Part shown: positions 1 to 64,000 of the stretch, piece by piece | Layout of the letters: every line of letters begins with the position of its first letter | How positions within the stretch are numbered: position 1 is the first letter of the stretch | From: Stappia indica | GTDB lineage: Bacteria; Pseudomonadota; Alphaproteobacteria; Rhizobiales; Stappiaceae | Length of the DNA stretch: 64,000 nt | Direction: 5' to 3' | Assembly (NCBI RefSeq): GCF_020177335.1 | Contig: NZ_JAIVMG010000008.1 | Span: 62,001 to 126,000 of the forward strand | Notes under the pieces: generated by a model | Seen by the model: only the letters and a program-made list of their open reading frames with translations | What the model was told of the DNA's origin: nothing | Database searches by the model: none | Program-made: the position numbers and the translations under genes

Positions 1-2667
1 GCCGCCCGAACCGATGGTGACCCCTTCGATGGTCAGTCCGGAAATGCCCGAGCCCGACAGCGCCGTCCCTGCGCTGCTGCCCAGGGTGATGTTGCGCACC
101 GCATTGTTGTTGCCCACCTCAATGGTGCTGACCGCGCCCGACGAATTGGTCAGCGTGGCCGCGCCATTGCCGGTCGGGTCGGAAATGACCGTCGAGCCTG
201 CGGGGATGTTGTCGCCGGTGATGTTGGCGGCGACCAGAAGGCCGGCATCGACAAAGGTGCGGCCGTCGCCGAAGGTGTCGACGGTCTGGTTGTCAGCAAG
301 GGCGAAGGTGAGACCCGCCGTGTCGATTGCCGCGCCATCGTTGATCAGGATGAAGTTGACGGTGCCAAGGCCACCAGCGGCGCCAATCGCGGTGGAGATG
401 GAGGCCCGGTTGTCGACCGAGGAGCCATCCCCGGTGCCGGTCGCCGTGGCGGCGACGAAATAGTTCGGCGTGCCTGCGGACAGGAAGTTGAAGCCACCTG
501 TGAAGGTGGTGGTGCCGAAGGAGTAGCTGCCGTTCGCGGCGTTGACGCCGATACCGTCCAGCGCGAAGGCAAGCCCGCCGATGTCACCGCCACCCCAGGT
601 GAACACCGCATTCGGCGCGGCGAAGGCCGCGCCATTGGTGCCGAGGACGATGCCCGTGCCCACATTGGTGATGGTGCCGCCATTGGTGATGGTGACACTG
701 CGCCCGTTCAGCGTGCCGGAAATGTCGACGCCCTTGCTGCCGGCAACACCAGTGCCGGTGACGTCCAGGCTCTGCATCGCGAGCGTGGCGTCGGCGCCCG
801 CCATATTGAGACCGGTTCCCCCGCCAAGACCGGTGATGTCCACATCGCCGAAAGTCAGGGTCGCGTTGGTCGTGCCGCTGAGGTCGATACCGTCGCTGGA
901 CGCCGCCGCGCCCAGGCCGTTGATCTCGGTGGTGCCGGAAAAGCCGTAGCTGCCGCCGCCGCTGACCTGGATCCCGTCGCCGCCGACCGTGTTGGCGGTG
1001 AAATCGGTGACATTGATCACGCCGGTGTTGTTGGTGAAGGTCAGCGCGTTGCCGGTGACATTGCTGATGCTGACCGTCGACAAGTTTGTCGTGCCGGTGT
1101 TGTTGGCAATGGTGATGCCGCTGCCGGCGCCGTTGATGGTGATGTTCGACAGGGTGGCGGCGTGGTTGTTCAGGAAGATGGCGCTGCCGCCGATGCCGCT
1201 GAACGAGAGGTTCGATAGCGTCAGGTTGCTGGCGCCGGTGATGTGAATGCCGTCGCCCGTGGTGTTCTGCAGCGACAAGTCCTGCAAGGTGGCATCGGCA
1301 ACGCCGCTGCCGCCTACCGCGATGGCGCCGCCCTGGATCGTCAGGTCGCGGATGGTCGCGCCGTTGGCGAGGGTGACCGTGGTGACGCCCGGGTCGCCAT
1401 CGATGGTGCCATTGGTGCCCGACAGCAGAAAATTGGTGGTGGTTCCGTCGCTGAGCTGCACCGCGACCGTCTCGCCGCCGCCGGTCAGGATCTGCCCCTG
1501 CTGCAGGGTGATGCCGGAGGTGGAAATGGTGCCGTTGTCGCCCAGTGCGATCACCAGCCCGTCAACACCGGCATTCGCCACCGCCGTTGCCAGGGACGTC
1601 GGGTCGGCGAAAGAGCCGGTGCCGCCGCCGACGCTGTCGGCATAGTAGACCCCGCCGTAGACCCGGCCGGTTTCCGGGTTGATCACGGCCACGCTGCTTG
1701 CGGCGGACGTGCTCGTCTTGTTGCCCGCGCGGATGCCCTTGTCGCGGCGCACGCCTTCGGTCATCCGCTGTTCCAGCGGCGACAGGGTGCTGCGGGTGCC
1801 CGCATCCGTGGTGCCGCCGAACAGCGGAATCCGCAGCCGTGCGCTCGCCAGCGCGTCCAGATCGTCCTCGCTGTCGAGCACCAGTTCCGCGCCGAGGGTA
1901 AAGCGCGAGCCGGAGAAGCCGAGCACGTCGTCGATCCGGTATTCCAGACCAATCCGGCCGCCGCTCTGGGTGTCATACCCGTCCCGGTCGTAGACATAAC
2001 CGCCCAAATAGGTGCGCAGCTTTTGTTTTTCGCCAAAGGGCGAGGCGAACAGCGCGCCGATCTCACCGGTCAGGCCGTAAAGCAGTGCTTCGGAGCTGTT
2101 GATCCGGGTGCGGTTCTCCACCAACTGGTTGTTGGTGATGCTGACGCCGTCCGACCGAAGCGTCGATCCGGCCGAGGTGCCGCCGCCGATCGGAATATGC
2201 GCATTCAGCCGCAGGTCGAAGATCGAGGTGAAGGCCTCAAGGCCGAGGGTCGCGCCGCCAAAGTAGTTGCCATTGTCGGTCTTGACCGCATCGGCAAACA
2301 CATTGGCGCCAAGGATCAGGTCCGGGCCGACAATACGGCGCAGCCCGAGGCCCACGGATGTTGAGCCGCGTGCATTCTCCCCCACGTCCAGTCTCAGGTC
2401 GAGGAAGACGAGCGATTCGCCGTCCTGGGCGAGCGGCACGAAGCCTTCCAGGAAGCCGGCCGCTTCGGATCCGGCCTGTGCGCCCAACTCGCCCCAGGGC
2501 CCCCAGACGGGCGCCGCGTCCTGTGCGTTGGCGGAGGCGCTTGCGCCCGCCAGCAGCGCGGCCGCGCAGGAGGAGGAGAGGAGTTCTCGTCCGGCGCCTT
2601 TCAGGAACCGGGAATGGGGGACCGGATAGGAAATGACACTCTCCCAGGAGTTCGGCGGGCAAAACAC
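1..2667 (-). CDS. Inverse autotransporter (intimin/invasin-like) with beta-helix passenger, 3' end cut off
   Basis: This frame is open from about 2710 down to base 1 and runs off the window, giving 889 residues without a stop. A signal peptide ends near residue 50 (ANA-Q). Residues about 58-285 look like an inverse-autotransporter beta-barrel, with alternating segments such as LILGANVFADAV and FDLRLNAHIPIG. A linker like that after intimin barrels follows (EQRMTEGVRRDKGIRAGNK, about 300-320). From about residue 339 the protein is a Gly/Thr/Asn-rich right-handed beta-helix, and a second copy of the helix cap begins near 733. By family knowledge the barrel inserts in the outer membrane and exports the C-terminal passenger as an adhesin or surface enzyme. 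The start is uncertain: GTG at 2667 is the only usual start codon I found in frame before the signal peptide, and it lacks a clear ribosome site. The passenger ligand is unknown. Confidence 0.72.
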   Translation of the reverse strand, partial: MFCPPNSWESVISYPVPHSRFLKGAGRELLSSSCAAALLAGASASANAQDAAPVWGPWGELGAQAGSEAAGFLEGFVPLAQDGESLVFLDLRLDVGENARGSTSVGLGLRRIVGPDLILGANVFADAVKTDNGNYFGGATLGLEAFTSIFDLRLNAHIPIGGGTSAGSTLRSDGVSITNNQLVENRTRINSSEALLYGLTGEIGALFASPFGEKQKLRTYLGGYVYDRDGYDTQSGGRIGLEYRIDDVLGFSGSRFTLGAELVLDSEDDLDALASARLRIPLFGGTTDAGTRSTLSPLEQRMTEGVRRDKGIRAGNKTSTSAASSVAVINPETGRVYGGVYYADSVGGGTGSFADPTSLATAVANAGVDGLVIALGDNGTISTSGITLQQGQILTGGGETVAVQLSDGTTTNFLLSGTNGTIDGDPGVTTVTLANGATIRDLTIQGGAIAVGGSGVADATLQDLSLQNTTGDGIHITGASNLTLSNLSFSGIGGSAIFLNNHAATLSNITINGAGSGITIANNTGTTNLSTVSISNVTGNALTFTNNTGVINVTDFTANTVGGDGIQVSGGGSYGFSGTTEINGLGAAASSDGIDLSGTTNATLTFGDVDITGLGGGTGLNMAGADATLAMQSLDVTGTGVAGSKGVDISGTLNGRSVTITNGGTITNVGTGIVLGTNGAAFAAPNAVFTWGGGDIGGLAFALDGIGVNAANGSYSFGTTTFTGGFNFLSAGTPNYFVAATATGTGDGSSVDNRASISTAIGAAGGLGTVNFILINDGAAIDTAGLTFALADNQTVDTFGDGRTFVDAGLLVAANITGDNIPAGSTVISDPTGNGAATLTNSSGAVSTIEVGNNNAVRNITLGSSAGTALSGSGISGLTIEGVTIGSGG

Positions 2668-2903
2668 TGTCCGAGTGGGGAAGGGGGTGCAAAAGAACCT
2701 CTTCCACCATCAGTAGAAATCAATTCTCAATTACGCTGCGTAAAAATCCTAAGGCAATATCCATACTTGAGGTTGTGGTTGACGGCGGTTGGATTTTGGT
2801 GTGGCTGTTGCGAAAATGCGACAGGCGACGGGTGTTCAGCCTGCCAGGCAACCATAAGAGGTGGAACTGTGTGCCGTCCGGCGAGAGCCTTCGGAGGCCT
2901 GGC
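2668..2903. other. Intergenic region between divergent genes
   Basis: This 236-base gap separates the surface protein (minus) from the ureidoglycolate lyase (plus). The part from about 2710 to 2770 is distinctly AT-rich compared with the rest of the window, so it probably holds the promoters of both genes. I see no convincing operator palindrome. A ribosome site GGAGG at 2893-2897 serves the plus-strand gene. Confidence 0.4.
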
Positions 2904-3437
2904 ATGAGGATGCGCCGGACCGGGATCGATCAGGAAAAGGAAGAGCCGTTGTTTCAGTTAAATCCGGAAGTGCTGTCCGAGGAGGCATTTGCGCCCTATG
3001 GGCGCGTGATCGATGCCGATGCGAGCCGCAGCCATCTGATCAACGATGGCCGGACGCGGCGGTTTCACGCGCTGGCGAGTGCCGAGCCGGGGGAGGAGGG
3101 CGAGGCGATTCTGTCGATCTTTCGTGGCACGCCCTGGCCGACACCTGTCGAGATCCGGATGCTGGAACGTCATCCGCTGGGGGCGCAGGCTTTCGTGCCG
3201 ATGGAGCGACACCCCTGGCTTGTGGTCGTGGCCGAGCGGCCGGAAGCCGCTGCCTGCCGCTGTTTTCTGGCGCGGGGGGATCAGGGCGTTCAGATCGCCC
3301 GTGGCGTCTGGCACCATCCGCTGCTCGTGCTGCAGCCGATGCAAGACTTTCTGGTCGTCGACCGGGCCGGGCCGGGCAACAACCTGGAGGAGGTGCATTT
3401 CGCCGACGGAGACTGGGCGCGCATCGCCCCGGTCTGA
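2904..3437 (+). CDS. allA: Ureidoglycolate lyase
   Basis: 177 residues, the usual size of the family. It should split (S)-ureidoglycolate into glyoxylate and urea, the last step of allantoin (purine) breakdown in the cytoplasm. Family features seen are the FAPYGRVID start, the LERHPLGAQAFVPM segment, and the conserved IARGVWHHPLL stretch followed by a V-D-R end. The ATG at 2904 follows GGAGG with 7-base spacing; a longer reading from 2775 has no ribosome site and a non-homologous extension. No other allantoin gene is adjacent, so it stands alone. It converges on the TRAP permease across a perfect stem-loop. Confidence 0.87.
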   Translation: MRMRRTGIDQEKEEPLFQLNPEVLSEEAFAPYGRVIDADASRSHLINDGRTRRFHALASAEPGEEGEAILSIFRGTPWPTPVEIRMLERHPLGAQAFVPMERHPWLVVVAERPEAAACRCFLARGDQGVQIARGVWHHPLLVLQPMQDFLVVDRAGPGNNLEEVHFADGDWARIAPV

Positions 3438-3445
3438 GTGTTTTC

Positions 3446-3472
3446 TCCCGGGCGCGGACGCTGCGCCCGGGA
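3446..3472. terminator. Stem-loop between convergent genes
   Basis: A perfect 10-base inverted repeat (TCCCGGGCGC / GCGCCCGGGA) with a 7-base loop sits between the ends of the ureidoglycolate lyase and the TRAP permease gene. T-runs are short on both sides, so it could serve both directions, but its efficiency is uncertain. Confidence 0.55.
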
Positions 3473-3492
3473 AGCTGTTTGGGCCGAAACGA

Positions 3493-5046
3493 TCAGAAGG
3501 CGAGCTTCGGCAGGAAGGTGGCAACCGACGGCCAGAGCCAGATCAGCGCCATGCCAAGGATCTGCAGCCCGATAAACGGCACCACGCCGCGGTAGATCTG
3601 ACCGGTGGTGATCTCCTTCGGTGCGGCCCCGCGCAGGTAGAACAGGGAAAAGCCAAAGGGCGGGGTCAGGAACGAGGTCTGCAGGTTGATGGCGATCAGG
3701 ATCGACAGCCAGACCGGATCGTGGCCCATCATGATCAACACCGGGGCGACCAGCGGCAGCAGGATCACCGAGATTTCCACGAAATCGAGGAAGAAGCCGA
3801 GCACGAAGATCAGGGCCATCACGAACAGGAGCGCCGCTTGCGGCCCGCCGGGCATGTTCGCCAGGAACTCCTCCACCCGCAGATCGCCGCCAAGGCCCCG
3901 GAACACCAGCGAGAACACGCTGGCGGTCAGGATCGTGGCGAAGATCATCGCGGTGACGCTCATGGTCGAGGTCATCACCGGCTTGAGCACGCCGCCGCGG
4001 AAGGTGCGGTGAAGCGCCTGGGCGATGGCGGCGGCGGCAATCAGCACCAGGACGGTGGCGAGACCACCGACCAGCCAGTCAGTGAGGCCAGCATCCGAAC
4101 GTTGCAGCCGCACCGGATGGATGCCGATCAGAACGGCAAGAAGGCCAAGCGCGGCGGCGCCGGCGAACACCAGTCGGTTCGCGCCTTTCGACTGACGGGC
4201 GCTGGCCATCAGCAGGGCGCCGATGGCCCCGACCGAGGCGGCCTCGCTCGGGGTGGCGATGCCGCCGAGGATCGAGCCGAGCACGGCGATGATCAACAGC
4301 ACCGGCGGCAGGATGGCGGCGGCGATCTCGCGCCGGGCGGGGCGGACGTCGAGCGCCTTCATCGCCGGCGCCGAGGCGGGGTTCAGCCAGGCCTTGGCGA
4401 GCAGGTAGAGAATGTAGATGCCGACGAGGGTGAGGCCCGGCAGCAGCGCCGCGGCGAAAATCTGCCCGACCGAGATGGTGTCGATGGTGAACTTGCCCTC
4501 CCGGAACTGGGCCTGCTGATAGGCATTCGACATCACGTCGGAGAGGATGATCAGCAAGGTGGAGGGCGGGATGATCTGCCCGAGCGTGCCGGAGGTGCAG
4601 ACGATGCCGGAAGCGAGTTTCGGGTCGTAGCCGTTGCGCAGCATGGTCGGCAGGGCGATCAGCCCCATGGCGACCACCGTGGCGCCGACGATGCCGGTGG
4701 AGGCGGCCAGCAGCGCGCCGACCAGCACCACGGAGATGCCGAGCCCACCGCGCAAGGGGCCGAACAGCCGGCCGGCGGTTTCCAGCAGGTCCTCGGCGAT
4801 GCGGCTTTTCTCCAGGACGATGCCCATGAAGACGAACAGCGGAATGGCGATCAGCACCTGGTTGGTCATCAGCCCGAAGGCGCGCTGGCCAAGGGCGCCG
4901 AGCAGGCCCGGGTCGAACTGACCGGTGAGCCAGCCGAGAAGGGCGAACAGGGTCGCGACACCGGCGAGGGTGAAGGAGACCGGGTAGCCGATCAGGATGG
5001 CGCCGATCAGCGCCGCGAACATCAAGAGGTCAAGGGGCAGGGTCAT
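3493..5046 (-). CDS. TRAP transporter large membrane subunit (DctM type)
   Basis: 517 residues with about a dozen hydrophobic helices, as expected for the DctM subunit that forms the ion-coupled transport channel in the inner membrane. The N-terminus MTLPLDLLMFAALIGAILIG is the typical first helix. It is about 80 residues longer than a classical DctM: a loop with extra helices lies near residues 240-330, as in the large subunits that pair with TakP-like binding proteins. Its start overlaps the stop of the small subunit by 4 bases (ATGA), so the two are translationally coupled. It is the last gene of the hut-linked operon. The substrate cannot be read from this subunit. Confidence 0.9.
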   Translation of the reverse strand: MTLPLDLLMFAALIGAILIGYPVSFTLAGVATLFALLGWLTGQFDPGLLGALGQRAFGLMTNQVLIAIPLFVFMGIVLEKSRIAEDLLETAGRLFGPLRGGLGISVVLVGALLAASTGIVGATVVAMGLIALPTMLRNGYDPKLASGIVCTSGTLGQIIPPSTLLIILSDVMSNAYQQAQFREGKFTIDTISVGQIFAAALLPGLTLVGIYILYLLAKAWLNPASAPAMKALDVRPARREIAAAILPPVLLIIAVLGSILGGIATPSEAASVGAIGALLMASARQSKGANRLVFAGAAALGLLAVLIGIHPVRLQRSDAGLTDWLVGGLATVLVLIAAAAIAQALHRTFRGGVLKPVMTSTMSVTAMIFATILTASVFSLVFRGLGGDLRVEEFLANMPGGPQAALLFVMALIFVLGFFLDFVEISVILLPLVAPVLIMMGHDPVWLSILIAINLQTSFLTPPFGFSLFYLRGAAPKEITTGQIYRGVVPFIGLQILGMALIWLWPSVATFLPKLAF

Positions 5047-5555
5047 GCGCCCTCCTTATGGGCGGAAAGACGCGCCAGATCCCGAAACAGGCAGGCAAGC
5101 CCCTGGATGGCGACCAGCAGGCAGAAGGCGGGGATCAGGGATTTCAGCAGGAAGGAGGCGGGAATGCCGCCGACCGAGATGGCTCCTTCGAGCACGGACC
5201 AGGAATTGCGCACGGACGGGTAGGCGTACCAGGCAAGCACCGCCATCGACGGCAACAGGAACAGGACGCTTCCGGCCGCGTCGATCATCGCCTGCCGGCG
5301 GCGGGACATCTGGGAATAGAAGATATCGACCCGCACATGCCCGTCGACCAGCAGCGTGTAGCCGGCGCCCAGCATGAACAGGGCGGAGTGCATGTAGAGC
5401 ACGCCCTCGTTCAGGAAGACGAAGCTGACGCCATAGACATAGCGCAGCAGCACGACCGCGAATTGCAGAAGGATCATGGCAAGGGCCAGCCAGCGCACCA
5501 AGGCACCGGTCGCCCGGTTGATGGTGTCCAGCCTGTCGGCGAAGCGGGTGAGCAC
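5043..5555 (-). CDS. TRAP transporter small membrane subunit (DctQ type)
   Basis: 170 residues with four membrane helices, the DctQ pattern. I place the start at GTG 5555, where the reading gives MLTRFADRLDTINRATG; AGGA lies about 9 bases upstream. The same frame is open further upstream, but that part is non-coding in composition and lies in the gap after the binding-protein gene. The protein supports assembly of the binding protein with the large channel subunit. The final bases overlap the large-subunit start (ATGA). Confidence 0.87.
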   Translation of the reverse strand: MLTRFADRLDTINRATGALVRWLALAMILLQFAVVLLRYVYGVSFVFLNEGVLYMHSALFMLGAGYTLLVDGHVRVDIFYSQMSRRRQAMIDAAGSVLFLLPSMAVLAWYAYPSVRNSWSVLEGAISVGGIPASFLLKSLIPAFCLLVAIQGLACLFRDLARLSAHKEGA

Positions 5556-5650
5556 GGTGCGGGGTCCTCGTGACCTGGCTGTCGCGCTGGCGCCCGCTTG
5601 AGGGGAGGCCGCGCCCTGCCAGGAAGGTGGCCGGAGGGTCGGAACGACAA

Positions 5651-5679
5651 CGGCGGGCCGGCGCGTGGCCAGCCCGCCG
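5651..5679. terminator. Hairpin between binding-protein and membrane-subunit genes
   Basis: An 8-base perfect inverted repeat (CGGCGGGC / GCCCGCCG) with a 13-base loop lies just after the binding-protein stop codon. There is no T-run. In TRAP and ABC operons such hairpins often stabilise the binding-protein message or reduce read-through to the membrane subunits. That role is inference here. Confidence 0.4.
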
Positions 5680-5689
5680 CAGGAGCGCG

Positions 5690-6787
5690 TTAGTACTTGT
5701 AGTCCATCGCCCGGGCGTTCATCTGCCCGTTGTCCGCGTAGGTCATGTACTTGGCGATCGAGGCGCGATAGGCGAGGAAGCTCTCGGTGATGCGCCGGAC
5801 CAGCTCGTCGCTGTCCTCGCGCAGCTCGCCGATGACCTCGCCGGCGGCATTGCCCATGGCGACGATCACATCGTCCGGAAGCTTCTTCACCTGGACGCCC
5901 TGCTCGGCGACGAGCTTCTCCAAAGCAAGCGCGTGCTTGGTGGAATACTCGGTCCAGACCGGGTTGTAGAGCGACTCGCAAGCCATCGCGACGGCCTGCT
6001 GCAGATCGGCGGGAAGCGCTTCGTAGGCTTCCTTGTTGACGGCGCATTCCTCGGCCGAGGACGGCTCGCCGACACCGGGCCAGTAGTAATTCTTGGCGAC
6101 CTGGTAGAAGCCGAGCGCCGAATCGCTCCACGGGCCGATGAATTCGCCGGCGTCGAGCGCGCCGGACTGCAGCGCCTGGAACATGTCGCGGCCGCCCATG
6201 GCCTGCACGGCCATGCCGAGCTTGGCGCACATTTCCGAGGCAAGACCGGTGGTGCGGAAACGCAGGCCCTTCAGGTCTTCCGCCGAATTGATCTCGTTGC
6301 GGAACCAGCCGGCCCACTGCGGACCGGAGTTGCCGCACAGGAACGGCTTCAGGCCGAACCGGCCGTACATCTCGTCATAGAGTGCCTGTCCGCCGCCATG
6401 GGCGAGCCAGCCGAACTGCTCGTCGGCGCGCAGGCCGAAGGGCTGCGATCCGAACAAAAGGATACCCTTGGACTTGGAGCCCCAGTAGGCGGGAACCGCG
6501 TGGTAGAGCTCGGCGGTGCCTTCGGAAACGGCATCGAAAACGCCGTGGCCGGGCACCAGCTCGCCGGCGGCGAAAAGCTGCACCTCGATCCGGCCGCCGG
6601 ACAGGGCGTTAATGCGGTCGGCGAGCATCTGCGCGGCGACGCCCGGGCCCGGCAGATTCTTCGGCCAGGCGGTGACCATCTTCCAGCGCAGCTTGTCCTG
6701 GGCGATTGCCGGGGCGGCGAGCGTCGCGCCGGCAGCGGTTGCGGCGGCGCCAACCGCAGCTTTTTTCAGGAAATCACGTCTTTTCAT
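5690..6787 (-). CDS. TRAP transporter periplasmic binding protein, TakP-like, Tat-exported
   Basis: 365 residues. The N-terminus MKRRDFLKKAAVGAAATAAG has the twin-arginine signature and is cleaved after APAIA. The body matches DctP-family binding proteins of the TakP (2-oxoacid) branch: AWPKNLPGPG near the start, LKGLRFRTTGLASEM with the arginine that usually grips the substrate carboxylate, then ALQSGALDAGEFIGPWSD and KNYYWPG. It feeds the two downstream membrane subunits. The gene begins 81 bases after hutU in the same direction, so the transporter probably belongs to the histidine operon. It may carry histidine, urocanate or a related acid; the fold alone would suggest a 2-oxoacid. Confidence 0.88.
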   Translation of the reverse strand: MKRRDFLKKAAVGAAATAAGATLAAPAIAQDKLRWKMVTAWPKNLPGPGVAAQMLADRINALSGGRIEVQLFAAGELVPGHGVFDAVSEGTAELYHAVPAYWGSKSKGILLFGSQPFGLRADEQFGWLAHGGGQALYDEMYGRFGLKPFLCGNSGPQWAGWFRNEINSAEDLKGLRFRTTGLASEMCAKLGMAVQAMGGRDMFQALQSGALDAGEFIGPWSDSALGFYQVAKNYYWPGVGEPSSAEECAVNKEAYEALPADLQQAVAMACESLYNPVWTEYSTKHALALEKLVAEQGVQVKKLPDDVIVAMGNAAGEVIGELREDSDELVRRITESFLAYRASIAKYMTYADNGQMNARAMDYKY

Positions 6788-6825
6788 CGCACGTAGGTCC
6801 TCTGGTTGTTGTCGTTGCCAGGAAA

Positions 6826-6846
6826 CGGGAGCCCGCGCGGCTCCCG
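6826..6846. terminator. Hairpin between hutU and TRAP binding-protein gene
   Basis: An 8-base perfect stem (CGGGAGCC / GGCTCCCG) with a 5-base loop. On the minus strand only a short T-rich stretch follows, so I expect partial termination or message processing between the hut enzymes and the transporter rather than a full stop. Confidence 0.35.
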
Positions 6847-6868
6847 ATGTGCCTGTCCGTCGCTTCCT

Positions 6869-8542
6869 TCAATTGCCGAGAATGGCGGGCAGGCGCAATC
6901 CATTTTCGCGCGCGCAGTCGAGCGCGATGTCATAGCCGGCATCGGCATGGCGCATCACCCCGGTCGCCGGATCGTTCCACAAGACGCGCTCGATCCGGCG
7001 GGCGGCATCGTCGCTGCCGTCGCAGCAGATCACCATGCCAGAATGCTGGGAAAAGCCCATCCCCACGCCGCCGCCATGATGCAGGCTGACCCAGGTCGCG
7101 CCGGAGGCGCAGTTGAGCAGGGCATTCAGCAGCGGCCAGTCGGACACCGCATCGGACCCGTCCATCATCGCTTCGGTCTCGCGGTTCGGCGAGGCGACCG
7201 AGCCGGAATCGAGATGGTCGCGGCCGATCACGATCGGCGCCTTCAGCTCGCCATTGCGGACCATCTCGTTGAACGCAAGGCCCAGCCGGTGACGGTCGCC
7301 GAGGCCGACCCAACAGATACGCGCCGGCAGGCCCTGGAAGGAAATGCGCTCGCGCGCCATGTCCAGCCAGCGATGCAGGTGGGTGTTGTCGGGCAGCAGC
7401 TCCCGGACCTTCTGGTCGGTCTTGTAGATGTCCTCCGGATCGCCGGACAGGGCGGCCCAGCGGAACGGGCCGACGCCGCGGCAGAACAGCGGCCGGATAT
7501 AGGCGGGCACGAAGCCGGGGAAGGCGAAGGCGTCTTCCAGCCCTTCCTCCAGCGCCATCTGGCGGATGTTGTTGCCATAGTCGAGGGTCGGCACACCGGC
7601 GTTCCAGAAGGCGACCATGGCTTCCACGTGATCGCGCATCGACGCGCGCGCGGCCTTCTCCACCGCCTTGGGATCGCTCTCGCGCTTGGCTTCCCACTCG
7701 GCCATGGTCCAGCCCTTGGGCAGGTAGCCGTTGATCGGGTCATGGGCGGAGGTCTGGTCGGTGACGATGTCCGGATGCACGCCGCGCCGCACCAGCTCGG
7801 GGAACACGTCGGCCGCGTTGCCCAAGAGCGCCACGGACTTGGCCTCGCCGGCCTTGGTCCAGCGCTCGATCATCTCCAGTGCCTCGTCGAGCGAATCGGT
7901 TTTCTCATCGACGTAGCGGGTGCGCAGGCGGAAATCGATGGAATCCGGGTTGCACTCCACCGCCAGACAGCAGGCGCCGGCCATGACTGCGGCGAGCGGC
8001 TGGGCGCCGCCCATGCCGCCGAGGCCGCCGGTCAGGATCCACTTGCCCTTGAGGCTGCCCTCGTAATGCTGGCGGCCGGCCTCGACGAAGGTTTCGTAGG
8101 TGCCCTGCACGATGCCCTGGGAGCCGATGTAGATCCACGACCCGGCGGTCATCTGGCCGTACATCATCAGCCCGGCCTTATCGAGCTTGTTGAAATGGTC
8201 CCAGTTGGCCCAATGCGGCACGATGTTGGAATTGGCGATCAGGACGCGCGGCGCGTCCTTGTGCGTCTTGAACACGCCCACCGGCTTGCCCGACTGGACC
8301 ACCAGCGTCTCATCCGCTTCAAGGTCCTTGAGCGTTGCCGCGATCCGGTCGAAATCGTCCCAGGTGCGGGCCGCCCGGCCGATGCCGCCATAGACGACCA
8401 GCTCATGCGGCTTTTCCGCGACATCCGGATCCAGGTTGTTCATCAGCATCCGCAAGGGCGCTTCGGTCAGCCAGGACTTGGCGGTGATCTCGGTGCCGGT
8501 GTCGGCTTTGACGATACGGGCGTTGTGACGCGGGTTGTTCAT
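6869..8542 (-). CDS. hutU: Urocanate hydratase
   Basis: 557 residues, full length for urocanase (EC 4.2.1.49), which adds water to urocanate to give imidazolonepropionate using tightly bound NAD. The NAD-binding glycine-rich stretch [14 protein letters not shown] is present, as are the conserved [11 protein letters not shown] and the C-terminal block [17 protein letters not shown]. It is the second step of histidine breakdown in the cytoplasm. Its start overlaps the hutG stop by 4 bases, which ties it to the hutI-hutH-hutG-hutU operon. Confidence 0.97.
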
Positions 8543-9360
8543 CTGGGGTCTCCGGGAGTGACAAGCCGTCCGTCGAGCGCCAGGCGCTCCAGACGGGCAA
8601 GCAGGGTTGCAAGGTGGGGGCGCAGGCGCTTGGCCTTTGCCTCGTCATAGGAAAAGGGCAGGGTTTCCTCGGCCAGGTGGGTGGACTGGGCCAGCTCCAT
8701 CTGGATTGCGTGAACGCCGCTGGCCGGCTGGCCGTAGTGACGGGTGGTCCAGCCGCCCTTGAACCGGCCGTTGAGAACGCTGCTGTAGCCTTCGGCGCTG
8801 GCGCAGGTCTCGACCGTCGCCTGTTCGATCTGCGGATCGCAGGTGGTGCCGCCATTGGTGCCGATGTTGAAATCCGGCAGGGTGCCCTCGAACAGGAACG
8901 GGATATGCGAGCGGATCGAATGGCAATCGTAGAGGATCGCCACGCCATGCTGTGCCTTGACCCGTTCGATCTGCGCGGCCAGCGCGGCGTGATAGGGCGC
9001 ATGAAACTGCGCGGCGCGCTCCTCGATCTCCGCCGCATCGGGGGCGCCGCCCTCGCGCCAGATCGGCACGCCATCGAAATCGGTCAGCGGCACCAGTCCG
9101 GTGGTGTTCTGGCCCGGGTAGAGGCTGACACCGCTCGGGTCGCGGTTGGCATCCACCACATAGCGGTGGAAGGTGGCGCGCACGGTGGTCGCGCCGGCCA
9201 GCAGCCCGTCATAGAGCGTGTGGATATGCCAGTCGGTATCGGCGAGCTCCTGTCCGCGCTCGGACAGACGCGCGTGCATCGCCTCGGGAACATGGGTGCC
9301 CGTGTGCGGCAGCCCGAGGATGATGGGGGAGGTGCCCTCGTGAATCTCGACCGGAATCAT
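8539..9360 (-). CDS. hutG: N-formylglutamate deformylase
   Basis: 273 residues. It should hydrolyse N-formyl-L-glutamate to glutamate and formate, the last step of the five-step histidine route, which needs HutF upstream. Conserved family features are [12 protein letters not shown] near the N-terminus with a likely metal-binding His, [12 protein letters not shown], and the YDCHSIRS block. It should be a metal-dependent cytoplasmic enzyme. It overlaps hutH and hutU by 4 bases on each side. The presence of hutF rules out the alternative formiminoglutamase reading. Confidence 0.93.
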
Positions 9361-10907
9361 GCGTCTTCTCCTTGCGGTGTTCCAAGGCTGGGCAGGATAC
9401 CGGCCGCGATCGCGGCGGCAAGGCGGCCGTCGGCCACAAGCCTGGAGGCCTGTGCAAGATCGCCGGCCATGTAGCGGTCTTCCTCAAGATGCGGCACGGC
9501 GGCGCGAATCGCGGCCATGGCGCCGGCCAGCGCCGGGCTGGTGGCAAGCGGCGCGCGGAACTCCACCCCTTGCGTTGCCGTCAGCGCCTCGATGCCGATG
9601 ATCGCATTCAGATTGTCGGTCATGGAGAGCAGCCGGCGGGCGCCGTGGCAGGCCATCGACACGTGGTCTTCCTGATTGGCCGAGGTGGGGGTGGAATCGA
9701 CGCTGGCCGGCATCGCTTGCTGTTTGTTCTCCGACATCAGCGCGGCGGAGGTGACCTCGGCGATCATCAGGCCGGAGTTGAGGCCCGGCGCCGGGGTCAG
9801 GAAGGCCGGCAGACCGAAGCTGAGCGCCGGGTCCACCATCAGGGCGATGCGGCGCTGGGCGATCGCGCCGATCTCGCACACGGCGATGGCGATCTGGTCT
9901 GCGGCGAAGGCCACCGGCTCGGCGTGGAAGTTGCCGCCGGAAATCACGGAGCCATCGGACAGCACCAGCGGATTGTCGGTGACCGCATTGGCCTCGCGCC
10001 TGAGGGTCTCGCCGGCGGTGCGCAGAAGGTCGAGACAGGCACCATTCACCTGCGGCTGGCAGCGGATGCAATAGGGGTCCTGCACCCGTTCGTCGCCTTC
10101 CCGGTGGCTTTCGCGGATCTGCGAGCCCTCCATCAGCGCGCGCAAGGTTCGGGCCGCCTCGATCTGCCCCGGCTGGCCGCGCAGGGTGTGGATCTCCGGG
10201 CGGAACGGGGCGGCGGAGCCCATCGCCGCGTCGGTGGACAGGGCGCCGGTGATCAGCGCCGCCGTGGCCGCCCGCCAGGCCTTGAAGAGGCCGGCCAACG
10301 CCAGGGCGGTGGAGACCTGGGTGCCGTTGATCAGCCCCAGCCCTTCCTTCGGGCCGAGCACGACGGGCGTCAGTTCGGCATCCTTCAGGGCTTCGGCGGC
10401 GGGGCGCCGTGCGCCGTCGTGGAACACCTCGCCCTCGCCGATCATGGCGGCGGCGAGATGGGCCAGCGGGGCAAGGTCGCCCGAGGCGCCGACCGAGCCC
10501 TTGGCCGGCACGACCGGGATGATGTCCGCGCCCAGCATGCCGTCGAGCAAGGCGAGGGTTTCCCAGCGCACGCCCGAGGCGCCATGGCCGAGCGACAGCA
10601 GCTTGATCGCCATCACCAGCCGGACGATCTCCGCCGGCAGCGGCTCGCCGACGCCGCAGCAATGGGAGAGAATGAGATTGCGCTGCAGCGTCGCCACATC
10701 GCCCGGGGCGATGCGCACGCTGGCCAGCTTGCCGAAGCCGGTGTTGACGCCATAGACGGGCGTATCCCCGGCGGCGACTTCGCGAATGCGGGCCGCGCTT
10801 GCCTCCACGGCGGGGCGTACCGCCGGATCGAGCCGGGCAGAGCCGCCGCGATAGATCGCCTCCAGCTCGGCAAGGCCGACCGCGCCCGGGGTGAGGAGAA
10901 TGGTCAT
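9357..10907 (-). CDS. hutH: Histidine ammonia-lyase
   Basis: 516 residues, the usual HAL length. It eliminates ammonia from L-histidine to give urocanate. The self-forming MIO cofactor triad Ala-Ser-Gly is seen in [15 protein letters not shown]. Other hallmarks are [12 protein letters not shown] near the N-terminus with the catalytic Tyr, [14 protein letters not shown], and the late block [10 protein letters not shown]. It is the second gene of the hut operon on the minus strand, with 4-base overlaps to hutI and hutG. Confidence 0.97.
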
Positions 10908-12115
10908 GGCTTGCCTCCGATCAGGCGTTGATGCAGCGGGTTGAAGCCGATGCGATAGATCAGCTCCGCCGGTTCGGCGACGTTCCAGATCGCCAGATCC
11001 GCCTGCTTGCCGGCCTCCAGCGTGCCGAGGCTACCGGCAAGGCCAAGCGCCCTGGCCGCCTCGCGGGTCGCACCCGCCAGCGCTTCCTCCGGCGTCAGCC
11101 GGAACAGGGTCGCGCCCATGTTCATGGTCAGGAGCAGGGACGTCAGCGGCGAGGAGCCGGGATTGCAGTCGGTCGCAAGGGCGATCGGCACGCCAGCGGC
11201 CCGCAGCGCCGCGACCGGCGGGTACTGGGTCTCGCGCAAGGTGTAGAAGGCGCCGGGCAAAAGCACGGCGACGGTGCCGGCCCGGGCCATGGCATCGACC
11301 CCGTCCTGACCGAGATATTCCAGATGATCGGCGGATAGCGCCTTGTGCTCGGCGGCCATGCGTGCGCCGCCGAGATCCGAGAGCTGTTCGGCGTGCAGCT
11401 TGACCGGCAGGCCAAGCGCGGCGGCCCGGTCAAACACCCGCGCCATCTGTTCCGGCGAGAAGGCAATGCCCTCACAGAAACCGTCGACCGCGTCGATCAA
11501 CCCTTCCGCATGGCCGGCGTCCAGCCCGGGCAGCACCACCTCATCGAGATAGGCATCGTCCCGGCCCTTGTATTCGGCCGGGGTGGCATGGGCGGCAAGA
11601 TAGGTGGTGACGACGCGCACCGGCCGGATCTGTCCCAGCCGGCGGGCCACCCGCAGCATCTTCAACTCGTCGGCAACGGTCAGCCCGTAGCCGGACTTGA
11701 TCTCGATGGTGGCAACGCCCTCGGCGATCAGCGTGTCGAGGCGCGGCAGCGCATCGGCGAGAAGCGCCTCCTCATCGGCCGCGCGGGTGGCGGTGACGGT
11801 GGAGACGATGCCGCCACCGGCGCGCGCCACCTCCTCATAGGAGGCGCCTTCCAGGCGCATCTCGAACTCGCGGGCGCGGTTGCCGCCGAAGACGATATGG
11901 GTGTGGCAGTCGACCAGCGCCGGGGTGATCAGCCGTCCATCCTGGCTCTGTCGATCCCAGCTGGAAAAGCGGGCGGGCAGATCGGCGGCGGGGCCGGCAT
12001 AGGCGATGGTGCCGTCCTCGGCAATGGCGAGGACGCCGTCATCGACAAGGCCATAGGGCTTGTCGCCCGCACACATGGTGGCGATCCGCGCCCTGTCCAG
12101 AACGATGCCGGTCAT
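10904..12115 (-). CDS. hutI: Imidazolonepropionase
   Basis: 403 residues. This amidohydrolase-superfamily enzyme opens 4-imidazolone-5-propionate to formiminoglutamate. The metal-binding motif [13 protein letters not shown] is followed by [16 protein letters not shown] and [10 protein letters not shown], all typical of HutI. The ATG at 12115 has a strong ribosome site (GAGGGGAGGAAC). It is the first gene of the minus-strand hut operon and faces the HutC operator and hutF across a 116-base gap. Confidence 0.97.
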
Positions 12116-12192
12116 GTTCCTCCCCTCATGCTCTAATCTCCCGAGACGGGCTTGTGCGGCACGCCTCTATATGTCTTTCTATATTTACGATA

Positions 12193-12202
12193 TGTATGTA
12201 CA
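12193..12202. promoter_or_regulatory. HutC operator, TGTA-N2-TACA
   Basis: The perfect dyad TGTATGTACA, extended by TA on each side, sits in the AT-rich gap between the divergent hutI and hutF genes, 29 bases before the hutF ATG. TGTA-N2-TACA is the half-site arrangement known for the GntR-family repressor HutC. As hutC itself lies downstream of hutF, this one site could control both hut operons and the regulator. Urocanate is the known inducer in the family. Confidence 0.75.
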
Positions 12203-12231
12203 TAATTGTCAATCGCAAAAATGAGGCGAAC

Positions 12232-13608
12232 ATGACGCGGCTTTGGGCGGAAACAGCATTGCTGGCGGATGGCTGGCACCGGAATGTGGCGGTGGAAATT
12301 GCGGCGGACGGGCGCATCGCGGCGGTCGAGACCGGCGTTCCCGAGGCGGATTGCCAGTCTGATCAGCGGCTTGGCATTCTGCTGCCGGCGCCGTCCAACC
12401 TGCACTCCCATGCTTTCCAGCGGGCGATGGCCGGGCTCAGCGAGCGGCGCGGGGAAGGGGAAAACGATTCCTTCTGGACCTGGCGCGAGCTGATGTACCG
12501 GTTCCTGGCCAGCTACACCCCGGAGCGGGTCGAGGCGGTGGCCGCCTTCGTGCAGATGGAAATGCTGGAGGCCGGCTATGCCGCTTCCGCCGAGTTTCAC
12601 TACCTCCACAACCAACCGGATGGCGCGGCCTATGCCGACCCGGCGGAACTTTCCCGGCGAATCGTTGCCGCCGCCGAGACGAGCGGAATCGGTCTGACCC
12701 TGCTGCCGGTCTATTACGCCACCGGCGGCATCGACCGGCGGCCGCTGGCCGGCGGCCAGTTGCGCTTCCGCAACGATCTGGACAGTTTCGCCCGCCTGAT
12801 CGAGGGGGCCTCCTCGGCGGTGGCCTCCCTTGGGCCTGATGCCCGTCTGGGGCTTGCGCCGCATTCGCTGCGGGCGGTGCCGCGCGATGCGCTGACCCAT
12901 CTGGTGGCGATGCGGCCCGACGATCCCTTGCACATGCATATCGCCGAACAGACCGCGGAAATCGCCGAGGTCGAGGCCGGCTATGGCGCGCGGCCGGTGC
13001 GCTGGCTGCTCGATGCCCATGATGTCGACGGGCGCTGGTGCCTCATTCATTGCACCCATCTCGACACGGGCGAGCGGCGCGATCTGGCGGCGAGCGGCGC
13101 GGTGGCGGGGCTGTGCCCGATCACCGAATCGAGCCTTGGCGACGGCATCTTCGATGGTGCGCGCTATCTCGCCGATGGCGGGGTGATCGGGATCGGGTCT
13201 GATTCGAACATCCGCATTTCCCTCTCCGAGGAACTGAGGACGCTGGAATACTCCCAGAGGCTGCGCGACCGGCAACGCGCGGTGCTTGCCACCCGCGATC
13301 TGTCTTGCGGCCGGCGGCTGTATGACGCGGTGACCGCTGGCGGGGCGCAGGCGCTGGGCCGTGATTGCGGGGCGATTGCCACCGGCCGGGTCGCGGATCT
13401 GGTTGCGCTCGATGCCGGCTCGGTGCATCTGGACGGCTGCGCCGGCGACGAGCTGCTCGATGCGTGGATCTTTGCCGGCGACGACCGGGTGGTCCGCGAT
13501 GTCTGGGCGGCGGGCCGGCATGTGGTGCGCGAGGGGCGTCACGTGCGCCGGGAGCAGATCGAGAAGGGGTACCGCGACGCGGTGCGCAGCCTGAGGCAGG
13601 GTCTTTGA
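12232..13608 (+). CDS. hutF: Formimidoylglutamate deiminase
   Basis: 458 residues, amidohydrolase superfamily. It deiminates N-formimino-L-glutamate to N-formylglutamate plus ammonia, feeding HutG. The metal-site motif NLHSHAFQRAMAG and the late metal-binding region around GIGSDSNIRIS match the HutF family. I chose the ATG at 12232 because AGGCGA precedes it; an ATG 78 bases upstream would place the coding region over the HutC operator. It is followed directly by hutC with an overlapping stop/start. Confidence 0.94.
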   Translation: MTRLWAETALLADGWHRNVAVEIAADGRIAAVETGVPEADCQSDQRLGILLPAPSNLHSHAFQRAMAGLSERRGEGENDSFWTWRELMYRFLASYTPERVEAVAAFVQMEMLEAGYAASAEFHYLHNQPDGAAYADPAELSRRIVAAAETSGIGLTLLPVYYATGGIDRRPLAGGQLRFRNDLDSFARLIEGASSAVASLGPDARLGLAPHSLRAVPRDALTHLVAMRPDDPLHMHIAEQTAEIAEVEAGYGARPVRWLLDAHDVDGRWCLIHCTHLDTGERRDLAASGAVAGLCPITESSLGDGIFDGARYLADGGVIGIGSDSNIRISLSEELRTLEYSQRLRDRQRAVLATRDLSCGRRLYDAVTAGGAQALGRDCGAIATGRVADLVALDAGSVHLDGCAGDELLDAWIFAGDDRVVRDVWAAGRHVVREGRHVRREQIEKGYRDAVRSLRQGL

Positions 13609-14333
13609 GTGATGTGACGCAAACGGGCACTGGTGCGGCGGCGCAGCCCAACTCCTTTCGCACGATCAAGACGGAGATCCTGCGCCGCATCCGCGACCGG
13701 ATCTGGCAGCCGGGGGAGCTGATTCCCGGCGAGGAGGATCTGGCGCGCGAGTTCGGCTGCGCCCGGATGACCGTCAACCGGGCGCTGCGCGAGCTTGCCG
13801 ATATTGGAATTGTCGAGCGCAAGCGCCGGGTGGGAACCCGGATTGCCGAACATCCCTTGCGCGAGGCCCGGCTGGAAATTCCCGTGGTCCGCACCGAGGT
13901 GGAGGCGCGCGGCGCCCAGTACCGGTTCTCCGTGCTCAGCCGCGACGAGGTCGAGGTGCCCGAGACCCTGCGCGCCCGGCTGGAACTGCCGCCGGGGGCG
14001 CCGGTGTTGCACGTGCGCTGCCTGCATTTCGCCGACAATCGCCCCTGGCAGTTCGAGGATCGCTGGATCAACCTGGCCGCCGTGCCGGACATCGCTGGGC
14101 AGAGCTTCGAAACGGTCAGCCCCAACGAATGGCTGGTGCGCAACGCACCGTTCTCGGAAATGGAGAATGACCTCAGTGCCGCCGGGGCGACCGCGGAGGA
14201 GGCGGAGATGCTTGGCGTCTCCCGGGGTGATCCGGTCTTCGTGATCGAACGCGCCACCTGGCTGCTCGACCAGCCGATCACCCTTGTGCGGATGGTGCAC
14301 CCCTCCAGCTACCGGATGATTTCCCGGGTCTGA
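13605..14333 (+). CDS. hutC: Histidine utilisation repressor, GntR family
   Basis: About 242 residues. The N-terminal winged helix covers about residues 15-80 (ILRRIRDRIWQPGELIPGEE, then CARMTVNRALRELADIG). The C-terminal UTRA ligand-binding domain includes ARLELPPGAPVLHVRCLHF and ends with the family's HPSSYRM. Urocanate normally binds this domain and releases the repressor. The start is either TTG 13605, overlapping the hutF stop as TTGA, or GTG 13614; AGGCAGGG lies just upstream. The probable target is the operator at 12193-12202. Confidence 0.92.
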   Translation: MSDVTQTGTGAAAQPNSFRTIKTEILRRIRDRIWQPGELIPGEEDLAREFGCARMTVNRALRELADIGIVERKRRVGTRIAEHPLREARLEIPVVRTEVEARGAQYRFSVLSRDEVEVPETLRARLELPPGAPVLHVRCLHFADNRPWQFEDRWINLAAVPDIAGQSFETVSPNEWLVRNAPFSEMENDLSAAGATAEEAEMLGVSRGDPVFVIERATWLLDQPITLVRMVHPSSYRMISRV

Positions 14334-14412
14334 CCTTCGGCGATGTGGCGTTGCGGTCGCAGATCGCGGGCAGGTTGAGACAACCGCGTTGATCCCTGGC
14401 CGGATCGGCGGC

Positions 14413-14439
14413 ATAATCGTTTACATTGTAAACGATTAT
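14413..14439. promoter_or_regulatory. Perfect 27-base palindromic operator
   Basis: Two 13-base arms, ATAATCGTTTACA and TGTAAACGATTAT, flank a single T with no mismatch. The site lies 60 bases before the ATG of the TRAP binding protein, where an operator would be expected. The MarR-type regulator encoded at the end of this three-gene cluster (16910-17371) is the obvious candidate to bind it. Confidence 0.7.
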
Positions 14440-14499
14440 CCGGCGCCGGTGGCCCTTGGTCCCGTTGCCGGCAAGACCGCATCCTGGGGAGGAAGCCAC

Positions 14500-15537
14500 A
14501 TGTCTCGACTGAAAACGCTGCTGATTGCCGCCACCGCGTCGCTCTGCGCCGGTATTGCGCCGGGCCTTGCGCAGGAAGTGACCCTGCGCGTCCATCATTT
14601 CCTGCCGGCGCCGGCGCCGGTTCCGAAGAACTTCATCACCCCCTGGGCGGAAAAGGTGATGAAGGAGTCCGATGGCCGGATCAAGGTGGAGGTCTATCCG
14701 GCGATGCAGCTTGGCGGCAAACCGCCGGCCCTGTTCGACCAGGCGCGCGACGGGGTGGTCGACATTGTCTGGACCCTGCCGGGCTACACCCCGGGCCGCT
14801 TCCCCGGCACCGAGGCGTTCGAATTGCCGTTCATGCCGGCCAAGGCCGAGCCCACCAGCCAGGCATTCTGGGATTTTTACGAAAAGTACCTGACCGACGA
14901 GTTCAAGGATGTGCATCCGATCGCCGTGCATGTGCACGGCCCCGGCCTTTTGCACGTCAAGGGCGAGGGCGTGTCGAAGCTGGAGGACATGAAGGGGCTG
15001 AAGCTGCGCGGCCCGACCCGCCAGACCAATGCGTTGCTCGGGGCGCTCGGCGCCACTTCGGTGGGCATGCCGGTGCCGGCCATGCCCGAGGCGCTGTCCA
15101 AGGGCGTGATCGACGGCACGGTGGTGCCCTGGGAGGTGACGACCCCGCTGAAGGTGGCGGAGCTGGTCGACAGCCACACCGATTTCGAGGGGCCGCGCGG
15201 GCTCTACACCGCCACCTTCATCTTTGCCATGAACAAGGCGAAGTATGACAGCCTGCCCGATGACCTGAAGGCGGTGATCGACGCCAACAGCGGCCGCGAG
15301 ATGTCCAAATGGGTCGGCCGGGTGATGGATGAGGGCGATCAGCCGGGCATTGCCGCTGCCGAAAAGGCCGGCAACACCATCCGCAAGCTGCCGCCGGAGG
15401 AGGTCGCGCGCTGGCAGGCGGCGGCCCAGCCGGTGATCGATGCCTGGATCGCCGAGGTGACGGCGAAGGGTTATGACGGCGCGGCGATGGTCGAGGACGC
15501 CAAGGCCATGATCGCCAAATACGCCGACGGCAACTGA
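14500..15537 (+). CDS. Orphan TRAP transporter binding protein (DctP family)
   Basis: 345 residues. The N-terminus MSRLKTLLIAATASLCAG is a Sec signal cleaved near GLAQ-E. The rest is a DctP-type periplasmic binding protein: HHFLPAPAPVPKNFITPWAE, then MKGLKLRGPTRQTN with the carboxylate-binding Arg, then AMPEALSKGVIDGTVVPWEV. The ATG at 14500 follows GGGGAGGAA. No DctQ or DctM gene is adjacent, so it must use membrane subunits encoded elsewhere, or those of the hut-linked TRAP system about 9 kb away. It is followed by a flavin monooxygenase, suggesting capture of an aromatic or heterocyclic acid (inference). Confidence 0.87.
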   Translation: MSRLKTLLIAATASLCAGIAPGLAQEVTLRVHHFLPAPAPVPKNFITPWAEKVMKESDGRIKVEVYPAMQLGGKPPALFDQARDGVVDIVWTLPGYTPGRFPGTEAFELPFMPAKAEPTSQAFWDFYEKYLTDEFKDVHPIAVHVHGPGLLHVKGEGVSKLEDMKGLKLRGPTRQTNALLGALGATSVGMPVPAMPEALSKGVIDGTVVPWEVTTPLKVAELVDSHTDFEGPRGLYTATFIFAMNKAKYDSLPDDLKAVIDANSGREMSKWVGRVMDEGDQPGIAAAEKAGNTIRKLPPEEVARWQAAAQPVIDAWIAEVTAKGYDGAAMVEDAKAMIAKYADGN

Positions 15538-15625
15538 TTGCTGCCGACGCGGGCCGGGGCTGCTTGCAAGCGCCCCGGCCTTTCCGTTTCAAGGCGGCCT
15601 TCCGCCGACAGAAAAGCGAAATGTC

Positions 15626-16900
15626 ATGACAGTCCTGATTGCCGGCGCGGGCATCGCCGGCTTGACCCTGGCCCTCAGCCTGGAACGGATCGGCGTGCCG
15701 GTCCGGATCTTCGAAAGCGTCGCTGAAATCCGCCCTCTCGGCGTCGGCATCAATCTTCAGCCCCACGCGGTGCGCGAGCTTGACGAACTGGGGCTGCTCG
15801 ACCGGCTCGACGCCATCGGCCTCAGGACGGCGGAGGTCGCCTATTTCTCCAGCCACGGCCAACCGATCTGGTCGGAGCCGCGTGGCCGCGCCGCCGGGTA
15901 TCGCTGGCCGCAATACTCCGTCCATCGCGGCAAGCTGCAGATGATGCTGCTGCAGGCGGTGCGCGAGCGGCTCGGCCCGGATGCTGTGCGCTGCGGCGTT
16001 GCCGTCACGGGCTGGCGCGAGAATGGCGAGGGCGTCGAGATCGATCTGTCGGGCCGGGAGGGCAGCGGCGCAGGGACCGAACGCGGGGCGCTGTTCATTG
16101 CCGCCGACGGCATTCATTCCACCGCCCGTGCCGCGCTCTATCCCGCTGAAGGCGCGCCGGCCTGGGGCGGCATCGTCATGTGGCGCGGCGTCACCCGTGG
16201 CCCCCGCTTCCTGACCGGGCGCTCGATGGCGATGGCCGGCTGCAAGCCGCGCAAGTTCGTCTGCTACCCGATCGAGGACATCACCGTTGAGGATGGCTCG
16301 GAAGGCGCGTTGATCAACTGGATCGCCGATCTGAAGCTGCCCGACGATTACCTGTGGCGGCGCGAGGACTGGAACCGGCCGGGTGTGCTTGCCGACTTCC
16401 TGCCGCGTTTCGCCGACTGGCATTTCGACTGGCTGGACGTGCCGGCGGTGATCCGGGCGGCCGAGCATGTGTTCGAATATCCGATGGTCGACCGCGACCC
16501 GCTGCCGCGCTGGACCCATGGGCCGATGACCCTGATGGGCGATGCCGCCCATCCCATGTATCCCATCGGCTCCAACGGGGCGAGCCAGGCGATCCTCGAT
16601 GCCCGGGTGCTGACCCGCGAGATCCTGCGCCAGGGCTGCGTCCCGGCGGCGCTTGAGACCTATGAAGAGGAGCGCCGTCCGGCGACGGGGCGGATCGTGC
16701 TCGCCAACCGCGCCGATGGGCCGGACAAGGTGCTCGATGTGGTCGAGGAGCGGGCGCCGGACGGGTTCGCGCAGATCGACCAGGTGCTGTCGGCGGAGGA
16801 ACTGGCCGAAACCGCCGCCGGATACAAGAAGCTGGCCGGCTTCGACGTGGAGGGGTTGAACCAGCGCCCCTCCATCGTGCCGCCGGCCGGCACGGTCTGA
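15626..16900 (+). CDS. FAD-dependent monooxygenase (aromatic hydroxylase family)
   Basis: 424 residues. It has the N-terminal dinucleotide fold GAGIAGLTLALSLE, a mid-protein FAADGIHS-like segment (LFIAADGIHSTARAAL), and the FAD-binding GDAAHPMYPIGSNGASQAI block with the DA at its end. This is the single-component group A flavin hydroxylase plan (UbiH/PhzS/salicylate hydroxylase relatives), which uses NAD(P)H and oxygen. The substrate is not evident. The preceding TRAP binding protein and following MarR regulator suggest a small inducible catabolic unit. Confidence 0.85.
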   Translation: MTVLIAGAGIAGLTLALSLERIGVPVRIFESVAEIRPLGVGINLQPHAVRELDELGLLDRLDAIGLRTAEVAYFSSHGQPIWSEPRGRAAGYRWPQYSVHRGKLQMMLLQAVRERLGPDAVRCGVAVTGWRENGEGVEIDLSGREGSGAGTERGALFIAADGIHSTARAALYPAEGAPAWGGIVMWRGVTRGPRFLTGRSMAMAGCKPRKFVCYPIEDITVEDGSEGALINWIADLKLPDDYLWRREDWNRPGVLADFLPRFADWHFDWLDVPAVIRAAEHVFEYPMVDRDPLPRWTHGPMTLMGDAAHPMYPIGSNGASQAILDARVLTREILRQGCVPAALETYEEERRPATGRIVLANRADGPDKVLDVVEERAPDGFAQIDQVLSAEELAETAAGYKKLAGFDVEGLNQRPSIVPPAGTV

Positions 16901-16909
16901 GGGTGGTCC

Positions 16910-17371
16910 GTGACCGGGGACCTGGACTACGGCTGTCTCAACGATCTCGTCGGCCACCTCTTGCGCCACGCCTTTCTGCGTGGCCATCAGGCCTTCGCCC
17001 GCGCCTTTGCCGATGAGGAGATCACCCCGCTTCAGTTCATGGTTCTGGAACTGGTCGACCGCAATCCGGGGATTGGTCATCAGGAGGTGGCCCGCGCCAT
17101 GTCCTGCTCGCCGTCGGTGCTGACCACCGCGCTGAAGCCGGTGGTCGGAGCGGGGGTGCTCTGCCAATCCCGGGCGGTGGGGGACCGGCGGAAGGTCGGC
17201 TACACCCTGTCGGCGGCGGGAAAGGCGCGCTTTGCCCGGCTGCGCCAGCGGATCGGCGGCGCCGAGGCAATCCTGCTCGACGGCTTGAGCGAGCGGGAGC
17301 GGGACGAATTGCGGCGGGTGCTGCGGCACATCATCGGTCGGCCCGGTGGCGGGGGAGACTTGAAAACGTGA
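16910..17371 (+). CDS. MarR-family transcriptional regulator
   Basis: 153 residues, starting at GTG 16910, 9 bases after the monooxygenase stop. The winged helix spans about residues 40-105: ITPLQFMVLELVDRNPGIGH, the recognition region MSCSPSVLTTALKPV, then the wing residues VGDRRKVGYTLSAAGK. Terminal helices would form the dimer. It probably senses the substrate of the adjacent monooxygenase and binds the palindrome at 14413-14439. Confidence 0.85.
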   Translation: MTGDLDYGCLNDLVGHLLRHAFLRGHQAFARAFADEEITPLQFMVLELVDRNPGIGHQEVARAMSCSPSVLTTALKPVVGAGVLCQSRAVGDRRKVGYTLSAAGKARFARLRQRIGGAEAILLDGLSERERDELRRVLRHIIGRPGGGGDLKT

Positions 17372-17385
17372 ATATGCAATTCCAC

Positions 17386-17402
17386 TTTATAATAATTCTA
17401 AA
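17386..17402. promoter_or_regulatory. Iron control element (Irr-type box)
   Basis: TTTATAATAATTCTAAA is an almost perfect inverted repeat and differs at one position from the TTTAGAA-N3-TTCTAAA pattern of Irr-regulated iron control elements in alphaproteobacteria. It lies upstream of an iron-uptake operon. Irr binding is inference from motif and context. Confidence 0.6.
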
Positions 17403-17428
17403 CTATTGTTTTCTTTCATTTTATTTCT

Positions 17429-17443
17429 TGACACTTAAAGTCA
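17429..17443. promoter_or_regulatory. Iron-responsive operator, TGA-N9-TCA (RirA type)
   Basis: TGACACTTAAAGTCA fits the TGA-N9-TCA iron-responsive operator recognised by the iron-sulphur regulator RirA; the extended arms TGAC/GTCA are symmetric. It overlaps a TTGACA hexamer at 17428-17433 that could be a -35 box, so binding would block transcription. A clear -10 box at normal spacing is not visible. Confidence 0.6.
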
Positions 17444-17524
17444 TGTATTGTTGGTTCGTCGCGTGGCGGCACCTGCCGCGGCCTTTGATGCCGGGACCTT
17501 GACCCCCGGCGATTGGGGGATGTG

Positions 17525-18034
17525 ATGACCGAACCTGTGCGCCTGTCGCCGTGTGGCGACATGGGCGGGGCGGCGGCCGAGCAACTCGTGATCGAGGGGC
17601 TGCGCCGCTGGCTCGACGGCTATCGAACCGGCAGCATCGACTGCTGGGAACGGGCCTGGAATCTTTATGCCTGTACGCTTGGGGTCGAACGGGCGCGCGC
17701 CACCATGACCGGCCTGTCCTGCTATGCCCGGGCGCTCAATGCCTGGACCAAGGGCGGGGTCCACACGCTGCCCTATGACTGCCCGCGCCGTTGCCCGCAG
17801 GAATGCCTCGCCGTTGCGCTGGTTGCCGCCTCCCAGGCCGGCGATCAGATGGCGGCAGGCGAACTGGCCGATGAACTGGTCCTTGCCCCCGGCCTGCCGG
17901 CGGCGCTTGAGACGGCGGCAGGCTTCGCCGACGCCTTGCGCGGGGCGAAGCTTTTCCTGCCACGGCGCGACGCCTTGCCCTGCCTGTGGGCCGGGCTTGC
18001 CGGCGCCTGCGGGCCCAGTGCCACGCGCCACTGA
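17525..18034 (+). CDS. Cys-rich cytoplasmic protein of an iron-regulated operon
   Basis: 169 residues, no signal peptide, no membrane segment. I do not recognise the family with certainty. It has nine cysteines, including three evenly spaced in DCPRRCPQEC (a CxxxCxxxC array), which suggests metal or iron-sulphur binding. The ATG at 17525 follows GGGGGA; a TTG at 17513 would add four residues. It is the first gene after the Irr/RirA-type operators and lies 51 bases before the imelysin gene, so it is probably made under iron limitation. Confidence 0.7.
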   Translation: MTEPVRLSPCGDMGGAAAEQLVIEGLRRWLDGYRTGSIDCWERAWNLYACTLGVERARATMTGLSCYARALNAWTKGGVHTLPYDCPRRCPQECLAVALVAASQAGDQMAAGELADELVLAPGLPAALETAAGFADALRGAKLFLPRRDALPCLWAGLAGACGPSATRH

Positions 18035-18085
18035 CCTTTCTTCACGCAAACGCGACCCATTCACCAACAGACGAGATAGACCAAC

Positions 18086-19357
18086 ATGCGCAAGACCTCC
18101 CTGATGCTCGCCCTGCTGGCGAGCGTATCTGCCACGCCGGCCTTTGCCGCTACCGAGGCAACGCCCCAGACCGTTCTCAACACCTATGGCGACATTGCCG
18201 AGGCGGCCTATTCGGAGGCCCACGCCACGGCGCTCGATCTGTCCAAGGCGATCGACGCGCTGCTGGCCAATCCGACCGACGAGACGCTGGCCGCTGCCCG
18301 TGACGCCTGGCGCGCCGCGCGCCGCCCCTATCAGCAGACCGAGGTGTATCGTTTCGGCAATGCGCTGGTCGACGATTGGGAAGGCAAGGTCAACGCCTGG
18401 CCGCTCGATGAGGGGCTGATCGACTACGTGGACGCCAGCTACGGGGCGGCTTCTCCGGAAAACGCCTTCTATACCGCCAATGTCATCGCCAATGCCAAGC
18501 TCACCGTGAACGGTCAGGAGATCGACGCGACGGAGATCACGGCCGAGCTCCTGGCCGAGACGCTGCAGGAAGCCGGCGAGATCGAGGCCAATGTCGCCAC
18601 CGGCTATCACGCCATCGAATTCCTGCTCTGGGGCCAGGACCTGAACGGCACCGAGAAGGGCGCGGGCAATCGTCCGGCCAGCGATTTCGACACCGCCAAC
18701 TGCACCGGCGGAAATTGCGACCGGCGGGCGGCCTATCTGAAGGCAGCGACCGCGCTGCTGTTGGCCGATCTCGATGAGATGAAGACTGCCTGGAGCGCTG
18801 ACGGCGCGGCGCGCAAGGAACTGGCGGAAAAGGGCGAGGCCGGCGGTCTTGCCACCATTCTTACCGGCATGGGCTCGCTCTCCTATGGCGAACTGGCGGG
18901 CGAGCGGATGAAGCTCGGCCTGATGCTGCACGACCCGGAAGAGGAGCATGACTGCTTTTCCGACAACACCCACATGTCCCATCTCGATGACGTGATCGGC
19001 ATCCGCAATGTCTGGTTCGGCACCTACAAGGGCTTTGCCGGCGCGGCGGTGGAGGGCGCGTCCCTGCGCGATCTGGTGACCGCGAAGAACCCGGAGCTGG
19101 CGGCGGAGATGACCGCGAAGCTCGACGCCTCGCTGGCCGCCTTCGAGGCGCTGCGCACCCGCGCCGAGACGGTGGAAGCCTATGACCAGATGATTGGCGA
19201 GGGCAACGAGGAGGGCAATGCCCTGGTCGAGGCGGCGGTGCAGTCGCTGATCGACCAGACTCGTTCGATCGAGCGGGTGGTGTCCGAACTGGGCCTTGAG
19301 CAGATCGCCTTCGAAGGCTCGGACAGCCTCGACAATCCGAACGCGGTCTTCCAGTAA
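18086..19357 (+). CDS. Imelysin-family iron-regulated periplasmic protein (IrpA type)
   Basis: 423 residues. A Sec signal (MRKTSLMLALLASVSATPAF) ends at AFA-A. The imelysin domain fills the rest and carries the signature GxHxxE in TGYHAIEFLLWGQDLNG (about residue 174). A disulphide-like pair is present in DTANCTGGNCDRR. Members are periplasmic or outer-membrane-linked proteins induced by low iron and believed to bind iron or haem. It pairs with a second imelysin gene (21023) and the di-haem protein between them, the conserved arrangement of this uptake operon. Confidence 0.9.
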   Translation: MRKTSLMLALLASVSATPAFAATEATPQTVLNTYGDIAEAAYSEAHATALDLSKAIDALLANPTDETLAAARDAWRAARRPYQQTEVYRFGNALVDDWEGKVNAWPLDEGLIDYVDASYGAASPENAFYTANVIANAKLTVNGQEIDATEITAELLAETLQEAGEIEANVATGYHAIEFLLWGQDLNGTEKGAGNRPASDFDTANCTGGNCDRRAAYLKAATALLLADLDEMKTAWSADGAARKELAEKGEAGGLATILTGMGSLSYGELAGERMKLGLMLHDPEEEHDCFSDNTHMSHLDDVIGIRNVWFGTYKGFAGAAVEGASLRDLVTAKNPELAAEMTAKLDASLAAFEALRTRAETVEAYDQMIGEGNEEGNALVEAAVQSLIDQTRSIERVVSELGLEQIAFEGSDSLDNPNAVFQ

Positions 19358-19455
19358 GCCGGTTTGAGCAAGGGGCGGCGGGTGTACGGGCACCCGCCGC
19401 CCGGTTTGCGCGTTGGGGCTGGGCCCCAGGAGGGACGCGCCACGGGACAGCGAAT

Positions 19456-20979
19456 ATGATGACACTGATGAAGCTCGGGACGGCCGGCTGCGTGCTGACC
19501 GCCTCCCTGACCGCTGCTGCTGCGGCGCCTCTCTCCCTCGAACACCGCGATGACCTGAGCGACGCCGACAAGGCTAAGGTCGAACGGGTGCTGGCCGACC
19601 CCGACGCCAGTAATCTGGCCGAACGCTTCGAGGAGATGAGCGGCGGTGCCGCCACCTCGCGCAAGAAGCTGAATGCCAATGCATTCTCGCACCCCTCGGC
19701 CAATCTGTCCTTCGAGGACCAGCAGCGCTTCGCGGTCGGCAATGGCCTGTTTCGCAAGTTCTGGGTTTCCTCGCCGGCCTCCACCCGCGCCTCCGATGGG
19801 CTGGGGCCGCTCTACAATGCCCGCTCCTGTCAGGGCTGCCATCTGAAGGACGGGCGCGGGCATCCGCCGGCGCCGGGCGAAGAGCCGGTTGCCCTGTTCC
19901 TGCGCCTCTCGGTGCCGCCAACCACCGAGGCGGAGAAGGCGGCGCTTGCCAATCGCGACGCGCTGGTCATTCCCGAGCCGGTCTACGGCACCCAGTTCCA
20001 GACCTATGCGGTGCCGGGATTGTCGGCGGAAGGCCGGATGCAGGTCAGCTACACCGACAAGCCGGTCACCCTTGGCGATGGCACGGTGGTGACCTTGCGG
20101 GATCCGGTCTACACCATGTCCGACCTCGGCTACGGGCCGATGCGCGCCGATGTGCTGATCTCGCCGCGCGTTGCGCCGCAGATGCTCGGCCTGGGCCTTC
20201 TGGAGGCGATCCATTCCGGCGATATCCTGACCCGTGCCGATCCGGAGGATGTGGATGGCGATGGGATTTCCGGCAAGCCGAGCTGGGTCCGCAAGGCACC
20301 GGGCGGCGAGCTTCTGCTCGGCCGCTTCGGCTGGAAGGCTTCGGAGCCGACGGTTCGGTCGCAATCGGCGGGCGCCTTCGCCGGCGACATCGGCATTTCC
20401 TCGCCCGACCGTCCGGACCCTTATGGCGACTGTACAGCGCGCCAGACCGACTGTCGGCGGATGCCCACCGGTGAGCAGGCAAATCTCGGTCCCACCGAGG
20501 CGCCCGATCCCGTGATGGAGTTGGTGGATTTCTATTCGCGCAATCTGGCGGTGCCGCGCAGGCGCGATGTGGACGATCCGCAGGTGCTGAAGGGCAAGGC
20601 GGTGTTCCGCGCGCTTTCCTGCAACGGCTGCCATGTGCCGAAATACGTCACCTCCCGCAAGGCGGCGATCGCCGCTCATCGGTTCCAGTTGATCTGGCCC
20701 TATACCGATCTTCTGCTGCACGATATGGGCGACGGGCTGGCCGACAACCGTCCGGCGGGCGATGCCACGGGCCGCGAATGGCGCACCCCGCCGCTCTGGG
20801 GTATCGGTCTTACCGAACTGGTCAGCGGCCAGGAAAGCTACCTGCATGATGGCCGCGCGCGCACGCTGGAGGAAGCGATCCTCTGGCATGGCGGTGAGGC
20901 CGAGGCCGCCCGCAATGGCTATGCGGCGCTGGACAAGGCGGACCGGGAGGCGCTCATTCGCTTCCTCAAGTCGCTCTAG
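19456..20979 (+). CDS. Di-haem oxidoreductase family protein (DUF1111, c-type haem)
   Basis: 507 residues with a signal peptide. Two CxxCH haem-c sites are seen: SCQGCHLKDGRG (about residue 128) and SCNGCHVPKY (about 395). This is the plan of the DUF1111 'thiol oxidoreductase' or di-haem peroxidase-like family. Between them lie GPMRADVLISPRVAPQ and a long beta-rich region typical of the family. It sits between two imelysin genes under iron control and probably moves electrons in the periplasm, for example in iron reduction or oxidation (inference). Confidence 0.88.
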   Translation: MMTLMKLGTAGCVLTASLTAAAAAPLSLEHRDDLSDADKAKVERVLADPDASNLAERFEEMSGGAATSRKKLNANAFSHPSANLSFEDQQRFAVGNGLFRKFWVSSPASTRASDGLGPLYNARSCQGCHLKDGRGHPPAPGEEPVALFLRLSVPPTTEAEKAALANRDALVIPEPVYGTQFQTYAVPGLSAEGRMQVSYTDKPVTLGDGTVVTLRDPVYTMSDLGYGPMRADVLISPRVAPQMLGLGLLEAIHSGDILTRADPEDVDGDGISGKPSWVRKAPGGELLLGRFGWKASEPTVRSQSAGAFAGDIGISSPDRPDPYGDCTARQTDCRRMPTGEQANLGPTEAPDPVMELVDFYSRNLAVPRRRDVDDPQVLKGKAVFRALSCNGCHVPKYVTSRKAAIAAHRFQLIWPYTDLLLHDMGDGLADNRPAGDATGREWRTPPLWGIGLTELVSGQESYLHDGRARTLEEAILWHGGEAEAARNGYAALDKADREALIRFLKSL

Positions 20980-21022
20980 CGACGTAGCGCAATTGGATCA
21001 GACGGCAGAGAACGGGGCGAAG

Positions 21023-22168
21023 ATGACAGGCGTGATCACAAGAGTGAGGACCTGGGCGCGGGCGGCAAGCGCCGCGGCGGTGCTGGTGGGGCTTGCCTCC
21101 GTTCTCGCCCCCGCGCCCGGCCTGGCACAGGAGCCGGCCATCGACTACGGCCGCTTCGTGCCTGCGCTTGTCCGGGACTATGCGCTGCCGGCGGCGCGGG
21201 ATCTGCGCGACCGGCTGCAGGAGCTTGAGAGCGGTGTCGCCCGGCTGTGTGCCCGAGTGGACGGGGCGGGTGATCCCGGTGAGGCGGCAACGGTCTTCGC
21301 AGATGGCTTTGCCGCCGTGGTCGACGCCCATGGCTGGCTTGCCGTCTCCCGCTTCGGCGCGCTGGCCGATGCTTCGGCGCTGGAGCGGCTGGCGTTTGTT
21401 CCCGACGCGCGCGGTGTGGTGCGCCGGCAGGTGACCCGACTTCTGGCGAAGGAAGACCCGAGCGCGCTGTCGGCGGCGACGCTGAAGGACAAGAGCGTGG
21501 CCCTGCAAGGGCTCACCGCGCTGGAATGGATCGCGTTCTCGCCCGATGGCGCGGTGGTTCTGGGCACCAACCAGCCGGATCGTGCCTATCGCTGCGCCTA
21601 TGCCGGTGCGCTCGTTACAGGTCTCATCGCCACGGCAAACGAGGTGGAGAGCGGCTATGCCACGCCCTCCGGCCAGACCGCATTGCTGCTGTCGCCGGGG
21701 CTGGACAACCGGCTGGCGGCCACCCCGAAGGAAGCGGCGGAGGTTGCCTTCAAGGCGTTGATGACCGGGCTGGCGCTGATGAAGGATCAGGTGCTGGAGC
21801 GGGTTCTGGAGCCCGGCCCGGCGAACGCCCGGGCGGCGCGGGCGCCGTTTGCGCGGTCGCACAATGCATTGCGTCATCTCTCCGCCGGGATCGAGGGGCT
21901 TGCCTTGGCCATCACCGCCGCCGGCTATCCGGAGGGGACGAAAGACGCCAGATGGATCGGCAACAGCCTGCGCTTCGAGACCGCGAATGCCCGTGCCGCG
22001 CTGGCCGCCGTTCCCGCCGATCTCGGCGCGGGCCTTGCGGATCCCGAGGCACGGGCTCGGCTGGTTTATGTGAACACCATCCTGTCGGGCCTGCGCGGCA
22101 TGCTCGGCGGAGAACTGGCGGGGCATCTGGCGCTCAAGGGAGGCTTTAATGCGCTCGACGGCGATTGA
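21023..22168 (+). CDS. Second imelysin-family periplasmic protein
   Basis: 381 residues. A signal peptide covers about residues 1-35, ending PGLAQ-E. The rest is an imelysin-type helical domain (YALPAARDLRDRLQELE, then ALQGLTALEWIAF). The GxHxxE motif of the first imelysin is changed here to GLTALE. This divergent paralogue is usual for the second imelysin of such operons. The ATG at 21023 was chosen because GGGGCGAAG precedes it and the signal peptide starts there. The end overlaps the next gene by 20 bases. Confidence 0.85.
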   Translation: MTGVITRVRTWARAASAAAVLVGLASVLAPAPGLAQEPAIDYGRFVPALVRDYALPAARDLRDRLQELESGVARLCARVDGAGDPGEAATVFADGFAAVVDAHGWLAVSRFGALADASALERLAFVPDARGVVRRQVTRLLAKEDPSALSAATLKDKSVALQGLTALEWIAFSPDGAVVLGTNQPDRAYRCAYAGALVTGLIATANEVESGYATPSGQTALLLSPGLDNRLAATPKEAAEVAFKALMTGLALMKDQVLERVLEPGPANARAARAPFARSHNALRHLSAGIEGLALAITAAGYPEGTKDARWIGNSLRFETANARAALAAVPADLGAGLADPEARARLVYVNTILSGLRGMLGGELAGHLALKGGFNALDGD

Positions 22169-23300
22169 CCGGCGGGCGTTCCTGACCGGTTGTGCCGCCG
22201 CGCTGGCCGCCGCCGCACCAAACGTTCCCCGCGCCCGGGCGGAGGATGCACTGGCGGGTCTTGCCGGATCGGACGAACCTTTGTTCGTGGCCGCAAGGCG
22301 CGGCTCCGATGGCACTTACGCGCTTGCGGTGACCAGCCCGGACGGGCTCGACGTGCTTGTCATCCCGCTGCCCGGGCGCGGCCATGATGTGGCGCTTTGC
22401 CCGGCAACCGGCCGCTGTCTCGCCTTTGCCCGGCGTCCCGGAACCTTCGCCGTTCTGTTCGATCCGCTGGGGCAGAGTGGTCCGGTCACGTTCCAGGCGG
22501 AAGCGGGGCGGCACTTCTACGGGCATGGCGCCTTTTCGCCGGATGGCCGTCTGGTCTTTGCCACCGAGAACGATTTTGTCGGGGCGCGCGGCATCATCGG
22601 CGTCTATGACGTTAGTGGTGATGTCCCGCAGCGCCTCGGCGAGTTCGACAGCGGCGGGGTCGGCCCGCATGACATTCTGCCGATGCCCGATGGCAAGACG
22701 CTGGTGGTCGCCAATGGCGGCATCGAGACCCATCCGGAGCGCGGGCGGGACAAGCTGAACCTTGCCACCATGCGCCCGAACGTGGCGCTGATCGATCGGG
22801 AAAACGGCGCGTTGCTGGCCCGCTTCGAGCTGGGGACCGAGCTGCATCAGCTCTCCCTCCGGCATATGGCGGTGAGCGCTGGTGGCACGGTGTGGATTGG
22901 CGCCCAGCACCAGGGCGCGGCAACCGAGACGCCGCCGCTGCTCGCCGCGCTCGATGCTGAAAAGGGCCTGCGCCTGCACGATGTCGCGCCGAGGCTGCGC
23001 GGCACGCTGGAGAACTATGTCGGGTCGGTGGCACTCAACCGGGAGGAAAGCGTCGTCGCCGCCTCCTGCCCGCGCGCGGGGCGGATGCTGTATTTTGCTG
23101 CCGCCGATGGCCGGTTCCTGGGAAGTCAGGTGCGGGCCGATGTCTGCGGCGTGGCCCCGCTCGATGACGCCGGTTTTCTGCTCTCGGACGGGGAGGGCGG
23201 GCTGCTGCAAAGCGATGCACCGGACAGTGCGCCGCTGTTGCTCGCCAGCCGGGCGGGCATTTCGTGGGACAATCACATGATCGCTATTTCCCCACGCTGA
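22149..23300 (+). CDS. DUF1513 protein, Tat-exported beta-propeller
   Basis: 383 residues. The N-terminus has a twin-arginine signal (DRRAFLTGCAAALAAAAP) cleaved near RARA-E. The remainder consists of repeated four-strand blades (GHGAFSPDGRLVFATEND; VGPHDILPMPDGKTLVVAN), matching the DUF1513 propeller family. It is the last gene of the imelysin/di-haem iron operon in many proteobacteria. Its exact job is unknown; a periplasmic binding or scaffolding role is likely. Confidence 0.88.
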   Translation: MRSTAIDRRAFLTGCAAALAAAAPNVPRARAEDALAGLAGSDEPLFVAARRGSDGTYALAVTSPDGLDVLVIPLPGRGHDVALCPATGRCLAFARRPGTFAVLFDPLGQSGPVTFQAEAGRHFYGHGAFSPDGRLVFATENDFVGARGIIGVYDVSGDVPQRLGEFDSGGVGPHDILPMPDGKTLVVANGGIETHPERGRDKLNLATMRPNVALIDRENGALLARFELGTELHQLSLRHMAVSAGGTVWIGAQHQGAATETPPLLAALDAEKGLRLHDVAPRLRGTLENYVGSVALNREESVVAASCPRAGRMLYFAAADGRFLGSQVRADVCGVAPLDDAGFLLSDGEGGLLQSDAPDSAPLLLASRAGISWDNHMIAISPR

Positions 23301-23390
23301 TCGCCCCTTGCGGGCCCTGGGTGGGGAAAATGCAGGGTTGTGGACGAGGCGCCTTGATCATTTTGACGAGGCATTGAAAGATACCCCCTT

Positions 23391-23425
23391 TCCCACGGAC
23401 GCGCCAGATAAGGCGTGCCGTGGGA
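23391..23425. promoter_or_regulatory. Long hairpin in the leader of the peptide ABC operon
   Basis: TCCCACGG pairs perfectly with CCGTGGGA, and the inner arms CGCC/GGCG extend the stem to about 14 pairs around a six-base AGATAA loop, with one bulged A. It lies 25 bases before the ABC binding-protein start, with no T-run after it, so it is not a simple terminator. A message-stabilising or translational element is possible. Confidence 0.45.
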
Positions 23426-23449
23426 CAATCCAGAGGGGAGTTTTTCCAG

Positions 23450-25060
23450 ATGCGTTTCCAACGTTCCTTGTTGGCGGCCGCGCTGTCCACAGCGCTTGCC
23501 CTGCCGATGACCTTGCCGTTTACCCAGGCCGAAGCGGCGACCCCGCCGAACATGCTGGTGATCGCCAACCGCATTGATGACATCGTGTCGCTCGATCCGC
23601 ATGAGCTGTTCGAATTCGCCGGCACCGACTATGCCAACAACGTCTACGACACGCTGGTGGTGTTCGACCCGGCGGATCTGTCGTCCGGCTACCAGCCCGG
23701 CCTTGCCGAAAGCTGGTCCGTGTCCGAGGACGGCAAGACCTTCACCTTCAAGATGCGCTCCGGCATTTCGTTCCATTCCGGCAATCCGGTCACGGCGAAG
23801 GATGCGGAGTATTCCCTGCGCCGGGTGGTTGCGCTGGAAAAGACGCCGTCCTTCATTCTCACCCAGTTCGGCTTCAACAAGGAAAACATGGCCGAGACGA
23901 TCCGGGCGACCGACGACGGGACGCTGGTGATCACCACGGACAAGAAATACGCCCCCTCCTTCGTGCTCAACTGCTTCACCGCGGCGGTTGCCTCCATTGT
24001 CGACAGCAAGACGGTGCAGGAGCATGAAAAGGATGGCGACTGGGGCAATGAATGGCTGCGCACCAACTCGGCCGGCTCCGGCGCCTACAAGCTGATCAAC
24101 TGGAAGCCGAACGAGAGCTATTCGCTGCAGGCGGCCGGCAACTACTGGCGCGGCGACGTGGCGATGCAGCGGGTGATCGTGCGCCATATTGCCGAATCCT
24201 CGGCCCAGCGCCTGCTGCTGGAAAAGGGCGATATCGACGTTGCCCGCAACTTGTCGCCGGAGGATGTCGCGGGGCTTTCCTCCGATGAGAACGTGAAGGT
24301 CGAGGACACGCTGCGCGGCCGGATCATGTATTTCTCGATGAACCAGAAGGACCCGGTGCTGTCGAAACCGAAGGTGGTCGAGGCGCTGAAATACCTCGTT
24401 GACTACAAGGGGATGGAAGGCTCGTTCCTGAAGGGTCAGTACACGGTGCACCAGGCCTTCCTGCCGCTGACCTACATGGGCGAGCTGAAGGACCAGCCCT
24501 ACAGCTTCGATGTGGACAAGGCCAAGGCGCTGCTCGCCGAAGCGGGCGAGGGCGATGGCTTCGAGGTCGAGCTCATCGTTCGCAATGCGCAGGAACGGGT
24601 GGAGATCTCCCAGTCGCTGCAGAACACCTTTGCCCAGGCCGGCATCACCGCGACGATCACCCAAGGAACCGGCAAGCAGACCCTCGGCAAGTACCGCTCG
24701 CGCGATTTCCAGATCTATGTCGGGCTATGGGGGCCGGACTATCCCGATCCGCACACCAACGCCGATACCTTTGCGAACAACCCGGACAATTCCGATGAAG
24801 CCCAGCTGACCGGCAAACTCGCCTGGCGTAACGCCTGGGACATTCCGGAGATGACCAAGCGGACCGATGCGGCGGTGCAGGAAACCGATGCCAAGGTCCG
24901 GGCGCAGATGTATGTGGACATCCAGAAGGACTTTCAGAAGGTCGCGCCCTTTGCGCCGATGTTCCAGCAGGTCCAGCAGAACGCGATGCGCGCGAATGTC
25001 AACGGCTTCAATCCGGGCGCCGCGATCACGGCGGTGTTCTACTGGCCGGTGACCAAGTAA
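23450..25060 (+). CDS. ABC transporter periplasmic binding protein, family 5 (peptide type)
   Basis: 536 residues. A Sec signal (MRFQRSLLAAALSTALALP) is cleaved near AEA-A. The protein follows the oligopeptide/nickel binding-protein fold: SLDPHELFEFAGTDYANNVYD, LAESWSVSEDGKTFTFKMR, and near the end VGLWGPDYPDPHTNAD. The ATG at 23450 follows AGAGGGGAG. It starts a five-gene importer operon. The ligand is unknown; peptides, amines or other small cations are all carried by this family. Confidence 0.92.
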   Translation: MRFQRSLLAAALSTALALPMTLPFTQAEAATPPNMLVIANRIDDIVSLDPHELFEFAGTDYANNVYDTLVVFDPADLSSGYQPGLAESWSVSEDGKTFTFKMRSGISFHSGNPVTAKDAEYSLRRVVALEKTPSFILTQFGFNKENMAETIRATDDGTLVITTDKKYAPSFVLNCFTAAVASIVDSKTVQEHEKDGDWGNEWLRTNSAGSGAYKLINWKPNESYSLQAAGNYWRGDVAMQRVIVRHIAESSAQRLLLEKGDIDVARNLSPEDVAGLSSDENVKVEDTLRGRIMYFSMNQKDPVLSKPKVVEALKYLVDYKGMEGSFLKGQYTVHQAFLPLTYMGELKDQPYSFDVDKAKALLAEAGEGDGFEVELIVRNAQERVEISQSLQNTFAQAGITATITQGTGKQTLGKYRSRDFQIYVGLWGPDYPDPHTNADTFANNPDNSDEAQLTGKLAWRNAWDIPEMTKRTDAAVQETDAKVRAQMYVDIQKDFQKVAPFAPMFQQVQQNAMRANVNGFNPGAAITAVFYWPVTK

Positions 25061-25072
25061 GCCGTCTGGATC

Positions 25073-26137
25073 ATGACAGATACGCTGGGAACGGCAGGAC
25101 AGCGGCGGGGCGTGACCCCGCCGCTGTTCAAGCTGGCACGGGCGCTGGCAGCGACGCTGCTTTCGGTCCTGCTGACCATTATCGGTCTATTGTTCGTGAC
25201 CTTCCTGATCGGCCGGGTCATGCCGGTCGACCCGGTGCTGGCGATCGTCGGCGAACGCGCCAGCCAGGAGATGTACGAGGCCGCCTATCGCTCGCTCGGC
25301 CTCGATCAGCCACTCTATGTCCAGTTCTGGATCTTTCTGAAATCCGTCGCCGCCGGCGATTTCGGCATGTCGACGCTGACCGCCCGCCCGGTGGCGGAGG
25401 ATGTGCTGCGCGTCTTTCCCGCGACGCTGGAACTGGCGACGCTGGCGACGATCATCGGCGTGTGTTTCGGCGTGCCGATGGGGGTGATCTCCGCCGTGCA
25501 TGAGGGCCGCTGGCCGGACCATCTGGTGCGACTGTTCGGCCTGTTCGGCTATTCCATGCCGGTGTTCTGGATCGGCCTCATGGGCCTTCTCGTCTTCTAC
25601 GGCATTCTCGGCTGGGTCGGCGGGCCGGGCCGGCTCGACATCTATTACGAGGATATCATTCCGCCGGTCACCGGCATGATCCTGATCGACAGCCTGATCG
25701 CCGGGGACATGACCATCTTCTGGAACGCGGTCAGCCATATCATCCTGCCGGCGTCGATCCTCGGCTATTACTCGCTCGCCTATATCTCGCGGATGACCCG
25801 CTCCTTCATGCTGGAGCAGCTCAGCCAGGAATACATCACCACCGCCCGGGTCAAGGGCCTGTCCGAGCGCGCCGTGATCTGGCGCCACGCACTGGGCAAT
25901 GTGATGATCCCGCTGATCACCGTGGTGGCGCTGTCCTACGCGACCTTGCTGGAAGGATCGGTCTTGACCGAAGTGATCTTCGCCTGGCCGGGCATTGGCC
26001 AATACATCACCAACGCGCTGCTCTCCGCCGATCTCAACGCGGTGCTCGGCGGCACGGTGGTGGTGGGGCTGGTGTTCATCCTGCTCAATCTCCTGTCCGA
26101 TCTTCTCTACAAGATCGTCGATCCGAGGGCGCGATGA
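25073..26137 (+). CDS. ABC transporter permease (DppB type)
   Basis: 354 residues with six membrane helices. The long periplasmic loop after helix 1 contains MPVDPVLAIVGERAS, typical of the first permease of peptide importers. The cytoplasmic coupling region is seen as YITTARVKGLSERAVIWRHA (EAA motif). It begins 12 bases after the binding-protein stop and overlaps the next permease by 4 bases. Confidence 0.93.
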   Translation: MTDTLGTAGQRRGVTPPLFKLARALAATLLSVLLTIIGLLFVTFLIGRVMPVDPVLAIVGERASQEMYEAAYRSLGLDQPLYVQFWIFLKSVAAGDFGMSTLTARPVAEDVLRVFPATLELATLATIIGVCFGVPMGVISAVHEGRWPDHLVRLFGLFGYSMPVFWIGLMGLLVFYGILGWVGGPGRLDIYYEDIIPPVTGMILIDSLIAGDMTIFWNAVSHIILPASILGYYSLAYISRMTRSFMLEQLSQEYITTARVKGLSERAVIWRHALGNVMIPLITVVALSYATLLEGSVLTEVIFAWPGIGQYITNALLSADLNAVLGGTVVVGLVFILLNLLSDLLYKIVDPRAR

Positions 26138-27069
26138 TGCGCGCGCCGGACACCCAAATCGCCCGGCCGGGCCTCATGGCCTGGCTCAACAGCGATGCGC
26201 CCGCCTCGCGCTTTCAGGCGCGGATGATCCAGCTCTATCTCGGCTGGCTGAAGCTGCGCGGCAATCCGCTGGCGCTGATCGGCTTTCTGATCATCGTCGC
26301 GTTGGTGCTGATGGCGATCTTCGCGCCATGGCTGGCAACAGCAGAACCCTCGGCCCAGGATCTGGGCCAACGCCTGCTGCCCCCCGGCAGCGCCGGGCAT
26401 CTGCTCGGCACGGATGAGCTTGGCCGGGACATCTGGAGCCGCATTGTCTACGGCTCGCGCATCACCTTGTTGATCGTCGCGCTGGTGGCGGTCACCGCGC
26501 CGGTCTTCGGGCTGTTGGTCGGCACGCTTGCCGGCTATCTTGGCGGCTGGGTGGATGAGGTACTCATGCGGGTGACCGACATCTTCCTCGCCTTTCCCAA
26601 GCTGATCCTGGCGCTGGCCTTCGTCGCCGCGCTCGGCGCCGGCATCGAGAACGCCATTCTGGCGATCTCGCTCACCGCCTGGCCGCCCTATGCCCGCATC
26701 GCCCGGGCGGAAACCCTGACCATCCGCAATGCGGACTACATCGCCGCCATTCGCCTGCAAGGGGCCGGCGCGCTGCACATCATCACCCGGCATGTGTGGC
26801 CGATGTGCCTGTCCTCGCTGATCGTGCGGGTGACGCTGGACATGGCCGGTATCATCCTGACGGCGGCGGGTCTGGGGTTTCTCGGTCTCGGGGCCCAGCC
26901 GCCGATGCCGGAATGGGGCGCGATGATCTCCGCCGGACGCAAGTTCGTGCTCGATCAATGGTGGGTCGCCACCATGCCCGGCCTTGCCATCTTCACTGTT
27001 TCGCTCGGGTTCAACCTGCTTGGTGACGGTCTGCGCGACATCCTCGATCCCAAGAAGTCGAAATCGTGA
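26134..27069 (+). CDS. ABC transporter permease (DppC type)
   Basis: 311 residues. The N-terminal helix is followed by the family's LGTDELGRDIWSRIVYGSR segment, then five more helices and the coupling motif YIAAIRLQGAGALHIITRH. It forms the inner-membrane channel with the preceding DppB-type permease. Start and stop are tightly packed with its neighbours. Confidence 0.93.
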   Translation: MMRAPDTQIARPGLMAWLNSDAPASRFQARMIQLYLGWLKLRGNPLALIGFLIIVALVLMAIFAPWLATAEPSAQDLGQRLLPPGSAGHLLGTDELGRDIWSRIVYGSRITLLIVALVAVTAPVFGLLVGTLAGYLGGWVDEVLMRVTDIFLAFPKLILALAFVAALGAGIENAILAISLTAWPPYARIARAETLTIRNADYIAAIRLQGAGALHIITRHVWPMCLSSLIVRVTLDMAGIILTAAGLGFLGLGAQPPMPEWGAMISAGRKFVLDQWWVATMPGLAIFTVSLGFNLLGDGLRDILDPKKSKS

Positions 27070-27076
27070 GGCCGCG

Positions 27077-27943
27077 ATGAACGCCACGGATCCACTGTTG
27101 ACGGTGGAAGATCTCAATGTCCGCTTTCCCACCCGGCAAGGGGTGATCGAGGCTGTGCGCGGCACCTCCTTTTCGGTCGGACGGGAGCGCGTCGGCATTG
27201 TCGGGGAAAGCGGCTCGGGCAAATCCATGACCGGCCGGGCAATCCTGCGGTTGGTGCGCCCGCCCGGCGAAGTCTCGGCGCGGCGTATCGACTTCATGGG
27301 CGAGGATCTTCTCACCCTGTCGGAGCGGGAGATGCGGCGCATTCGCGGTCACCGGATTTCCATGGTGATGCAGGACCCGAAATTCTCGTTGAACCCTGTC
27401 ATCCGCGTCGGCGAACAGATCAGCGAAGCCTACCGGCTGCACACCCGCGCCTCGCGCCGGGCGGCGCGCCAGAAGACGCTGGAGATGCTGGAAGCGGTGC
27501 AGATCCGCGATCCGGAGCGGGTGTACCAGACCTTCCCGCATGAGGTGTCCGGCGGCATGGGCCAGCGCATCATGATCGCCATGATGCTGATCCCGGATCC
27601 GGATCTCCTGATCGCCGATGAGCCGACCTCGGCGCTGGACGTGACCGTGCAGATGCGGGTGCTGGCGATCCTCGACAAGTTGGTGCAGGAACGCGGCATG
27701 GGGCTGATTTTCATCAGCCACGATCTCAATCTGGTGTCGTCCTTCTGCGACCGGGTGATCATCATGTATGGGGGGCGGATCGTCGAGACCTGTCGGGCGG
27801 CGGAGCTGGACAAGGCGGAGCACCCCTATACCCGGGGGCTGCTGGCGGCGTTGCCGCGCCTCGATCAGCCGCAGGCCCGGCTGGATGTGCTGGAGCGTGA
27901 TCCGGCCTGGCTGAAGGAACAGAGCGTGGTGGCACATGTCTGA
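27077..27943 (+). CDS. ABC transporter ATP-binding protein (DppD type)
   Basis: 288 residues. Walker A is GESGSGKS (about residue 42), the signature motif is the variant VSGGMGQR, and Walker B is LLIADEPTSALD, followed by the switch His in FISHDL. The signature reads SGGMG rather than SGGQ, which is common in DppD/OppD-type subunits. It energises uptake with the DppF-type partner. The start at 27077 gives MNATDPLLTVEDL, and the end overlaps the next gene by 8 bases. The C-terminus lacks most of the usual oligopeptide-transporter tail with its cysteine cluster, so it is short for a DppD. Confidence 0.92.
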   Translation: MNATDPLLTVEDLNVRFPTRQGVIEAVRGTSFSVGRERVGIVGESGSGKSMTGRAILRLVRPPGEVSARRIDFMGEDLLTLSEREMRRIRGHRISMVMQDPKFSLNPVIRVGEQISEAYRLHTRASRRAARQKTLEMLEAVQIRDPERVYQTFPHEVSGGMGQRIMIAMMLIPDPDLLIADEPTSALDVTVQMRVLAILDKLVQERGMGLIFISHDLNLVSSFCDRVIIMYGGRIVETCRAAELDKAEHPYTRGLLAALPRLDQPQARLDVLERDPAWLKEQSVVAHV

Positions 27944-28739
27944 TACGGCGAAGGGCAAGGTGCCGGCGCTTGAGGTATCGAACCTCAACGTGTTCTTCGG
28001 CCATGGCGAGAGCCGGTTCCAGGCGGTGAAGAATGTGAGTTTCGTTCTGCCGGAAGGGGCGAGCTTCGGCCTTGTCGGCGAGAGCGGCTCGGGCAAATCG
28101 ACGGTGCTGCGGGCGATCACCGGGCTGGTGCGCGACTGGTCCGGTACCATTCGGATCGCTGGGGACACCTTGGGCGAACGGCGCGAGACCGCCTTCTATC
28201 GCCAGGTGCAGATGGTGTTTCAGGACCCCTACGCCTCGCTGCATCCGCGCCATACGGTCGACCGGATCCTGTCCGAGCCGCTGCGCTTGCACCGGATCGG
28301 CGACATCGACCGGCGGGTGCTGCAGGCGCTGGACGATGTCGGCCTGCCGCGCGCCTTCCGGTTCCGCTATCCGCATCAGTTGTCTGGCGGCCAGCGCCAG
28401 CGAGTCGCGGTGGCCCGGGCCTTGATGCTGGAGCCGCGCATTCTGTTGCTCGATGAGCCGACCTCGGCGCTTGATGTGTCGGTGCAGGCGGAAATCCTCA
28501 ACCTGCTGACCGACCTGCGGGCGCGCCGTGGGCTGACCTATCTGATGGTCTCCCATGATCTCGCCGTGGTGGCGCATATGTGCGACCAGATCGCGGTGAT
28601 GCGTCTTGGCGAGATCGTCGAGGTGATGGGCGTTGCACAGATGCGCCAGGCAACCCCGCAGGACCCCTATACCCGGGAGCTGCTGCGGGCCAGCCTCGGT
28701 TACGACCGGGACTTCTTCTCCGCGCATATGGAGGAGTGA
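27936..28739 (+). CDS. ABC transporter ATP-binding protein (DppF type)
   Basis: 267 residues. It has Walker A GESGSGKS, Q-loop MVFQDPYASLHPRH, signature LSGGQRQR, Walker B ILLLDEPTSALD and MVSHDL. The order and the QDPYASL sequence are typical of the second ATPase of peptide importers. It closes the operon; the following gene runs on the other strand. Confidence 0.93.
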   Translation: MSDTAKGKVPALEVSNLNVFFGHGESRFQAVKNVSFVLPEGASFGLVGESGSGKSTVLRAITGLVRDWSGTIRIAGDTLGERRETAFYRQVQMVFQDPYASLHPRHTVDRILSEPLRLHRIGDIDRRVLQALDDVGLPRAFRFRYPHQLSGGQRQRVAVARALMLEPRILLLDEPTSALDVSVQAEILNLLTDLRARRGLTYLMVSHDLAVVAHMCDQIAVMRLGEIVEVMGVAQMRQATPQDPYTRELLRASLGYDRDFFSAHMEE

Positions 28740-28766
28740 GGCCGGCCGCTGGTTGGCGGCGAGCGG

Positions 28767-29288
28767 TCAGCTCAGATCGGTGAAATCGACTTCCGCCATC
28801 AGGTCGCCGGCAAGGTCCTCCAGCGCGGCGGCGAGAGTGGCGGTCTCCAGATCGACCGGCAGCACCACATCCATCTCCGCGCGGAACATCCGCTCGCCGC
28901 TCATGGAGCCGGCGAAGGCCTCGCTGGTCAGGTGGGTGATGCTGGCCCCCTTGGAGGCCAGCGCGCCGGCCAGCGAATGGACGATGCCCGGGTGGTCCTG
29001 GCACAGGATGCTGATGCGGGCGGTCTGGCCGTGGGTCTCCTGCGTTCCCGTGCTCTGGCGCAGCGTCGTGAGGATGCCTTCCTCCGTCAGGTTCGTCAGC
29101 GCCGCTTCCAGCTCCATAACCCGTTCGCCGGGCGCCTCAATGCGGACGATGCCGGCGAACTCGCCCGCAAGACGTGCCATCGAACTCTCGATCCAGTTGC
29201 CGCCATGGGCGGCGACCACATCGGCAAGGCGAACCACCAGGCCCGGTCGGTCGTCAGCGATCACGGTGAGGACAAGACTTGTCTGCAT
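28767..29288 (-). CDS. ACT-domain protein, GcvR-like
   Basis: 173 residues with two ACT domains in tandem: residues about 3-75 (LVLTVIADDRPGLVVRLADV, then GGNWIESSMARLAG) and about 90-165 (RISILCQDHPGIVHSLAGAL). This is the arrangement of the glycine-cleavage regulator GcvR family, which senses a small molecule, usually an amino acid. I start at ATG 29288, where the first ACT strand begins; an ATG at 29366 would add 26 residues without family similarity. No glycine-cleavage gene is nearby, so its target is open. Confidence 0.82.
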   Translation of the reverse strand: MQTSLVLTVIADDRPGLVVRLADVVAAHGGNWIESSMARLAGEFAGIVRIEAPGERVMELEAALTNLTEEGILTTLRQSTGTQETHGQTARISILCQDHPGIVHSLAGALASKGASITHLTSEAFAGSMSGERMFRAEMDVVLPVDLETATLAAALEDLAGDLMAEVDFTDLS

Positions 29289-29395
29289 GATAGGGCTCCG
29301 GGCAGCGTCCAGCGGGCTGAAAGGTCTTCGATCACAGTAGGCCCGCAAGCGGTCAAAGAAAACCACCCATGTTGCGGGGCGGGGCGTGGGAAACG

Positions 29396-29923
29396 TCAGG
29401 AGGCCTTGCGGCGTCCACGCTCCGGTTTGCCGCCCATCACCACGGAATAGAGGCGCTCGGCGACGCGCGTCATCTTGCCGATGATCCGCACCGGCAGCCG
29501 CGCCATCACCGGCAGCACGTCATGGCAGAAGGCGACCTTGCGCACATACTCTTCCACGTGCCACTCGAACCAGGTGTAGGCGGGGAAATAGGCGGTGTCG
29601 CCGGCAGTGAGCTTGCGCACCTCGCCATCCGGCCCGGTCACGGTGACCGACCCTTCGAGGATATAGACTGCCTCGTCACAGCCGAAATACCAACTGAACC
29701 GACCGGCGGTGCAATCCCAGACCGCCATGGTTGCATTGCGGTCGCTGCCTTCGGCAAGCTGGGCGCAGCGGGCCTCCGGTGTTCCGTCCAAAATCCAGTC
29801 CGGGTTGATAGGCTGCGGCTGCATGTCCACCGCCCCGAGCTGAGCGGACATAAAGCCGGCGGATGAGCGTTCGATCGGCGTTGCGGTCGTGCCGCTTGGC
29901 GCGCCTCCTGTCTGCCTCAGCAT
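29396..29923 (-). CDS. Cupin-domain protein (DUF861 type)
   Basis: 175 residues. The small beta-barrel core is seen in EAVYILEGSVTVTGPDGEV and LTAGDTAYFPAYTWFEWHVE, the cupin_3/DUF861 pattern. The usual histidine metal ligands are mostly absent, so it may not be an enzyme. The N-terminal 30 residues are poorly ordered in composition. A GGGAG site precedes the ATG at 29923. It lies alone on the minus strand between the ABC operon and the cobalamin cluster; the role is unknown. Confidence 0.75.
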   Translation of the reverse strand: MLRQTGGAPSGTTATPIERSSAGFMSAQLGAVDMQPQPINPDWILDGTPEARCAQLAEGSDRNATMAVWDCTAGRFSWYFGCDEAVYILEGSVTVTGPDGEVRKLTAGDTAYFPAYTWFEWHVEEYVRKVAFCHDVLPVMARLPVRIIGKMTRVAERLYSVVMGGKPERGRRKAS

Positions 29924-30110
29924 TCTTGTCGGTCTCCCTTATTCTTCCGGTTGTATGTCCGATATCCCGAAACGATGAAAATCAGGTTTCTGCTGCGAGG
30001 GCAGACGCCTGATCGGGACCGGGCGGGCGGAAAGGTCGCGCCGGGAGCGCCGCCGCGTCGTATTTCGCACTTGATGCCTGCCGCGCGCTCCACTAGCGTT
30101 CGCTGCAATG
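29924..30110. other. First part of the gap before the cobalamin cluster
   Basis: The gap before the first plus-strand cobalamin-cluster gene is 410 bases long. Its first half holds the upstream region of the cupin gene (minus strand) and probably the promoter of the cobalamin operon. I see no open frame with coding character here. The second half is described as a separate RNA-leader feature. Confidence 0.35.
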
Positions 30111-30333
30111 ACGGCGTCCCGGTGATAGGGACTGAAAACGATTCTGGTGGCGACCGACCCATATCGGGGGTCCAGTCCGGAGCTGTCCGACGGCGAAAGT
30201 CCTCAGGATGTGGGCCTGTCCCCCGCATCTGCTTTTGGCGTTTGACCGGTTTCTTTCCCACCGGCCGCCGTGTGTCGAGGATTTTGGGCGGTGCGTGTCG
30301 TGCCGCGAGACGGCCGACGAGGGAGTTATCTTG
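30111..30333 (+). promoter_or_regulatory. Possible cobalamin riboswitch, divergent
   Basis: This structured leader precedes the cobalamin operon. A GTCCC/GGGAC hairpin (30116-30132) is followed by an AAAA-CGA stretch, GGTG (30146-30149), a second hairpin (GACC-CCC / GGG-GGTC, 30152-30172), and AGTCCGGAGCTG (30174-30185), then CCGACGGCGAAAGTC. The order resembles the B12 riboswitch core (GGGAA, GGTG, variable hairpin, CCGGAGCTG, CCGCAACTG), but the GGGAA and CCGCAACTG boxes are poorly matched. Position and order support it; sequence alone does not prove it. Confidence 0.42.
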
Positions 30334-30594
30334 ATGATCCGTTTGTTTGCACCGGCCATCTGTGCCGGCGCCGTTGCCACGCTGCCAACGCTGGCGCAGG
30401 CGCATGTGGGCCATGTCGGCGAGCTGGCCGGTCATTCCCATTGGGCCGGCATCGCCGCGCTTGCCGGTGCCGCGCTGCTGGCCGGGATCGTCGCCGTGGG
30501 CCGCGCGCGGGCGCGGCGCAACAGCCGTAAGACCGATGAAGAGCAGACGGCGGGCGCCGAGGCGCCGCAGACGGTGCGGGGAAGCGAAGCATGA
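30334..30594 (+). CDS. Small membrane protein of the cobalamin cluster (DUF6732-like)
   Basis: 86 residues. An N-terminal hydrophobic segment (IRLFAPAICAGAVATLPTL) ends near AQA-H and is probably a signal. A His-containing segment HVGHVGELAGHSHW follows, then a second hydrophobic helix and a charged tail. This resembles the small DUF6732 proteins found beside cobalamin genes in related bacteria. The histidines suggest binding of cobalt or another metal at the periplasmic side (inference). The ATG at 30334 follows GAGGGAG. The stop overlaps the cbiX start. Confidence 0.7.
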   Translation: MIRLFAPAICAGAVATLPTLAQAHVGHVGELAGHSHWAGIAALAGAALLAGIVAVGRARARRNSRKTDEEQTAGAEAPQTVRGSEA

Positions 30595-31745
30595 GCGGCG
30601 CGATGACGGCCAATGGCGAAAAACTCGGGTTGATGATCTGCGGTCACGGCAGCCGCAACCGGGGCGCGGTTCAGGAGTTCGCCCGTCTGGCCGAAGGGCT
30701 GAAGGCACGCTTTCCCGACTGGCCGGTGGAATACGGTTATCTGGAATTCGCCAATCCGGTGATCAAGGACGGGCTCGACCGACTGCGCGCGGCCGGCTGT
30801 ACCCGCATTCTCGCGGTGCCCGGCATGCTGTTCGCCGCCGGCCACGCCAAGAACGACATCCCCTCCGTGCTCAACACCTATCAGGCGCAGCATGACGGGG
30901 TGACCATCGACTATGGCCGCGAACTGGCGGTCGATACGCGGATGATCGCCGCCGCCGCCGACCGCATTCGCGAAGCACTCGCGGCCGGCGACGGCGATGT
31001 GCCGCTGCATGAGACCCTTTTGGTCGTGGTCGGGCGCGGGGCCTCCGATCCGGATGCCAATTCGAATGTCTCCAAGATCACCCGCATGCTGTGGGAAGGC
31101 TTCGGCTTCGGCTGGGCGGAGACCGCTTATTCCGGTGTGACCTTCCCGCTCGTCGGGCCGGGATTGGAACATGCGGCGAAGCTGGGGTATCGGCGGATCG
31201 TCGTCTTCCCGTATTTCCTCTTCTCCGGCGTCCTGGTCTCGCGCATCTACAACCAGACCGACGAGGTGGCGGCACGCCATCCCGAGATCGAGTTCCTCAA
31301 GGCCGGCTATCTCAACGATCACCCGCAGGTGATCGACACCATGGCCGATCGGGTGAGCGAGATCCTGCAGGGCGCCAACCTGATGAACTGCCAGATGTGC
31401 AAGTACCGCGAGCAGGTGCTGGGCTTCGAGGCGGATGTGGGCCGGGCGCAGGAAAGCCATCACCACCATGTGGAAGGGCTGGGCGCGGATGCGGAATGCC
31501 AGCTCTGCGACGTGACCTGCACCGGCGCCTGCGAGGAGCAGGGGGCGACGGGGCATCACCACCACCATGATCACGATCATTCCCACGATCACGATCACGG
31601 GCACGGGCACGGGCACGGGCACGGGCACGACCATGGCCACCACCATCACCACCATGGCGATGGCCATCATCACGACCATCATCACCCGGTCTATCCCCAT
31701 GCGGACCACCCGCTCGGGCCGAAGTCGATGAGGCGGGACGGGTGA
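30591..31745 (+). CDS. cbiX: Sirohydrochlorin cobaltochelatase, CbiX type, with His-rich tail
   Basis: 384 residues. Two CbiX repeats are seen: the first begins LMICGHGSRNRGAVQEFARL with the catalytic HG, and the second contains VVVGRGASDPDANSNVSKI. After about residue 260 comes NCQMCKYREQVLG, a CxxC site like the iron-sulphur motif of long CbiX proteins, then CQLCDVTCTGAC. The last 70 residues are a histidine-aspartate-glycine tract, probably a cobalt/nickel/zinc store. CbiX inserts cobalt into sirohydrochlorin early in B12 synthesis. It overlaps the genes on both sides by 4 bases. Confidence 0.9.
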   Translation: MSGAMTANGEKLGLMICGHGSRNRGAVQEFARLAEGLKARFPDWPVEYGYLEFANPVIKDGLDRLRAAGCTRILAVPGMLFAAGHAKNDIPSVLNTYQAQHDGVTIDYGRELAVDTRMIAAAADRIREALAAGDGDVPLHETLLVVVGRGASDPDANSNVSKITRMLWEGFGFGWAETAYSGVTFPLVGPGLEHAAKLGYRRIVVFPYFLFSGVLVSRIYNQTDEVAARHPEIEFLKAGYLNDHPQVIDTMADRVSEILQGANLMNCQMCKYREQVLGFEADVGRAQESHHHHVEGLGADAECQLCDVTCTGACEEQGATGHHHHHDHDHSHDHDHGHGHGHGHGHDHGHHHHHHGDGHHHDHHHPVYPHADHPLGPKSMRRDG

Positions 31746-32404
31746 GCGGCCGGGCTCCGGTCCGCTACGACTACGAAAAGGATCCGGCGGCGATCTATCG
31801 CCAGTCGTTTGCGATCGTGCGGGCGGAGGCCTATCTGGAGCGGATACCGGCGGATCTGCATCCGGTGGCGATCCGCCTTATCCATGCCTGCGGAATGCCC
31901 GGGGTGATCGCCGATCTGGCCTGGAGCGACGGTGTCGCGGCCAGGGTCGCGGCGGCGCTTCGGGATGGGGCGCCGGTTTTCACCGATGTGCGTATGGTCG
32001 CCGAGGGCATCATCGCCAGCCGCTTGCCGGCGCAGAACCGGGTTCAGTGCTTGCTGAACGATCCGCGCACGCCGGATCTTGCTGCCCGGCTTGGGACCAC
32101 TCGGTCCGCTGCGGCGGTCGATCTGTGGCGCGAGGAACTGGCCGGTGCGGTGGTGGTCATCGGCAATGCGCCGACCGCGCTGTTTCATCTGCTGGAGCGG
32201 ATCGGCGAGGGTTTCCCCGAGCCCGCGGCGATCCTCGGCTTTCCGGTCGGCTTCGTCGGCGCGGCGGAATCGAAGGAGGCGTTGATCGCCAATCCCTTCG
32301 CCATCCCTTATCTCGCTCTGCGCGGCCGGCATGGCGGCTCGGCCATGGCCGCCGCTGCGCTCAATGCGCTGGCCGGCGGCGTGCCGGAGGAAGCGCCGCG
32401 ATGA
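31742..32404 (+). CDS. cobH: Precorrin-8X methylmutase
   Basis: 220 residues, starting at GTG 31742 as GTGA with the cbiX stop. It moves a methyl group from C11 to C12 of the ring to give hydrogenobyrinate (or its cobalt form). The conserved LIHACGMPGVIADLAW carries the catalytic His, and GFPVGFVGAAESKEAL and RGRHGGSAMAAAALNAL are family hallmarks. It may act on cobalt-precorrin-8 (CbiC) if cobalt is added early here. Confidence 0.95.
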   Translation: MSGRAPVRYDYEKDPAAIYRQSFAIVRAEAYLERIPADLHPVAIRLIHACGMPGVIADLAWSDGVAARVAAALRDGAPVFTDVRMVAEGIIASRLPAQNRVQCLLNDPRTPDLAARLGTTRSAAAVDLWREELAGAVVVIGNAPTALFHLLERIGEGFPEPAAILGFPVGFVGAAESKEALIANPFAIPYLALRGRHGGSAMAAAALNALAGGVPEEAPR

Positions 32405-33606
32405 GTGCCCCCTGGCTCACCCTGATTGGCATCGGTGAGGATGGCTGGGACGGTCTCGGCCCACTCTCCCGCCAGGCGCTTTCCGAGGCCGGCGCGATCT
32501 ATGGCGCCAAACGCCATGCGGCGCTGCTGGAGGGCAAGTGCGGACCGGTCATCCCCTGGCCGGCGCCGTTTTCCGCCGGTGTGGAGGCGCTGATGGCCCG
32601 GCGCGGTCAGCCGACCGTGGTGCTGGCAACCGGCGATCCCATGTGGTTCGGCGTTGGCGCGACCCTGGCCCGCCGGCTGCCCGCCGGTGAAATGACTGTG
32701 CTGCCGGGGCTTTCCGCCTTTTCTCTGGCCGCCGCGCGGCTCGGTTGGCCCTTACAGGAGACGGAGCTTTTGTCGCTGCACGGCCGTCCGGTCGATACCT
32801 TGCGGGCGTTTCTCCGCCCCGGCGCACGGCTGCTGTGCCTGACCTCCAGCGCCGAGACGGCTGGAAGCGTTGCCGATCTTCTCGCCGATGAGGGCTATGG
32901 CGACAGCCGGATGACCGCGCTGGAGCATCTCGGCGGCCCGCGCGAGCGCCAGATTTCCGCCCGTGCCGAGGGCTGGGCCGAGGAAATCGCTGATTTCTAC
33001 GTGCTGGCAATCGAGGCGGAGGCGGTGCGCGACACGCCCTTGCGCGCCCGGGTGCCGGGACTGCCCGACGATGCTTTCCGCCATGACGGCAAGATCACCA
33101 AACGCGAGATCCGCGCCGCGACCCTGGCCCGGCTGGCGCCGGTCGCCGATGCGATGCTCTGGGATATCGGCGCCGGCTCCGGCGCCATCGGGATCGAGTG
33201 GATGCGCGCCGCGCGCGGGGCACGGGCGATCGGACTGGAGCCCAATGCCGGGCGCCGGGCGACCGCGCGGGCCAATGCGGCGGCGCTGGGCACGCCCGGG
33301 CTTGAACTGCTGGATGCCACCGCGCCGGAGGGGCTTGCCGGGCTGCCGTCACCGGATGCGGTGTTTCTCGGCGGCGGTCTGACCGCGCCGGGCATTGTCG
33401 ATGCCGTGATGGAGCGCTTGCGCCCTGGCGGGCGGCTGGTCGCCAATGCGGTGACGCTGGAAAGCGAGGCAGTGCTTCTGGCTGCCTACGCCCGCTTCGG
33501 GGGAGATCTGTGCCGGTTGTCGATTGCCCGGGCCGCGCCGGTGGGTTCCCTGACCGGCTGGCGCCCGCTGATGCCCGTCACCCAGTGGAGCCTGATCAAG
33601 CCGTGA
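32401..33606 (+). CDS. cobL: Precorrin-6Y C5,15-methyltransferase (decarboxylating), CbiE-CbiT fusion
   Basis: 401 residues with two domains. Residues 1-200 form a CbiE-type tetrapyrrole methylase (LTLIGIGEDGWDGLGPLSRQ; VVLATGDPMWFGVGATLARR). Residues 210-401 form a CbiT-type class I methyltransferase with the AdoMet motif LWDIGAGSGAIGIEWMRAA. Together they methylate C5 and C15 and decarboxylate the ring side chain. ATG 32401 overlaps the cobH stop. Confidence 0.95.
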   Translation: MSAPWLTLIGIGEDGWDGLGPLSRQALSEAGAIYGAKRHAALLEGKCGPVIPWPAPFSAGVEALMARRGQPTVVLATGDPMWFGVGATLARRLPAGEMTVLPGLSAFSLAAARLGWPLQETELLSLHGRPVDTLRAFLRPGARLLCLTSSAETAGSVADLLADEGYGDSRMTALEHLGGPRERQISARAEGWAEEIADFYVLAIEAEAVRDTPLRARVPGLPDDAFRHDGKITKREIRAATLARLAPVADAMLWDIGAGSGAIGIEWMRAARGARAIGLEPNAGRRATARANAAALGTPGLELLDATAPEGLAGLPSPDAVFLGGGLTAPGIVDAVMERLRPGGRLVANAVTLESEAVLLAAYARFGGDLCRLSIARAAPVGSLTGWRPLMPVTQWSLIKP

Positions 33607-34334
33607 CCCGCCCCGGAACCCTTTATGGCGTCGGTCTTGGACCCGGCGACCCGGAGCTGATGACCGTGAAGGCGCATCGGTTGATTTCCGCCGCGCGCGT
33701 CATTGCCTATCCGGCGCCGGACGATGGTCCGAGTTTCGCCCGCTCCATCGCCGCCGACCTGATCCCCGAGGGCGCGCGCGAGATCCCGATCATCGTGCCG
33801 ATGCGGGTGGAGCGCTTTCCCGCGCAGGCGGTCTATGACCGGGCGGCGGAGGAGATTGCCGCCGAGCTTGCCGCCGGCGCGGATGTGGTGACCCTGTGCG
33901 AGGGGGATCCGTTCTTCTATGGCTCCTTCATGTATCTGTTCGAGCGGCTGGTCGATCGGTTTCCTTGCGAGATCGTGCCCGGCGTCACCTCGCTGACCGC
34001 CTGTGCGGCGCGCCTGCGCCGGCCATTGACCGCGCGCACCGACGTGTTGACGGTGATCCCCGGTCCGCTCCCCGATGAGGAGATCCGCGCCCGGATCGAG
34101 GCGGCTGGTGCCGTCGCGATCATGAAGGTCGGCCGCCATCTGCCCCGTCTGAAACGCCTGCTCGGCGAGATGGGGCTGCTCGACCGCGCCGGCTATGTCG
34201 AGCGCGCGACCCTTGCCAGTGAACGGGTGCTTCCCCTTGCCGAGGCCGGTGAGGCGGGAGCCCCCTATTTTTCCATGATCCTGCTTTACAAGGGAGAAGA
34301 AGCGTGGATGCTTCCCCCGCGATCCTCGTCCTGA
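33603..34334 (+). CDS. cobI: Precorrin-2 C20-methyltransferase
   Basis: 243 residues. GTLYGVGLGPGDPELMTVKA is the usual start of the CobI/CbiL methylase, and CEGDPFFYGSFMYLFERL and VPGVTSLTACAARL are further family blocks. It uses AdoMet to methylate C20 of precorrin-2 or its cobalt form. I start at GTG 33603, overlapping the cobL stop. Its end overlaps the next gene by 31 bases in another frame. Confidence 0.94.
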   Translation: MTRPGTLYGVGLGPGDPELMTVKAHRLISAARVIAYPAPDDGPSFARSIAADLIPEGAREIPIIVPMRVERFPAQAVYDRAAEEIAAELAAGADVVTLCEGDPFFYGSFMYLFERLVDRFPCEIVPGVTSLTACAARLRRPLTARTDVLTVIPGPLPDEEIRARIEAAGAVAIMKVGRHLPRLKRLLGEMGLLDRAGYVERATLASERVLPLAEAGEAGAPYFSMILLYKGEEAWMLPPRSSS

Positions 34335-36124
34335 CGCCGGCCGCCGTGCCGGTGGCTCGGCGGATTGCCGCCGCCATGCCAGCCGCCAAGCTGCACGGGC
34401 TTGCCCGCCGGGTGACCGGCCTCGATGTGGCCTTTGCCGAAACGCTCAATCACATCCGGGCGCTCTATCAGGCCGGGACGCCGATCATCGGTGTCTGCGC
34501 CTCCGGCATCCTGATCCGCGCTCTGGCGGCGGTGATCGAGGACAAGCGCTCCGAACCGCCGGTGCTGGCGGTGTCGGAGGATGGCGCCAGCGTCGTGCCG
34601 CTGCTCGGCGGGCATCGCGGCGCCAATGCACTGGCGCGGCAGGTTGCCGGAAGCCTCGGCGGCCATCCGGCGATCACCACCGCTGGCGACACCGCGCTCG
34701 GGATTGCTCTCGATGCGCCGCCCAAGGGCTGGTGGCTGGCCAATCTGGACGATGCCAAATCGGTGATGGCGCGGCTTCTGGCCGGGGAACCGGTGCGCAT
34801 CGAAGGCGGTGCGCCCTGGCTGAGCCGTGCACGGTTGCCGGTCGCCGACAAGGCGGAACTGACGATTGCTGTTACGGAAGAACGTCGCACCGGAGGACCG
34901 GACACGCTGGTTTATCATCCCAAGCGTCTGGCGGTCGGCGTCGGCTGCGCCCGTGGCTGTCCGCCGGAAGAGCTTCTGACCCTGGTGCGCGGCGTGCTGG
35001 CCGAACAGGAGCTGGCCGAAGGCGCCGTGGCGCTGGTCGCCAGCCTCGATCTCAAGGCGGACGAACCGGCGATGCACGCGCTTGCCGAGGCCTTGGATGT
35101 GCCCTTCCGGGTGTTTTCGGCGGAGCAACTGGAGCAGGAAGCCCCGCGTTTGGCGACACCCTCCGATGTCGTGTTTGCCGAAGTCGGCTGCCACGGCGTC
35201 AGCGAGGGAGCGGCCCTTGCCGCGGTCGGCGCCGAAGGGGCCTTGCGGGTCGCCAAGCACAAGAGCGCCAATGCCACGGTGGCCGTTGCCGTTGCTCCGG
35301 CGCCGATCAACCCGGCCGCCGTAGGCCGGCCGCGCGGATCTCTGTCGGTGATCGGCATCGGCCCGGGGCGGGACGCCTGGCGCACGCCGCAGGCCTCGCG
35401 GCTGCTGGCCGACGCGGATGAGGCGGTCGGCTACTCGCTCTATCTCGATCTTGTTGCGCCGCTGGTTCAGGGCAAGCCGCGTCACGCCTTCCCGCTCGGC
35501 GCGGAGGAGGAACGGGTGCGTTTTGCGCTGGAGCGGGCCGGCGAGGGTCGCTCCGTGGCGCTGGTCTGCTCGGGCGATTCCGGCATCTATGCCATGGGGG
35601 CGCTGGTCTACGAACTGCTCGACCGGCCGGTGGCCGAGGGCGGGGTGAGCGATGCGGCCAAGCGCGTTGCGGTCGTCAACGCGCCGGGCATTTCCGCGCT
35701 GCAGGCGGTGTCCTCTCTGATCGGCGCGCCGTTGGGCCATGATTTCTGCACCATTTCCCTGTCCGATCTGCTGACGCCCTGGGAGGCGATCGAGCGCCGG
35801 CTGGAGGCGGCCGCGCGCGGTGATTTCGTCATTGCCTTCTACAATCCGGTGTCGAAGCGCCGGCGCAGCCAGCTTGCCGCCGCCCGCGAGATCCTGCTGG
35901 CCCATCGCCCGGCGGATACGCCGGTGGTTCTCGGGTCCAATCTGGGGCGCGAGGGCGAGAGCGTCAGGGTCACCACCCTGGAAGCCTTGACGGTGGACGA
36001 GGTCGACATGCTGACCACGGTTCTGGTCGGCTCTTCGGCCTCGCGCGCGGTCATCGCCGGATCGGGCAAGCCCTTCGTTTACACGCCGCGCGGCTATGCC
36101 AAGCGTATCGAGGAAAAGCTATGA
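34304..36124 (+). CDS. cobJ: CbiG-CobJ fusion: (cobalt-)precorrin-5A hydrolase plus precorrin-3B C17-methyltransferase
   Basis: 606 residues. Residues 1-340 are CbiG: the N-terminal part has GVCASGILIRALA and LLGGHRGANALAR, and the C-terminal CobE-like part has VGVGCARGCPPEELL and SLDLKADEPAMHALAE. Residues about 345-606 are CobJ/CbiH (SVIGIGPGRDAWRTPQA; CSGDSGIYAMGALVYEL; VVLGSNLGREGE). CobJ contracts the ring by methylating C17; CbiG opens the lactone and releases acetaldehyde in the early-cobalt route. The start is GTG 34304 with AAGGGAGAAGAA before it. CbiG-CobJ fusions are known but tell which route operates. Confidence 0.93.
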   Translation: MDASPAILVLTPAAVPVARRIAAAMPAAKLHGLARRVTGLDVAFAETLNHIRALYQAGTPIIGVCASGILIRALAAVIEDKRSEPPVLAVSEDGASVVPLLGGHRGANALARQVAGSLGGHPAITTAGDTALGIALDAPPKGWWLANLDDAKSVMARLLAGEPVRIEGGAPWLSRARLPVADKAELTIAVTEERRTGGPDTLVYHPKRLAVGVGCARGCPPEELLTLVRGVLAEQELAEGAVALVASLDLKADEPAMHALAEALDVPFRVFSAEQLEQEAPRLATPSDVVFAEVGCHGVSEGAALAAVGAEGALRVAKHKSANATVAVAVAPAPINPAAVGRPRGSLSVIGIGPGRDAWRTPQASRLLADADEAVGYSLYLDLVAPLVQGKPRHAFPLGAEEERVRFALERAGEGRSVALVCSGDSGIYAMGALVYELLDRPVAEGGVSDAAKRVAVVNAPGISALQAVSSLIGAPLGHDFCTISLSDLLTPWEAIERRLEAAARGDFVIAFYNPVSKRRRSQLAAAREILLAHRPADTPVVLGSNLGREGESVRVTTLEALTVDEVDMLTTVLVGSSASRAVIAGSGKPFVYTPRGYAKRIEEKL

Positions 36125-36900
36125 CGGTTCATTTCATCGGCGCCGGTCCCGGCGATCCGGACCTGATCACCGTACGCGGGCTGAAGCTGATCGAGCGGTG
36201 CCCGGTCTGTCTCTACGCCGGCTCGCTGGTGCCCGAGGCGATTGTCACGGCGGCGCCGGAGGGCGCGCGGGTGGTCGATACCGCGCCGCTGACCCTCGAT
36301 GAGATCATGGCCGAGATCGTTGCTGCTCACGAGCGGGGCGAGGATGTCGCCCGGGTGCATTCCGGCGACCCCTCGCTCTATGGCGCCATTGCCGAGCAGA
36401 TCCGCCGGCTGAGGGCGCTGGAAATCCCCTTCGACGTCACGCCGGGCGTGCCGGCCTTTGCGGCAGCCGCCGCCGCGCTCGGCCAGGAACTGACCGTGCC
36501 GGAGATCGCCCAGACGGTGATCCTCACCCGCACGGCGATGAAATCCTCGGCCATGCCGGAAGGCGAGGATCTGGAAACGCTGGGGCGCAGCGGCGCGACG
36601 CTGGCGATTCATCTGTCGGTCCGGAACCTGCGCGAGATCGAGCGTCAGCTGTCCCCGCTTTATGGCGCCGATTGCCCGGTGGTGGTCGCCTATCGGGTCG
36701 GTTGGCCGGACCAGTCCTTCATCCATGGCACCCTGGCTGATATCCGCGACAAGGTGCGCGCGGCCAAGATCACCCGCACGGCGCTGGTCTTTGTCGGTCG
36801 GGCGCTGGAGCCGCACGCGGATTTCCGCGATTCGGCGCTTTATGACGCCGCGCATGTGCATGTGCTGCGGCCGAAGAAGAAAAAGCCGGCGCAAGCCTGA
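36121..36900 (+). CDS. cobM: Precorrin-4 C11-methyltransferase
   Basis: 259 residues. VHFIGAGPGDPDLITVRGL opens the protein; VHSGDPSLYGAIAEQIRRL and VTPGVPAFAAAAAALG are the diagnostic CobM/CbiF blocks. It methylates C11 of precorrin-4 or its cobalt form. ATG 36121 overlaps the fusion-gene stop. It is the last gene of the first plus-strand cobalamin block, and a lysine-rich tail (PKKKKPAQA) closes the protein. Confidence 0.95.
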   Translation: MTVHFIGAGPGDPDLITVRGLKLIERCPVCLYAGSLVPEAIVTAAPEGARVVDTAPLTLDEIMAEIVAAHERGEDVARVHSGDPSLYGAIAEQIRRLRALEIPFDVTPGVPAFAAAAAALGQELTVPEIAQTVILTRTAMKSSAMPEGEDLETLGRSGATLAIHLSVRNLREIERQLSPLYGADCPVVVAYRVGWPDQSFIHGTLADIRDKVRAAKITRTALVFVGRALEPHADFRDSALYDAAHVHVLRPKKKKPAQA

Positions 36901-36916
36901 CGGTGGTCCGGCGCCC

Positions 36917-37480
36917 TTACTCGGCGCCGGGCTTGCGCCGGTGGGTGGCGGCGGTGCGCGCGGCCTGCTCGTAAATGCCGGTCATCAGCTCAAGGGTGCG
37001 GGTGCTGCCCTGCAGCCCCTTGTCCAGCCCTGAGACATGGGACACGGCGGCGACCAGCAGCTCCGAACGGACATCGGCGAACCGGTCGGTCACCTTGCGG
37101 CCAAGTTCGGTGACCGCATAGGTGACACCGGAGCGCCCGCTGCCGGAACTCTCGATCAGCCCGGCCTGCTTCAGCTTCCTGAGACTGTACTGGATGTTTG
37201 GCACATCCACCCGGTTGGTCATGTTGGCCAGATCGTGGATGGTCTTGGGCCGGTCGTTCATGCGGATGATGTGCAACAGCGCGTTCTCCGGCCCGGTGGC
37301 CGAAAACTCGATGCTTGAGGCCAGACACTCGGTCTGCCAGCGGCCGAAGGCCTCGAACGCCCGCATCAGGGCATATTCGAATTCGGCGACGTCCACTTCC
37401 TCCGGCGTGCGCGCCAGATGCCAGGAGCGGTCCAGCGCCTCTCCGCGTCCGCCGCCGCTGGGCTCATCACGCTTCGTCAC
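36917..37480 (-). CDS. MarR-like winged-helix regulator
   Basis: 187 residues. The winged helix is seen in ENALLHIIRMNDRPKTIHD, TNRVDVPNIQYSLRKLKQAG and the wing SSGSGRSGVTYAVTELG. It resembles the group of predicted MarR-type regulators often beside flavin monooxygenases. I start at GTG 37480, which has GGGGAGAG before it; an ATG at 37564 would add 28 basic residues. It is divergent from the luciferase-family monooxygenase and probably regulates it through the palindrome at 37602-37626. Confidence 0.82.
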   Translation of the reverse strand: MTKRDEPSGGGRGEALDRSWHLARTPEEVDVAEFEYALMRAFEAFGRWQTECLASSIEFSATGPENALLHIIRMNDRPKTIHDLANMTNRVDVPNIQYSLRKLKQAGLIESSGSGRSGVTYAVTELGRKVTDRFADVRSELLVAAVSHVSGLDKGLQGSTRTLELMTGIYEQAARTAATHRRKPGAE

Positions 37481-37601
37481 ACGGCTCTCCCCTTGAGCAA
37501 TCTTCACTCCTTCGCATCGCGCTGACCGTCGGTCTTTCCGGTTGTTTCGAGGTCGCCGACACAAGCATGGATTCGCGGCTTGCGTCCATCGGGGATTTAA
37601 A

Positions 37602-37626
37602 ATAGATTTTTTATCATAAAGTCTAT
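37602..37626. promoter_or_regulatory. Imperfect 25-base palindrome between regulator and monooxygenase
   Basis: ATAGATTTT and AAAGTCTAT form outer arms around TTATCAT; nine of twelve symmetric positions pair. It is the only AT-rich stretch in the divergent gap and lies 26 bases before the monooxygenase ATG, so it is the likely operator of the adjacent winged-helix regulator. Confidence 0.5.
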
Positions 37627-37651
37627 CGCTTGATTACGAGGGAGGAGTGTA

Positions 37652-38776
37652 ATGAGCGTGACCGGGAATAGTATGTTCAATCGCGACAGGTTCCTGCTGG
37701 GAACTTTCGCAACCAATTGCTCGAGCGGCATGACCGTCACCAAGGCGGAAGGGCGCTGGAACAATTCCTGGGACAACAACTTGCGGCTTGCCCGCATGCT
37801 GGATGCGGCCGGCATCGATTTCATGCTGCCGATCGCGCGCTGGATCGGCTACGGCGGCGAGACCAATTTCCATGGCGGTGTGCTGGAAACCATGACCTGG
37901 GCGGCCGGGCTTCTGGCGCAGACCAGCAACATCAATGTCTTTGCCACCATTCACACGGTGGCCAATCATCCGGTGGTGGTTGCCAAGCAGCTTGCGACCA
38001 TCGATCAGATCAGCCACGGCCGGGTCGGCCTCAACATCGTTGCCGGCTGGAACAAGCCCGAATACGAGGCGCTTGGCCTCGATCTGCCCGCCGATCACGA
38101 ATCCCGCTACGGCTACGCGCAGGAATGGTTCGACATCGTCAAGGCGCTGTGGACCCGGACCGAAGCCTTCGATTGGGACGGAACCTATTTCAAGCTGAAG
38201 AATGTCCTGGGCGATCCGCGCCCGGCGTCGCCCTTGCCGATCCTCAACGCCGCCGGTTCGGCGCAGGGACGGGACTTCGCCGTGCGCAATGCCGACTTCC
38301 TGTTCACCCCGGCCATCGACCTGGAACGGTCGCGCGAGGAGGTTGCCGAGCTCAAGGCCCATGGCGAGACCGTTGGCCGTGATGTCGACGTGCTGACCTT
38401 CTCGCATGTGGTCTGTCGTCCGACCGAGAAGGAAGCGCAGGACTTCCTCAAGCACACCGCCGACACCAATGCGGACTGGGACGCGGTCGACAATCTGATC
38501 CGGCTGCAATTCGCCCACGCTCAGTCGTTCCCGCATGACCTTCTGGCGCTGATCCGCAGCCGCATGGCCGCCGGCCATGGCGGTTTCCCGCTGACCGGCA
38601 CCCCGGAACAGGTGGCCGAGGGGCTCATCGCCCTGCACAAGGCCGGTTTCGGCGGCACGACCCTGTCCTTCGTCGACTATGCCGAGGAGTTCCCCTACTT
38701 CCGCGACACGGTGCTGCCGCTTCTTGCCGAACATGGCATTCGCCCTGCGGTGAAGGCCGCCGAGGCCGCGGAATGA
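37652..38776 (+). CDS. Luciferase-like FMN-dependent monooxygenase (RutA-like)
   Basis: 374 residues of the LLM-class TIM-barrel family. Features include LRLARMLDAAGIDFMLPIA, the VFATIHTVANHPVVVAKQLA block, HGRVGLNIVAGWNKPEYEAL (the family's NIVTGW-like motif), and a C-terminal GFGGTTLSFVDYAEEFPYF. These enzymes use reduced FMN supplied by a partner reductase to oxygenate small molecules such as uracil (RutA) or sulphonates. The reductase gene follows with a 4-base overlap. The substrate is unknown. A GGGAGG site precedes the ATG. The module interrupts the cobalamin cluster. Confidence 0.87.
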   Translation: MSVTGNSMFNRDRFLLGTFATNCSSGMTVTKAEGRWNNSWDNNLRLARMLDAAGIDFMLPIARWIGYGGETNFHGGVLETMTWAAGLLAQTSNINVFATIHTVANHPVVVAKQLATIDQISHGRVGLNIVAGWNKPEYEALGLDLPADHESRYGYAQEWFDIVKALWTRTEAFDWDGTYFKLKNVLGDPRPASPLPILNAAGSAQGRDFAVRNADFLFTPAIDLERSREEVAELKAHGETVGRDVDVLTFSHVVCRPTEKEAQDFLKHTADTNADWDAVDNLIRLQFAHAQSFPHDLLALIRSRMAAGHGGFPLTGTPEQVAEGLIALHKAGFGGTTLSFVDYAEEFPYFRDTVLPLLAEHGIRPAVKAAEAAE

Positions 38777-39315
38777 GCGCCTCGGCGATGCGTGTTGCCG
38801 CGCCGCCCGCCACTGACGGCGCGACCGATGACACCACCGCCCGGTTCCGCGAGGCCATGCGGCTGATCGTTGGCAATGTCAGCGTGATCACCGCCGGGGT
38901 TGGCGAGGACCGGTCCGGTCTCGTCGCCATCTCCATGGTGTCCCTGTCGGCCGATCCGCCGAAGGTGATTGTCTGCGTCAACCGGACCTCGTCCACCTGG
39001 CCGTTGATCGACAGGTATCGGCATTTCGGGGTGAATGCGCTGGCGGCGCATCATCAGGAGGTGGCCGAGCGTTTTTCCGGCTTTGGCGGGATCAAGGGTG
39101 AGGACCGCTATCACGGGGCGGAGTGGGTCAAGGGCGAGACCGGCGTTTCGCTTCTCGCCGATGCCAGCGTCAGTCTCGATTGCCGGCTGGAGGAGATGAT
39201 CGACCGGGGGTCCCATTCGATCATCATCGGCGCGGTCGCCTCCGTGCGGATCAAGGATGCCGGCACCGCGCTCACCTATTGGCGCGGCGGCTATCGCGGC
39301 ATCTCCGCCGCCTGA
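38773..39315 (+). CDS. Flavin reductase partner (RutF/HpaC-like)
   Basis: 180 residues. The flavin-reductase barrel is seen in MRLIVGNVSVITAG, VAISMVSLSADPPKVIVCVN and FGVNALAAHHQEVAERFSG, ending with YWRGGYRGIS. It should reduce FMN with NAD(P)H and hand it to the monooxygenase encoded just upstream. The start overlaps that gene by 4 bases. Reduced flavin could also serve other enzymes, but nothing in the sequence shows this. Confidence 0.9.
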   Translation: MSASAMRVAAPPATDGATDDTTARFREAMRLIVGNVSVITAGVGEDRSGLVAISMVSLSADPPKVIVCVNRTSSTWPLIDRYRHFGVNALAAHHQEVAERFSGFGGIKGEDRYHGAEWVKGETGVSLLADASVSLDCRLEEMIDRGSHSIIIGAVASVRIKDAGTALTYWRGGYRGISAA

Positions 39316-39396
39316 CAAGACGTGGAGACCGGTCCGGGACGCCCGGGCCGGTCGATTTTTCCAGGAGCCTTGGGTCTATTCAGCTGGGGCGAAGGG

Positions 39397-40716
39397 TCAT
39401 GCCCGGTCGATGACATGGGCGAAGGAGCCCATCACCCGGCCCTGGCGCAGCCCCATGTCGGGTTGAAGAACGCCGCTCGCGTCGCGGGCCTGAAACAGCC
39501 GCTCCGCCGCGCCCTCGTGAATGACCGTCGCATAGTGGAACTCATGGCCCGTCAACGGTCCTTGCCAGGGCAGACCGGCGAAGGGGTGCAGCCGGCGATA
39601 GCCGAGGTGGCGTTTTCGCTGGGCAAAGCTCGTTTCCAGCGGCAACAGGCCGAGCATCTGATGGCGCGTTCCTTTCGCATCGGTGAGGTCATCGCCAAGG
39701 GCCATGTACCCGCCGCACTCGCCGTAGATCAGCGCATTGCGCGCCGCCGCGCGGTGCATGCCCGCGCGAAAAATCTCCGCCGCCGCCAGCCGCCCCGCAT
39801 GCAGCTCCGGATAGCCGCCGGGAAGGAACACAGCGTCGCACTCGGGCGCGGGTCCCTCATTGGCCAGCGGGGAAAAGAAGCAAAGCTCCGCGCCCTGCCG
39901 CCGCCAGCCCTCGAGGAGGTGCGGATAGGCAAAGGAAAAGGCAAGGTCCCGGGCAACCGCGATGCGCTGACCGAGCGGTGCCAGGCTTGCCGGGGCGGCG
40001 CCGGTGGCCGGCGGCCGGATCGGCCGTGCGGCGGCGATGATCCGCGTCAGGTCGCAGTGTTCGGCGATGAGCGTCGCCGCCCGCTCGACGAAGCCTTCGA
40101 AATCCGCGTGCTCACCTGCTTGGTGCAGGCCGAGATGGCGTTCCGGCAGGGCCAGCGCCGCATCGCGCGGAACCGCGCCGAACACCGGCATGTCGATGGT
40201 CGCCAGCGCGTCTTCGAGCATTGCCCGGTGCCGGTCGCTGCCGCAGCGGTTGAGCAGCACGCCGGCCAGGGTGATGTCCGGCCGGTGATCACGGAACCCG
40301 CGTGCCAGCGCCGCCACCGACTGGGACTGCCGGCCTGCGTCGATCACCAGAACGACCGGCAGAGCCAGTTGCGCGGCGAGATCGGCGGTCGAGCCGCCGC
40401 CGCTGGCGGCCCCGTCGAAAAGGCCCATCACCCCTTCGATGACGAGGAGGTCGGCCTCGGCGGCCTGCCGGGCGGTGAGATCGCCGAGCAGCGCGGGCCG
40501 CATGGCGTAGGCGTCGAGATTGATGCAGGCCCGCCCGCTTGCCAGGGCATGAAAAGCCGGGTCGATATAGTCCGGCCCGGTCTTGGCGCTGGAAACCGCA
40601 TGGCCGGCCCGCCGCAGTGCCCGGATCAGGGCAAGGGTGAGCACGGTCTTGCCGGACCCGGAGGAGGGGGCGGCGATCACCAGCCCCGATGCCGGGCGAG
40701 GGGCGGGGGCGCTCAT
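39397..40716 (-). CDS. cobB: Cobyrinate a,c-diamide synthase
   Basis: 439 residues. The N-terminal ATPase has the P-loop APSSGSGKTVL and the GPDYIDP block; the C-terminal glutamine amidotransferase domain has FLPGGYPELHAG and the nucleophile Cys in YGECGGYMALG. It amidates side chains a and c of the corrin ring using glutamine and ATP. The name covers both CobB and CbiA: the sequence does not tell whether cobalt is already present. ATG 40716 overlaps the cobA stop by 4 bases. Confidence 0.95.
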   Translation of the reverse strand: MSAPAPRPASGLVIAAPSSGSGKTVLTLALIRALRRAGHAVSSAKTGPDYIDPAFHALASGRACINLDAYAMRPALLGDLTARQAAEADLLVIEGVMGLFDGAASGGGSTADLAAQLALPVVLVIDAGRQSQSVAALARGFRDHRPDITLAGVLLNRCGSDRHRAMLEDALATIDMPVFGAVPRDAALALPERHLGLHQAGEHADFEGFVERAATLIAEHCDLTRIIAAARPIRPPATGAAPASLAPLGQRIAVARDLAFSFAYPHLLEGWRRQGAELCFFSPLANEGPAPECDAVFLPGGYPELHAGRLAAAEIFRAGMHRAAARNALIYGECGGYMALGDDLTDAKGTRHQMLGLLPLETSFAQRKRHLGYRRLHPFAGLPWQGPLTGHEFHYATVIHEGAAERLFQARDASGVLQPDMGLRQGRVMGSFAHVIDRA

Positions 40717-41585
40717 GCGCTGTCGGAGGTCCCGCGCCGGCCGAGCGGGTCGGCGGTGAGCACCCGGCCTCCCAGGGCACCGAGCCAGTCGAGCCCGGCC
40801 CGCAGCCGCACCACCTCGCCGACGCAGACAATCGCCGGCGGTTGCAGCGGTGAGGCCTCGCAGTCGCGGGCGGCGGTGCCAAGGGTCGTTTCCAGAACGA
40901 TCTGATCGGCCAGAGTGGCATTGCCGACGATGGCAACCGGCTCGTCCGACCGGCGTCCGCCGGCCATCAGCTTGTCGGCGATCTGCCGCAGATGCTTCAT
41001 CGCCATGTACATGACGATCACCGGCGAGCCCTTGGCAATGGCGTCCCAGTCGATGGCCGAGGGTGTGAGGCCGGTCTGGTCGTGGCCGGTCAGAAACGTG
41101 ACCGCCTGGTTGGTGTCGCGGTGGGTTGCCGGAATGCCGGCATAGGCAAGCCCGCCGATGCCGGCGCTGACGCCGGGGATCACCCGGAACGGGACGCCTG
41201 CCTCGACGAGGGTCAGCGCCTCCTCGCCGCCGCGACCGAAGACGAAGGGATCGCCGCCCTTCAGCCGCAAGACCCGCTTGCCTGCATTGGCATACTCCAC
41301 CAGCTTCAGCGAGATATCGCGCTGCTTGGGGCTCGGTTTGCCGCCGCGTTTCCCGGCATAGTCGATAATCGCGCCCGGCTTCGCCTGATCCAGAATGCGC
41401 TGATCGACCAGCGCATCGAAGACGATCACATCCGCCTGCGCCAGCCCGTTGAGCACATGCAGCGTGAGAAGACCGGGGTCGCCCGGTCCGGCGCCGGCCA
41501 GCCACACCCAGCCCGGCTCGAACACCGGCAGGGAAAAGCGGGAAGGGTCGAAGCCGGCGGGCGGCAGGGATGTCGGATCTGTCAT
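40713..41585 (-). CDS. cobA: Uroporphyrinogen-III C-methyltransferase
   Basis: 290 residues. VWLAGAGPGDPGLLTLHVLN, RLKGGDPFVFGRGGEEA, VIPGVSAGIGGLAYAGIP and VMYMAMKHL are the standard SUMT blocks. It adds methyl groups to C2 and C7 of uroporphyrinogen III to give precorrin-2, the branch point to sirohaem and cobalamin. It is a single-domain enzyme without the CysG oxidase/chelatase part. It runs on the minus strand, divergent from cbiD. Confidence 0.95.
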   Translation of the reverse strand: MTDPTSLPPAGFDPSRFSLPVFEPGWVWLAGAGPGDPGLLTLHVLNGLAQADVIVFDALVDQRILDQAKPGAIIDYAGKRGGKPSPKQRDISLKLVEYANAGKRVLRLKGGDPFVFGRGGEEALTLVEAGVPFRVIPGVSAGIGGLAYAGIPATHRDTNQAVTFLTGHDQTGLTPSAIDWDAIAKGSPVIVMYMAMKHLRQIADKLMAGGRRSDEPVAIVGNATLADQIVLETTLGTAARDCEASPLQPPAIVCVGEVVRLRAGLDWLGALGGRVLTADPLGRRGTSDSA

Positions 41586-41743
41586 GGTCTTTCGGTTTTA
41601 CGGTCTTGCGCGGCATTCGCCAAGCCTTGCGCAACGGCACGGAATACCCGGACCGCGACGCGGCGGGACGGTCCGCCGAAATCCGCGCCGTGTGGCTCTC
41701 AGCGCCGGTGACGCGAGCCCGGCCCGGGCCTATAGTCCGGCGC
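41586..41743. other. Gap between divergent cobA and cbiD
   Basis: 158 bases, GC-rich for most of its length. It must hold the promoters of cobA-cobB and cbiD-cobK. I see no palindrome or riboswitch-like structure. No strong ribosome site precedes the cbiD ATG. Confidence 0.3.
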
Positions 41744-42868
41744 ATGAAACCTTCGGATATCTCGACCCTGCGCCGGGGCTGGACCACGGGCGCCTGTGCC
41801 ACGGCGGCAGCGAAATCCGCTTACATGGCGCTTCTGAGCGGAGAGTTCGCCGATCCGGTCGAGATCACTCTGCCCAAGGGGGAGCGTCCGGCCTTCGCGC
41901 TGGAGCGGGAAGACCTCGGCGACGGATTCGCGCTGGCCGGCATCGTCAAGGATGCGGGCGACGATCCGGACGTGACCCATGGCGCCACGGTGATCGCCCG
42001 GGTCAGCCCCGGCCCGCCGGGTTCGGGGGTTGCGTTTCGTGCCGGCGAGGGTGTGGGCACGGTCACCCGTGCCGGACTGCCGATCCCGCCGGGTGAACCG
42101 GCGATCAACCCGGTGCCGCGCCGGATGATACGGGAGGCGATTGCCGAGGTGGCCGCCGCGCTTGGCGGCAGCGGCGATGTGATCGTCGAGATTTCCATTC
42201 CCGGCGGCGAGTTGCTGGCGAAAAAGACCATGAACCCCCGCCTTGGCATTCTCGGGGGGCTGTCGGTGCTCGGCACCACCGGCATCGTCCGCCCGTTTTC
42301 CTGTGCCGCCTGGATCGCCTCGATCCATCGCGGCATCGATGTCGCCCGGGCCGCAGGTCAGCTCCATGTGGTCGGGGCGACGGGATCGAGTTCGGAAGAT
42401 GCGGTGCGGGCGCGCCATGATCTGCCGGAAATCGCCTTCCTCGACATGGGCGATTTTGCCGGCGGGCTGCTGAAATACCTGCGCGCCCATCCGGTGGAGC
42501 GGCTGACGCTGGCCGGGGGCTTCGCCAAGTTCCTGAAGCTGGCACAAGGGGCGATGGACCTGCATTCGGCGCGCAGCCAGGTGGATTTCGCCGCGCTTGC
42601 CGCACTGCTGGAGGCGGCGGGCGCCTCGTCCGATCTCGTCGCCCTGGCGCAACACGCCAACACCGCCAAGGAGGTGCTCGACCGGGCGGAGGCGGAGGGC
42701 ATCGACATTGCCGGCCGCGTCGCCGAGGGCGCTTGGCGCAGCGCCCGTGCCGTGCTGCGGGAGGCGCCGGTGGACCTGGAAGTGCTGGTGGTCGACCGCG
42801 CCGGCCGCGTCATCGGTGAGAGGCGCTCGTCCGGTTCCGGCCCGGCCCACGAGGCTCCCGCGCCATGA
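41744..42868 (+). CDS. cbiD: Cobalt-precorrin-5B C1-methyltransferase
   Basis: 374 residues. LRRGWTTGACATAAAKSAYM is the diagnostic CbiD start; INPVPRRMIREAI and LGILGGLSVLGTTGIV are further blocks. It methylates C1 of cobalt-precorrin-5B. CbiD belongs to the early-cobalt (oxygen-independent) route; the late-cobalt route uses CobF instead, which is not seen here. ATG 41744 fits the family start. The stop overlaps the cobK start. Confidence 0.94.
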   Translation: MKPSDISTLRRGWTTGACATAAAKSAYMALLSGEFADPVEITLPKGERPAFALEREDLGDGFALAGIVKDAGDDPDVTHGATVIARVSPGPPGSGVAFRAGEGVGTVTRAGLPIPPGEPAINPVPRRMIREAIAEVAAALGGSGDVIVEISIPGGELLAKKTMNPRLGILGGLSVLGTTGIVRPFSCAAWIASIHRGIDVARAAGQLHVVGATGSSSEDAVRARHDLPEIAFLDMGDFAGGLLKYLRAHPVERLTLAGGFAKFLKLAQGAMDLHSARSQVDFAALAALLEAAGASSDLVALAQHANTAKEVLDRAEAEGIDIAGRVAEGAWRSARAVLREAPVDLEVLVVDRAGRVIGERRSSGSGPAHEAPAP

Positions 42869-43635
42869 TCCGCCTTTTGATTCTCGGCGGCACGGGTGAC
42901 GCGCGAAAACTTGTGCAGTATCTGGCTGACGCGCCGTCCGAGCTGCCTGCTACACCCACATTGCATATCACCGTATCGCTTGCCGGTGCGGTGGCCGCGC
43001 CCAAGGCCTATCCCTGCCGGACCCGGATCGGCGGCTTTGGTGGGGTCGAGAGGCTGGCCGCCTATCTGGCGGCGGAACGGATCGACGCGGTGGTCGATGC
43101 CACCCATCCCTTCGCCGCAGGGATCACCGCCAATGCCCATGCCGCCTGCGGGCAAACCGGTACGTCGCTGCTGCGGCTGCTGCGTCCGGCCTGGCAACCG
43201 GTCGCCGGCGATCGCTGGATCGAGGCGGGTGATCTGGAGGAGGCGGCGCGGCGGTTGCCAGCGGGCGCCCGTGCCCTTCTGGCGATTGGCCGCAAGGAGG
43301 TCGGCGTTTTTGCCGGGCGCCGGGATATCTGGTGCCTGATGCGGATGATCGACCCGCCATCGCCCGGTCAGGCGTTGCCGCCCGGCGAGGTGCTGCTGGC
43401 GCGGCCCGAAGCGCGGGAAGAGGCCGAAGCAGCGCTTTGCCGGCGCCATGGTCTGACCCATGTGGTGGCCAAGAACAGCGGCGGGGGCTGGGGCTATGCC
43501 AAGATCGCCGCCGCCCGGGCCCTGGGCCTGCCGGTGGTGATGGTGTCGCGACCGCCCGAGCCCGATGGGAACCGGGTGTCGCGGGCCGAAGACGTGGCGG
43601 GGTGGCTTTCCCGCCTCAGGGCTGCCGGTAGTTAG
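42865..43635 (+). CDS. cobK: (Cobalt-)precorrin-6A reductase
   Basis: 256 residues. LLILGGTGDARKLVQYL opens the protein, followed by AVVDATHPFAAGITANAHAAC and KNSGGGWGYAKIAAARALG, all typical of CobK/CbiJ. It reduces the C18-C19 double bond with NADPH. The gene is coupled to cbiD through ATGA and converges on the glycosyltransferase gene with a 17-base gap. Confidence 0.93.
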   Translation: MIRLLILGGTGDARKLVQYLADAPSELPATPTLHITVSLAGAVAAPKAYPCRTRIGGFGGVERLAAYLAAERIDAVVDATHPFAAGITANAHAACGQTGTSLLRLLRPAWQPVAGDRWIEAGDLEEAARRLPAGARALLAIGRKEVGVFAGRRDIWCLMRMIDPPSPGQALPPGEVLLARPEAREEAEAALCRRHGLTHVVAKNSGGGWGYAKIAAARALGLPVVMVSRPPEPDGNRVSRAEDVAGWLSRLRAAGS

Positions 43636-43652
43636 GGCGGCGGCGCCCGGAG

Positions 43653-44441
43653 TTAGCTCGCTTGCTGCTTGCTGAAGCGCAGCAGCAGGATCTTCCAGAG
43701 GAAACGCATCACGCCGCTGGTGTAGCGCTTGTAGAGCCGTTTCGGCTCGTGCAGCAGGCGGAACACCCATTCAAGGCCCGCCTGGCGCATCAGTTTCGGC
43801 GCGCGTATGACCTCGCCGGCGGTGAAATCGAACAGGGCGCCCACCCCAAGAACAACCGGCGGGTCGAGCTCCGCGCGCAGGGCATCCATCAGGAACTCCT
43901 GCTTTGGATTGCCGAGGGCAACCAGCAGGATATCGGCCTTTGCCGCATTGATCGCCGCGACGATATCCGCCCGGTCACCGTCCTGGAAATAGCCGTCGCG
44001 CCAGCCGCAGATCGTGACATGCGGATGGCTGAGGGCGAAGGCATCGGCCGCCCGCGCCACCACATCCGGCCGGGCGCCGAGCAGATAGACCCGGGTTCCG
44101 GCCGGCGCGGCGTTCAGCAGCGCGGGCACGAAATCCGTCCCGTTGAGGTTCTCGGCAAAGCCCTCGCCTGTGAGCACGCGCGCGCCGATCCTGGCGCCGA
44201 TCCCGTCGTTGAGCACATGGCAGCGGGTGAGTGTCTCGGCGAAGGCGGGATCGTCCATCGCCAGGAGCAGCCCATGCGCATTGGCAAAGGCCACGTTGAT
44301 CTTGGTGCGCGAGGCCATGCAGTCGAGCAGCATGGCAATGGCCTCGGACCGGGTCTGCCGCGAGATGGCGACGGGGCCGATCCGGGCATGGCCTGATGTC
44401 ATTGGTCGGTCATCTAGCGTGGCATCGGCCATCGGCATCAT
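43653..44441 (-). CDS. WecG/TagA/CpsF-family glycosyltransferase
   Basis: 262 residues. The GT26 blocks INVAFANAHGLLLAMDDPAF, DGIGARIGARVL, YLLGARPDVVARA and LVALGNPKQEFLMD are clear. Enzymes of this family add an N-acetylmannosamine-type or glucuronic-type sugar onto a lipid-linked intermediate at the inner membrane. A basic C-terminal segment with aromatic residues (LHEPKRLYKRYTSGVMRFLW) probably binds the membrane. Starts at 44441 or, with a better-placed AGGA, 44432. It is the first gene of the exopolysaccharide locus, divergent from the chain-length gene. Confidence 0.9.
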   Translation of the reverse strand: MMPMADATLDDRPMTSGHARIGPVAISRQTRSEAIAMLLDCMASRTKINVAFANAHGLLLAMDDPAFAETLTRCHVLNDGIGARIGARVLTGEGFAENLNGTDFVPALLNAAPAGTRVYLLGARPDVVARAADAFALSHPHVTICGWRDGYFQDGDRADIVAAINAAKADILLVALGNPKQEFLMDALRAELDPPVVLGVGALFDFTAGEVIRAPKLMRQAGLEWVFRLLHEPKRLYKRYTSGVMRFLWKILLLRFSKQQAS

Positions 44442-44735
44442 CCTGTGCGCTGCAATTGGCCGAGAGGTACGCTATCAAGGGTTAATGGTTGCGAAACCCT
44501 CGGATCAGACTGATCGTAGATTGAACAAACCGCTAACGCATCATCGTATCCGCAAGTGTGAATGAACCGCCGGGCGTTCGCGACACGCGCGCCGGGTGGC
44601 TTTCTTTTTGTCAAATATTAACCATGGTTTGCAAGGGTCGGTTGGTAATCGGGTCAGGCCGCCACCGATTGGTCTTTACTGGCGCGGCAGCACAGGGTCC
44701 GATCTGATCCCGAAGGAAGCAAGCGGTTCGCTTTG
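44442..44735. other. Regulatory gap at the head of the exopolysaccharide locus
   Basis: 294 bases between divergent genes, AT-rich around 44470-44560 and 44600-44650. It contains the perfect palindrome AACCATGGTT (44620-44629) and a related stretch TTAATGGTTGCGAAACCC near 44481. Two promoters must lie here, and the repeated element may be an operator. No short coding frame is convincing. Confidence 0.35.
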
Positions 44736-46844
44736 ATGGTCGATATCTATCAGGTTCCAGGCATCTTGAAAAAACGGATCGGCTGGCTGATCGCGTTGCC
44801 GGTGCTGTTCGTGGCGCTGGCCTTGGTCTTTCTGATCATGCAGACGCCGAAATACCGGGCAACCGCCGAATTGCTGATCGATCCGCAAGGGTTGCAGATC
44901 GTCGGCAACGACATCGTCGCCCGGGAAAACGGTGAGATGCTGGAGCGGCTGGCGGTCGACAGCCAGGCCTATGTCATTCTGTCGAACACGGTGCTGGGCG
45001 AGGTCGTCGACAAGCTCGGTCTGGTCAATGATCCGGCGATTGTCGGCAAGGGCGGCGGGCTTGTCTCCCGGCTGCTGGGGCGGGTGCCGGCGACGCTCAC
45101 GCCGGAGGAAAAGCGCGAAGTGGCGATCATGGGGCTGCGCGAGCGGCTCCAGGTGGTCAAGGTCGAGAAGTCGTTCGTTTTCAATATCGTCGCCAGCCAT
45201 CCTGATCGCTTCAAGGCGGCGGCGATCGCCAATGAGGCGGCCCGAGCCTATCTCGATGAGGCGCGCCGTTCCCGCGCCGATGCCTCCTTGCGGGCCAGCA
45301 TGGCCTTGCGGGTGCAGGCGGCGGACCTGCGCAAGCGGGTGGAGGCGGCCGAGGCGGAGGTGGAGAACTTCCGTGCGCAGAACGGCTTGATCAGCACCGG
45401 TCAGGCCGGGCTGGTCGCCGACCAGCAGCTTCAGGGGTTCAGCAGCCAGTTGACCCAGGCACGGGTGGAGCTGGAGCGGGCCAAGAGCAACTATGATCTT
45501 GTCCGCAACCTGACCGTTGCCGACATCGAGGCCGGCGGTCTGCCGGCCAATCTGCAAACCACCACCCTCGGCACGCTCAGGGTGCAATATGCCCGCGCCG
45601 CCGAGCAGGTGGCCCAGGCCTCCACCACCCTGGGCGCCAATCATCCGCAGATGCGCGAATTGCGGTCGCAGCTTGAAAACGTCCGGCGCCAGATCGGCGA
45701 GGAACTGTCCCGAACCCGCCGCTCCGTCCGCAGCGACTATCAGCGGGCGGAGGCGACCGTCGCCGCGCTCGGTGAGGAAGCGAACCGGCTGAAGAACACC
45801 AATGTGGATCAGAGCAAGGCGCAGATCCAGTTGCGTCAGCTCACCAGCGAGGCGGAGACCCTCGGCACGGTGTACCGCTCCTTCCTCAGCCGCGCCAAGG
45901 AACTGGAGGAACAGCAGGATATCGACACCAGCAACTCCCGGGTGATCTCTCAGGCGGTCGCGCCGCTGAAACCGCTCGCCCCCTCCAAGGTGATGGTGCT
46001 TGCGGCCGCGGCGATGTTCGGCTTTGCCCTGGCCGCCAGTGCCGGCATCGGTTGGGAAATGCTTGGAGGTCGGCTCGGTTCGGAGGGCGAACTGGTGGAC
46101 CGGACCGGTGTGCCGCTGATCGCCAGCCTGCGGGCGCCTGACGCGGTGTCCGCCGCCGGCATCACCGGTCGTGGCGGGCGGTTCTGGAAGCGGGGCGCAC
46201 GGGCCGAGGCGGAGGCGACGGCGCGCCAGATGGCCATCACCCGGATTGCCTATGCGCTGCGCCATGCCTTTGAGAACGAGCGGCCGGCAAATGTGCTGGT
46301 GCTGTCCTGCGGCGAGGAACCGGCCCTGGCCCCGCTCACCCGGGCGATTGCCACCGGCCTTTATGATATGGGCGAGGATGTCCTCATCGCCCGGTCGGAC
46401 CCGGGAACTGCGACAGGTGCGCGGGACGGAGCCCCGGACAAGGAGACGGTACAGTCTCAGGCCAGTGGGCGTGAGCTGCGCACCCGTCTGTCCTCGCGCC
46501 GGCGCGGCGATCTGCAGACCGGAGACGAGGCGGCTGTTGCGGGCGCTTCACAGGGTAAGGCAGGACATCCACGCACCGCGCCGCCCTTCAGGGTTGAACA
46601 TCTCGATGGACGCCCCCCCGAGAACGGCGTGCAGTCGCTGGCGCGCGAAGGACAGGAGTTCCTTGTGATCGATGGCGGGTCGGCTCTGTCCAGCCCCTAT
46701 CTGCCGGTGCTGCTCGACTATGCCGATGCCATCTTGCTGGTGAGCGGCGTCGGCTCGACCTCCCGGGAAGAGCTTGACCGCACCCTGGCCCTGTTGCAGC
46801 CGTGGCGCGACCGGATGATCGGCAATGTTGCCCTCGCGGCCTGA
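44736..46844 (+). CDS. Exopolysaccharide chain-length protein (Wzz/GumC/ExoP type) with degenerate kinase domain
   Basis: 702 residues, starting at ATG 44736. A first membrane helix (about residues 17-38) is followed by a Wzz domain (YRATAELLIDPQGLQIVG), a long periplasmic coiled coil (about 170-400, rich in RVEAAEAEVENF-like heptads), and a second helix at about 425-447. The C-terminal 230 residues resemble a bacterial tyrosine-kinase domain. The Walker A GEGKS/T is missing: the aligned place reads LSCGEEPALAPLTRAI. A D-rich VIDGGSALSSPYLPVLLDYA remains. It controls the length and export of the polysaccharide and probably does not phosphorylate. Confidence 0.9.
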   Translation: MVDIYQVPGILKKRIGWLIALPVLFVALALVFLIMQTPKYRATAELLIDPQGLQIVGNDIVARENGEMLERLAVDSQAYVILSNTVLGEVVDKLGLVNDPAIVGKGGGLVSRLLGRVPATLTPEEKREVAIMGLRERLQVVKVEKSFVFNIVASHPDRFKAAAIANEAARAYLDEARRSRADASLRASMALRVQAADLRKRVEAAEAEVENFRAQNGLISTGQAGLVADQQLQGFSSQLTQARVELERAKSNYDLVRNLTVADIEAGGLPANLQTTTLGTLRVQYARAAEQVAQASTTLGANHPQMRELRSQLENVRRQIGEELSRTRRSVRSDYQRAEATVAALGEEANRLKNTNVDQSKAQIQLRQLTSEAETLGTVYRSFLSRAKELEEQQDIDTSNSRVISQAVAPLKPLAPSKVMVLAAAAMFGFALAASAGIGWEMLGGRLGSEGELVDRTGVPLIASLRAPDAVSAAGITGRGGRFWKRGARAEAEATARQMAITRIAYALRHAFENERPANVLVLSCGEEPALAPLTRAIATGLYDMGEDVLIARSDPGTATGARDGAPDKETVQSQASGRELRTRLSSRRRGDLQTGDEAAVAGASQGKAGHPRTAPPFRVEHLDGRPPENGVQSLAREGQEFLVIDGGSALSSPYLPVLLDYADAILLVSGVGSTSREELDRTLALLQPWRDRMIGNVALAA

Positions 46845-48195
46845 CGCTGTGGCCGTGCCCATGGCGGCGCGGCTACCGGCCGGGCCGGGAGGCTTCGGTG
46901 CCGCCGGGCGGCATGACATCACCGTCCTGTGGCAGCGGGCGGTGTTCGCGGTGGTGATCGCCGCGCTGACGTTCAATTGCTTCCTGGCCTTCGTCAACAC
47001 CCGGATCACCGGCGTTACCGCCAGCCATGTCATGCTGGTGGAGGTGGCGCTGATCGGCATCGCCGCGGTGCTGGCGCTGAACCGTCATGCCGGTTTCTAT
47101 GTGCTGCTGCTGGTCTATCTCGCGTATATGGCGCTGATTCTCGCGCTCCGGCCGGAGCTGGACCTGAAGGCCATCCGCGACGCGCTGATCCCGATCGTGT
47201 TCTATTTCGTTGGCCGCGGCATCACCGATATCAAGGTGGCCGACCGGTTGGTGATGCTGAGCGCCGGCGTCGTCATTGCCGTCGGCCTGTTCGAGTATTT
47301 CCTGCTGGATACCTTCATCGCCAATATCAACATCCTCGACTACTACATCGCCCGCGGTACGGTGGAGGAGGGGGAGAACTTCAACGAAGGATCGAGCCTG
47401 TTCATCAGCGGCGTGCGCCCGGAAGGGCGTAACTTTTTGCCCTTCCTTGGCCTGCACCGGGTGTCGTCGGTGTTTCTCGAACCGGTGTCGATGGGCAATT
47501 ACGGTGCGTTCCTGTTCATGTGGGGCCTGTTTCGCAAGGACATGGCCCGCCGCAAGCTCCTGTTTGCGGCCTCCGCCGCCGTGATCATCCTTGGCGACGC
47601 GCGGTTCGGCATGTTCGTTTGCCTGGCCTTCGTCGGCACCATCGCGGTCTACCGCTTTGTCCCGCGCGTGGTCTGGTGGCTGGTGCCGGCCATGTTCATC
47701 CTGCTGCTGGTGCTTTATGGCACCTCCACCAGCCAGTTGACCTGGGAAGATAATCTCGCCGGCCGCTGGTTCCAGTCCTCGCGCCTGTTCCTTGAGCTGG
47801 ATGCCGCCGGTCTGTTCGGGATTTCCGCCGATGAAGTGTTTCTCGGCGACAGCGGCTATGGCTACACCCTGCAGCAGATCGGCATGGTCGGTGTCGGCGC
47901 GCTCTGGTCGCTGTTCATCTTTGCCAGGGTGCGGTCACCCGATGCATGGCGTCTGCGGGCGATGGTGGTGACCTATATCTGCCTGCTGATGGTGGTCTCG
48001 AATTCACTTTATTCGATCAAGACCGCCGCCCTGCTCTGGGTCTGTGTCGGCGCCGCCGATGTGTGGCCGGGGTTTGGCCGGCGGGCAACCAGCGACCCGG
48101 ACACCGGCGCATCCCGCGCCGAGGCGGCGCCGCAAGACCCCGCTGCTTCCGCTGGCGATCAGCGGCCGGTGACCTCCCGGTACAGCGCCTCGTAG
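46825..48195 (+). CDS. Polytopic membrane protein, probable polysaccharide polymerase
   Basis: 456 residues with about ten membrane helices. A conserved-looking loop lies between helices (EEGENFNEGSSLFISGVRPE, then RVSSVFLEPVSMGNYGAF). Such Glu-Pro-rich loops next to a helix are seen in Wzy-type polymerases and O-antigen ligase relatives. Its position after the chain-length gene and near the flippase supports a Wzy role. It begins inside the preceding gene (20-base overlap). The last 36 residues are hydrophilic, and its end overlaps the convergent glycosyltransferase gene by 37 bases. Confidence 0.75.
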   Translation: MLPSRPDAVAVPMAARLPAGPGGFGAAGRHDITVLWQRAVFAVVIAALTFNCFLAFVNTRITGVTASHVMLVEVALIGIAAVLALNRHAGFYVLLLVYLAYMALILALRPELDLKAIRDALIPIVFYFVGRGITDIKVADRLVMLSAGVVIAVGLFEYFLLDTFIANINILDYYIARGTVEEGENFNEGSSLFISGVRPEGRNFLPFLGLHRVSSVFLEPVSMGNYGAFLFMWGLFRKDMARRKLLFAASAAVIILGDARFGMFVCLAFVGTIAVYRFVPRVVWWLVPAMFILLLVLYGTSTSQLTWEDNLAGRWFQSSRLFLELDAAGLFGISADEVFLGDSGYGYTLQQIGMVGVGALWSLFIFARVRSPDAWRLRAMVVTYICLLMVVSNSLYSIKTAALLWVCVGAADVWPGFGRRATSDPDTGASRAEAAPQDPAASAGDQRPVTSRYSAS

Positions 48196-49343
48196 CGCTG
48201 GGCGGTGCTGGCCCAGGAATAGCCGCCGGCGGTCTCCATCGCTTGCGCGCGCACGGCGGCGGGCGCGGCGCAAAGCCGGTCGATGGTCGCCTCGATCTGC
48301 GCCGCCGCGCCGGCCGGGTCGGTGAAATCGGCAAGCGAGACAAGCTCATGCTTGGCCGCGAAGGCGCGGAAAGCGGCGTTCCCCTCGACCACCGGCAGCA
48401 AGCCGGCGCTCATCGCCTCGATCAGGGCAAGGCCGAAGCCTTCATAGGTTGAGGCACTGGCGAACAGCGACGCGCGGGCGATGATGGCGCGCATTTCCTC
48501 ATCCGAGGGGCCGACATGCAGGCGAACCGAGCCGGACAGGCCGCGGGTGTCGATCATCTCCGTGATATCCGCCGCGCTCCAGTCGAACGGCGTGCCGATG
48601 ATGTCCAGCGTCCAGGCCCCGTCGCGAGCGGTCAGCGCCTGCATGGCATCGAGCAGCCGGTCGACCCGCTTATTCTTCGACAGGCGGCCGATGGTCACGA
48701 GCCCCTTTGTCGGCGCCGGCGCGCTGGCACCGGCGAACTTGTCGATATCGACACCGTTTTCGACAAGCCGCACCTTTTTGGGCGCGATGGTCTGGAAGGT
48801 GTCGTAGTCGCTCTGGCTGCAACAGGCGATGGCGCCGTAGCGGTTCGCCGAAAAGCGGGTCAGCGACTGGAACCAGACCTTTTTCAAGGCCGAGAAGTCG
48901 GCGCTATGGAAAAAGCCGCCATGGGTGGTGGCGAGCATCGGCTTGCGATGCCAGACGCGGGTCAGGGCCAGCGCGTCGAAGAAGAAGTCGATGGCGTGGA
49001 CATGGACGAGATCCGCATCGGCGATGGCACCGAGAATGCCGGGGGTGAGCGGGTAGCGGGTCGATCCATGGAACGGCAGGCGGATCACTTCGACCCCGTC
49101 GAGGACCTCATGAGCGGGCAGGGCTTTGTCACTGGAACGGAAGACCCGATCGAGGGTCACGACCTTGATGCGGGCGAAACGTCCCCGTTGCCGGGCCACC
49201 AGGCTGCTGACGAAATCCTCCAGTCCGCCGACGCTGGGTCGGTACTGGCGCACCACATGCACCAGTACATCGGTCTTGAAAACCGATGGCTCCGGGGTCG
49301 GCGTGACAGGGAGGGGCCATGCGGGAGAAAGCTCAGGTGTCAT
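48159..49343 (-). CDS. GT4-family glycosyltransferase
   Basis: 394 residues. The N-terminal half has VVRQYRPSVGGLEDFVSSLV, and the C-terminal half has the retaining GT4 signature in ASTYEGFGLALIEAMSAG (EX7E). It transfers a sugar from a nucleotide donor to the growing lipid-linked unit on the cytoplasmic face. I start at ATG 49343, one base after the stop of the deacetylase gene; upstream codons in the same frame lie inside that gene. Its end overlaps the convergent polymerase gene. Confidence 0.9.
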   Translation of the reverse strand: MTPELSPAWPLPVTPTPEPSVFKTDVLVHVVRQYRPSVGGLEDFVSSLVARQRGRFARIKVVTLDRVFRSSDKALPAHEVLDGVEVIRLPFHGSTRYPLTPGILGAIADADLVHVHAIDFFFDALALTRVWHRKPMLATTHGGFFHSADFSALKKVWFQSLTRFSANRYGAIACCSQSDYDTFQTIAPKKVRLVENGVDIDKFAGASAPAPTKGLVTIGRLSKNKRVDRLLDAMQALTARDGAWTLDIIGTPFDWSAADITEMIDTRGLSGSVRLHVGPSDEEMRAIIARASLFASASTYEGFGLALIEAMSAGLLPVVEGNAAFRAFAAKHELVSLADFTDPAGAAAQIEATIDRLCAAPAAVRAQAMETAGGYSWASTAQRYEALYREVTGR

Positions 49344-49344
49344 G

Positions 49345-50430
49345 TCAGGCCTTCGCCATATGGGCGACAGGATTGCCGCCTCGGGTTGCCATGGCCCGGA
49401 AGACGCCATGGATGCCACAAACCGCATAGCTCGCCCCATCCTCGGCATATTCCGCGTTCTGGCGCGGCAACAGGAACGGCTGGTCAAGATGCTGGGGGAA
49501 AAGGCAGCCCGGCTCGGTGGTGACTGCGGAGCGGAAACCGAGCTCCCGGACGATATCCGCCTCGCGGTCGCCGGTCAGGGACGGCGCGCCATAGGGATAG
49601 GCGAAATGGGCGACCTCACGTTGCAAGGTGCTCTCCAGAAAGCGTTTGTTGGCGGCGATGTCGTCATGCACGCCCTCCGCCTCGATCAGCGACAGGGCGC
49701 GGTGGGTGGTGCCATGCGCGCCGATCTCGACGAGCGGATGCCGGTCGATCTCGATCAGTTCCTGTTCGTTGAGGGCGGCGTCATCGAGCAGCGCGGGAAG
49801 GGAAATGCCATGGGCGCTGAAGGTGTCGGCAAGGTGCTCGGTCCGGTGGAAATCCTGCCAGACCCAGGCGGTGGCCCGGCGCAGCGCCGCCGTCTTGCTG
49901 GCAATATCCGGGCAGTGATAGCGCACGCCCATCGGCTCGATGGTCACCTCGTCCCGTTCGAGGAACAGGTTACGCAGACCGAGCCACCAGGCATTGACCG
50001 TGCGGTTGACCATGTCGGTCGGCACGTAGATCGTCGCCGGGGCCCCGTGCCGCTCCATCACCGGAAGCGCGAGGTCGCGGTTCGAGCGATAGCCATCGTC
50101 GAAGGTGAGCACGGCGAAGGGACGCGCCTTCGGGTCGGCAAGGCGCTGCAAGGCCTCGTCCAGCGTGACGATGTCCCGGCCGCTGCGTCTCAGATAACCA
50201 AGGGTTGCGTCGAAGTCCTCGATGCGGCAGCCCTGATCGAGCTGGGCGACCGGATCTTCCGTGAAATCGTGATACATCAGAATGACGCCGCGCCCGCCAT
50301 AGAGCGTACCGACCAGCGACGAGGCGCCGCTGAAACGCAAGGCGCGCAGTCCGAGGGTCTTGATGCGCCGCTTCACCTTTTCTGCAAGGCTCAGGCTGGG
50401 GGTGACGCTGTCTTGCGAAACCGTGTCCAC
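49345..50430 (-). CDS. Polysaccharide deacetylase (NodB/CE4 family)
   Basis: 361 residues. The CE4 motifs are present: motif 1 as VLTFDDGYRSN (metal and base Asp), motif 2 as EIGAHGTTHRALS, and FAYPYGAPS as motif 3. A preceding GVILMYHDFTEDP is common in exopolysaccharide deacetylases. It probably removes acetyl groups from an N-acetylated sugar of the polymer. I start at GTG 50430, which has AAAGGGAGAG before it. No signal peptide is evident, so it may act on the cytoplasmic lipid-linked intermediate. Confidence 0.88.
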   Translation of the reverse strand: MDTVSQDSVTPSLSLAEKVKRRIKTLGLRALRFSGASSLVGTLYGGRGVILMYHDFTEDPVAQLDQGCRIEDFDATLGYLRRSGRDIVTLDEALQRLADPKARPFAVLTFDDGYRSNRDLALPVMERHGAPATIYVPTDMVNRTVNAWWLGLRNLFLERDEVTIEPMGVRYHCPDIASKTAALRRATAWVWQDFHRTEHLADTFSAHGISLPALLDDAALNEQELIEIDRHPLVEIGAHGTTHRALSLIEAEGVHDDIAANKRFLESTLQREVAHFAYPYGAPSLTGDREADIVRELGFRSAVTTEPGCLFPQHLDQPFLLPRQNAEYAEDGASYAVCGIHGVFRAMATRGGNPVAHMAKA

Positions 50431-50746
50431 TGCTCTCCCTTTCCGGCTGGCGCCATGCAGCTGACGGCGAATGGTGCGGGTGTCATCTTGGCGAAACGGT
50501 AGGCTGTGCACGTGAACAGCAGGTTGAGGCCGCGCGATCTCGCAGCCAGATCCTTGCGATGGTAAACAAACCCTTGCACCGTGGGAGCCCGCCGTGCGCC
50601 GCACCGGGGGCGGAAAGGTCTGGTTAATCTCAAATCGGCAAATCGCTCCGCAAGAGCGCTTGCACGTGCCGCAGATACCTCGGCTTAAGGTCTCGCGGCT
50701 ATGGGTTGTAGCCGTGCCTGCAATAAGAATGGAAAGTCCGGTCTCG
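50431..50746. other. Divergent promoter region in the exopolysaccharide locus
   Basis: 316 bases between the deacetylase (minus) and GT4 (plus) genes. Two short perfect inverted repeats are seen: CGCTC/GAGCG (around 50645-50659) and GGCTA/TAGCC (50697-50713). The stretch near 50560-50640 is GTTAA-containing and less GC-rich. I see no coding frame. It should contain two promoters. Confidence 0.3.
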
Positions 50747-51967
50747 ATGCGCATCCTCATGCCCTGCGCCGCATTCCCGCCTTTTGCGGATGGTGGCGGC
50801 CCGATCTCTTCGCTTCTGTTGGCGAAGATGCTGGTCGCGAGTGGTCATGACGTGCGGGTGGTGAATGTCGGCGATGAGGACCGGCATGAGGTCTATGAAG
50901 GGGTTCCGGTCCACCGGATCAAGAGCCCCAACATCTACTGGAACTACTACACGCCGCAGCCGGCCTGGCGAAAGATGGTCTGGCATGCGCTGGAAAATGG
51001 CAATCCGCGCGCCTATCTGGCCATGCGCCGCGAGATCGCCGATTTCAAACCCGACGTCATGCTGACGGTCAGCATCGAGAACATCAACGTCGCCTCCTGG
51101 GGCGCGGCGCGGGCCGCCGGGGTGCCGGTCGCCCATACGGTTTTCAGTGCCTTCATGATGTGCTGGAACGGCATCATGCAGAAGCAGGGGCGCAACTGCG
51201 CCGGCCAATGCACCTCCTGCTACCTGACCTCGTTCGGGCGGCGCCAGTTTTCCCGGCTGGTCGATGCGGTGATCGGCGAATCGCGCGATATCGTGCAACG
51301 TCATCTGGATGAGGGATATTTCCCCAACGCCGCCAGCTACCGCGTCCCGGCAGTGATCGACGCGATACATGCGGTCAAGCCGCGCAAGTTCCCTGAGGAT
51401 CGGCCGTTTCGCGTCGGTTTCTTCGGTGTGCAGACCCGTTTCAAGGGATTTGCCGTCCTGGCGGAGGCCGCGCGGGCCCTCGCGGGCAACGACAAGGTGG
51501 AATTCGTGATCGGAGGCACCGGACGGGACGCCTTCGCCGAGCAGACGCGGGCGGTGTTCCCGCCGGAGAAAACCCGGTTTCTCGGTTGGACGAGCGCGGA
51601 GGAGTTCTTTCCCGAGGTCGATGTGCTGGTCTATCCGACCATCGGTCGCGAGGCTTTCGGCCGGGCGACGATCGAGGCCTTTTCCCATGCGGTGCCGGTG
51701 ATTTCCTCCAGCATCGGCGGTGTCGCGGAGAACATCGCGCCTGGGAAGAATGGCTTCCATGCGGCGGTGGGCGATGCCGAGGCGCTGAAGTCCTGCATCG
51801 AACGGATGGCAAACGCGCCAGAGCTTTATGAACGGTTGTCGCAAGGGGCTCTGAAATCGGCGGGGGACTATCTGGAACCGGTGGTGAGCCGGGCGCTGGA
51901 GGATGCCTTGTCGGAGACGCTGGCGCGCAAGGGACAGCCGAAGGGTACTCTGGAGGAGGCGATATGA
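50747..51967 (+). CDS. GT4-family glycosyltransferase
   Basis: 406 residues. The N-terminal MRILMPCAAFPPFADGGGPI has the GT-B glycine-rich acceptor site; the C-terminal signature is EAFGRATIEAFSHAVPVISS. A cysteine group in KQGRNCAGQCTSC interrupts the N-terminal domain, as in some GT4 enzymes of exopolysaccharide loci. It probably adds a sugar to the repeat unit. ATG 50747 fits the family start; ATG 50729 is possible. The end overlaps the flippase start by 4 bases. Confidence 0.9.
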   Translation: MRILMPCAAFPPFADGGGPISSLLLAKMLVASGHDVRVVNVGDEDRHEVYEGVPVHRIKSPNIYWNYYTPQPAWRKMVWHALENGNPRAYLAMRREIADFKPDVMLTVSIENINVASWGAARAAGVPVAHTVFSAFMMCWNGIMQKQGRNCAGQCTSCYLTSFGRRQFSRLVDAVIGESRDIVQRHLDEGYFPNAASYRVPAVIDAIHAVKPRKFPEDRPFRVGFFGVQTRFKGFAVLAEAARALAGNDKVEFVIGGTGRDAFAEQTRAVFPPEKTRFLGWTSAEEFFPEVDVLVYPTIGREAFGRATIEAFSHAVPVISSSIGGVAENIAPGKNGFHAAVGDAEALKSCIERMANAPELYERLSQGALKSAGDYLEPVVSRALEDALSETLARKGQPKGTLEEAI

Positions 51968-53349
51968 TCGAACGCCTGCGCGTGTTGGTGCTGCGGACCG
52001 ATGCCCGGCGTCTCTTCTGGTCGCTGTGCAGCCGCTTCGGCAGCACGGTCCTCAGTTTCGCGGTGCTGTTTGCCGCCAGCCATTCGCTCCAGACCAGCGA
52101 ATACGGCCTTTATATCTTCCTGTTTTCGGTGGGCACCTCGCTGGGTCTGATCTGTACGTTTGGCCAGCATATTCTGCTGGTCAAGCACTTCCGCCTGAAG
52201 GATCATCAGCGCGGCAAGACCAATCAGGCCCTGCTGCGGGTCAATGCCTTCTGGCTGGCAATCGGGTGTGGCGGGCAGTTGCTGGCCGCACTTCTTCTGT
52301 TTCTGTCCCCCTGGGACCTGCCAAGCCCCTACCGCGAACTGCCGGTGGCGCTCCTGTTCGGCGCGATCTTCACCATCAGCGAGTATTTCCAGAACTACTT
52401 CCGCATCCATGGGCAAATCGTTCTTGCGCTGGTTCCACGCGAAAACCTGTGGCGGATCGCCTCCGCCATCTGTCTTCCGGCGGTGGCCTTCGCGGGGCTG
52501 CTGTCGAGCGGGGCGGCGGCAACGGAGCTGGTGACAGGCCTCTTGTTCATCGTCACCGGCTATCAGGCGGTGCGCTTCGCCCAGCAGGAGGGGCTGTGGT
52601 TCCTGCGCGAACCGCAGGTGGCGGCGGACCGGAAGACGTTGCGCATCTGGCGGCAGGAGAGTGCGAATTTCACCGCCAACGGCTTCTTCAACTCCGCTGC
52701 GGCGTATTTCGAAACCATCCTGATCGGCGTGGCAATCGGCCTGGAAGCGGCGGCCTTCTATTTCGTCGCCTATCGTATCTCCATGCTCCTGACCCTGCCG
52801 GTGCTGGCCATCGATACCGTGGGCGTGCCATTGATTTCGGCGCGCTTTCAGGAGGATGACAAGGTCGGCGCGCAGAAGGTGGTGGCGATGCTCTCCGCCG
52901 GAAGCTTCGCCTTGGCGCTGATCGGTGGCGTGTTCCTGTATTTCACCGGACCGTTCGTGCTGCATCTGTTCGACCCGGCCTTTGTCGAGCATTCCGGCGT
53001 CTTGCTCATCCTCTGCCTGTCGGCGATTACCCATGCCTTCTTCGGGCCAGGTACCTGGGTGATCATGATCGGCGGCGGGGAGCGCTATCTCTTGATCCTG
53101 CGCTGCGTGGTGTTCGGCTTTTATGTGCTGTTGCTGTTCGGCCTTGGCAAATGGCTGGGACTGACGGGTATCGCCATTGCCGGATGGGCGCAGCTTCTCG
53201 CCGTGCATCTGTTCAGCCGCCGCTGGGTCATGCGGCGCTGGCAGGTGGACAACATGGCGACGGCGATCCTGGGTCTGCGTCGGCGGGATGCCGAAGCCGC
53301 GAGCGCGGCGGTGCCCATCTCCGCGAGGGACGGCGATGCGCCGGTCTGA
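51964..53349 (+). CDS. Wzx-like polysaccharide flippase
   Basis: 461 residues with about 12 membrane helices. SRFGSTVLSFAVLFAASHSL is a typical first helix, and later GLEAAAFYFVAYRISMLLTL and HAFFGPGTWVIMIGGGERY match the MOP/PST flippase family. It moves the lipid-linked repeat unit across the inner membrane for polymerisation. Coupled to the upstream GT4 gene by ATGA. The last 40 residues are hydrophilic and overlap the next gene start. Confidence 0.87.
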   Translation: MIERLRVLVLRTDARRLFWSLCSRFGSTVLSFAVLFAASHSLQTSEYGLYIFLFSVGTSLGLICTFGQHILLVKHFRLKDHQRGKTNQALLRVNAFWLAIGCGGQLLAALLLFLSPWDLPSPYRELPVALLFGAIFTISEYFQNYFRIHGQIVLALVPRENLWRIASAICLPAVAFAGLLSSGAAATELVTGLLFIVTGYQAVRFAQQEGLWFLREPQVAADRKTLRIWRQESANFTANGFFNSAAAYFETILIGVAIGLEAAAFYFVAYRISMLLTLPVLAIDTVGVPLISARFQEDDKVGAQKVVAMLSAGSFALALIGGVFLYFTGPFVLHLFDPAFVEHSGVLLILCLSAITHAFFGPGTWVIMIGGGERYLLILRCVVFGFYVLLLFGLGKWLGLTGIAIAGWAQLLAVHLFSRRWVMRRWQVDNMATAILGLRRRDAEAASAAVPISARDGDAPV

Positions 53350-54448
53350 CACCCGCGCGGCTCTCTCGTCGGCTGTTCGAAAAGCTGCGGTGGCCATGCG
53401 GGCGGGTTTGGCCGGTGGGCTGTCGCTGGCGCTTTCCGTCTTGCCCGTTTCGGCGGAGTGCCTGCGCGGTGCCAATGTCGCCGGGGGAGAATTCGGCGAG
53501 CTGTCCGGGCAATACGCGCACAGCTACATCTACCCCTCCCGCGCCACCTTCGACTATCTGCGCCGCAAGGGAATGAACGTGGCGCGCTTGCCGTTCCGGT
53601 GGGAGCGGCTTCAGCCCGAGCTGAACGCGCCGCTTGAGGAAGAGGAGTTTCAGCGGCTGGACAGAGCGGTGTCCGAGGCAAGCCATCTGGGGCTGACCGT
53701 CATTCTCGACCCGCATAACTACGCGAAATACCGGGAGGAGATGATCGGCTCGGACGGCGCTCCGGTCTCCGCCTTCGCCGACTTCTGGGCCCGGCTCGCC
53801 GCCCGCTATGCGGGCCGGGAGGATGTTGTCTTCCTGCTGATGAACGAGCCGGCGAACATCACGGCGGCCGATTGGCTGCCGGCGGTCAATGCCGCGCTGG
53901 CGGCGATCCGAGACAGCGGGGCGGACAATCTGGTGATGGTACCAGGGACGATCTGGACAGGGGCGTCCCACTGGTTCGACCCGCAGGACGGCGGCTCGAA
54001 TGCCGAGGTGCTACGCAAGGTGGTCGACCCGCAAGGGCGCTTCGTCTTTGATGTGCATCAGTATCTCGATGCGGATTTTTCCGGAACGAATGCCGGTTGC
54101 GAACGGGCGGAGGACGCGGTCGTGGCGCTGGAGCGCCTGACAGGCTGGCTGGAGGATACCGGCAATGCCGCGTTTCTGGGAGAGTTCGGCGGTGATGCCA
54201 GCGTTGAGTGCTACAAGGGCTTGATCAGGATGGCGTCTCTGGTCAACAGCCGCCCGGATGTCTGGGCGGGCTGGGCCTATTGGGCCGCCGGCGACTGGTG
54301 GGGCGACTATCCGCTGTCGATCCAGCCGGGCGAAGATGGCGCCGACCGTCCGCAAATGGTGGCGATCGAAGGGTTGATCGAGCGGCGCAGCGCCGGGGAG
54401 AAAGCCTGCGCCGCTCTTGTGCGGCGCAACGGGGAGGGGGAGCGATGA
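53336..54448 (+). CDS. Secreted glycoside hydrolase family 5 (cellulase-like)
   Basis: 370 residues. A signal peptide follows a basic N-terminus (MRAGLAGGLSLALSVLPVSA, residues about 21-40). The catalytic domain has GMNVARLPFRWERLQPE, the acid/base Glu in LLMNEPANITAAD and the nucleophile Glu in AFLGEFGGD, all GH5. It probably trims or releases the exopolysaccharide in the periplasm, a common role for endoglucanases in such loci. ATG 53336 follows GAGGGA and lies inside the end of the flippase gene. Confidence 0.88.
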   Translation: MRRSDTRAALSSAVRKAAVAMRAGLAGGLSLALSVLPVSAECLRGANVAGGEFGELSGQYAHSYIYPSRATFDYLRRKGMNVARLPFRWERLQPELNAPLEEEEFQRLDRAVSEASHLGLTVILDPHNYAKYREEMIGSDGAPVSAFADFWARLAARYAGREDVVFLLMNEPANITAADWLPAVNAALAAIRDSGADNLVMVPGTIWTGASHWFDPQDGGSNAEVLRKVVDPQGRFVFDVHQYLDADFSGTNAGCERAEDAVVALERLTGWLEDTGNAAFLGEFGGDASVECYKGLIRMASLVNSRPDVWAGWAYWAAGDWWGDYPLSIQPGEDGADRPQMVAIEGLIERRSAGEKACAALVRRNGEGER

Positions 54449-56259
54449 CAGGGAAAGGGGCGCGGCTTGGGCGATTGACGCCGCTTGTCATCGAGGATTG
54501 CCCTGGGCTGCTTCATGAGGCCGATGGCGACATCGGCGTCGTGATCTGCGACGGTTGGGGCTACGAGGGGCTTTGTGCGCGACGGAGCTGGCGGATTCTC
54601 GCCGACCAGCTCGCTGGGGCCGGCTATCCTGTACTGCGGTTCGACTGGCCGGGCATGGGCGATGCGCTTGCCGATCCTGGGGACGTGACCGCCCTTGCCC
54701 ACCTGGACCGGGCGCTCGACCGGGCCTGCGCGGTCATGGCCGGGCGGGAGGGGATCCGCGCGGTGGCGCTGATCGGCCTCGGGCTGGGGGCGGCGCTGGC
54801 CGTACGCCGCGCCGAGGCGCACCCGCAAGAGGTTGCCGGGCTGGTGCTGCTGGCACCGCTGGTCAAGGGCAAGAGCTTCCTGCGCGAGGTGCAGGCACAG
54901 GCGCTGATGATTGGTCAGGTCACCGGCGTGCCACCGGAAACCGGCCCGGGGGAAGCGTTGTCGATTGCCGGTCTGGGCATGGCGCAGGCGCTGGCGGACG
55001 AAATCCGCGCGCTCGATCTCTCCGGGCTCGACTTGCGTGAGGACATGCCCCGGCTGATCCTGGCGCGGGCGGGTAAGGCGGCGGAGGCGAAGCTGGCCGA
55101 CCGATTGGCGGGTTCCCCCAGCGGTACGGCCGCGATCTTCGCCGGATACGACGATCTGATGATCGATCCGACCGGTTCGATGCCCCCGTTTCAGGACTTC
55201 CAGCGGGTTCTCGCCTGGTTTGGCGAGGTTTTGCCACCCTCTCGTCACGGCAAGCCGGTCGGAGAGGCGGCGGGAGCAACCAAGAGCCGGCTGGAGACCG
55301 AAACCTTCCACGAGACGCCTTGCGTTTTCGGGCCGAATGCCGGGCTGGTGGGGGTCTGGTGCGAACCGAGCGCTGGGCAGCATGGCCGGCCTGTGCTGCT
55401 TCTCAATGCCGGCGCGACGCCGCGAGCGGGCTGGGCGCGCGGCACGGCCGAGATGGCGCGGGCGCTGGCCGGGCGGGGGATCGCCTCCTTGCGCTTCGAC
55501 GGTGCGGATTTTGGGGACAGCCGGCCGCACCCGCAAGGGCCGGCGATCATGCATTACCATGCAAACCAGCGTGCGGACCTCTCCGCCGCTCTCGATCTTC
55601 TGTGCGACCGCTACGGATCCGGCGCTGTCGTGGTCGGCGGTTGCGGCGGCGCCTATCTGGCTCTCAATGGCGCGGTGGCCGATGAGCGGATCGCCCATGT
55701 GATCGCGGTCAACCTGCAACGGTTTCTCTGGGATCCGCGCGATGACGTGGCCGAGGTGCTGCGCTATGGCCATGCGGCCCCGTCCGGGTATGGCCGCAAG
55801 CTTTTCAGCCGGGACGGCTGGCGAGCGCTGTGGCGCCGGCGGGCCGAGGTACCAGCGCTGGCGCTTTATCTGACGCGAACGCTGTATCGGCGGGGGGAAC
55901 GGCGGTTCGCGCCCTATCTCTTCGGCCTGCTGCCCTTTTCCCGCCTCTATCGCCGGGTGCACCGCAATCTGTCGGTCTTACGCGACCGGCCCGTCCGGGT
56001 CGAACTCGTCTACAGCGAGGGCGATTCCGGTCTCGAACAACTGCGCACCTTCTTCGGCAAGGACAGTCGCCGCCTTGGCGCGTATCCGAATATCGAAATG
56101 GTCCTGATTGCCGATGCCGACCACAATCTCACGCCTAGGGCGGCACGAGCCGTCCTGCTGGAGCGGATCGTTGCGGCAGCCGCGTTGGAGACGGCCGGCG
56201 ATGATCGCCGGCCAGCCGGTGCGCAGGATCGGGATGCAGCGGATCAGCCCGCCGCGTAG
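54445..56259 (+). CDS. Tandem alpha/beta-hydrolase with altered nucleophile elbows
   Basis: 604 residues holding two alpha/beta-hydrolase domains in a row, about 1-270 and 300-570. In the first, the elbow that normally reads GxSxG is GLGLG (residues 111-115), so the nucleophile Ser is a Gly and the domain should be inactive. In the second, the elbow is GGCGG with Cys400 as nucleophile; a DADHN near residue 560 could supply the catalytic Asp/His. Such paired hydrolases resemble the exosortase-associated hydrolases of exopolysaccharide loci, but no exosortase is seen. Coupled to the GH5 gene by ATGA. Cytoplasmic; substrate unknown, possibly a thioester or acyl sugar. Confidence 0.82.
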   Translation: MTGKGARLGRLTPLVIEDCPGLLHEADGDIGVVICDGWGYEGLCARRSWRILADQLAGAGYPVLRFDWPGMGDALADPGDVTALAHLDRALDRACAVMAGREGIRAVALIGLGLGAALAVRRAEAHPQEVAGLVLLAPLVKGKSFLREVQAQALMIGQVTGVPPETGPGEALSIAGLGMAQALADEIRALDLSGLDLREDMPRLILARAGKAAEAKLADRLAGSPSGTAAIFAGYDDLMIDPTGSMPPFQDFQRVLAWFGEVLPPSRHGKPVGEAAGATKSRLETETFHETPCVFGPNAGLVGVWCEPSAGQHGRPVLLLNAGATPRAGWARGTAEMARALAGRGIASLRFDGADFGDSRPHPQGPAIMHYHANQRADLSAALDLLCDRYGSGAVVVGGCGGAYLALNGAVADERIAHVIAVNLQRFLWDPRDDVAEVLRYGHAAPSGYGRKLFSRDGWRALWRRRAEVPALALYLTRTLYRRGERRFAPYLFGLLPFSRLYRRVHRNLSVLRDRPVRVELVYSEGDSGLEQLRTFFGKDSRRLGAYPNIEMVLIADADHNLTPRAARAVLLERIVAAAALETAGDDRRPAGAQDRDAADQPAA

Positions 56260-58739
56260 GGGCCGGGTTTTCCGCCAAGGGGCGTGACCGTGCCGCGCGG
56301 GGCCGGCTTGTCGGGGCTCTCCTCCGCGCCTTGCCGGGGGGTGAGGGCGATGCGTTTTTCCGCCCCCGGAGCCAGATGGAACCAGTTGTCTTCGGGCAGG
56401 TAGTTTGCATCCTCGATCGACACCGACGGGGCCAACCGGTCGGTCGACAGCACCAGCATGAAGCCGCCGTCTTCCGCCTGCTCCACCCGTGCCGTGATCG
56501 CCGCGTCCCGGCGCAGGGTGGCGCGGCCAAGCGGGAAGTGGAAGGCTTCGTCGGCGGTCTTGCTGCTCTGCCGGTCGACAAGGCGGACATGCACGCAGTC
56601 ATGAGACGGCGGGCCGAAACGGAAGGCATGGGTCACGTCGAAAAACGCGCCCAGCAGGTCGGTTGCCGCGAGGCGCCGGGTGCCGCGCCCCTCCAGATCG
56701 ACGTCCAGTGCGCCGCTCGCCACCGGCAGCGTCCCCTCGCCAAGGCAGGTGAGTTCCACCCGCAAGGATCGCGTTTCCGCGCCGTCGTTGACAAGGTGAA
56801 TATCGAGACCGTTGGTGCCCTCGTCGGTAAGCATCACCGCCACCGGGCGGAAGGCGCGGCGCAGGCCATACCAGGCCGATTTCGGCAGGCCGGTGGCGTC
56901 GATCACACCCCAGCCGGCACCGGGAACGAGATCCTGCAGCGTCCAGACAAGCGCGCCGTGGCAGGAGGAGCCGTGTCGGCGCCATTCCGCGACGGTCGCT
57001 TCCATCACCTCGGCGATGGCCGCCCGGCCATGGTCGAGATAGGCCGCTGGGTCGCCATAGCGCAGGTCGAGCGGCTCGATGTTGTAGAGCTGCTTGACGT
57101 AATGGTCGCGAATGTCCTCGAAGTCCCAGCCGACGGAGCGGTCACGCGGCACGCTGCGTTTCCAGTCCGGGTCATGGCCCGGGCCGCCGGGAAGGTGGGC
57201 GGTGACGGTTGCCGCCTCCGGCACATTGGCGAAGGCCAGGCATTCGGTGGTGAACCGCACGTTGGCCCGGCGCGCATCCTCCAGGGGCCGGCGATAGGCG
57301 CCAACGCCGTAGTAATGAGCGATGCCGGCATTGGGAGAAAACGGCATCGCGCCGCCGCTCGGCGAATTGGGAACATAGATGACGTCAGGCCGGACAGCGG
57401 TGACAGCGGCGGGCAGGATTTCCTCGGTCAGCGGTCCGCGCCAGCGGCTCTCGGGCAGGCCGAGCATCGCCCCTTGCTGGTACATTTCGCTGCCGCCGCA
57501 CACCACGACCAACGAAGGGGAGGCGGAGACCGCGCCAAGCAGGCTTTCCGTTTCCCGGGTCACCACCTCGCGGAAACTGTCATCGCCCGCCGGGTAGTCG
57601 AAATTGGCGAAGGGAAGATCCTGCCAGACCATCAGGCCCAGTGCGTCGCACAGCTCGAAAAACGCCGGACCTTCCGGGGCCATGGTGCCGCCGATCCGCA
57701 GCATGTTCATGTTGCCGGCAACGGCGCGTTCCAGCCAGGGGCGATAGTCGTCGTGACCGGAGGGCAGGCGCAGAATATCGGCGGTGGTCCAGGCGGCGCC
57801 GCGGCAGAACACCGGAACGCCGTTGACCTTGAGCGCAAAGCCCTCCCCATCCGCGCCGTGATCGACCTCGATACGGCGGAAGCCGGTACGGCCGAGCGGA
57901 ACCACGGTGTCGCCCATCCGCAAGGCGATGTCATGCAGATACGGCGTGCCGTGGGTGTGTGGCCACCAGGGCTCGATGGCCGGCAGCAGCATCTCGCCCC
58001 GGTAGCGCCCCGGAGTGTCTTCCTCATCGAGCGGCGTTTCCCAGCCGGCACAGGCGAGCAGCGGCGCCTCGTCCATCGGCGGCAGCGTCAGGGCAACTTC
58101 CAGCCGGCCGGTTCCATCCTCGCCGAGCCGGCTGGCGATGGTGAGATCGCGGACAAGCGGCCCATCGTCTGCCATCAGGCGGATCGGCCGCCACGGACCG
58201 ACCGCGTGGATTTCGGGGCACCAGCCGGGCATGTGACCGAACAAGGTGGTGCGCAGCAGGCGCAGGCCCTGGCTGGTCGCCAGCCGGGTGCGCCAGCGCG
58301 CGCGCGGGCCGCGCTTTTCCAGATGCGGCGCCAGTGCGCGGAAGCACAGCACCAACTCGGCCGGGGCCTGAAGGTCGAGGGCGATGTCGCGCGGCGCATA
58401 CATGGAGTTGGAAATCAGCACGGGCGTGCCGTCGACCCAGGCTTCGCAGATGGTGGCGAGCCCCTCGAACCGCAAACGGTGCCCACCGGGGCGGATCGGC
58501 TGGATCGTGGCCCGGTACCAGACATCCTTGTCATGCAGGGGTTCCGGTGCCTTCGGATCGAAGCGACCGGCAGCGGTCAGCGCCTCGGCGGCTGTGCCGG
58601 GCACCGGCGCGGGGGCCCAGTCGGCCGATGGATCAAGCTCCTCCGGTCCGGACCAGGCGCCGGCGGGCGCAAGGGTCATCGACCAAGTGGCGACAAGCAG
58701 GGTGTCCGCCGTCGTTTCCAGGGAGAGTCCATCCATCAT
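56244..58739 (-). CDS. Glycoside hydrolase family 2, beta-mannosidase-like
   Basis: 831 residues without a signal peptide. The N-terminal sugar-binding domain (GHRLRFEGLATICEAWVDGT) is followed by an immunoglobulin-like domain and the TIM barrel from about residue 300 (GFALKVNGVPVFCRGAAW). The acid/base region reads VCGGSEMYQQ, where beta-mannosidases have an NEN-type motif, with the Glu kept; the nucleophile Glu is in RFTTECLAF. A long all-beta C-terminal part follows. It is the last gene of the carrier-protein operon. Its end overlaps the convergent hydrolase gene by 16 bases. Function may be turnover or editing of a mannose-containing repeat unit. Confidence 0.88.
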   Translation of the reverse strand: MMDGLSLETTADTLLVATWSMTLAPAGAWSGPEELDPSADWAPAPVPGTAAEALTAAGRFDPKAPEPLHDKDVWYRATIQPIRPGGHRLRFEGLATICEAWVDGTPVLISNSMYAPRDIALDLQAPAELVLCFRALAPHLEKRGPRARWRTRLATSQGLRLLRTTLFGHMPGWCPEIHAVGPWRPIRLMADDGPLVRDLTIASRLGEDGTGRLEVALTLPPMDEAPLLACAGWETPLDEEDTPGRYRGEMLLPAIEPWWPHTHGTPYLHDIALRMGDTVVPLGRTGFRRIEVDHGADGEGFALKVNGVPVFCRGAAWTTADILRLPSGHDDYRPWLERAVAGNMNMLRIGGTMAPEGPAFFELCDALGLMVWQDLPFANFDYPAGDDSFREVVTRETESLLGAVSASPSLVVVCGGSEMYQQGAMLGLPESRWRGPLTEEILPAAVTAVRPDVIYVPNSPSGGAMPFSPNAGIAHYYGVGAYRRPLEDARRANVRFTTECLAFANVPEAATVTAHLPGGPGHDPDWKRSVPRDRSVGWDFEDIRDHYVKQLYNIEPLDLRYGDPAAYLDHGRAAIAEVMEATVAEWRRHGSSCHGALVWTLQDLVPGAGWGVIDATGLPKSAWYGLRRAFRPVAVMLTDEGTNGLDIHLVNDGAETRSLRVELTCLGEGTLPVASGALDVDLEGRGTRRLAATDLLGAFFDVTHAFRFGPPSHDCVHVRLVDRQSSKTADEAFHFPLGRATLRRDAAITARVEQAEDGGFMLVLSTDRLAPSVSIEDANYLPEDNWFHLAPGAEKRIALTPRQGAEESPDKPAPRGTVTPLGGKPGPYAAG

Positions 58740-58784
58740 GCGGGGCCTGCCTTCAGGGTCTTTGTCGTCATCACGTGCCGTGGG

Positions 58785-59810
58785 TCAGGCGGCGCGTCCG
58801 GCTGCGTCGGTGGAAAGGGGGGGCAGTTTTTCTTCCAGCCCCTGCATCAGCCGGTCCCAGGCAGCCGCCGGCGGCTGCAGCGCTTCCGTCAGGCCGGTAA
58901 AGCGCTTGCGCGCAAGCGCCCGCGCCAGCAGGAACTGGAGGCTCTTGCAGCTCTCGGCAATGCCGCGTGCCGCCTCCGCTTCACCGGCAAGCTGCCCGTC
59001 CGGGAAAAGCCAGGCCAGATGCTCGCCCGCCAGCTCGAAATTCGCCCCCGCCTGTCGCAAGGTGTTGAAGGCGTATTTGTGGAAGTCGTCGAAGGGACGG
59101 TCCGCCAACGCCTCGATGTCGGCGGCAAAGCGCTCCGCATAGGCGGTGAACGGGTTGGCGTCCGGCCGGCGCCGAAAGTGCCCTGCGAGCAGCCGCACGG
59201 CGAGCGGGCGCAGGTCCGCAGCCGGAGCTGTCTCCGCCGGCAGCTTGGCGAATTCGGTGTAGGGCAGAAAGGGCAAGGGCTGAGCAAAGGCGCCGCGCTG
59301 GAACACCCCGTCGAAATCGTCCCCCTCAAGCGAGAACAGCCCGCCATTGTGGAAATAGGTCATCCGGCGGTCGGCGGGATCGAGCGCGGTGATCGCCACC
59401 GTCGTCTTGCCGTGCTCGCTGCGATAGCTGACCCCATGGGTGTCGGGCAGGAAATAGCTGTCGACCTCGACCAGGCACAGCCGGCCACGTGCGATCTGCT
59501 CCGCCACATGGCTTTCGGTCCGGTCGTAGATTGCCAGTTCCTGCGCCCGGATGCCGTAAAGGGTTTCCAGATCCTCCAGCGGCACCTTGAAGAAGGTGAA
59601 CTGGTCCCCTTCGAAATCCTGCGTCAGGGTGAAGCCGAGCATCGCCTCGGGCGTCAGCCCGAGCGCGTGCAGCACCTCGATCCACAGATCGACGTAGCAG
59701 TTGGTTTCCGGCCAGATGCGTGTGGCCGCATGCAGGGCGTGCGGCTGGTAGCCATCGGGGCGAAGGGCGGCAAGGCGGGTGATCATCGCGAGCGTGTCCG
59801 TTATCCCCAC
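58785..59810 (-). CDS. DUF1839 protein, possible BtrH-like acyltransferase
   Basis: 341 residues, from GTG 59810. The N-terminal half has [18 protein letters not shown] (Cys38), [17 protein letters not shown], then [20 protein letters not shown] with His133 and Asp144 in ITALD. This Cys-His-Asp order in a papain-like frame resembles the BtrH N-terminal domain, which transfers an aminoacyl group from a carrier protein to an aminoglycoside. The C-terminal half is helical and not recognised. It lies between the amino acid:carrier-protein ligase (10-base overlap) and the GH2 gene. DUF1839 is a likely family name; the transferase role is inference. Confidence 0.72.
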
Positions 59811-60709
59811 AGCGCCTTGCGCACCGGCTCGGGCCAGTCGGCGGTGTCGAGCCCGTGGCGGGCGAAGAGGGCAAGGGCGATCCGCTCCAGGCCGAAGCCG
59901 ACACAGGCCGTGTGGGCGGTCTCCCCGTTGGCAGTCTTTAGGCCCCAGGTCTGGCCGAAGTGATCCTGATGGTAGTTGAAGCTGAGGCAGGCGGTCTTGG
60001 CGGTGGCCGAGGTCACCGGGATCAGCAGCTCGAACTTCAGTTTCTGGTCGCGCTGGTTGTTGCCGAGCATCTTGCCGGCGCGGCCGAAGAATGGGTCGTT
60101 GGCCGTGTCCAGCTCCACATCGAGACCGACAGCGGCGATCAGCTTGCTGCCGCGCTCCATCCAGTCGCTGCGGAAGGCCATGACGTCATCCGGCGTGCCG
60201 ATGCGCACGAACTCGCGCATGCGGAACAGCTGCATCCGCGCCGGGTCCTTGGAGGGCTCGTGACGGAAGCAATAGGACTGCAGGTCGAAAAGACCGCCGC
60301 CCTCGGGCAGCGGGCCGCGCTTGGCGATGGTCGGATAGAGCGGATAGCAGGCCGCCGGGGTCAGCACCACGTCGGTGGCTTCCTGCTTGCCGGTCCAGTC
60401 GTCGCCTTCCGCCATGCACTGCAGCAGGTTGACATGGTCGAGCTCGCAGCCGCAGAAGCTGTGCACCGTACCGGCGAGCTGCGGGAAGCTCTTCATGTAG
60501 CCCGAGCCTTCGAAATGGGCCCGGTTCATGCCCGGCGGAAAGCGGATCACCTCGGCCGTCGCCTCGGGTGCATGGCGGGCGATCAGGGCTTCGAACCGGG
60601 CGATCACGTCTTCGAAGGCACCGCTGCGGCCATAAAGGCCGTCGACGCCGGTGTCGATCAGCAGGCCGGCGTCGAACAGCCGGTCGAGCAAGTTGGTCTG
60701 CATGTCCAT
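59801..60709 (-). CDS. Amino acid:[carrier protein] ligase (seryl-tRNA-synthetase-like)
   Basis: 302 residues with a class II synthetase catalytic core but no tRNA-binding domain. Motif 2 is [20 protein letters not shown] and motif 3 is [12 protein letters not shown]. The zinc-site ligands typical of this group are seen as Cys121, Glu166 and Cys269. Known members from Bradyrhizobium and Agrobacterium activate glycine or alanine with ATP and load it on the phosphopantetheine of a small carrier protein. The carrier gene is three genes upstream in this operon. ATG 60709 ([12 protein letters not shown]) follows AAGGG. The amino acid cannot be told by eye. Confidence 0.88.
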
Positions 60710-60720
60710 GTCGGTACCCT

Positions 60721-61902
60721 TCACGCCAAAAGGCTGGTGTCTTGCTTGTGGATCAGCAGCATGGTCGACGTATTGCCGAGAATGCGGTCGTTGGAGATCA
60801 TCAACTGGGCGGAATGGGCATCGCGCAGATGCCGTCCCAGACTGTAGGGCGTGCCGTTCTTGTAGCCCAGGATGCCGCAGATCAGCATGCAATGGTTGAT
60901 GATCGTCAGGATGTTCTGCGAACTGGCGATCTTGAGGTTGTTCATCGCCACCGCAAAGCTCATGGCGGACAGCTTGTCCTCGTCGCCCTTGGCTGTCGCG
61001 TATTGCGTGAGGGCGGCAATGATGCTGGCCTTGACCCCCTGCAGGAGGGATGAGGCCTCGGCAACGCGCAAGGCGCCGGGCGGCATTGCCTCGGGGCTGC
61101 GGCGCGCTGCGGCGCGTACGAAGGCCTGGGCCCGGGCGAAGGCATCGGCGGCGATGCCGTACCAGACGGCACTCCACAGAATATGCGCATGGGCGAGCAT
61201 CGACTGGGCGGCGATCTCGGCAAAGGGGCGGGGCAGGATCTGCTGCGCCGGCGCCTCTCCCTTGAAGACATAGCCGTCGGAGCAGGTGCCGCGCATGCCC
61301 AGCGCATCCCAGGTCTGGGTCTTGTCCAGCGTGTACTGGTCCTTCAGGAACACGGTCATCACCTGGTCGCTCGGCGCGGCATCCGCATGAGCGCGGGAGG
61401 TGATCAGGATCGCATCCGCCTGATCGCCATAGGAAATGACGGTGGCGTCCTTTTCCAGGCGGCAGGTGTCGCCGTCGACCTCGATCGCGCAGATCGAGTT
61501 GCGCAGGTTGCCGCCGATACCGCCTTCCGTGGTGGCGGAGCCGAGCAGCAGTTGCTCCCCGGCCACGCGCGACATGAACGCCTCATGCCAGCCGGCGCCG
61601 CTGCCATGGGAGACAAGGCTGGACACCTTGATCTGATGCATGGCGAACACCATGGCCGCCGCCGAGCAGCCCTTGCCGAGGGTGGTGCAGATCTCGGCGA
61701 TCTCCAGCACCGAAACCCCTTCACCGCCCTGGGCGGTCGGGATCTGGATCCCCAGGAGCCGCTCACTCCGCATGGCGGCAACCGCTTCGGCGGGGAACCG
61801 CCCCTCGGCATCGACCTGATCGGCATGTTCGGCGGCAATGGCGGCGACACGCTTCGCCCGGTCCATCAACGCCAGCGGTGCGACCGCGCCCTGGATGGTC
61901 AT
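60721..61902 (-). CDS. Acyl-CoA-dehydrogenase-like flavoprotein
   Basis: 393 residues of the acyl-CoA dehydrogenase fold: N-terminal helical domain ([20 protein letters not shown]), middle beta domain ([36 protein letters not shown]), and C-terminal helical domain ending [19 protein letters not shown]. The usual Glu-Gly-Thr catalytic block near the C-terminus is absent (SNDRILGNT). Its start overlaps the carrier-protein stop (ATGA), and the ligase follows 11 bases later. Flavoproteins of this fold can oxidise aminoacyl groups held on carrier proteins, as in prolyl-carrier dehydrogenation; that role is inferred here. Confidence 0.85.
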
Positions 61903-62159
61903 CACGCGGCCTGCTGGTCTTTCGACAGTTCCGTCACCACTTCGACGATGGTCGCAATGGTGGAAAATGTCTTGCGGTTGAGGAGGTTTTCCGGGAACTC
62001 GATGTCGAACTCTTCCTCGATCGCCAGCATCAGCTGGACCGAGGCGAAGGAGGACAGGCCGGCGGCATAAAGGTCGCTGTCTTCGCCAAGGGTGGCCGCG
62101 TCGACGGGGAGCTTGCCGTGTTGCGCCAGAATCGTTCGAATGGTGTCGGCAGTCGCCAT
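61902..62159 (-). CDS. Acyl/aminoacyl carrier protein
   Basis: 85 residues, acidic, in the acyl-carrier-protein fold. The phosphopantetheine site is DLYAAGLSSFASVQLML, where Ser37 takes the place of the Ser of the usual DSL and the Asp before it is replaced by Ser. The C-terminal helices (IEEEFDIEFPENLL) are typical. It is the first gene of a five-gene minus-strand operon and is the expected partner of the ligase at 59801-60709. It may instead serve fatty-acid-like chemistry, but the ligase makes the aminoacyl role more likely. Confidence 0.9.
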   Translation of the reverse strand: MATADTIRTILAQHGKLPVDAATLGEDSDLYAAGLSSFASVQLMLAIEEEFDIEFPENLLNRKTFSTIATIVEVVTELSKDQQAA

Positions 62160-62472
62160 GACCTGCTCTCCTGTTATTCCTGATCAAAAAAAACGGGCAG
62201 TCCGAGGGACCGCTTTGTGCCGGTGATGGTGCGGCCTCGGCGTTTAAAATCCCTAAAACGCAACCGGCGCTCGTGGCAAAGCTACGGATAAGGTTAACCG
62301 GAACTCTCTGCCCGCAGCGGCGAAGAACGGCAGGCCAGCGCCGTGGGTTCGAATTTAATTGACCGTCCGGTCGGCTTATTATTTCATGCTGCGACGCGGC
62401 GTGGTTGACGCGCTGAACGACGTGTCGGAAAAGACCTCCTGATTTTGTCAGGATTGGGCCCGCGGGAGGGGC
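62160..62472. other. Divergent gap between carrier-protein operon and thiolase
   Basis: 313 bases. The left part has an AT-rich stretch at about 62176-62200 (Gs of a ribosome site for the carrier gene, AGGAGAGCAGGTC, on the minus strand at 62160-62172). The right part, 62345-62390, has a lower GC stretch and the TetR-type operator described separately. A hairpin-rich region lies around 62300-62340. No coding frame is convincing. Confidence 0.4.
62361..62372. promoter_or_regulatory. TetR-type operator before the thiolase gene
   Basis: GACCGTCCGGTC has perfect 5-base arms (GACCG/CGGTC) around TC, inside an AT-rich promoter-like stretch about 100 bases before the thiolase ATG. It resembles the ACCG-centred palindromes bound by TetR-family regulators of phenylacetate and fatty-acid genes (PaaR-like). 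The regulator is not in the window. Confidence 0.5.
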
Positions 62473-63684
62473 ATGAGAATGCGCAACGCCTATATTGTCG
62501 ATTACATTCGCACACCGATCGGACGGTTTGGCGGGGCGCTCAGCCCGGTTCGCGCCGACGATCTCGGCGCCGTTCCCATTCGTGCCTTGATGGAACGCAA
62601 TGCCTCCGTCGACTGGGCGCGGCTGGATGATGTGATCTACGGCTGCGCCAACCAGGCGGGCGAGGACAACCGCAACGTGGCCCGCATGGCCGCCTTGTTG
62701 GCCGGGCTGCCGCAGGAGGTGCCGGGCACCACCGTCAATCGGCTGTGCGGCTCCGGCATGGATGCGGTGATCATGGCCGCCCGCGCCATTCGCTGCGGTG
62801 AGGCGGATCTGATGATCGCCGGCGGTGTGGAAAGCATGAGCCGCGCGCCCTTCGTCATGCCCAAGGCGGACAGCGCCTTTTCCCGCAAGGCGGAGATTTT
62901 TGACACGACCATCGGCTGGCGCTTTGTCAATCCGGTGATGAAGGCGCAATACGGCATCGATTCCATGCCGGAGACAGCGGAAAATGTCGCCGAAGACTTC
63001 AACATCGGCCGGGCCGATCAGGACGCCTTCGCCGCCCGCTCGCAGGCAAAGGCCGTCGCCGCCCAGGAAAACGGTCGCCTCGCCCGGGAAATCACGCCAG
63101 TGACCATCCCCCAGCGCAAGGGCGATCCGGTTATTGTCGAGCGTGATGAACACCCGCGTGCGGGAACCACGGCGGAGAAACTCGCCAAGCTGCCAACCCC
63201 GTTCCGCTCCGAAGGATCGGTGACGGCGGGCAACGCCTCCGGCGTCAATGATGGCGCGGCCGCGCTGCTGATTGCCTCGGAAGAGGCGGTGAAGGCTTAT
63301 GGGCTGACGCCGATTGCCCGGGTTCTGGGTGGGGCCGCCGCCGGTGTGCCGCCGCGCGTGATGGGCATCGGTCCGGTTCCGGCAACGCGCAAGCTGCTGG
63401 CCCGCCTTGGGCTGGCGGTGAGCGACATGGATGTGATCGAGCTGAACGAGGCTTTTGCCGCGCAAGGGTTGGCGGTGATGCGCGACCTCGGTCTTGCCGA
63501 CGATGCCGCCAACGTCAATCCCAATGGCGGGGCCATTGCGCTGGGCCATCCGCTCGGCATGTCGGGCGCGCGGATCGTCGGGACGGCGGCGCTGCAACTG
63601 GCCGAGACCGGCGGCCGCTACGGCCTGTCGACCATGTGCATCGGCGTTGGTCAGGGTATTGCCTGTGCCATTGAGCGAGCCTGA
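62473..63684 (+). CDS. pcaF: 3-oxoadipyl-CoA thiolase
   Basis: 403 residues. [20 protein letters not shown], then the active-site Cys in [13 protein letters not shown], the [12 protein letters not shown] block, [16 protein letters not shown] (His) and CIGVGQG (Cys) are thiolase features. The N-terminal part and [20 protein letters not shown] match the PcaF/PaaJ group, which cleaves 3-oxoadipyl-CoA to succinyl-CoA and acetyl-CoA at the end of the protocatechuate or phenylacetate routes. ATG 62473 follows GGGAGGGG. It stands alone with its own operator and terminator, so other pathway genes must be elsewhere. Confidence 0.9.
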
Positions 63685-63716
63685 ACACCGCTTTCCTTGA
63701 TCGTCTGCAACATACG

Positions 63717-63744
63717 GCCGTCCCGGATGCGGGACGGCTTTTTT
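63717..63744 (+). terminator. Rho-independent terminator after the thiolase gene
   Basis: A perfect 9-base stem (GCCGTCCCG / CGGGACGGC) with a GATG loop is followed directly by six T. This is a strong intrinsic terminator for the thiolase transcript. Confidence 0.93.
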
Positions 63745-63747
63745 GCG

Positions 63748-64000
63748 TCAGTCGATCAGAGCCGCCATGTCCCTGTGTCCGACATGGCTGGTCAGGCGCT
63801 TCTCGGCGAGGGCCTTGCGGTGGGCCGCAGCGAAGCCGACAAGTCCCTCCCGGTCGATGCCGATTTCCTCCGCCGCCGCGATCCAGCCATCGAGCAGCAT
63901 CTCCTGAAACCCGGTCTCGTTACTGCGGGCCTGCCAGTCGGACGGGCCTTCGGTGACCTTGAAGCCTGCGGCGGCAAAGGCGTGCGCCGCGTGATCGGCG
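63748..64000 (-). CDS. C-terminal part of a probable SAM-dependent methyltransferase
   Basis: The last 83 residues and the stop codon of a minus-strand gene whose start lies beyond the right edge. The visible part includes DHAAHAFAAAGFKVTEGPSD and LLDGWIAAAEEIGI and ends with a VGHRDMAAL motif. This is like the C-terminus of a group of class I methyltransferases of alphaproteobacteria (AAGY..SDW..., VGH.D). The AdoMet-binding part is outside, so the family call is tentative. Confidence 0.6.
   Translation of the reverse strand, partial: ADHAAHAFAAAGFKVTEGPSDWQARSNETGFQEMLLDGWIAAAEEIGIDREGLVGFAAAHRKALAEKRLTSHVGHRDMAALID

Follow-up and report, generated by a model that had tools for sequence, protein, structure and literature searches.

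A Conserved Aminoacyl Carrier Protein Cassette in Stappia indica with DUF1839 as a Putative Carrier-to-Amine Transferase

Introduction

An enzymatic precedent for the locus described here is CcbD of lincosamide synthetase, which, according to the portion of PMC12945683 that was available, takes carrier-bound proline onto its own Cys and from there passes it on to a sugar amine. LmbD was described as being without homologues in the available text of PMC4351081. For the loading of small amino acids, homologues of the class II synthetase-like ligase discussed below are reported to charge Gly or Ala onto a cognate carrier (PMC5370406, available in part). A note in proof in a 2010 Biology Direct article predicted that the Atu2574 protein forms an amide with a cell-surface amino sugar and also proposed monooxygenation of the aminoacyl group (PMC2922099, available in part), and Atu2573 is mentioned in the available part of PMC11941606. 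Transfer to a cell-surface sugar is therefore not a new idea, having been in print since 2010.

Here we consider a cassette within a 64,000-nucleotide stretch of Stappia indica DNA (the window; Table 1). The best explanation for the locus as a whole, to which we assign a probability of roughly one half, is a carrier-protein-dependent aminoacylation pathway whose acceptor would be an amino sugar or sugar conjugate intended for an exported polysaccharide or glycoconjugate. We regard the cassette as known and uncharacterized, with a mechanism that can now be drawn more sharply; the amino acid, the oxidation, and the acceptor are what we infer.

Table 1. Features of the cassette and the adjacent polysaccharide locus (positions within the window)
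Feature	Position	Strand	Basis
Neighboring polysaccharide locus	43653..54448	mixed	Pfam matches
WecG-type GT	43653-44441	-	Pfam
Wzz/GNVR	44733-46844	+	Pfam
GT4	48159-49487	-	Pfam
GT4	50594-51967	+	Pfam
Flippase	51964-53349	+	Pfam
GH5	about 53336-54448	+	Pfam
Double alpha/beta hydrolase, frequent sixth partner	54436..56259	+	TIGR03100/TIGR03101 matches below cut-offs
GH2 glycosidase, beta-mannosidase-like, 831 aa	56244..58739	-	PF22666/PF17753; solved beta-mannosidases
DUF1839 protein, putatively papain-like	58785..59786	-	PF08893; AF2; Foldseek; alternative GTG start 59810
Amino acid:[carrier protein] ligase, class II synthetase-like, 302 aa	59801..60709	-	NF005479; 4h2w, 3mey Bll0957
Flavoprotein, acyl-CoA dehydrogenase fold, 393 aa	60721..61902	-	PF02771; AF2 model; Foldseek; profile alignment
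Aminoacyl carrier protein, 85 aa, phosphopantetheine Ser37	61902..62159	-	PF00550 and NF005480 above cut-off

Results and Discussion

Gene Content and Conservation of the Cassette

The initial annotation placed the carrier protein, flavoprotein, ligase, and DUF1839 genes together at 58785-62159, and Pfam and NCBIfam matches confirm all four there, on the minus strand. Its description of one operon with overlapping starts holds only in part. The carrier stop and the flavoprotein start have one base in common (TGATG), but the ligase ATG lies 11 bases past the flavoprotein stop, with no overlap between these two genes, and DUF1839 overlaps the ligase only with the GTG start at 59810 and not with the ATG at 59786. 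The GH2 gene that was said to end the operon is indeed present 45 bases downstream of DUF1839, which extends the unit to 56244-62159; what had been missed is its constancy. All five genes, GH2 included, occur in identical order and strand in the 80 best DUF1839 loci (80/80) and in order in every one of the 16 genomes with DUF1839 among 398 surveyed, with the ligase adjoining DUF1839 in all 16. An arrangement kept to this extent is far from chance, with the limits that the genome and locus counts ignore relatedness and that script gene calls follow a simple composition rule. Among named relatives, Stappia taiwanensis is the nearest, at 95% for DUF1839.

The front half of the cassette has a wider distribution. 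The flavoprotein adjoins the ligase in 28/28 surveyed genomes with a ligase above cut-off, and 12 of these 28 keep the pair without DUF1839 and GH2, so the upstream chemistry appears able to serve another end. A divergent carrier-like gene is found in 10 of the 12, some of which are presumably Bradyrhizobium. Certain gene clusters recur upstream of the cassette in 53-54 loci and were identified in one of them (L010) as EF-P, EpmA, and a lysine-2,3-aminomutase-like gene; this probably reflects shared synteny, and a connection with EF-P was not retained.

Loading and Oxidation of the Amino Acid

That an amino acid is activated on the carrier, as previously proposed, is well supported by orthology, given curated cut-offs and a solved ligase/carrier pair. 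The carrier protein matches PF00550 (E 4e-9) and NF005480 (113 bits vs a cut-off of 72), and its nearest solved chains are 4h2w_C, an aminoacyl carrier protein, and 2jq4 (Atu2571). The ligase scores 514 bits against NF005479 (cut-off 357) and is nearest to the solved structures 4h2w and 3mey Bll0957 (E 2e-96 to 3mey). The residues singled out in the initial annotation are all present and invariant, namely, carrier Ser37 in 107 aligned sequences and ligase Cys121, Glu166, and Cys269, which we take to be the zinc ligands, in 120. By orthology, the ligase would adenylate a small amino acid and leave it as a thioester on the carrier phosphopantetheine, with glycine or alanine the probable substrate. 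The cispentacin carrier AmcB, a weak match, was set aside as not the same; the route to cispentacin involves 2-oxoglutarate together with type II PKS-like enzymes (PMC10698177, available in part).

The flavoprotein matches PF02771 (E 8e-11), and its AF2 model (pLDDT 89.0) returns TdsC/DszC, short-chain acyl-CoA dehydrogenase, and KijD3 in Foldseek. The top single-sequence matches are the nitrososynthases KijD3 and DnmZ along with acyl-CoA dehydrogenases, and dehydrogenase and monooxygenase are tied in both the profile search and the fold comparison. A true dehydrogenase, or an inactive protein with the amino acid transferred without added oxygen, would agree with a predicted fold that fits acyl-CoA dehydrogenases equally well and with a carrier/DUF1839 logic that works without oxidation. 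However, the catalytic Glu of acyl-CoA dehydrogenases is absent from its usual C-terminal position, where a profile alignment read by eye has Ile, and because this base is missing, oxygenation seems likelier than alpha,beta-dehydrogenation. The invariant residues found across 115 flavoprotein sequences argue for an active enzyme. With the nitrososynthase matches also weighing against it, we hold the dehydrogenase or inactive alternative to be very improbable. The preferred reading is that the flavoprotein would oxidize the aminoacyl group while it is on the carrier, with oxygenation, perhaps on nitrogen, the likelier chemistry.

DUF1839 as a Putative Transferase

Assignment to DUF1839 is secure at the family level (PF08893, E 1.7e-129; 432 bits vs a gathering score of 22.5). 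When the AF2 model (pLDDT 89.6) was compared by Foldseek, 18 full-length matches fell below E 0.001 (2e-6 to 4e-4), every one of them AziU2/U3, CtaG, or CcbD. For the CcbD/CtaG-like fold, the matches have E 7e-6 to 4e-4, probability 1.00, and TM 0.53-0.62. The next match is cathepsin K at E 0.18. This match of the predicted structure to AziU2/U3, CtaG, and CcbD is new here. Against solved chains by sequence, a single search gave nothing convincing and a profile search gave no CcbD match up to E 10; the likeness to the CcbD group is visible only through predicted structure.

Numbered from the codon at 59804, Cys36 and His152 are retained in 102/105 DUF1839 copies (tblastn alignments, no rows dropped), and in the model Cys36 opens the helix 36-47, matching where the first papain helix begins. 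Thr134/Thr135 precede His152 in the sequence, so that the Cys-His-Glu order of CcbD is not followed, and a swapped triad, C(T/S)H, has been reported for DUF1839 (PMC10318531, available in part). Arg295 and Arg299 sit on a late helix and recall the carrier-docking arginines of CcbD. The alignment used for invariance kept 73 of the 103 loci with a match and left out proteins with an internal stop.

The swapped triad also bears on a different outcome, in which DUF1839 acylates a hydroxyl to give an ester or hydrolyzes the thioester, the product being an O-acyl substituent or a released oxidized amino acid. Papain-like folds include hydrolases, and a Cys-type hydrolase is a frequent partner of the cassette. 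Even so, one of the nearest structures is CcbD, an amide synthetase that works from carrier to amine and takes an amino sugar as acceptor, and we judge ester formation or hydrolysis decidedly unlikely. Going by the predicted model, DUF1839 is probably a papain-like transferase acting between the carrier and an amine: the aminoacyl group would pass to Cys36 and then to an amino group in a ping-pong sequence such as that of CcbD.

Relationship to Polysaccharide Genes

The initial annotation proposed that the amino acid goes to a sugar or other acceptor linked to the polysaccharide. The DUF1839 structure match speaks for the transfer, and gene proximity gives statistical support for the polysaccharide link. 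Wza/Wzz lies within 20 kb of 7/16 cassettes vs 0.59 expected, with relatedness ignored, and the enrichment spans four bacterial families. The remaining nine of the 16 genomes have no Wza/Wzz within that distance, which goes halfway toward the outcome that the initial annotation said would refute the link, wide co-occurrence of the four genes without any glycan genes. At 10 kb only 3/16 are near, and omitting the genome of the window itself, one of the seven near cases, leaves 6/15. The proximity comparison used rounded genome sizes and hand-copied coordinates; one near case is close to the limit (G324, 19.05 kb), and one cassette split over contigs (G255) was counted as not near. As a control, among genomes whose ligase system lacks DUF1839, 3/12 also have Wzz within 20 kb of that system (G151, G167, and G271; one genus; by eye), so proximity to polysaccharide genes is shared by systems other than the DUF1839 form. 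Around the annotated plasmid loci of Azospirillum, Caballeronia, and Phyllobacterium, no genes for glycan assembly are seen out to 14 kb, in annotation that is incomplete. The link between cassette and polysaccharide is enriched, not obligatory.

Support for the link also comes from loci in which parts of the cassette lie within or next to a polysaccharide operon. In locus L211, the carrier, flavoprotein, and DUF1839 lie between flippase/GT2/double hydrolase genes on one side and GT2/Wza/Wzc genes on the other; the ligase is absent and DUF1839 has lost its cysteine. In a Cupriavidus-like lineage (f66), 8/9 two-copy loci have a ligase-side DUF1839 without the cysteine and an intact copy beside ManC.

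These loci and the enrichment across four families stand against a cassette that makes a free small molecule, such as an aminoacylated glycoside or pseudo-glycoside, with proximity reflecting shared sugar precursors or genomic islands. Such a product would suit a five-gene set carried by numerous plasmids (59 records with DUF1839), in some cases next to nif genes or repABC, and showing no exporter that recurs throughout the loci read. The proteins that DUF1839 resembles in structure, CcbD, CtaG, and AziU2/U3, likewise belong to small-molecule pathways. We consider the free small molecule unlikely and favor an acceptor on the route to polysaccharide or glycoconjugate.

GH2 and the Double Hydrolase

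The GH2 protein matches solved beta-mannosidases with E down to 3e-45. Glu418 and Glu499, presumably the two catalytic Glu by GH2 motif, are invariant in 102 aligned sequences (101 of 102 loci with a match kept; internal-stop proteins left out), and no signal peptide was seen by eye. Relatives of the double hydrolase occur at 44/80 best loci. Its second domain has GxCxG with Cys403, followed by Asp562-His563, and Cys403 is present in 55/55 aligned sequences, which are the rows kept after internal-stop proteins were dropped.

Gene context suggests that the acceptor would be an amino sugar or sugar conjugate bound for export as part of a polysaccharide or glycoconjugate and that GH2, in many loci joined by the Cys-type double alpha/beta hydrolase, may trim or release the conjugate. 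A more specific version is tentative at best: DUF1839 could form a further lincosamide-synthetase-like branch acting on exopolysaccharide, linking carrier-bound, N-oxidized Gly or Ala through an amide bond to an amino sugar within the repeat, with the Cupriavidus-like copies as an active/inactive pair, the inactive member retained among the loading genes and its catalytic counterpart relocated beside the polysaccharide operon.

Comparison with Known Systems

Agrobacterium Atu2571-Atu2574 resembles the present cassette in having a ligase, carrier, redox enzyme, conserved ORF, glycosidase, and saccharide genes (PMC2922099, available in part), and we infer that Atu2574 is a DUF1839 protein. The redox enzyme there was called a Rossmann fold, whereas the Stappia flavoprotein has an acyl-CoA-dehydrogenase fold; the available text gives no fold for the Atu2574 ORF, and DUF1839 is here predicted to be CcbD/CtaG-like. 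The Bradyrhizobium Bll0957 system has a similar ligase (E 2e-96 to 3mey), and the 12 ligase genomes lacking DUF1839, when set against it, keep the flavoprotein and have neither DUF1839 nor GH2. With the exosortase-A-associated hydrolase pair TIGR03100/TIGR03101, the double hydrolase matches both models below both cut-offs, and, unlike that pair, has both domains in one chain.

Lincosamide synthetase CcbD/CcbZ-CP shares with the cassette a carrier-bound amino acid, a papain-like Cys enzyme (predicted in our case), and an amino sugar amide (PMC12945683, available in part). It uses an NRPS-type adenylation domain in contrast to the class II synthetase of the cassette, and the Cys-His-Glu triad of CcbD differs from the C(T/S)H reported for DUF1839, with no sequence match between the two in the profile search of solved chains. 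If our reading is true, Stappia, rhizobia, Azospirillum, and Burkholderiaceae would carry a new kind of glycan substituent. With DUF1839 cast as a CcbD-like carrier-to-amine transferase whose acceptor is expected to be an amino sugar, the question posed in 2010 can be put to a short in vitro assay.

Composition and constancy of the cassette

The initial annotation had placed genes for a carrier, a flavoprotein, a ligase and a DUF1839 protein in a single operon, and all four were recovered where it put them, as one operon on the minus strand. Profile scores were 113 for the carrier against NF005480 (curated cut-off 72), 514 for the ligase against NF005479 (curated cut-off 357) and 432 for DUF1839 against PF08893 (cut-off 22.5), and the N-terminal part of the flavoprotein matched PF02771. 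A GH2 glycosidase gene starts 45 bases past the DUF1839 stop.

Features of the window and of related loci (L numbers, fetched loci)
Locus	Coordinates	Strand	Feature
Window	40713-43635		Cobalamin genes TP_methylase, CbiD and CbiJ/CobK, adjoining the polysaccharide locus
Window	54436-56259	plus	Double alpha/beta hydrolase; both domains resemble exosortase-A-associated hydrolases
Window	56244-58739	minus	GH2 glycosidase
Window	58785-62159	minus	Carrier, flavoprotein, ligase, DUF1839
L010	4547-7383		EF-P, EpmA and lysine-2,3-aminomutase-like gene immediately upstream of the cassette
L101	1334-17500		Rhizobium acidisoli plasmid; cassette directly after nifHDKENX, fdxB and an exopolysaccharide repressor gene
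L211	5031-16017		Carrier, flavoprotein and cysteine-less DUF1839 (QRR) in a same-strand polysaccharide run
L212	5982-10688		Carrier, flavoprotein and cysteine-less DUF1839 (NSY) next to double hydrolase
L204, L205, L206, L208, L214, L215, L137, L105			ManC-type two-copy loci

When the best 80 of 576 confirmed DUF1839 relatives in genome_contigs were examined, all 80 had carrier, flavoprotein, ligase, DUF1839 and GH2 in this order on a single strand. An even draw of 398 genomes across the phylum contained DUF1839 in 16 genomes and the ligase over its cut-off in 28. In all 16, the window's included, ligase and DUF1839 lie within about 130 bases of each other with GH2 beside them. The remaining 12 ligase genomes have the flavoprotein adjoining the ligase and neither DUF1839 nor GH2; judged from protein clusters, 10 of the 12 also have a carrier-like gene of divergent sequence. 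Flavoprotein and ligase thus form the core in 28/28 genomes, and DUF1839 and GH2 are an added module. One exception falls outside both sets: on the R. acidisoli plasmid GH2 matched only in part, and the annotation lists no GH2 gene.

A double alpha/beta hydrolase lies near 44 of the same best 80 loci. Its second domain carries a GxCxG cysteine in 55/55 aligned rows, and the Ser nucleophile is missing from most first domains; the window copy has a cysteine at the nucleophile position of its second domain. Clusters containing EF-P, EpmA and aminomutase-like genes, as at L010, occur at 53-54 loci, and the EpmA of L010 is itself a class II synthetase paralogue. Distant ligase relatives below the cut-off (about 153-175 bits) occupy open reading frames roughly 400-480 codons long at L164-L167 (genomes G077, G113, G030 and G034), and no flavoprotein, DUF1839 or GH2 match was found in those fetched stretches. 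In these relatives the ligase fold is put to a different use.

Predicted structure of DUF1839

The DUF1839 family has been assigned to the papain-like superfamily and given a C(T/S)H triad; its genome context was taken to suggest a role in processing cell-wall glycans (PMC10318531). The window protein was modeled with 21 relatives (pLDDT 89.6) and compared with solved structures. At E values up to 0.001 there were 18 matching chains, all AziU2/U3, CtaG or CcbD, spanning 321-369 aligned columns; the next match was cathepsin K at E 0.18. In the model, the first papain helix begins with Cys36, a strand terminates at His152, and a late helix carries Arg295 and Arg299 (residues counted from codon 59804). 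All four show little or no variation across 27 aligned sequences, and Cys36 and His152 occur together in 102 of 105 copies from 103 loci.

Split and degenerate DUF1839 copies

DUF1839 is present in 60 of 150 genomes of family f66, taken as Burkholderiaceae from named plasmid relatives. Reading 20 stretches from 16 of these 60 genomes, together with eight earlier loci, yielded nine loci with two DUF1839 copies. In eight of the nine (ManC-type), the copy adjoining the ligase lacks Cys36 (NRH or NQQ for NCY) and the KTT motif, and an intact second copy stands divergent from ManC. Wzc is found at 7/8 and the double hydrolase at 8/8 of these loci. The ninth, L207, is rearranged, and genome G255 likewise has both types, spread over two contigs (L136 and L151). 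Since these cases come from two genera and one Cupriavidus plasmid, they may reflect a single event. Against a strict rule, L210 from the same genus has a lone intact copy, inside the cassette.

In a further genus, four genomes (L196-L203) combine an intact cassette copy with a degenerate one elsewhere. The latter (L197, L199, L201 and L203) have VAP or AGP for NCY and no cassette genes beside them in the fetched 19 kb. In the L211 run, a flippase, a GT2 and the double hydrolase are followed by a Crp-type regulator, a GT2, Wza, Wzc and a weak Wzy-like match. The stretch has no ligase or GH2, and the ligase family was unmatched in the whole L211 genome; ligase and GH2 are likewise absent at L212.

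Association with polysaccharide genes

Positions of Wza (PF02563) and Wzz (PF02706) were determined in the 16 DUF1839 genomes, with expectations from genome coverage. With relatedness ignored, 7/16 cassettes lie within 20 kb of a marker against 0.59 expected (P about 6e-7), 3/16 within 10 kb against 0.32 (P 0.004) and 7/16 within 30 kb against 0.85 (P 7e-6). Nine of the 16 cassettes are not near a marker. The seven that are, the window's genome among them, represent four families, with two from f1, one each from f2 and f4, and three from f66. Wzz is found at the GH2 end of the cassette in the window but at the carrier end in L140 and L147, which argues that the association arose repeatedly. 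By the same reading, done by eye, 3/12 ligase genomes without DUF1839 are near, all from one genus.

Plasmid neighborhoods were taken from PLSDB gene tables, whose annotation is incomplete. In these tables, no assembly gene appears within 14 kb of the cassette in Azospirillum, Caballeronia or Phyllobacterium, and the Cupriavidus record carries no annotation. A Mycetohabitans locus has a lipid A aminoarabinose transferase and an LTA-synthase-like gene, with no Wza, Wzz or flippase seen, and a Shinella locus has GumC and O-antigen ligase genes.

Prior proposal and comparison with CcbD

A note added in proof to a 2010 Biology Direct paper listed the Atu2574 ORF together with the ligase, the carrier, a redox enzyme, a glycosidase and liposaccharide genes. 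It predicted that the Atu2574 protein joins an amino acid, probably monooxygenated, through an amide bond to the amino group of a sugar on the cell surface (PMC2922099). From this description, and because Atu2571 is one of the two solved carriers closest to the window carrier, we infer that Atu2574 is DUF1839. The transfer of a carrier-bound amino acid to a polysaccharide-linked acceptor, inferred in the initial annotation, is this existing proposal reached again. A 2022 review, where it treats the loaded carrier, calls its role unknown (PMC9437257), and our searches of openly licensed papers turned up neither a test of the 2010 proposal nor a DUF1839-CcbD comparison. The present analysis adds a predicted DUF1839 structure that resembles CcbD and CtaG, the finding that GH2 is a constant member, figures that bear both ways on the polysaccharide link, and the split between presumably active and inactive DUF1839 copies.

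In profile and fold, the flavoprotein matches acyl-CoA dehydrogenases, DszC/TdsC monooxygenases and the nitrososynthases KijD3/DnmZ about equally, and by eye the usual catalytic glutamate appears to be missing. We favor oxygenation, possibly on nitrogen, as its reaction.

CcbD is described in a 2025 review as a ping-pong enzyme in which carrier-bound proline passes to a cysteine and is then attacked by the amino group of a thiooctose; CcbD uses arginines for carrier docking, and the neighboring monomer contributes residues that help hold the sugar (PMC12945683). Sequence searches from DUF1839 did not reach CcbD, and the triad residues stand in a different order in the two proteins. Membership is therefore not proven, and what the model points to is a likeness to CcbD in fold and probably in reaction.
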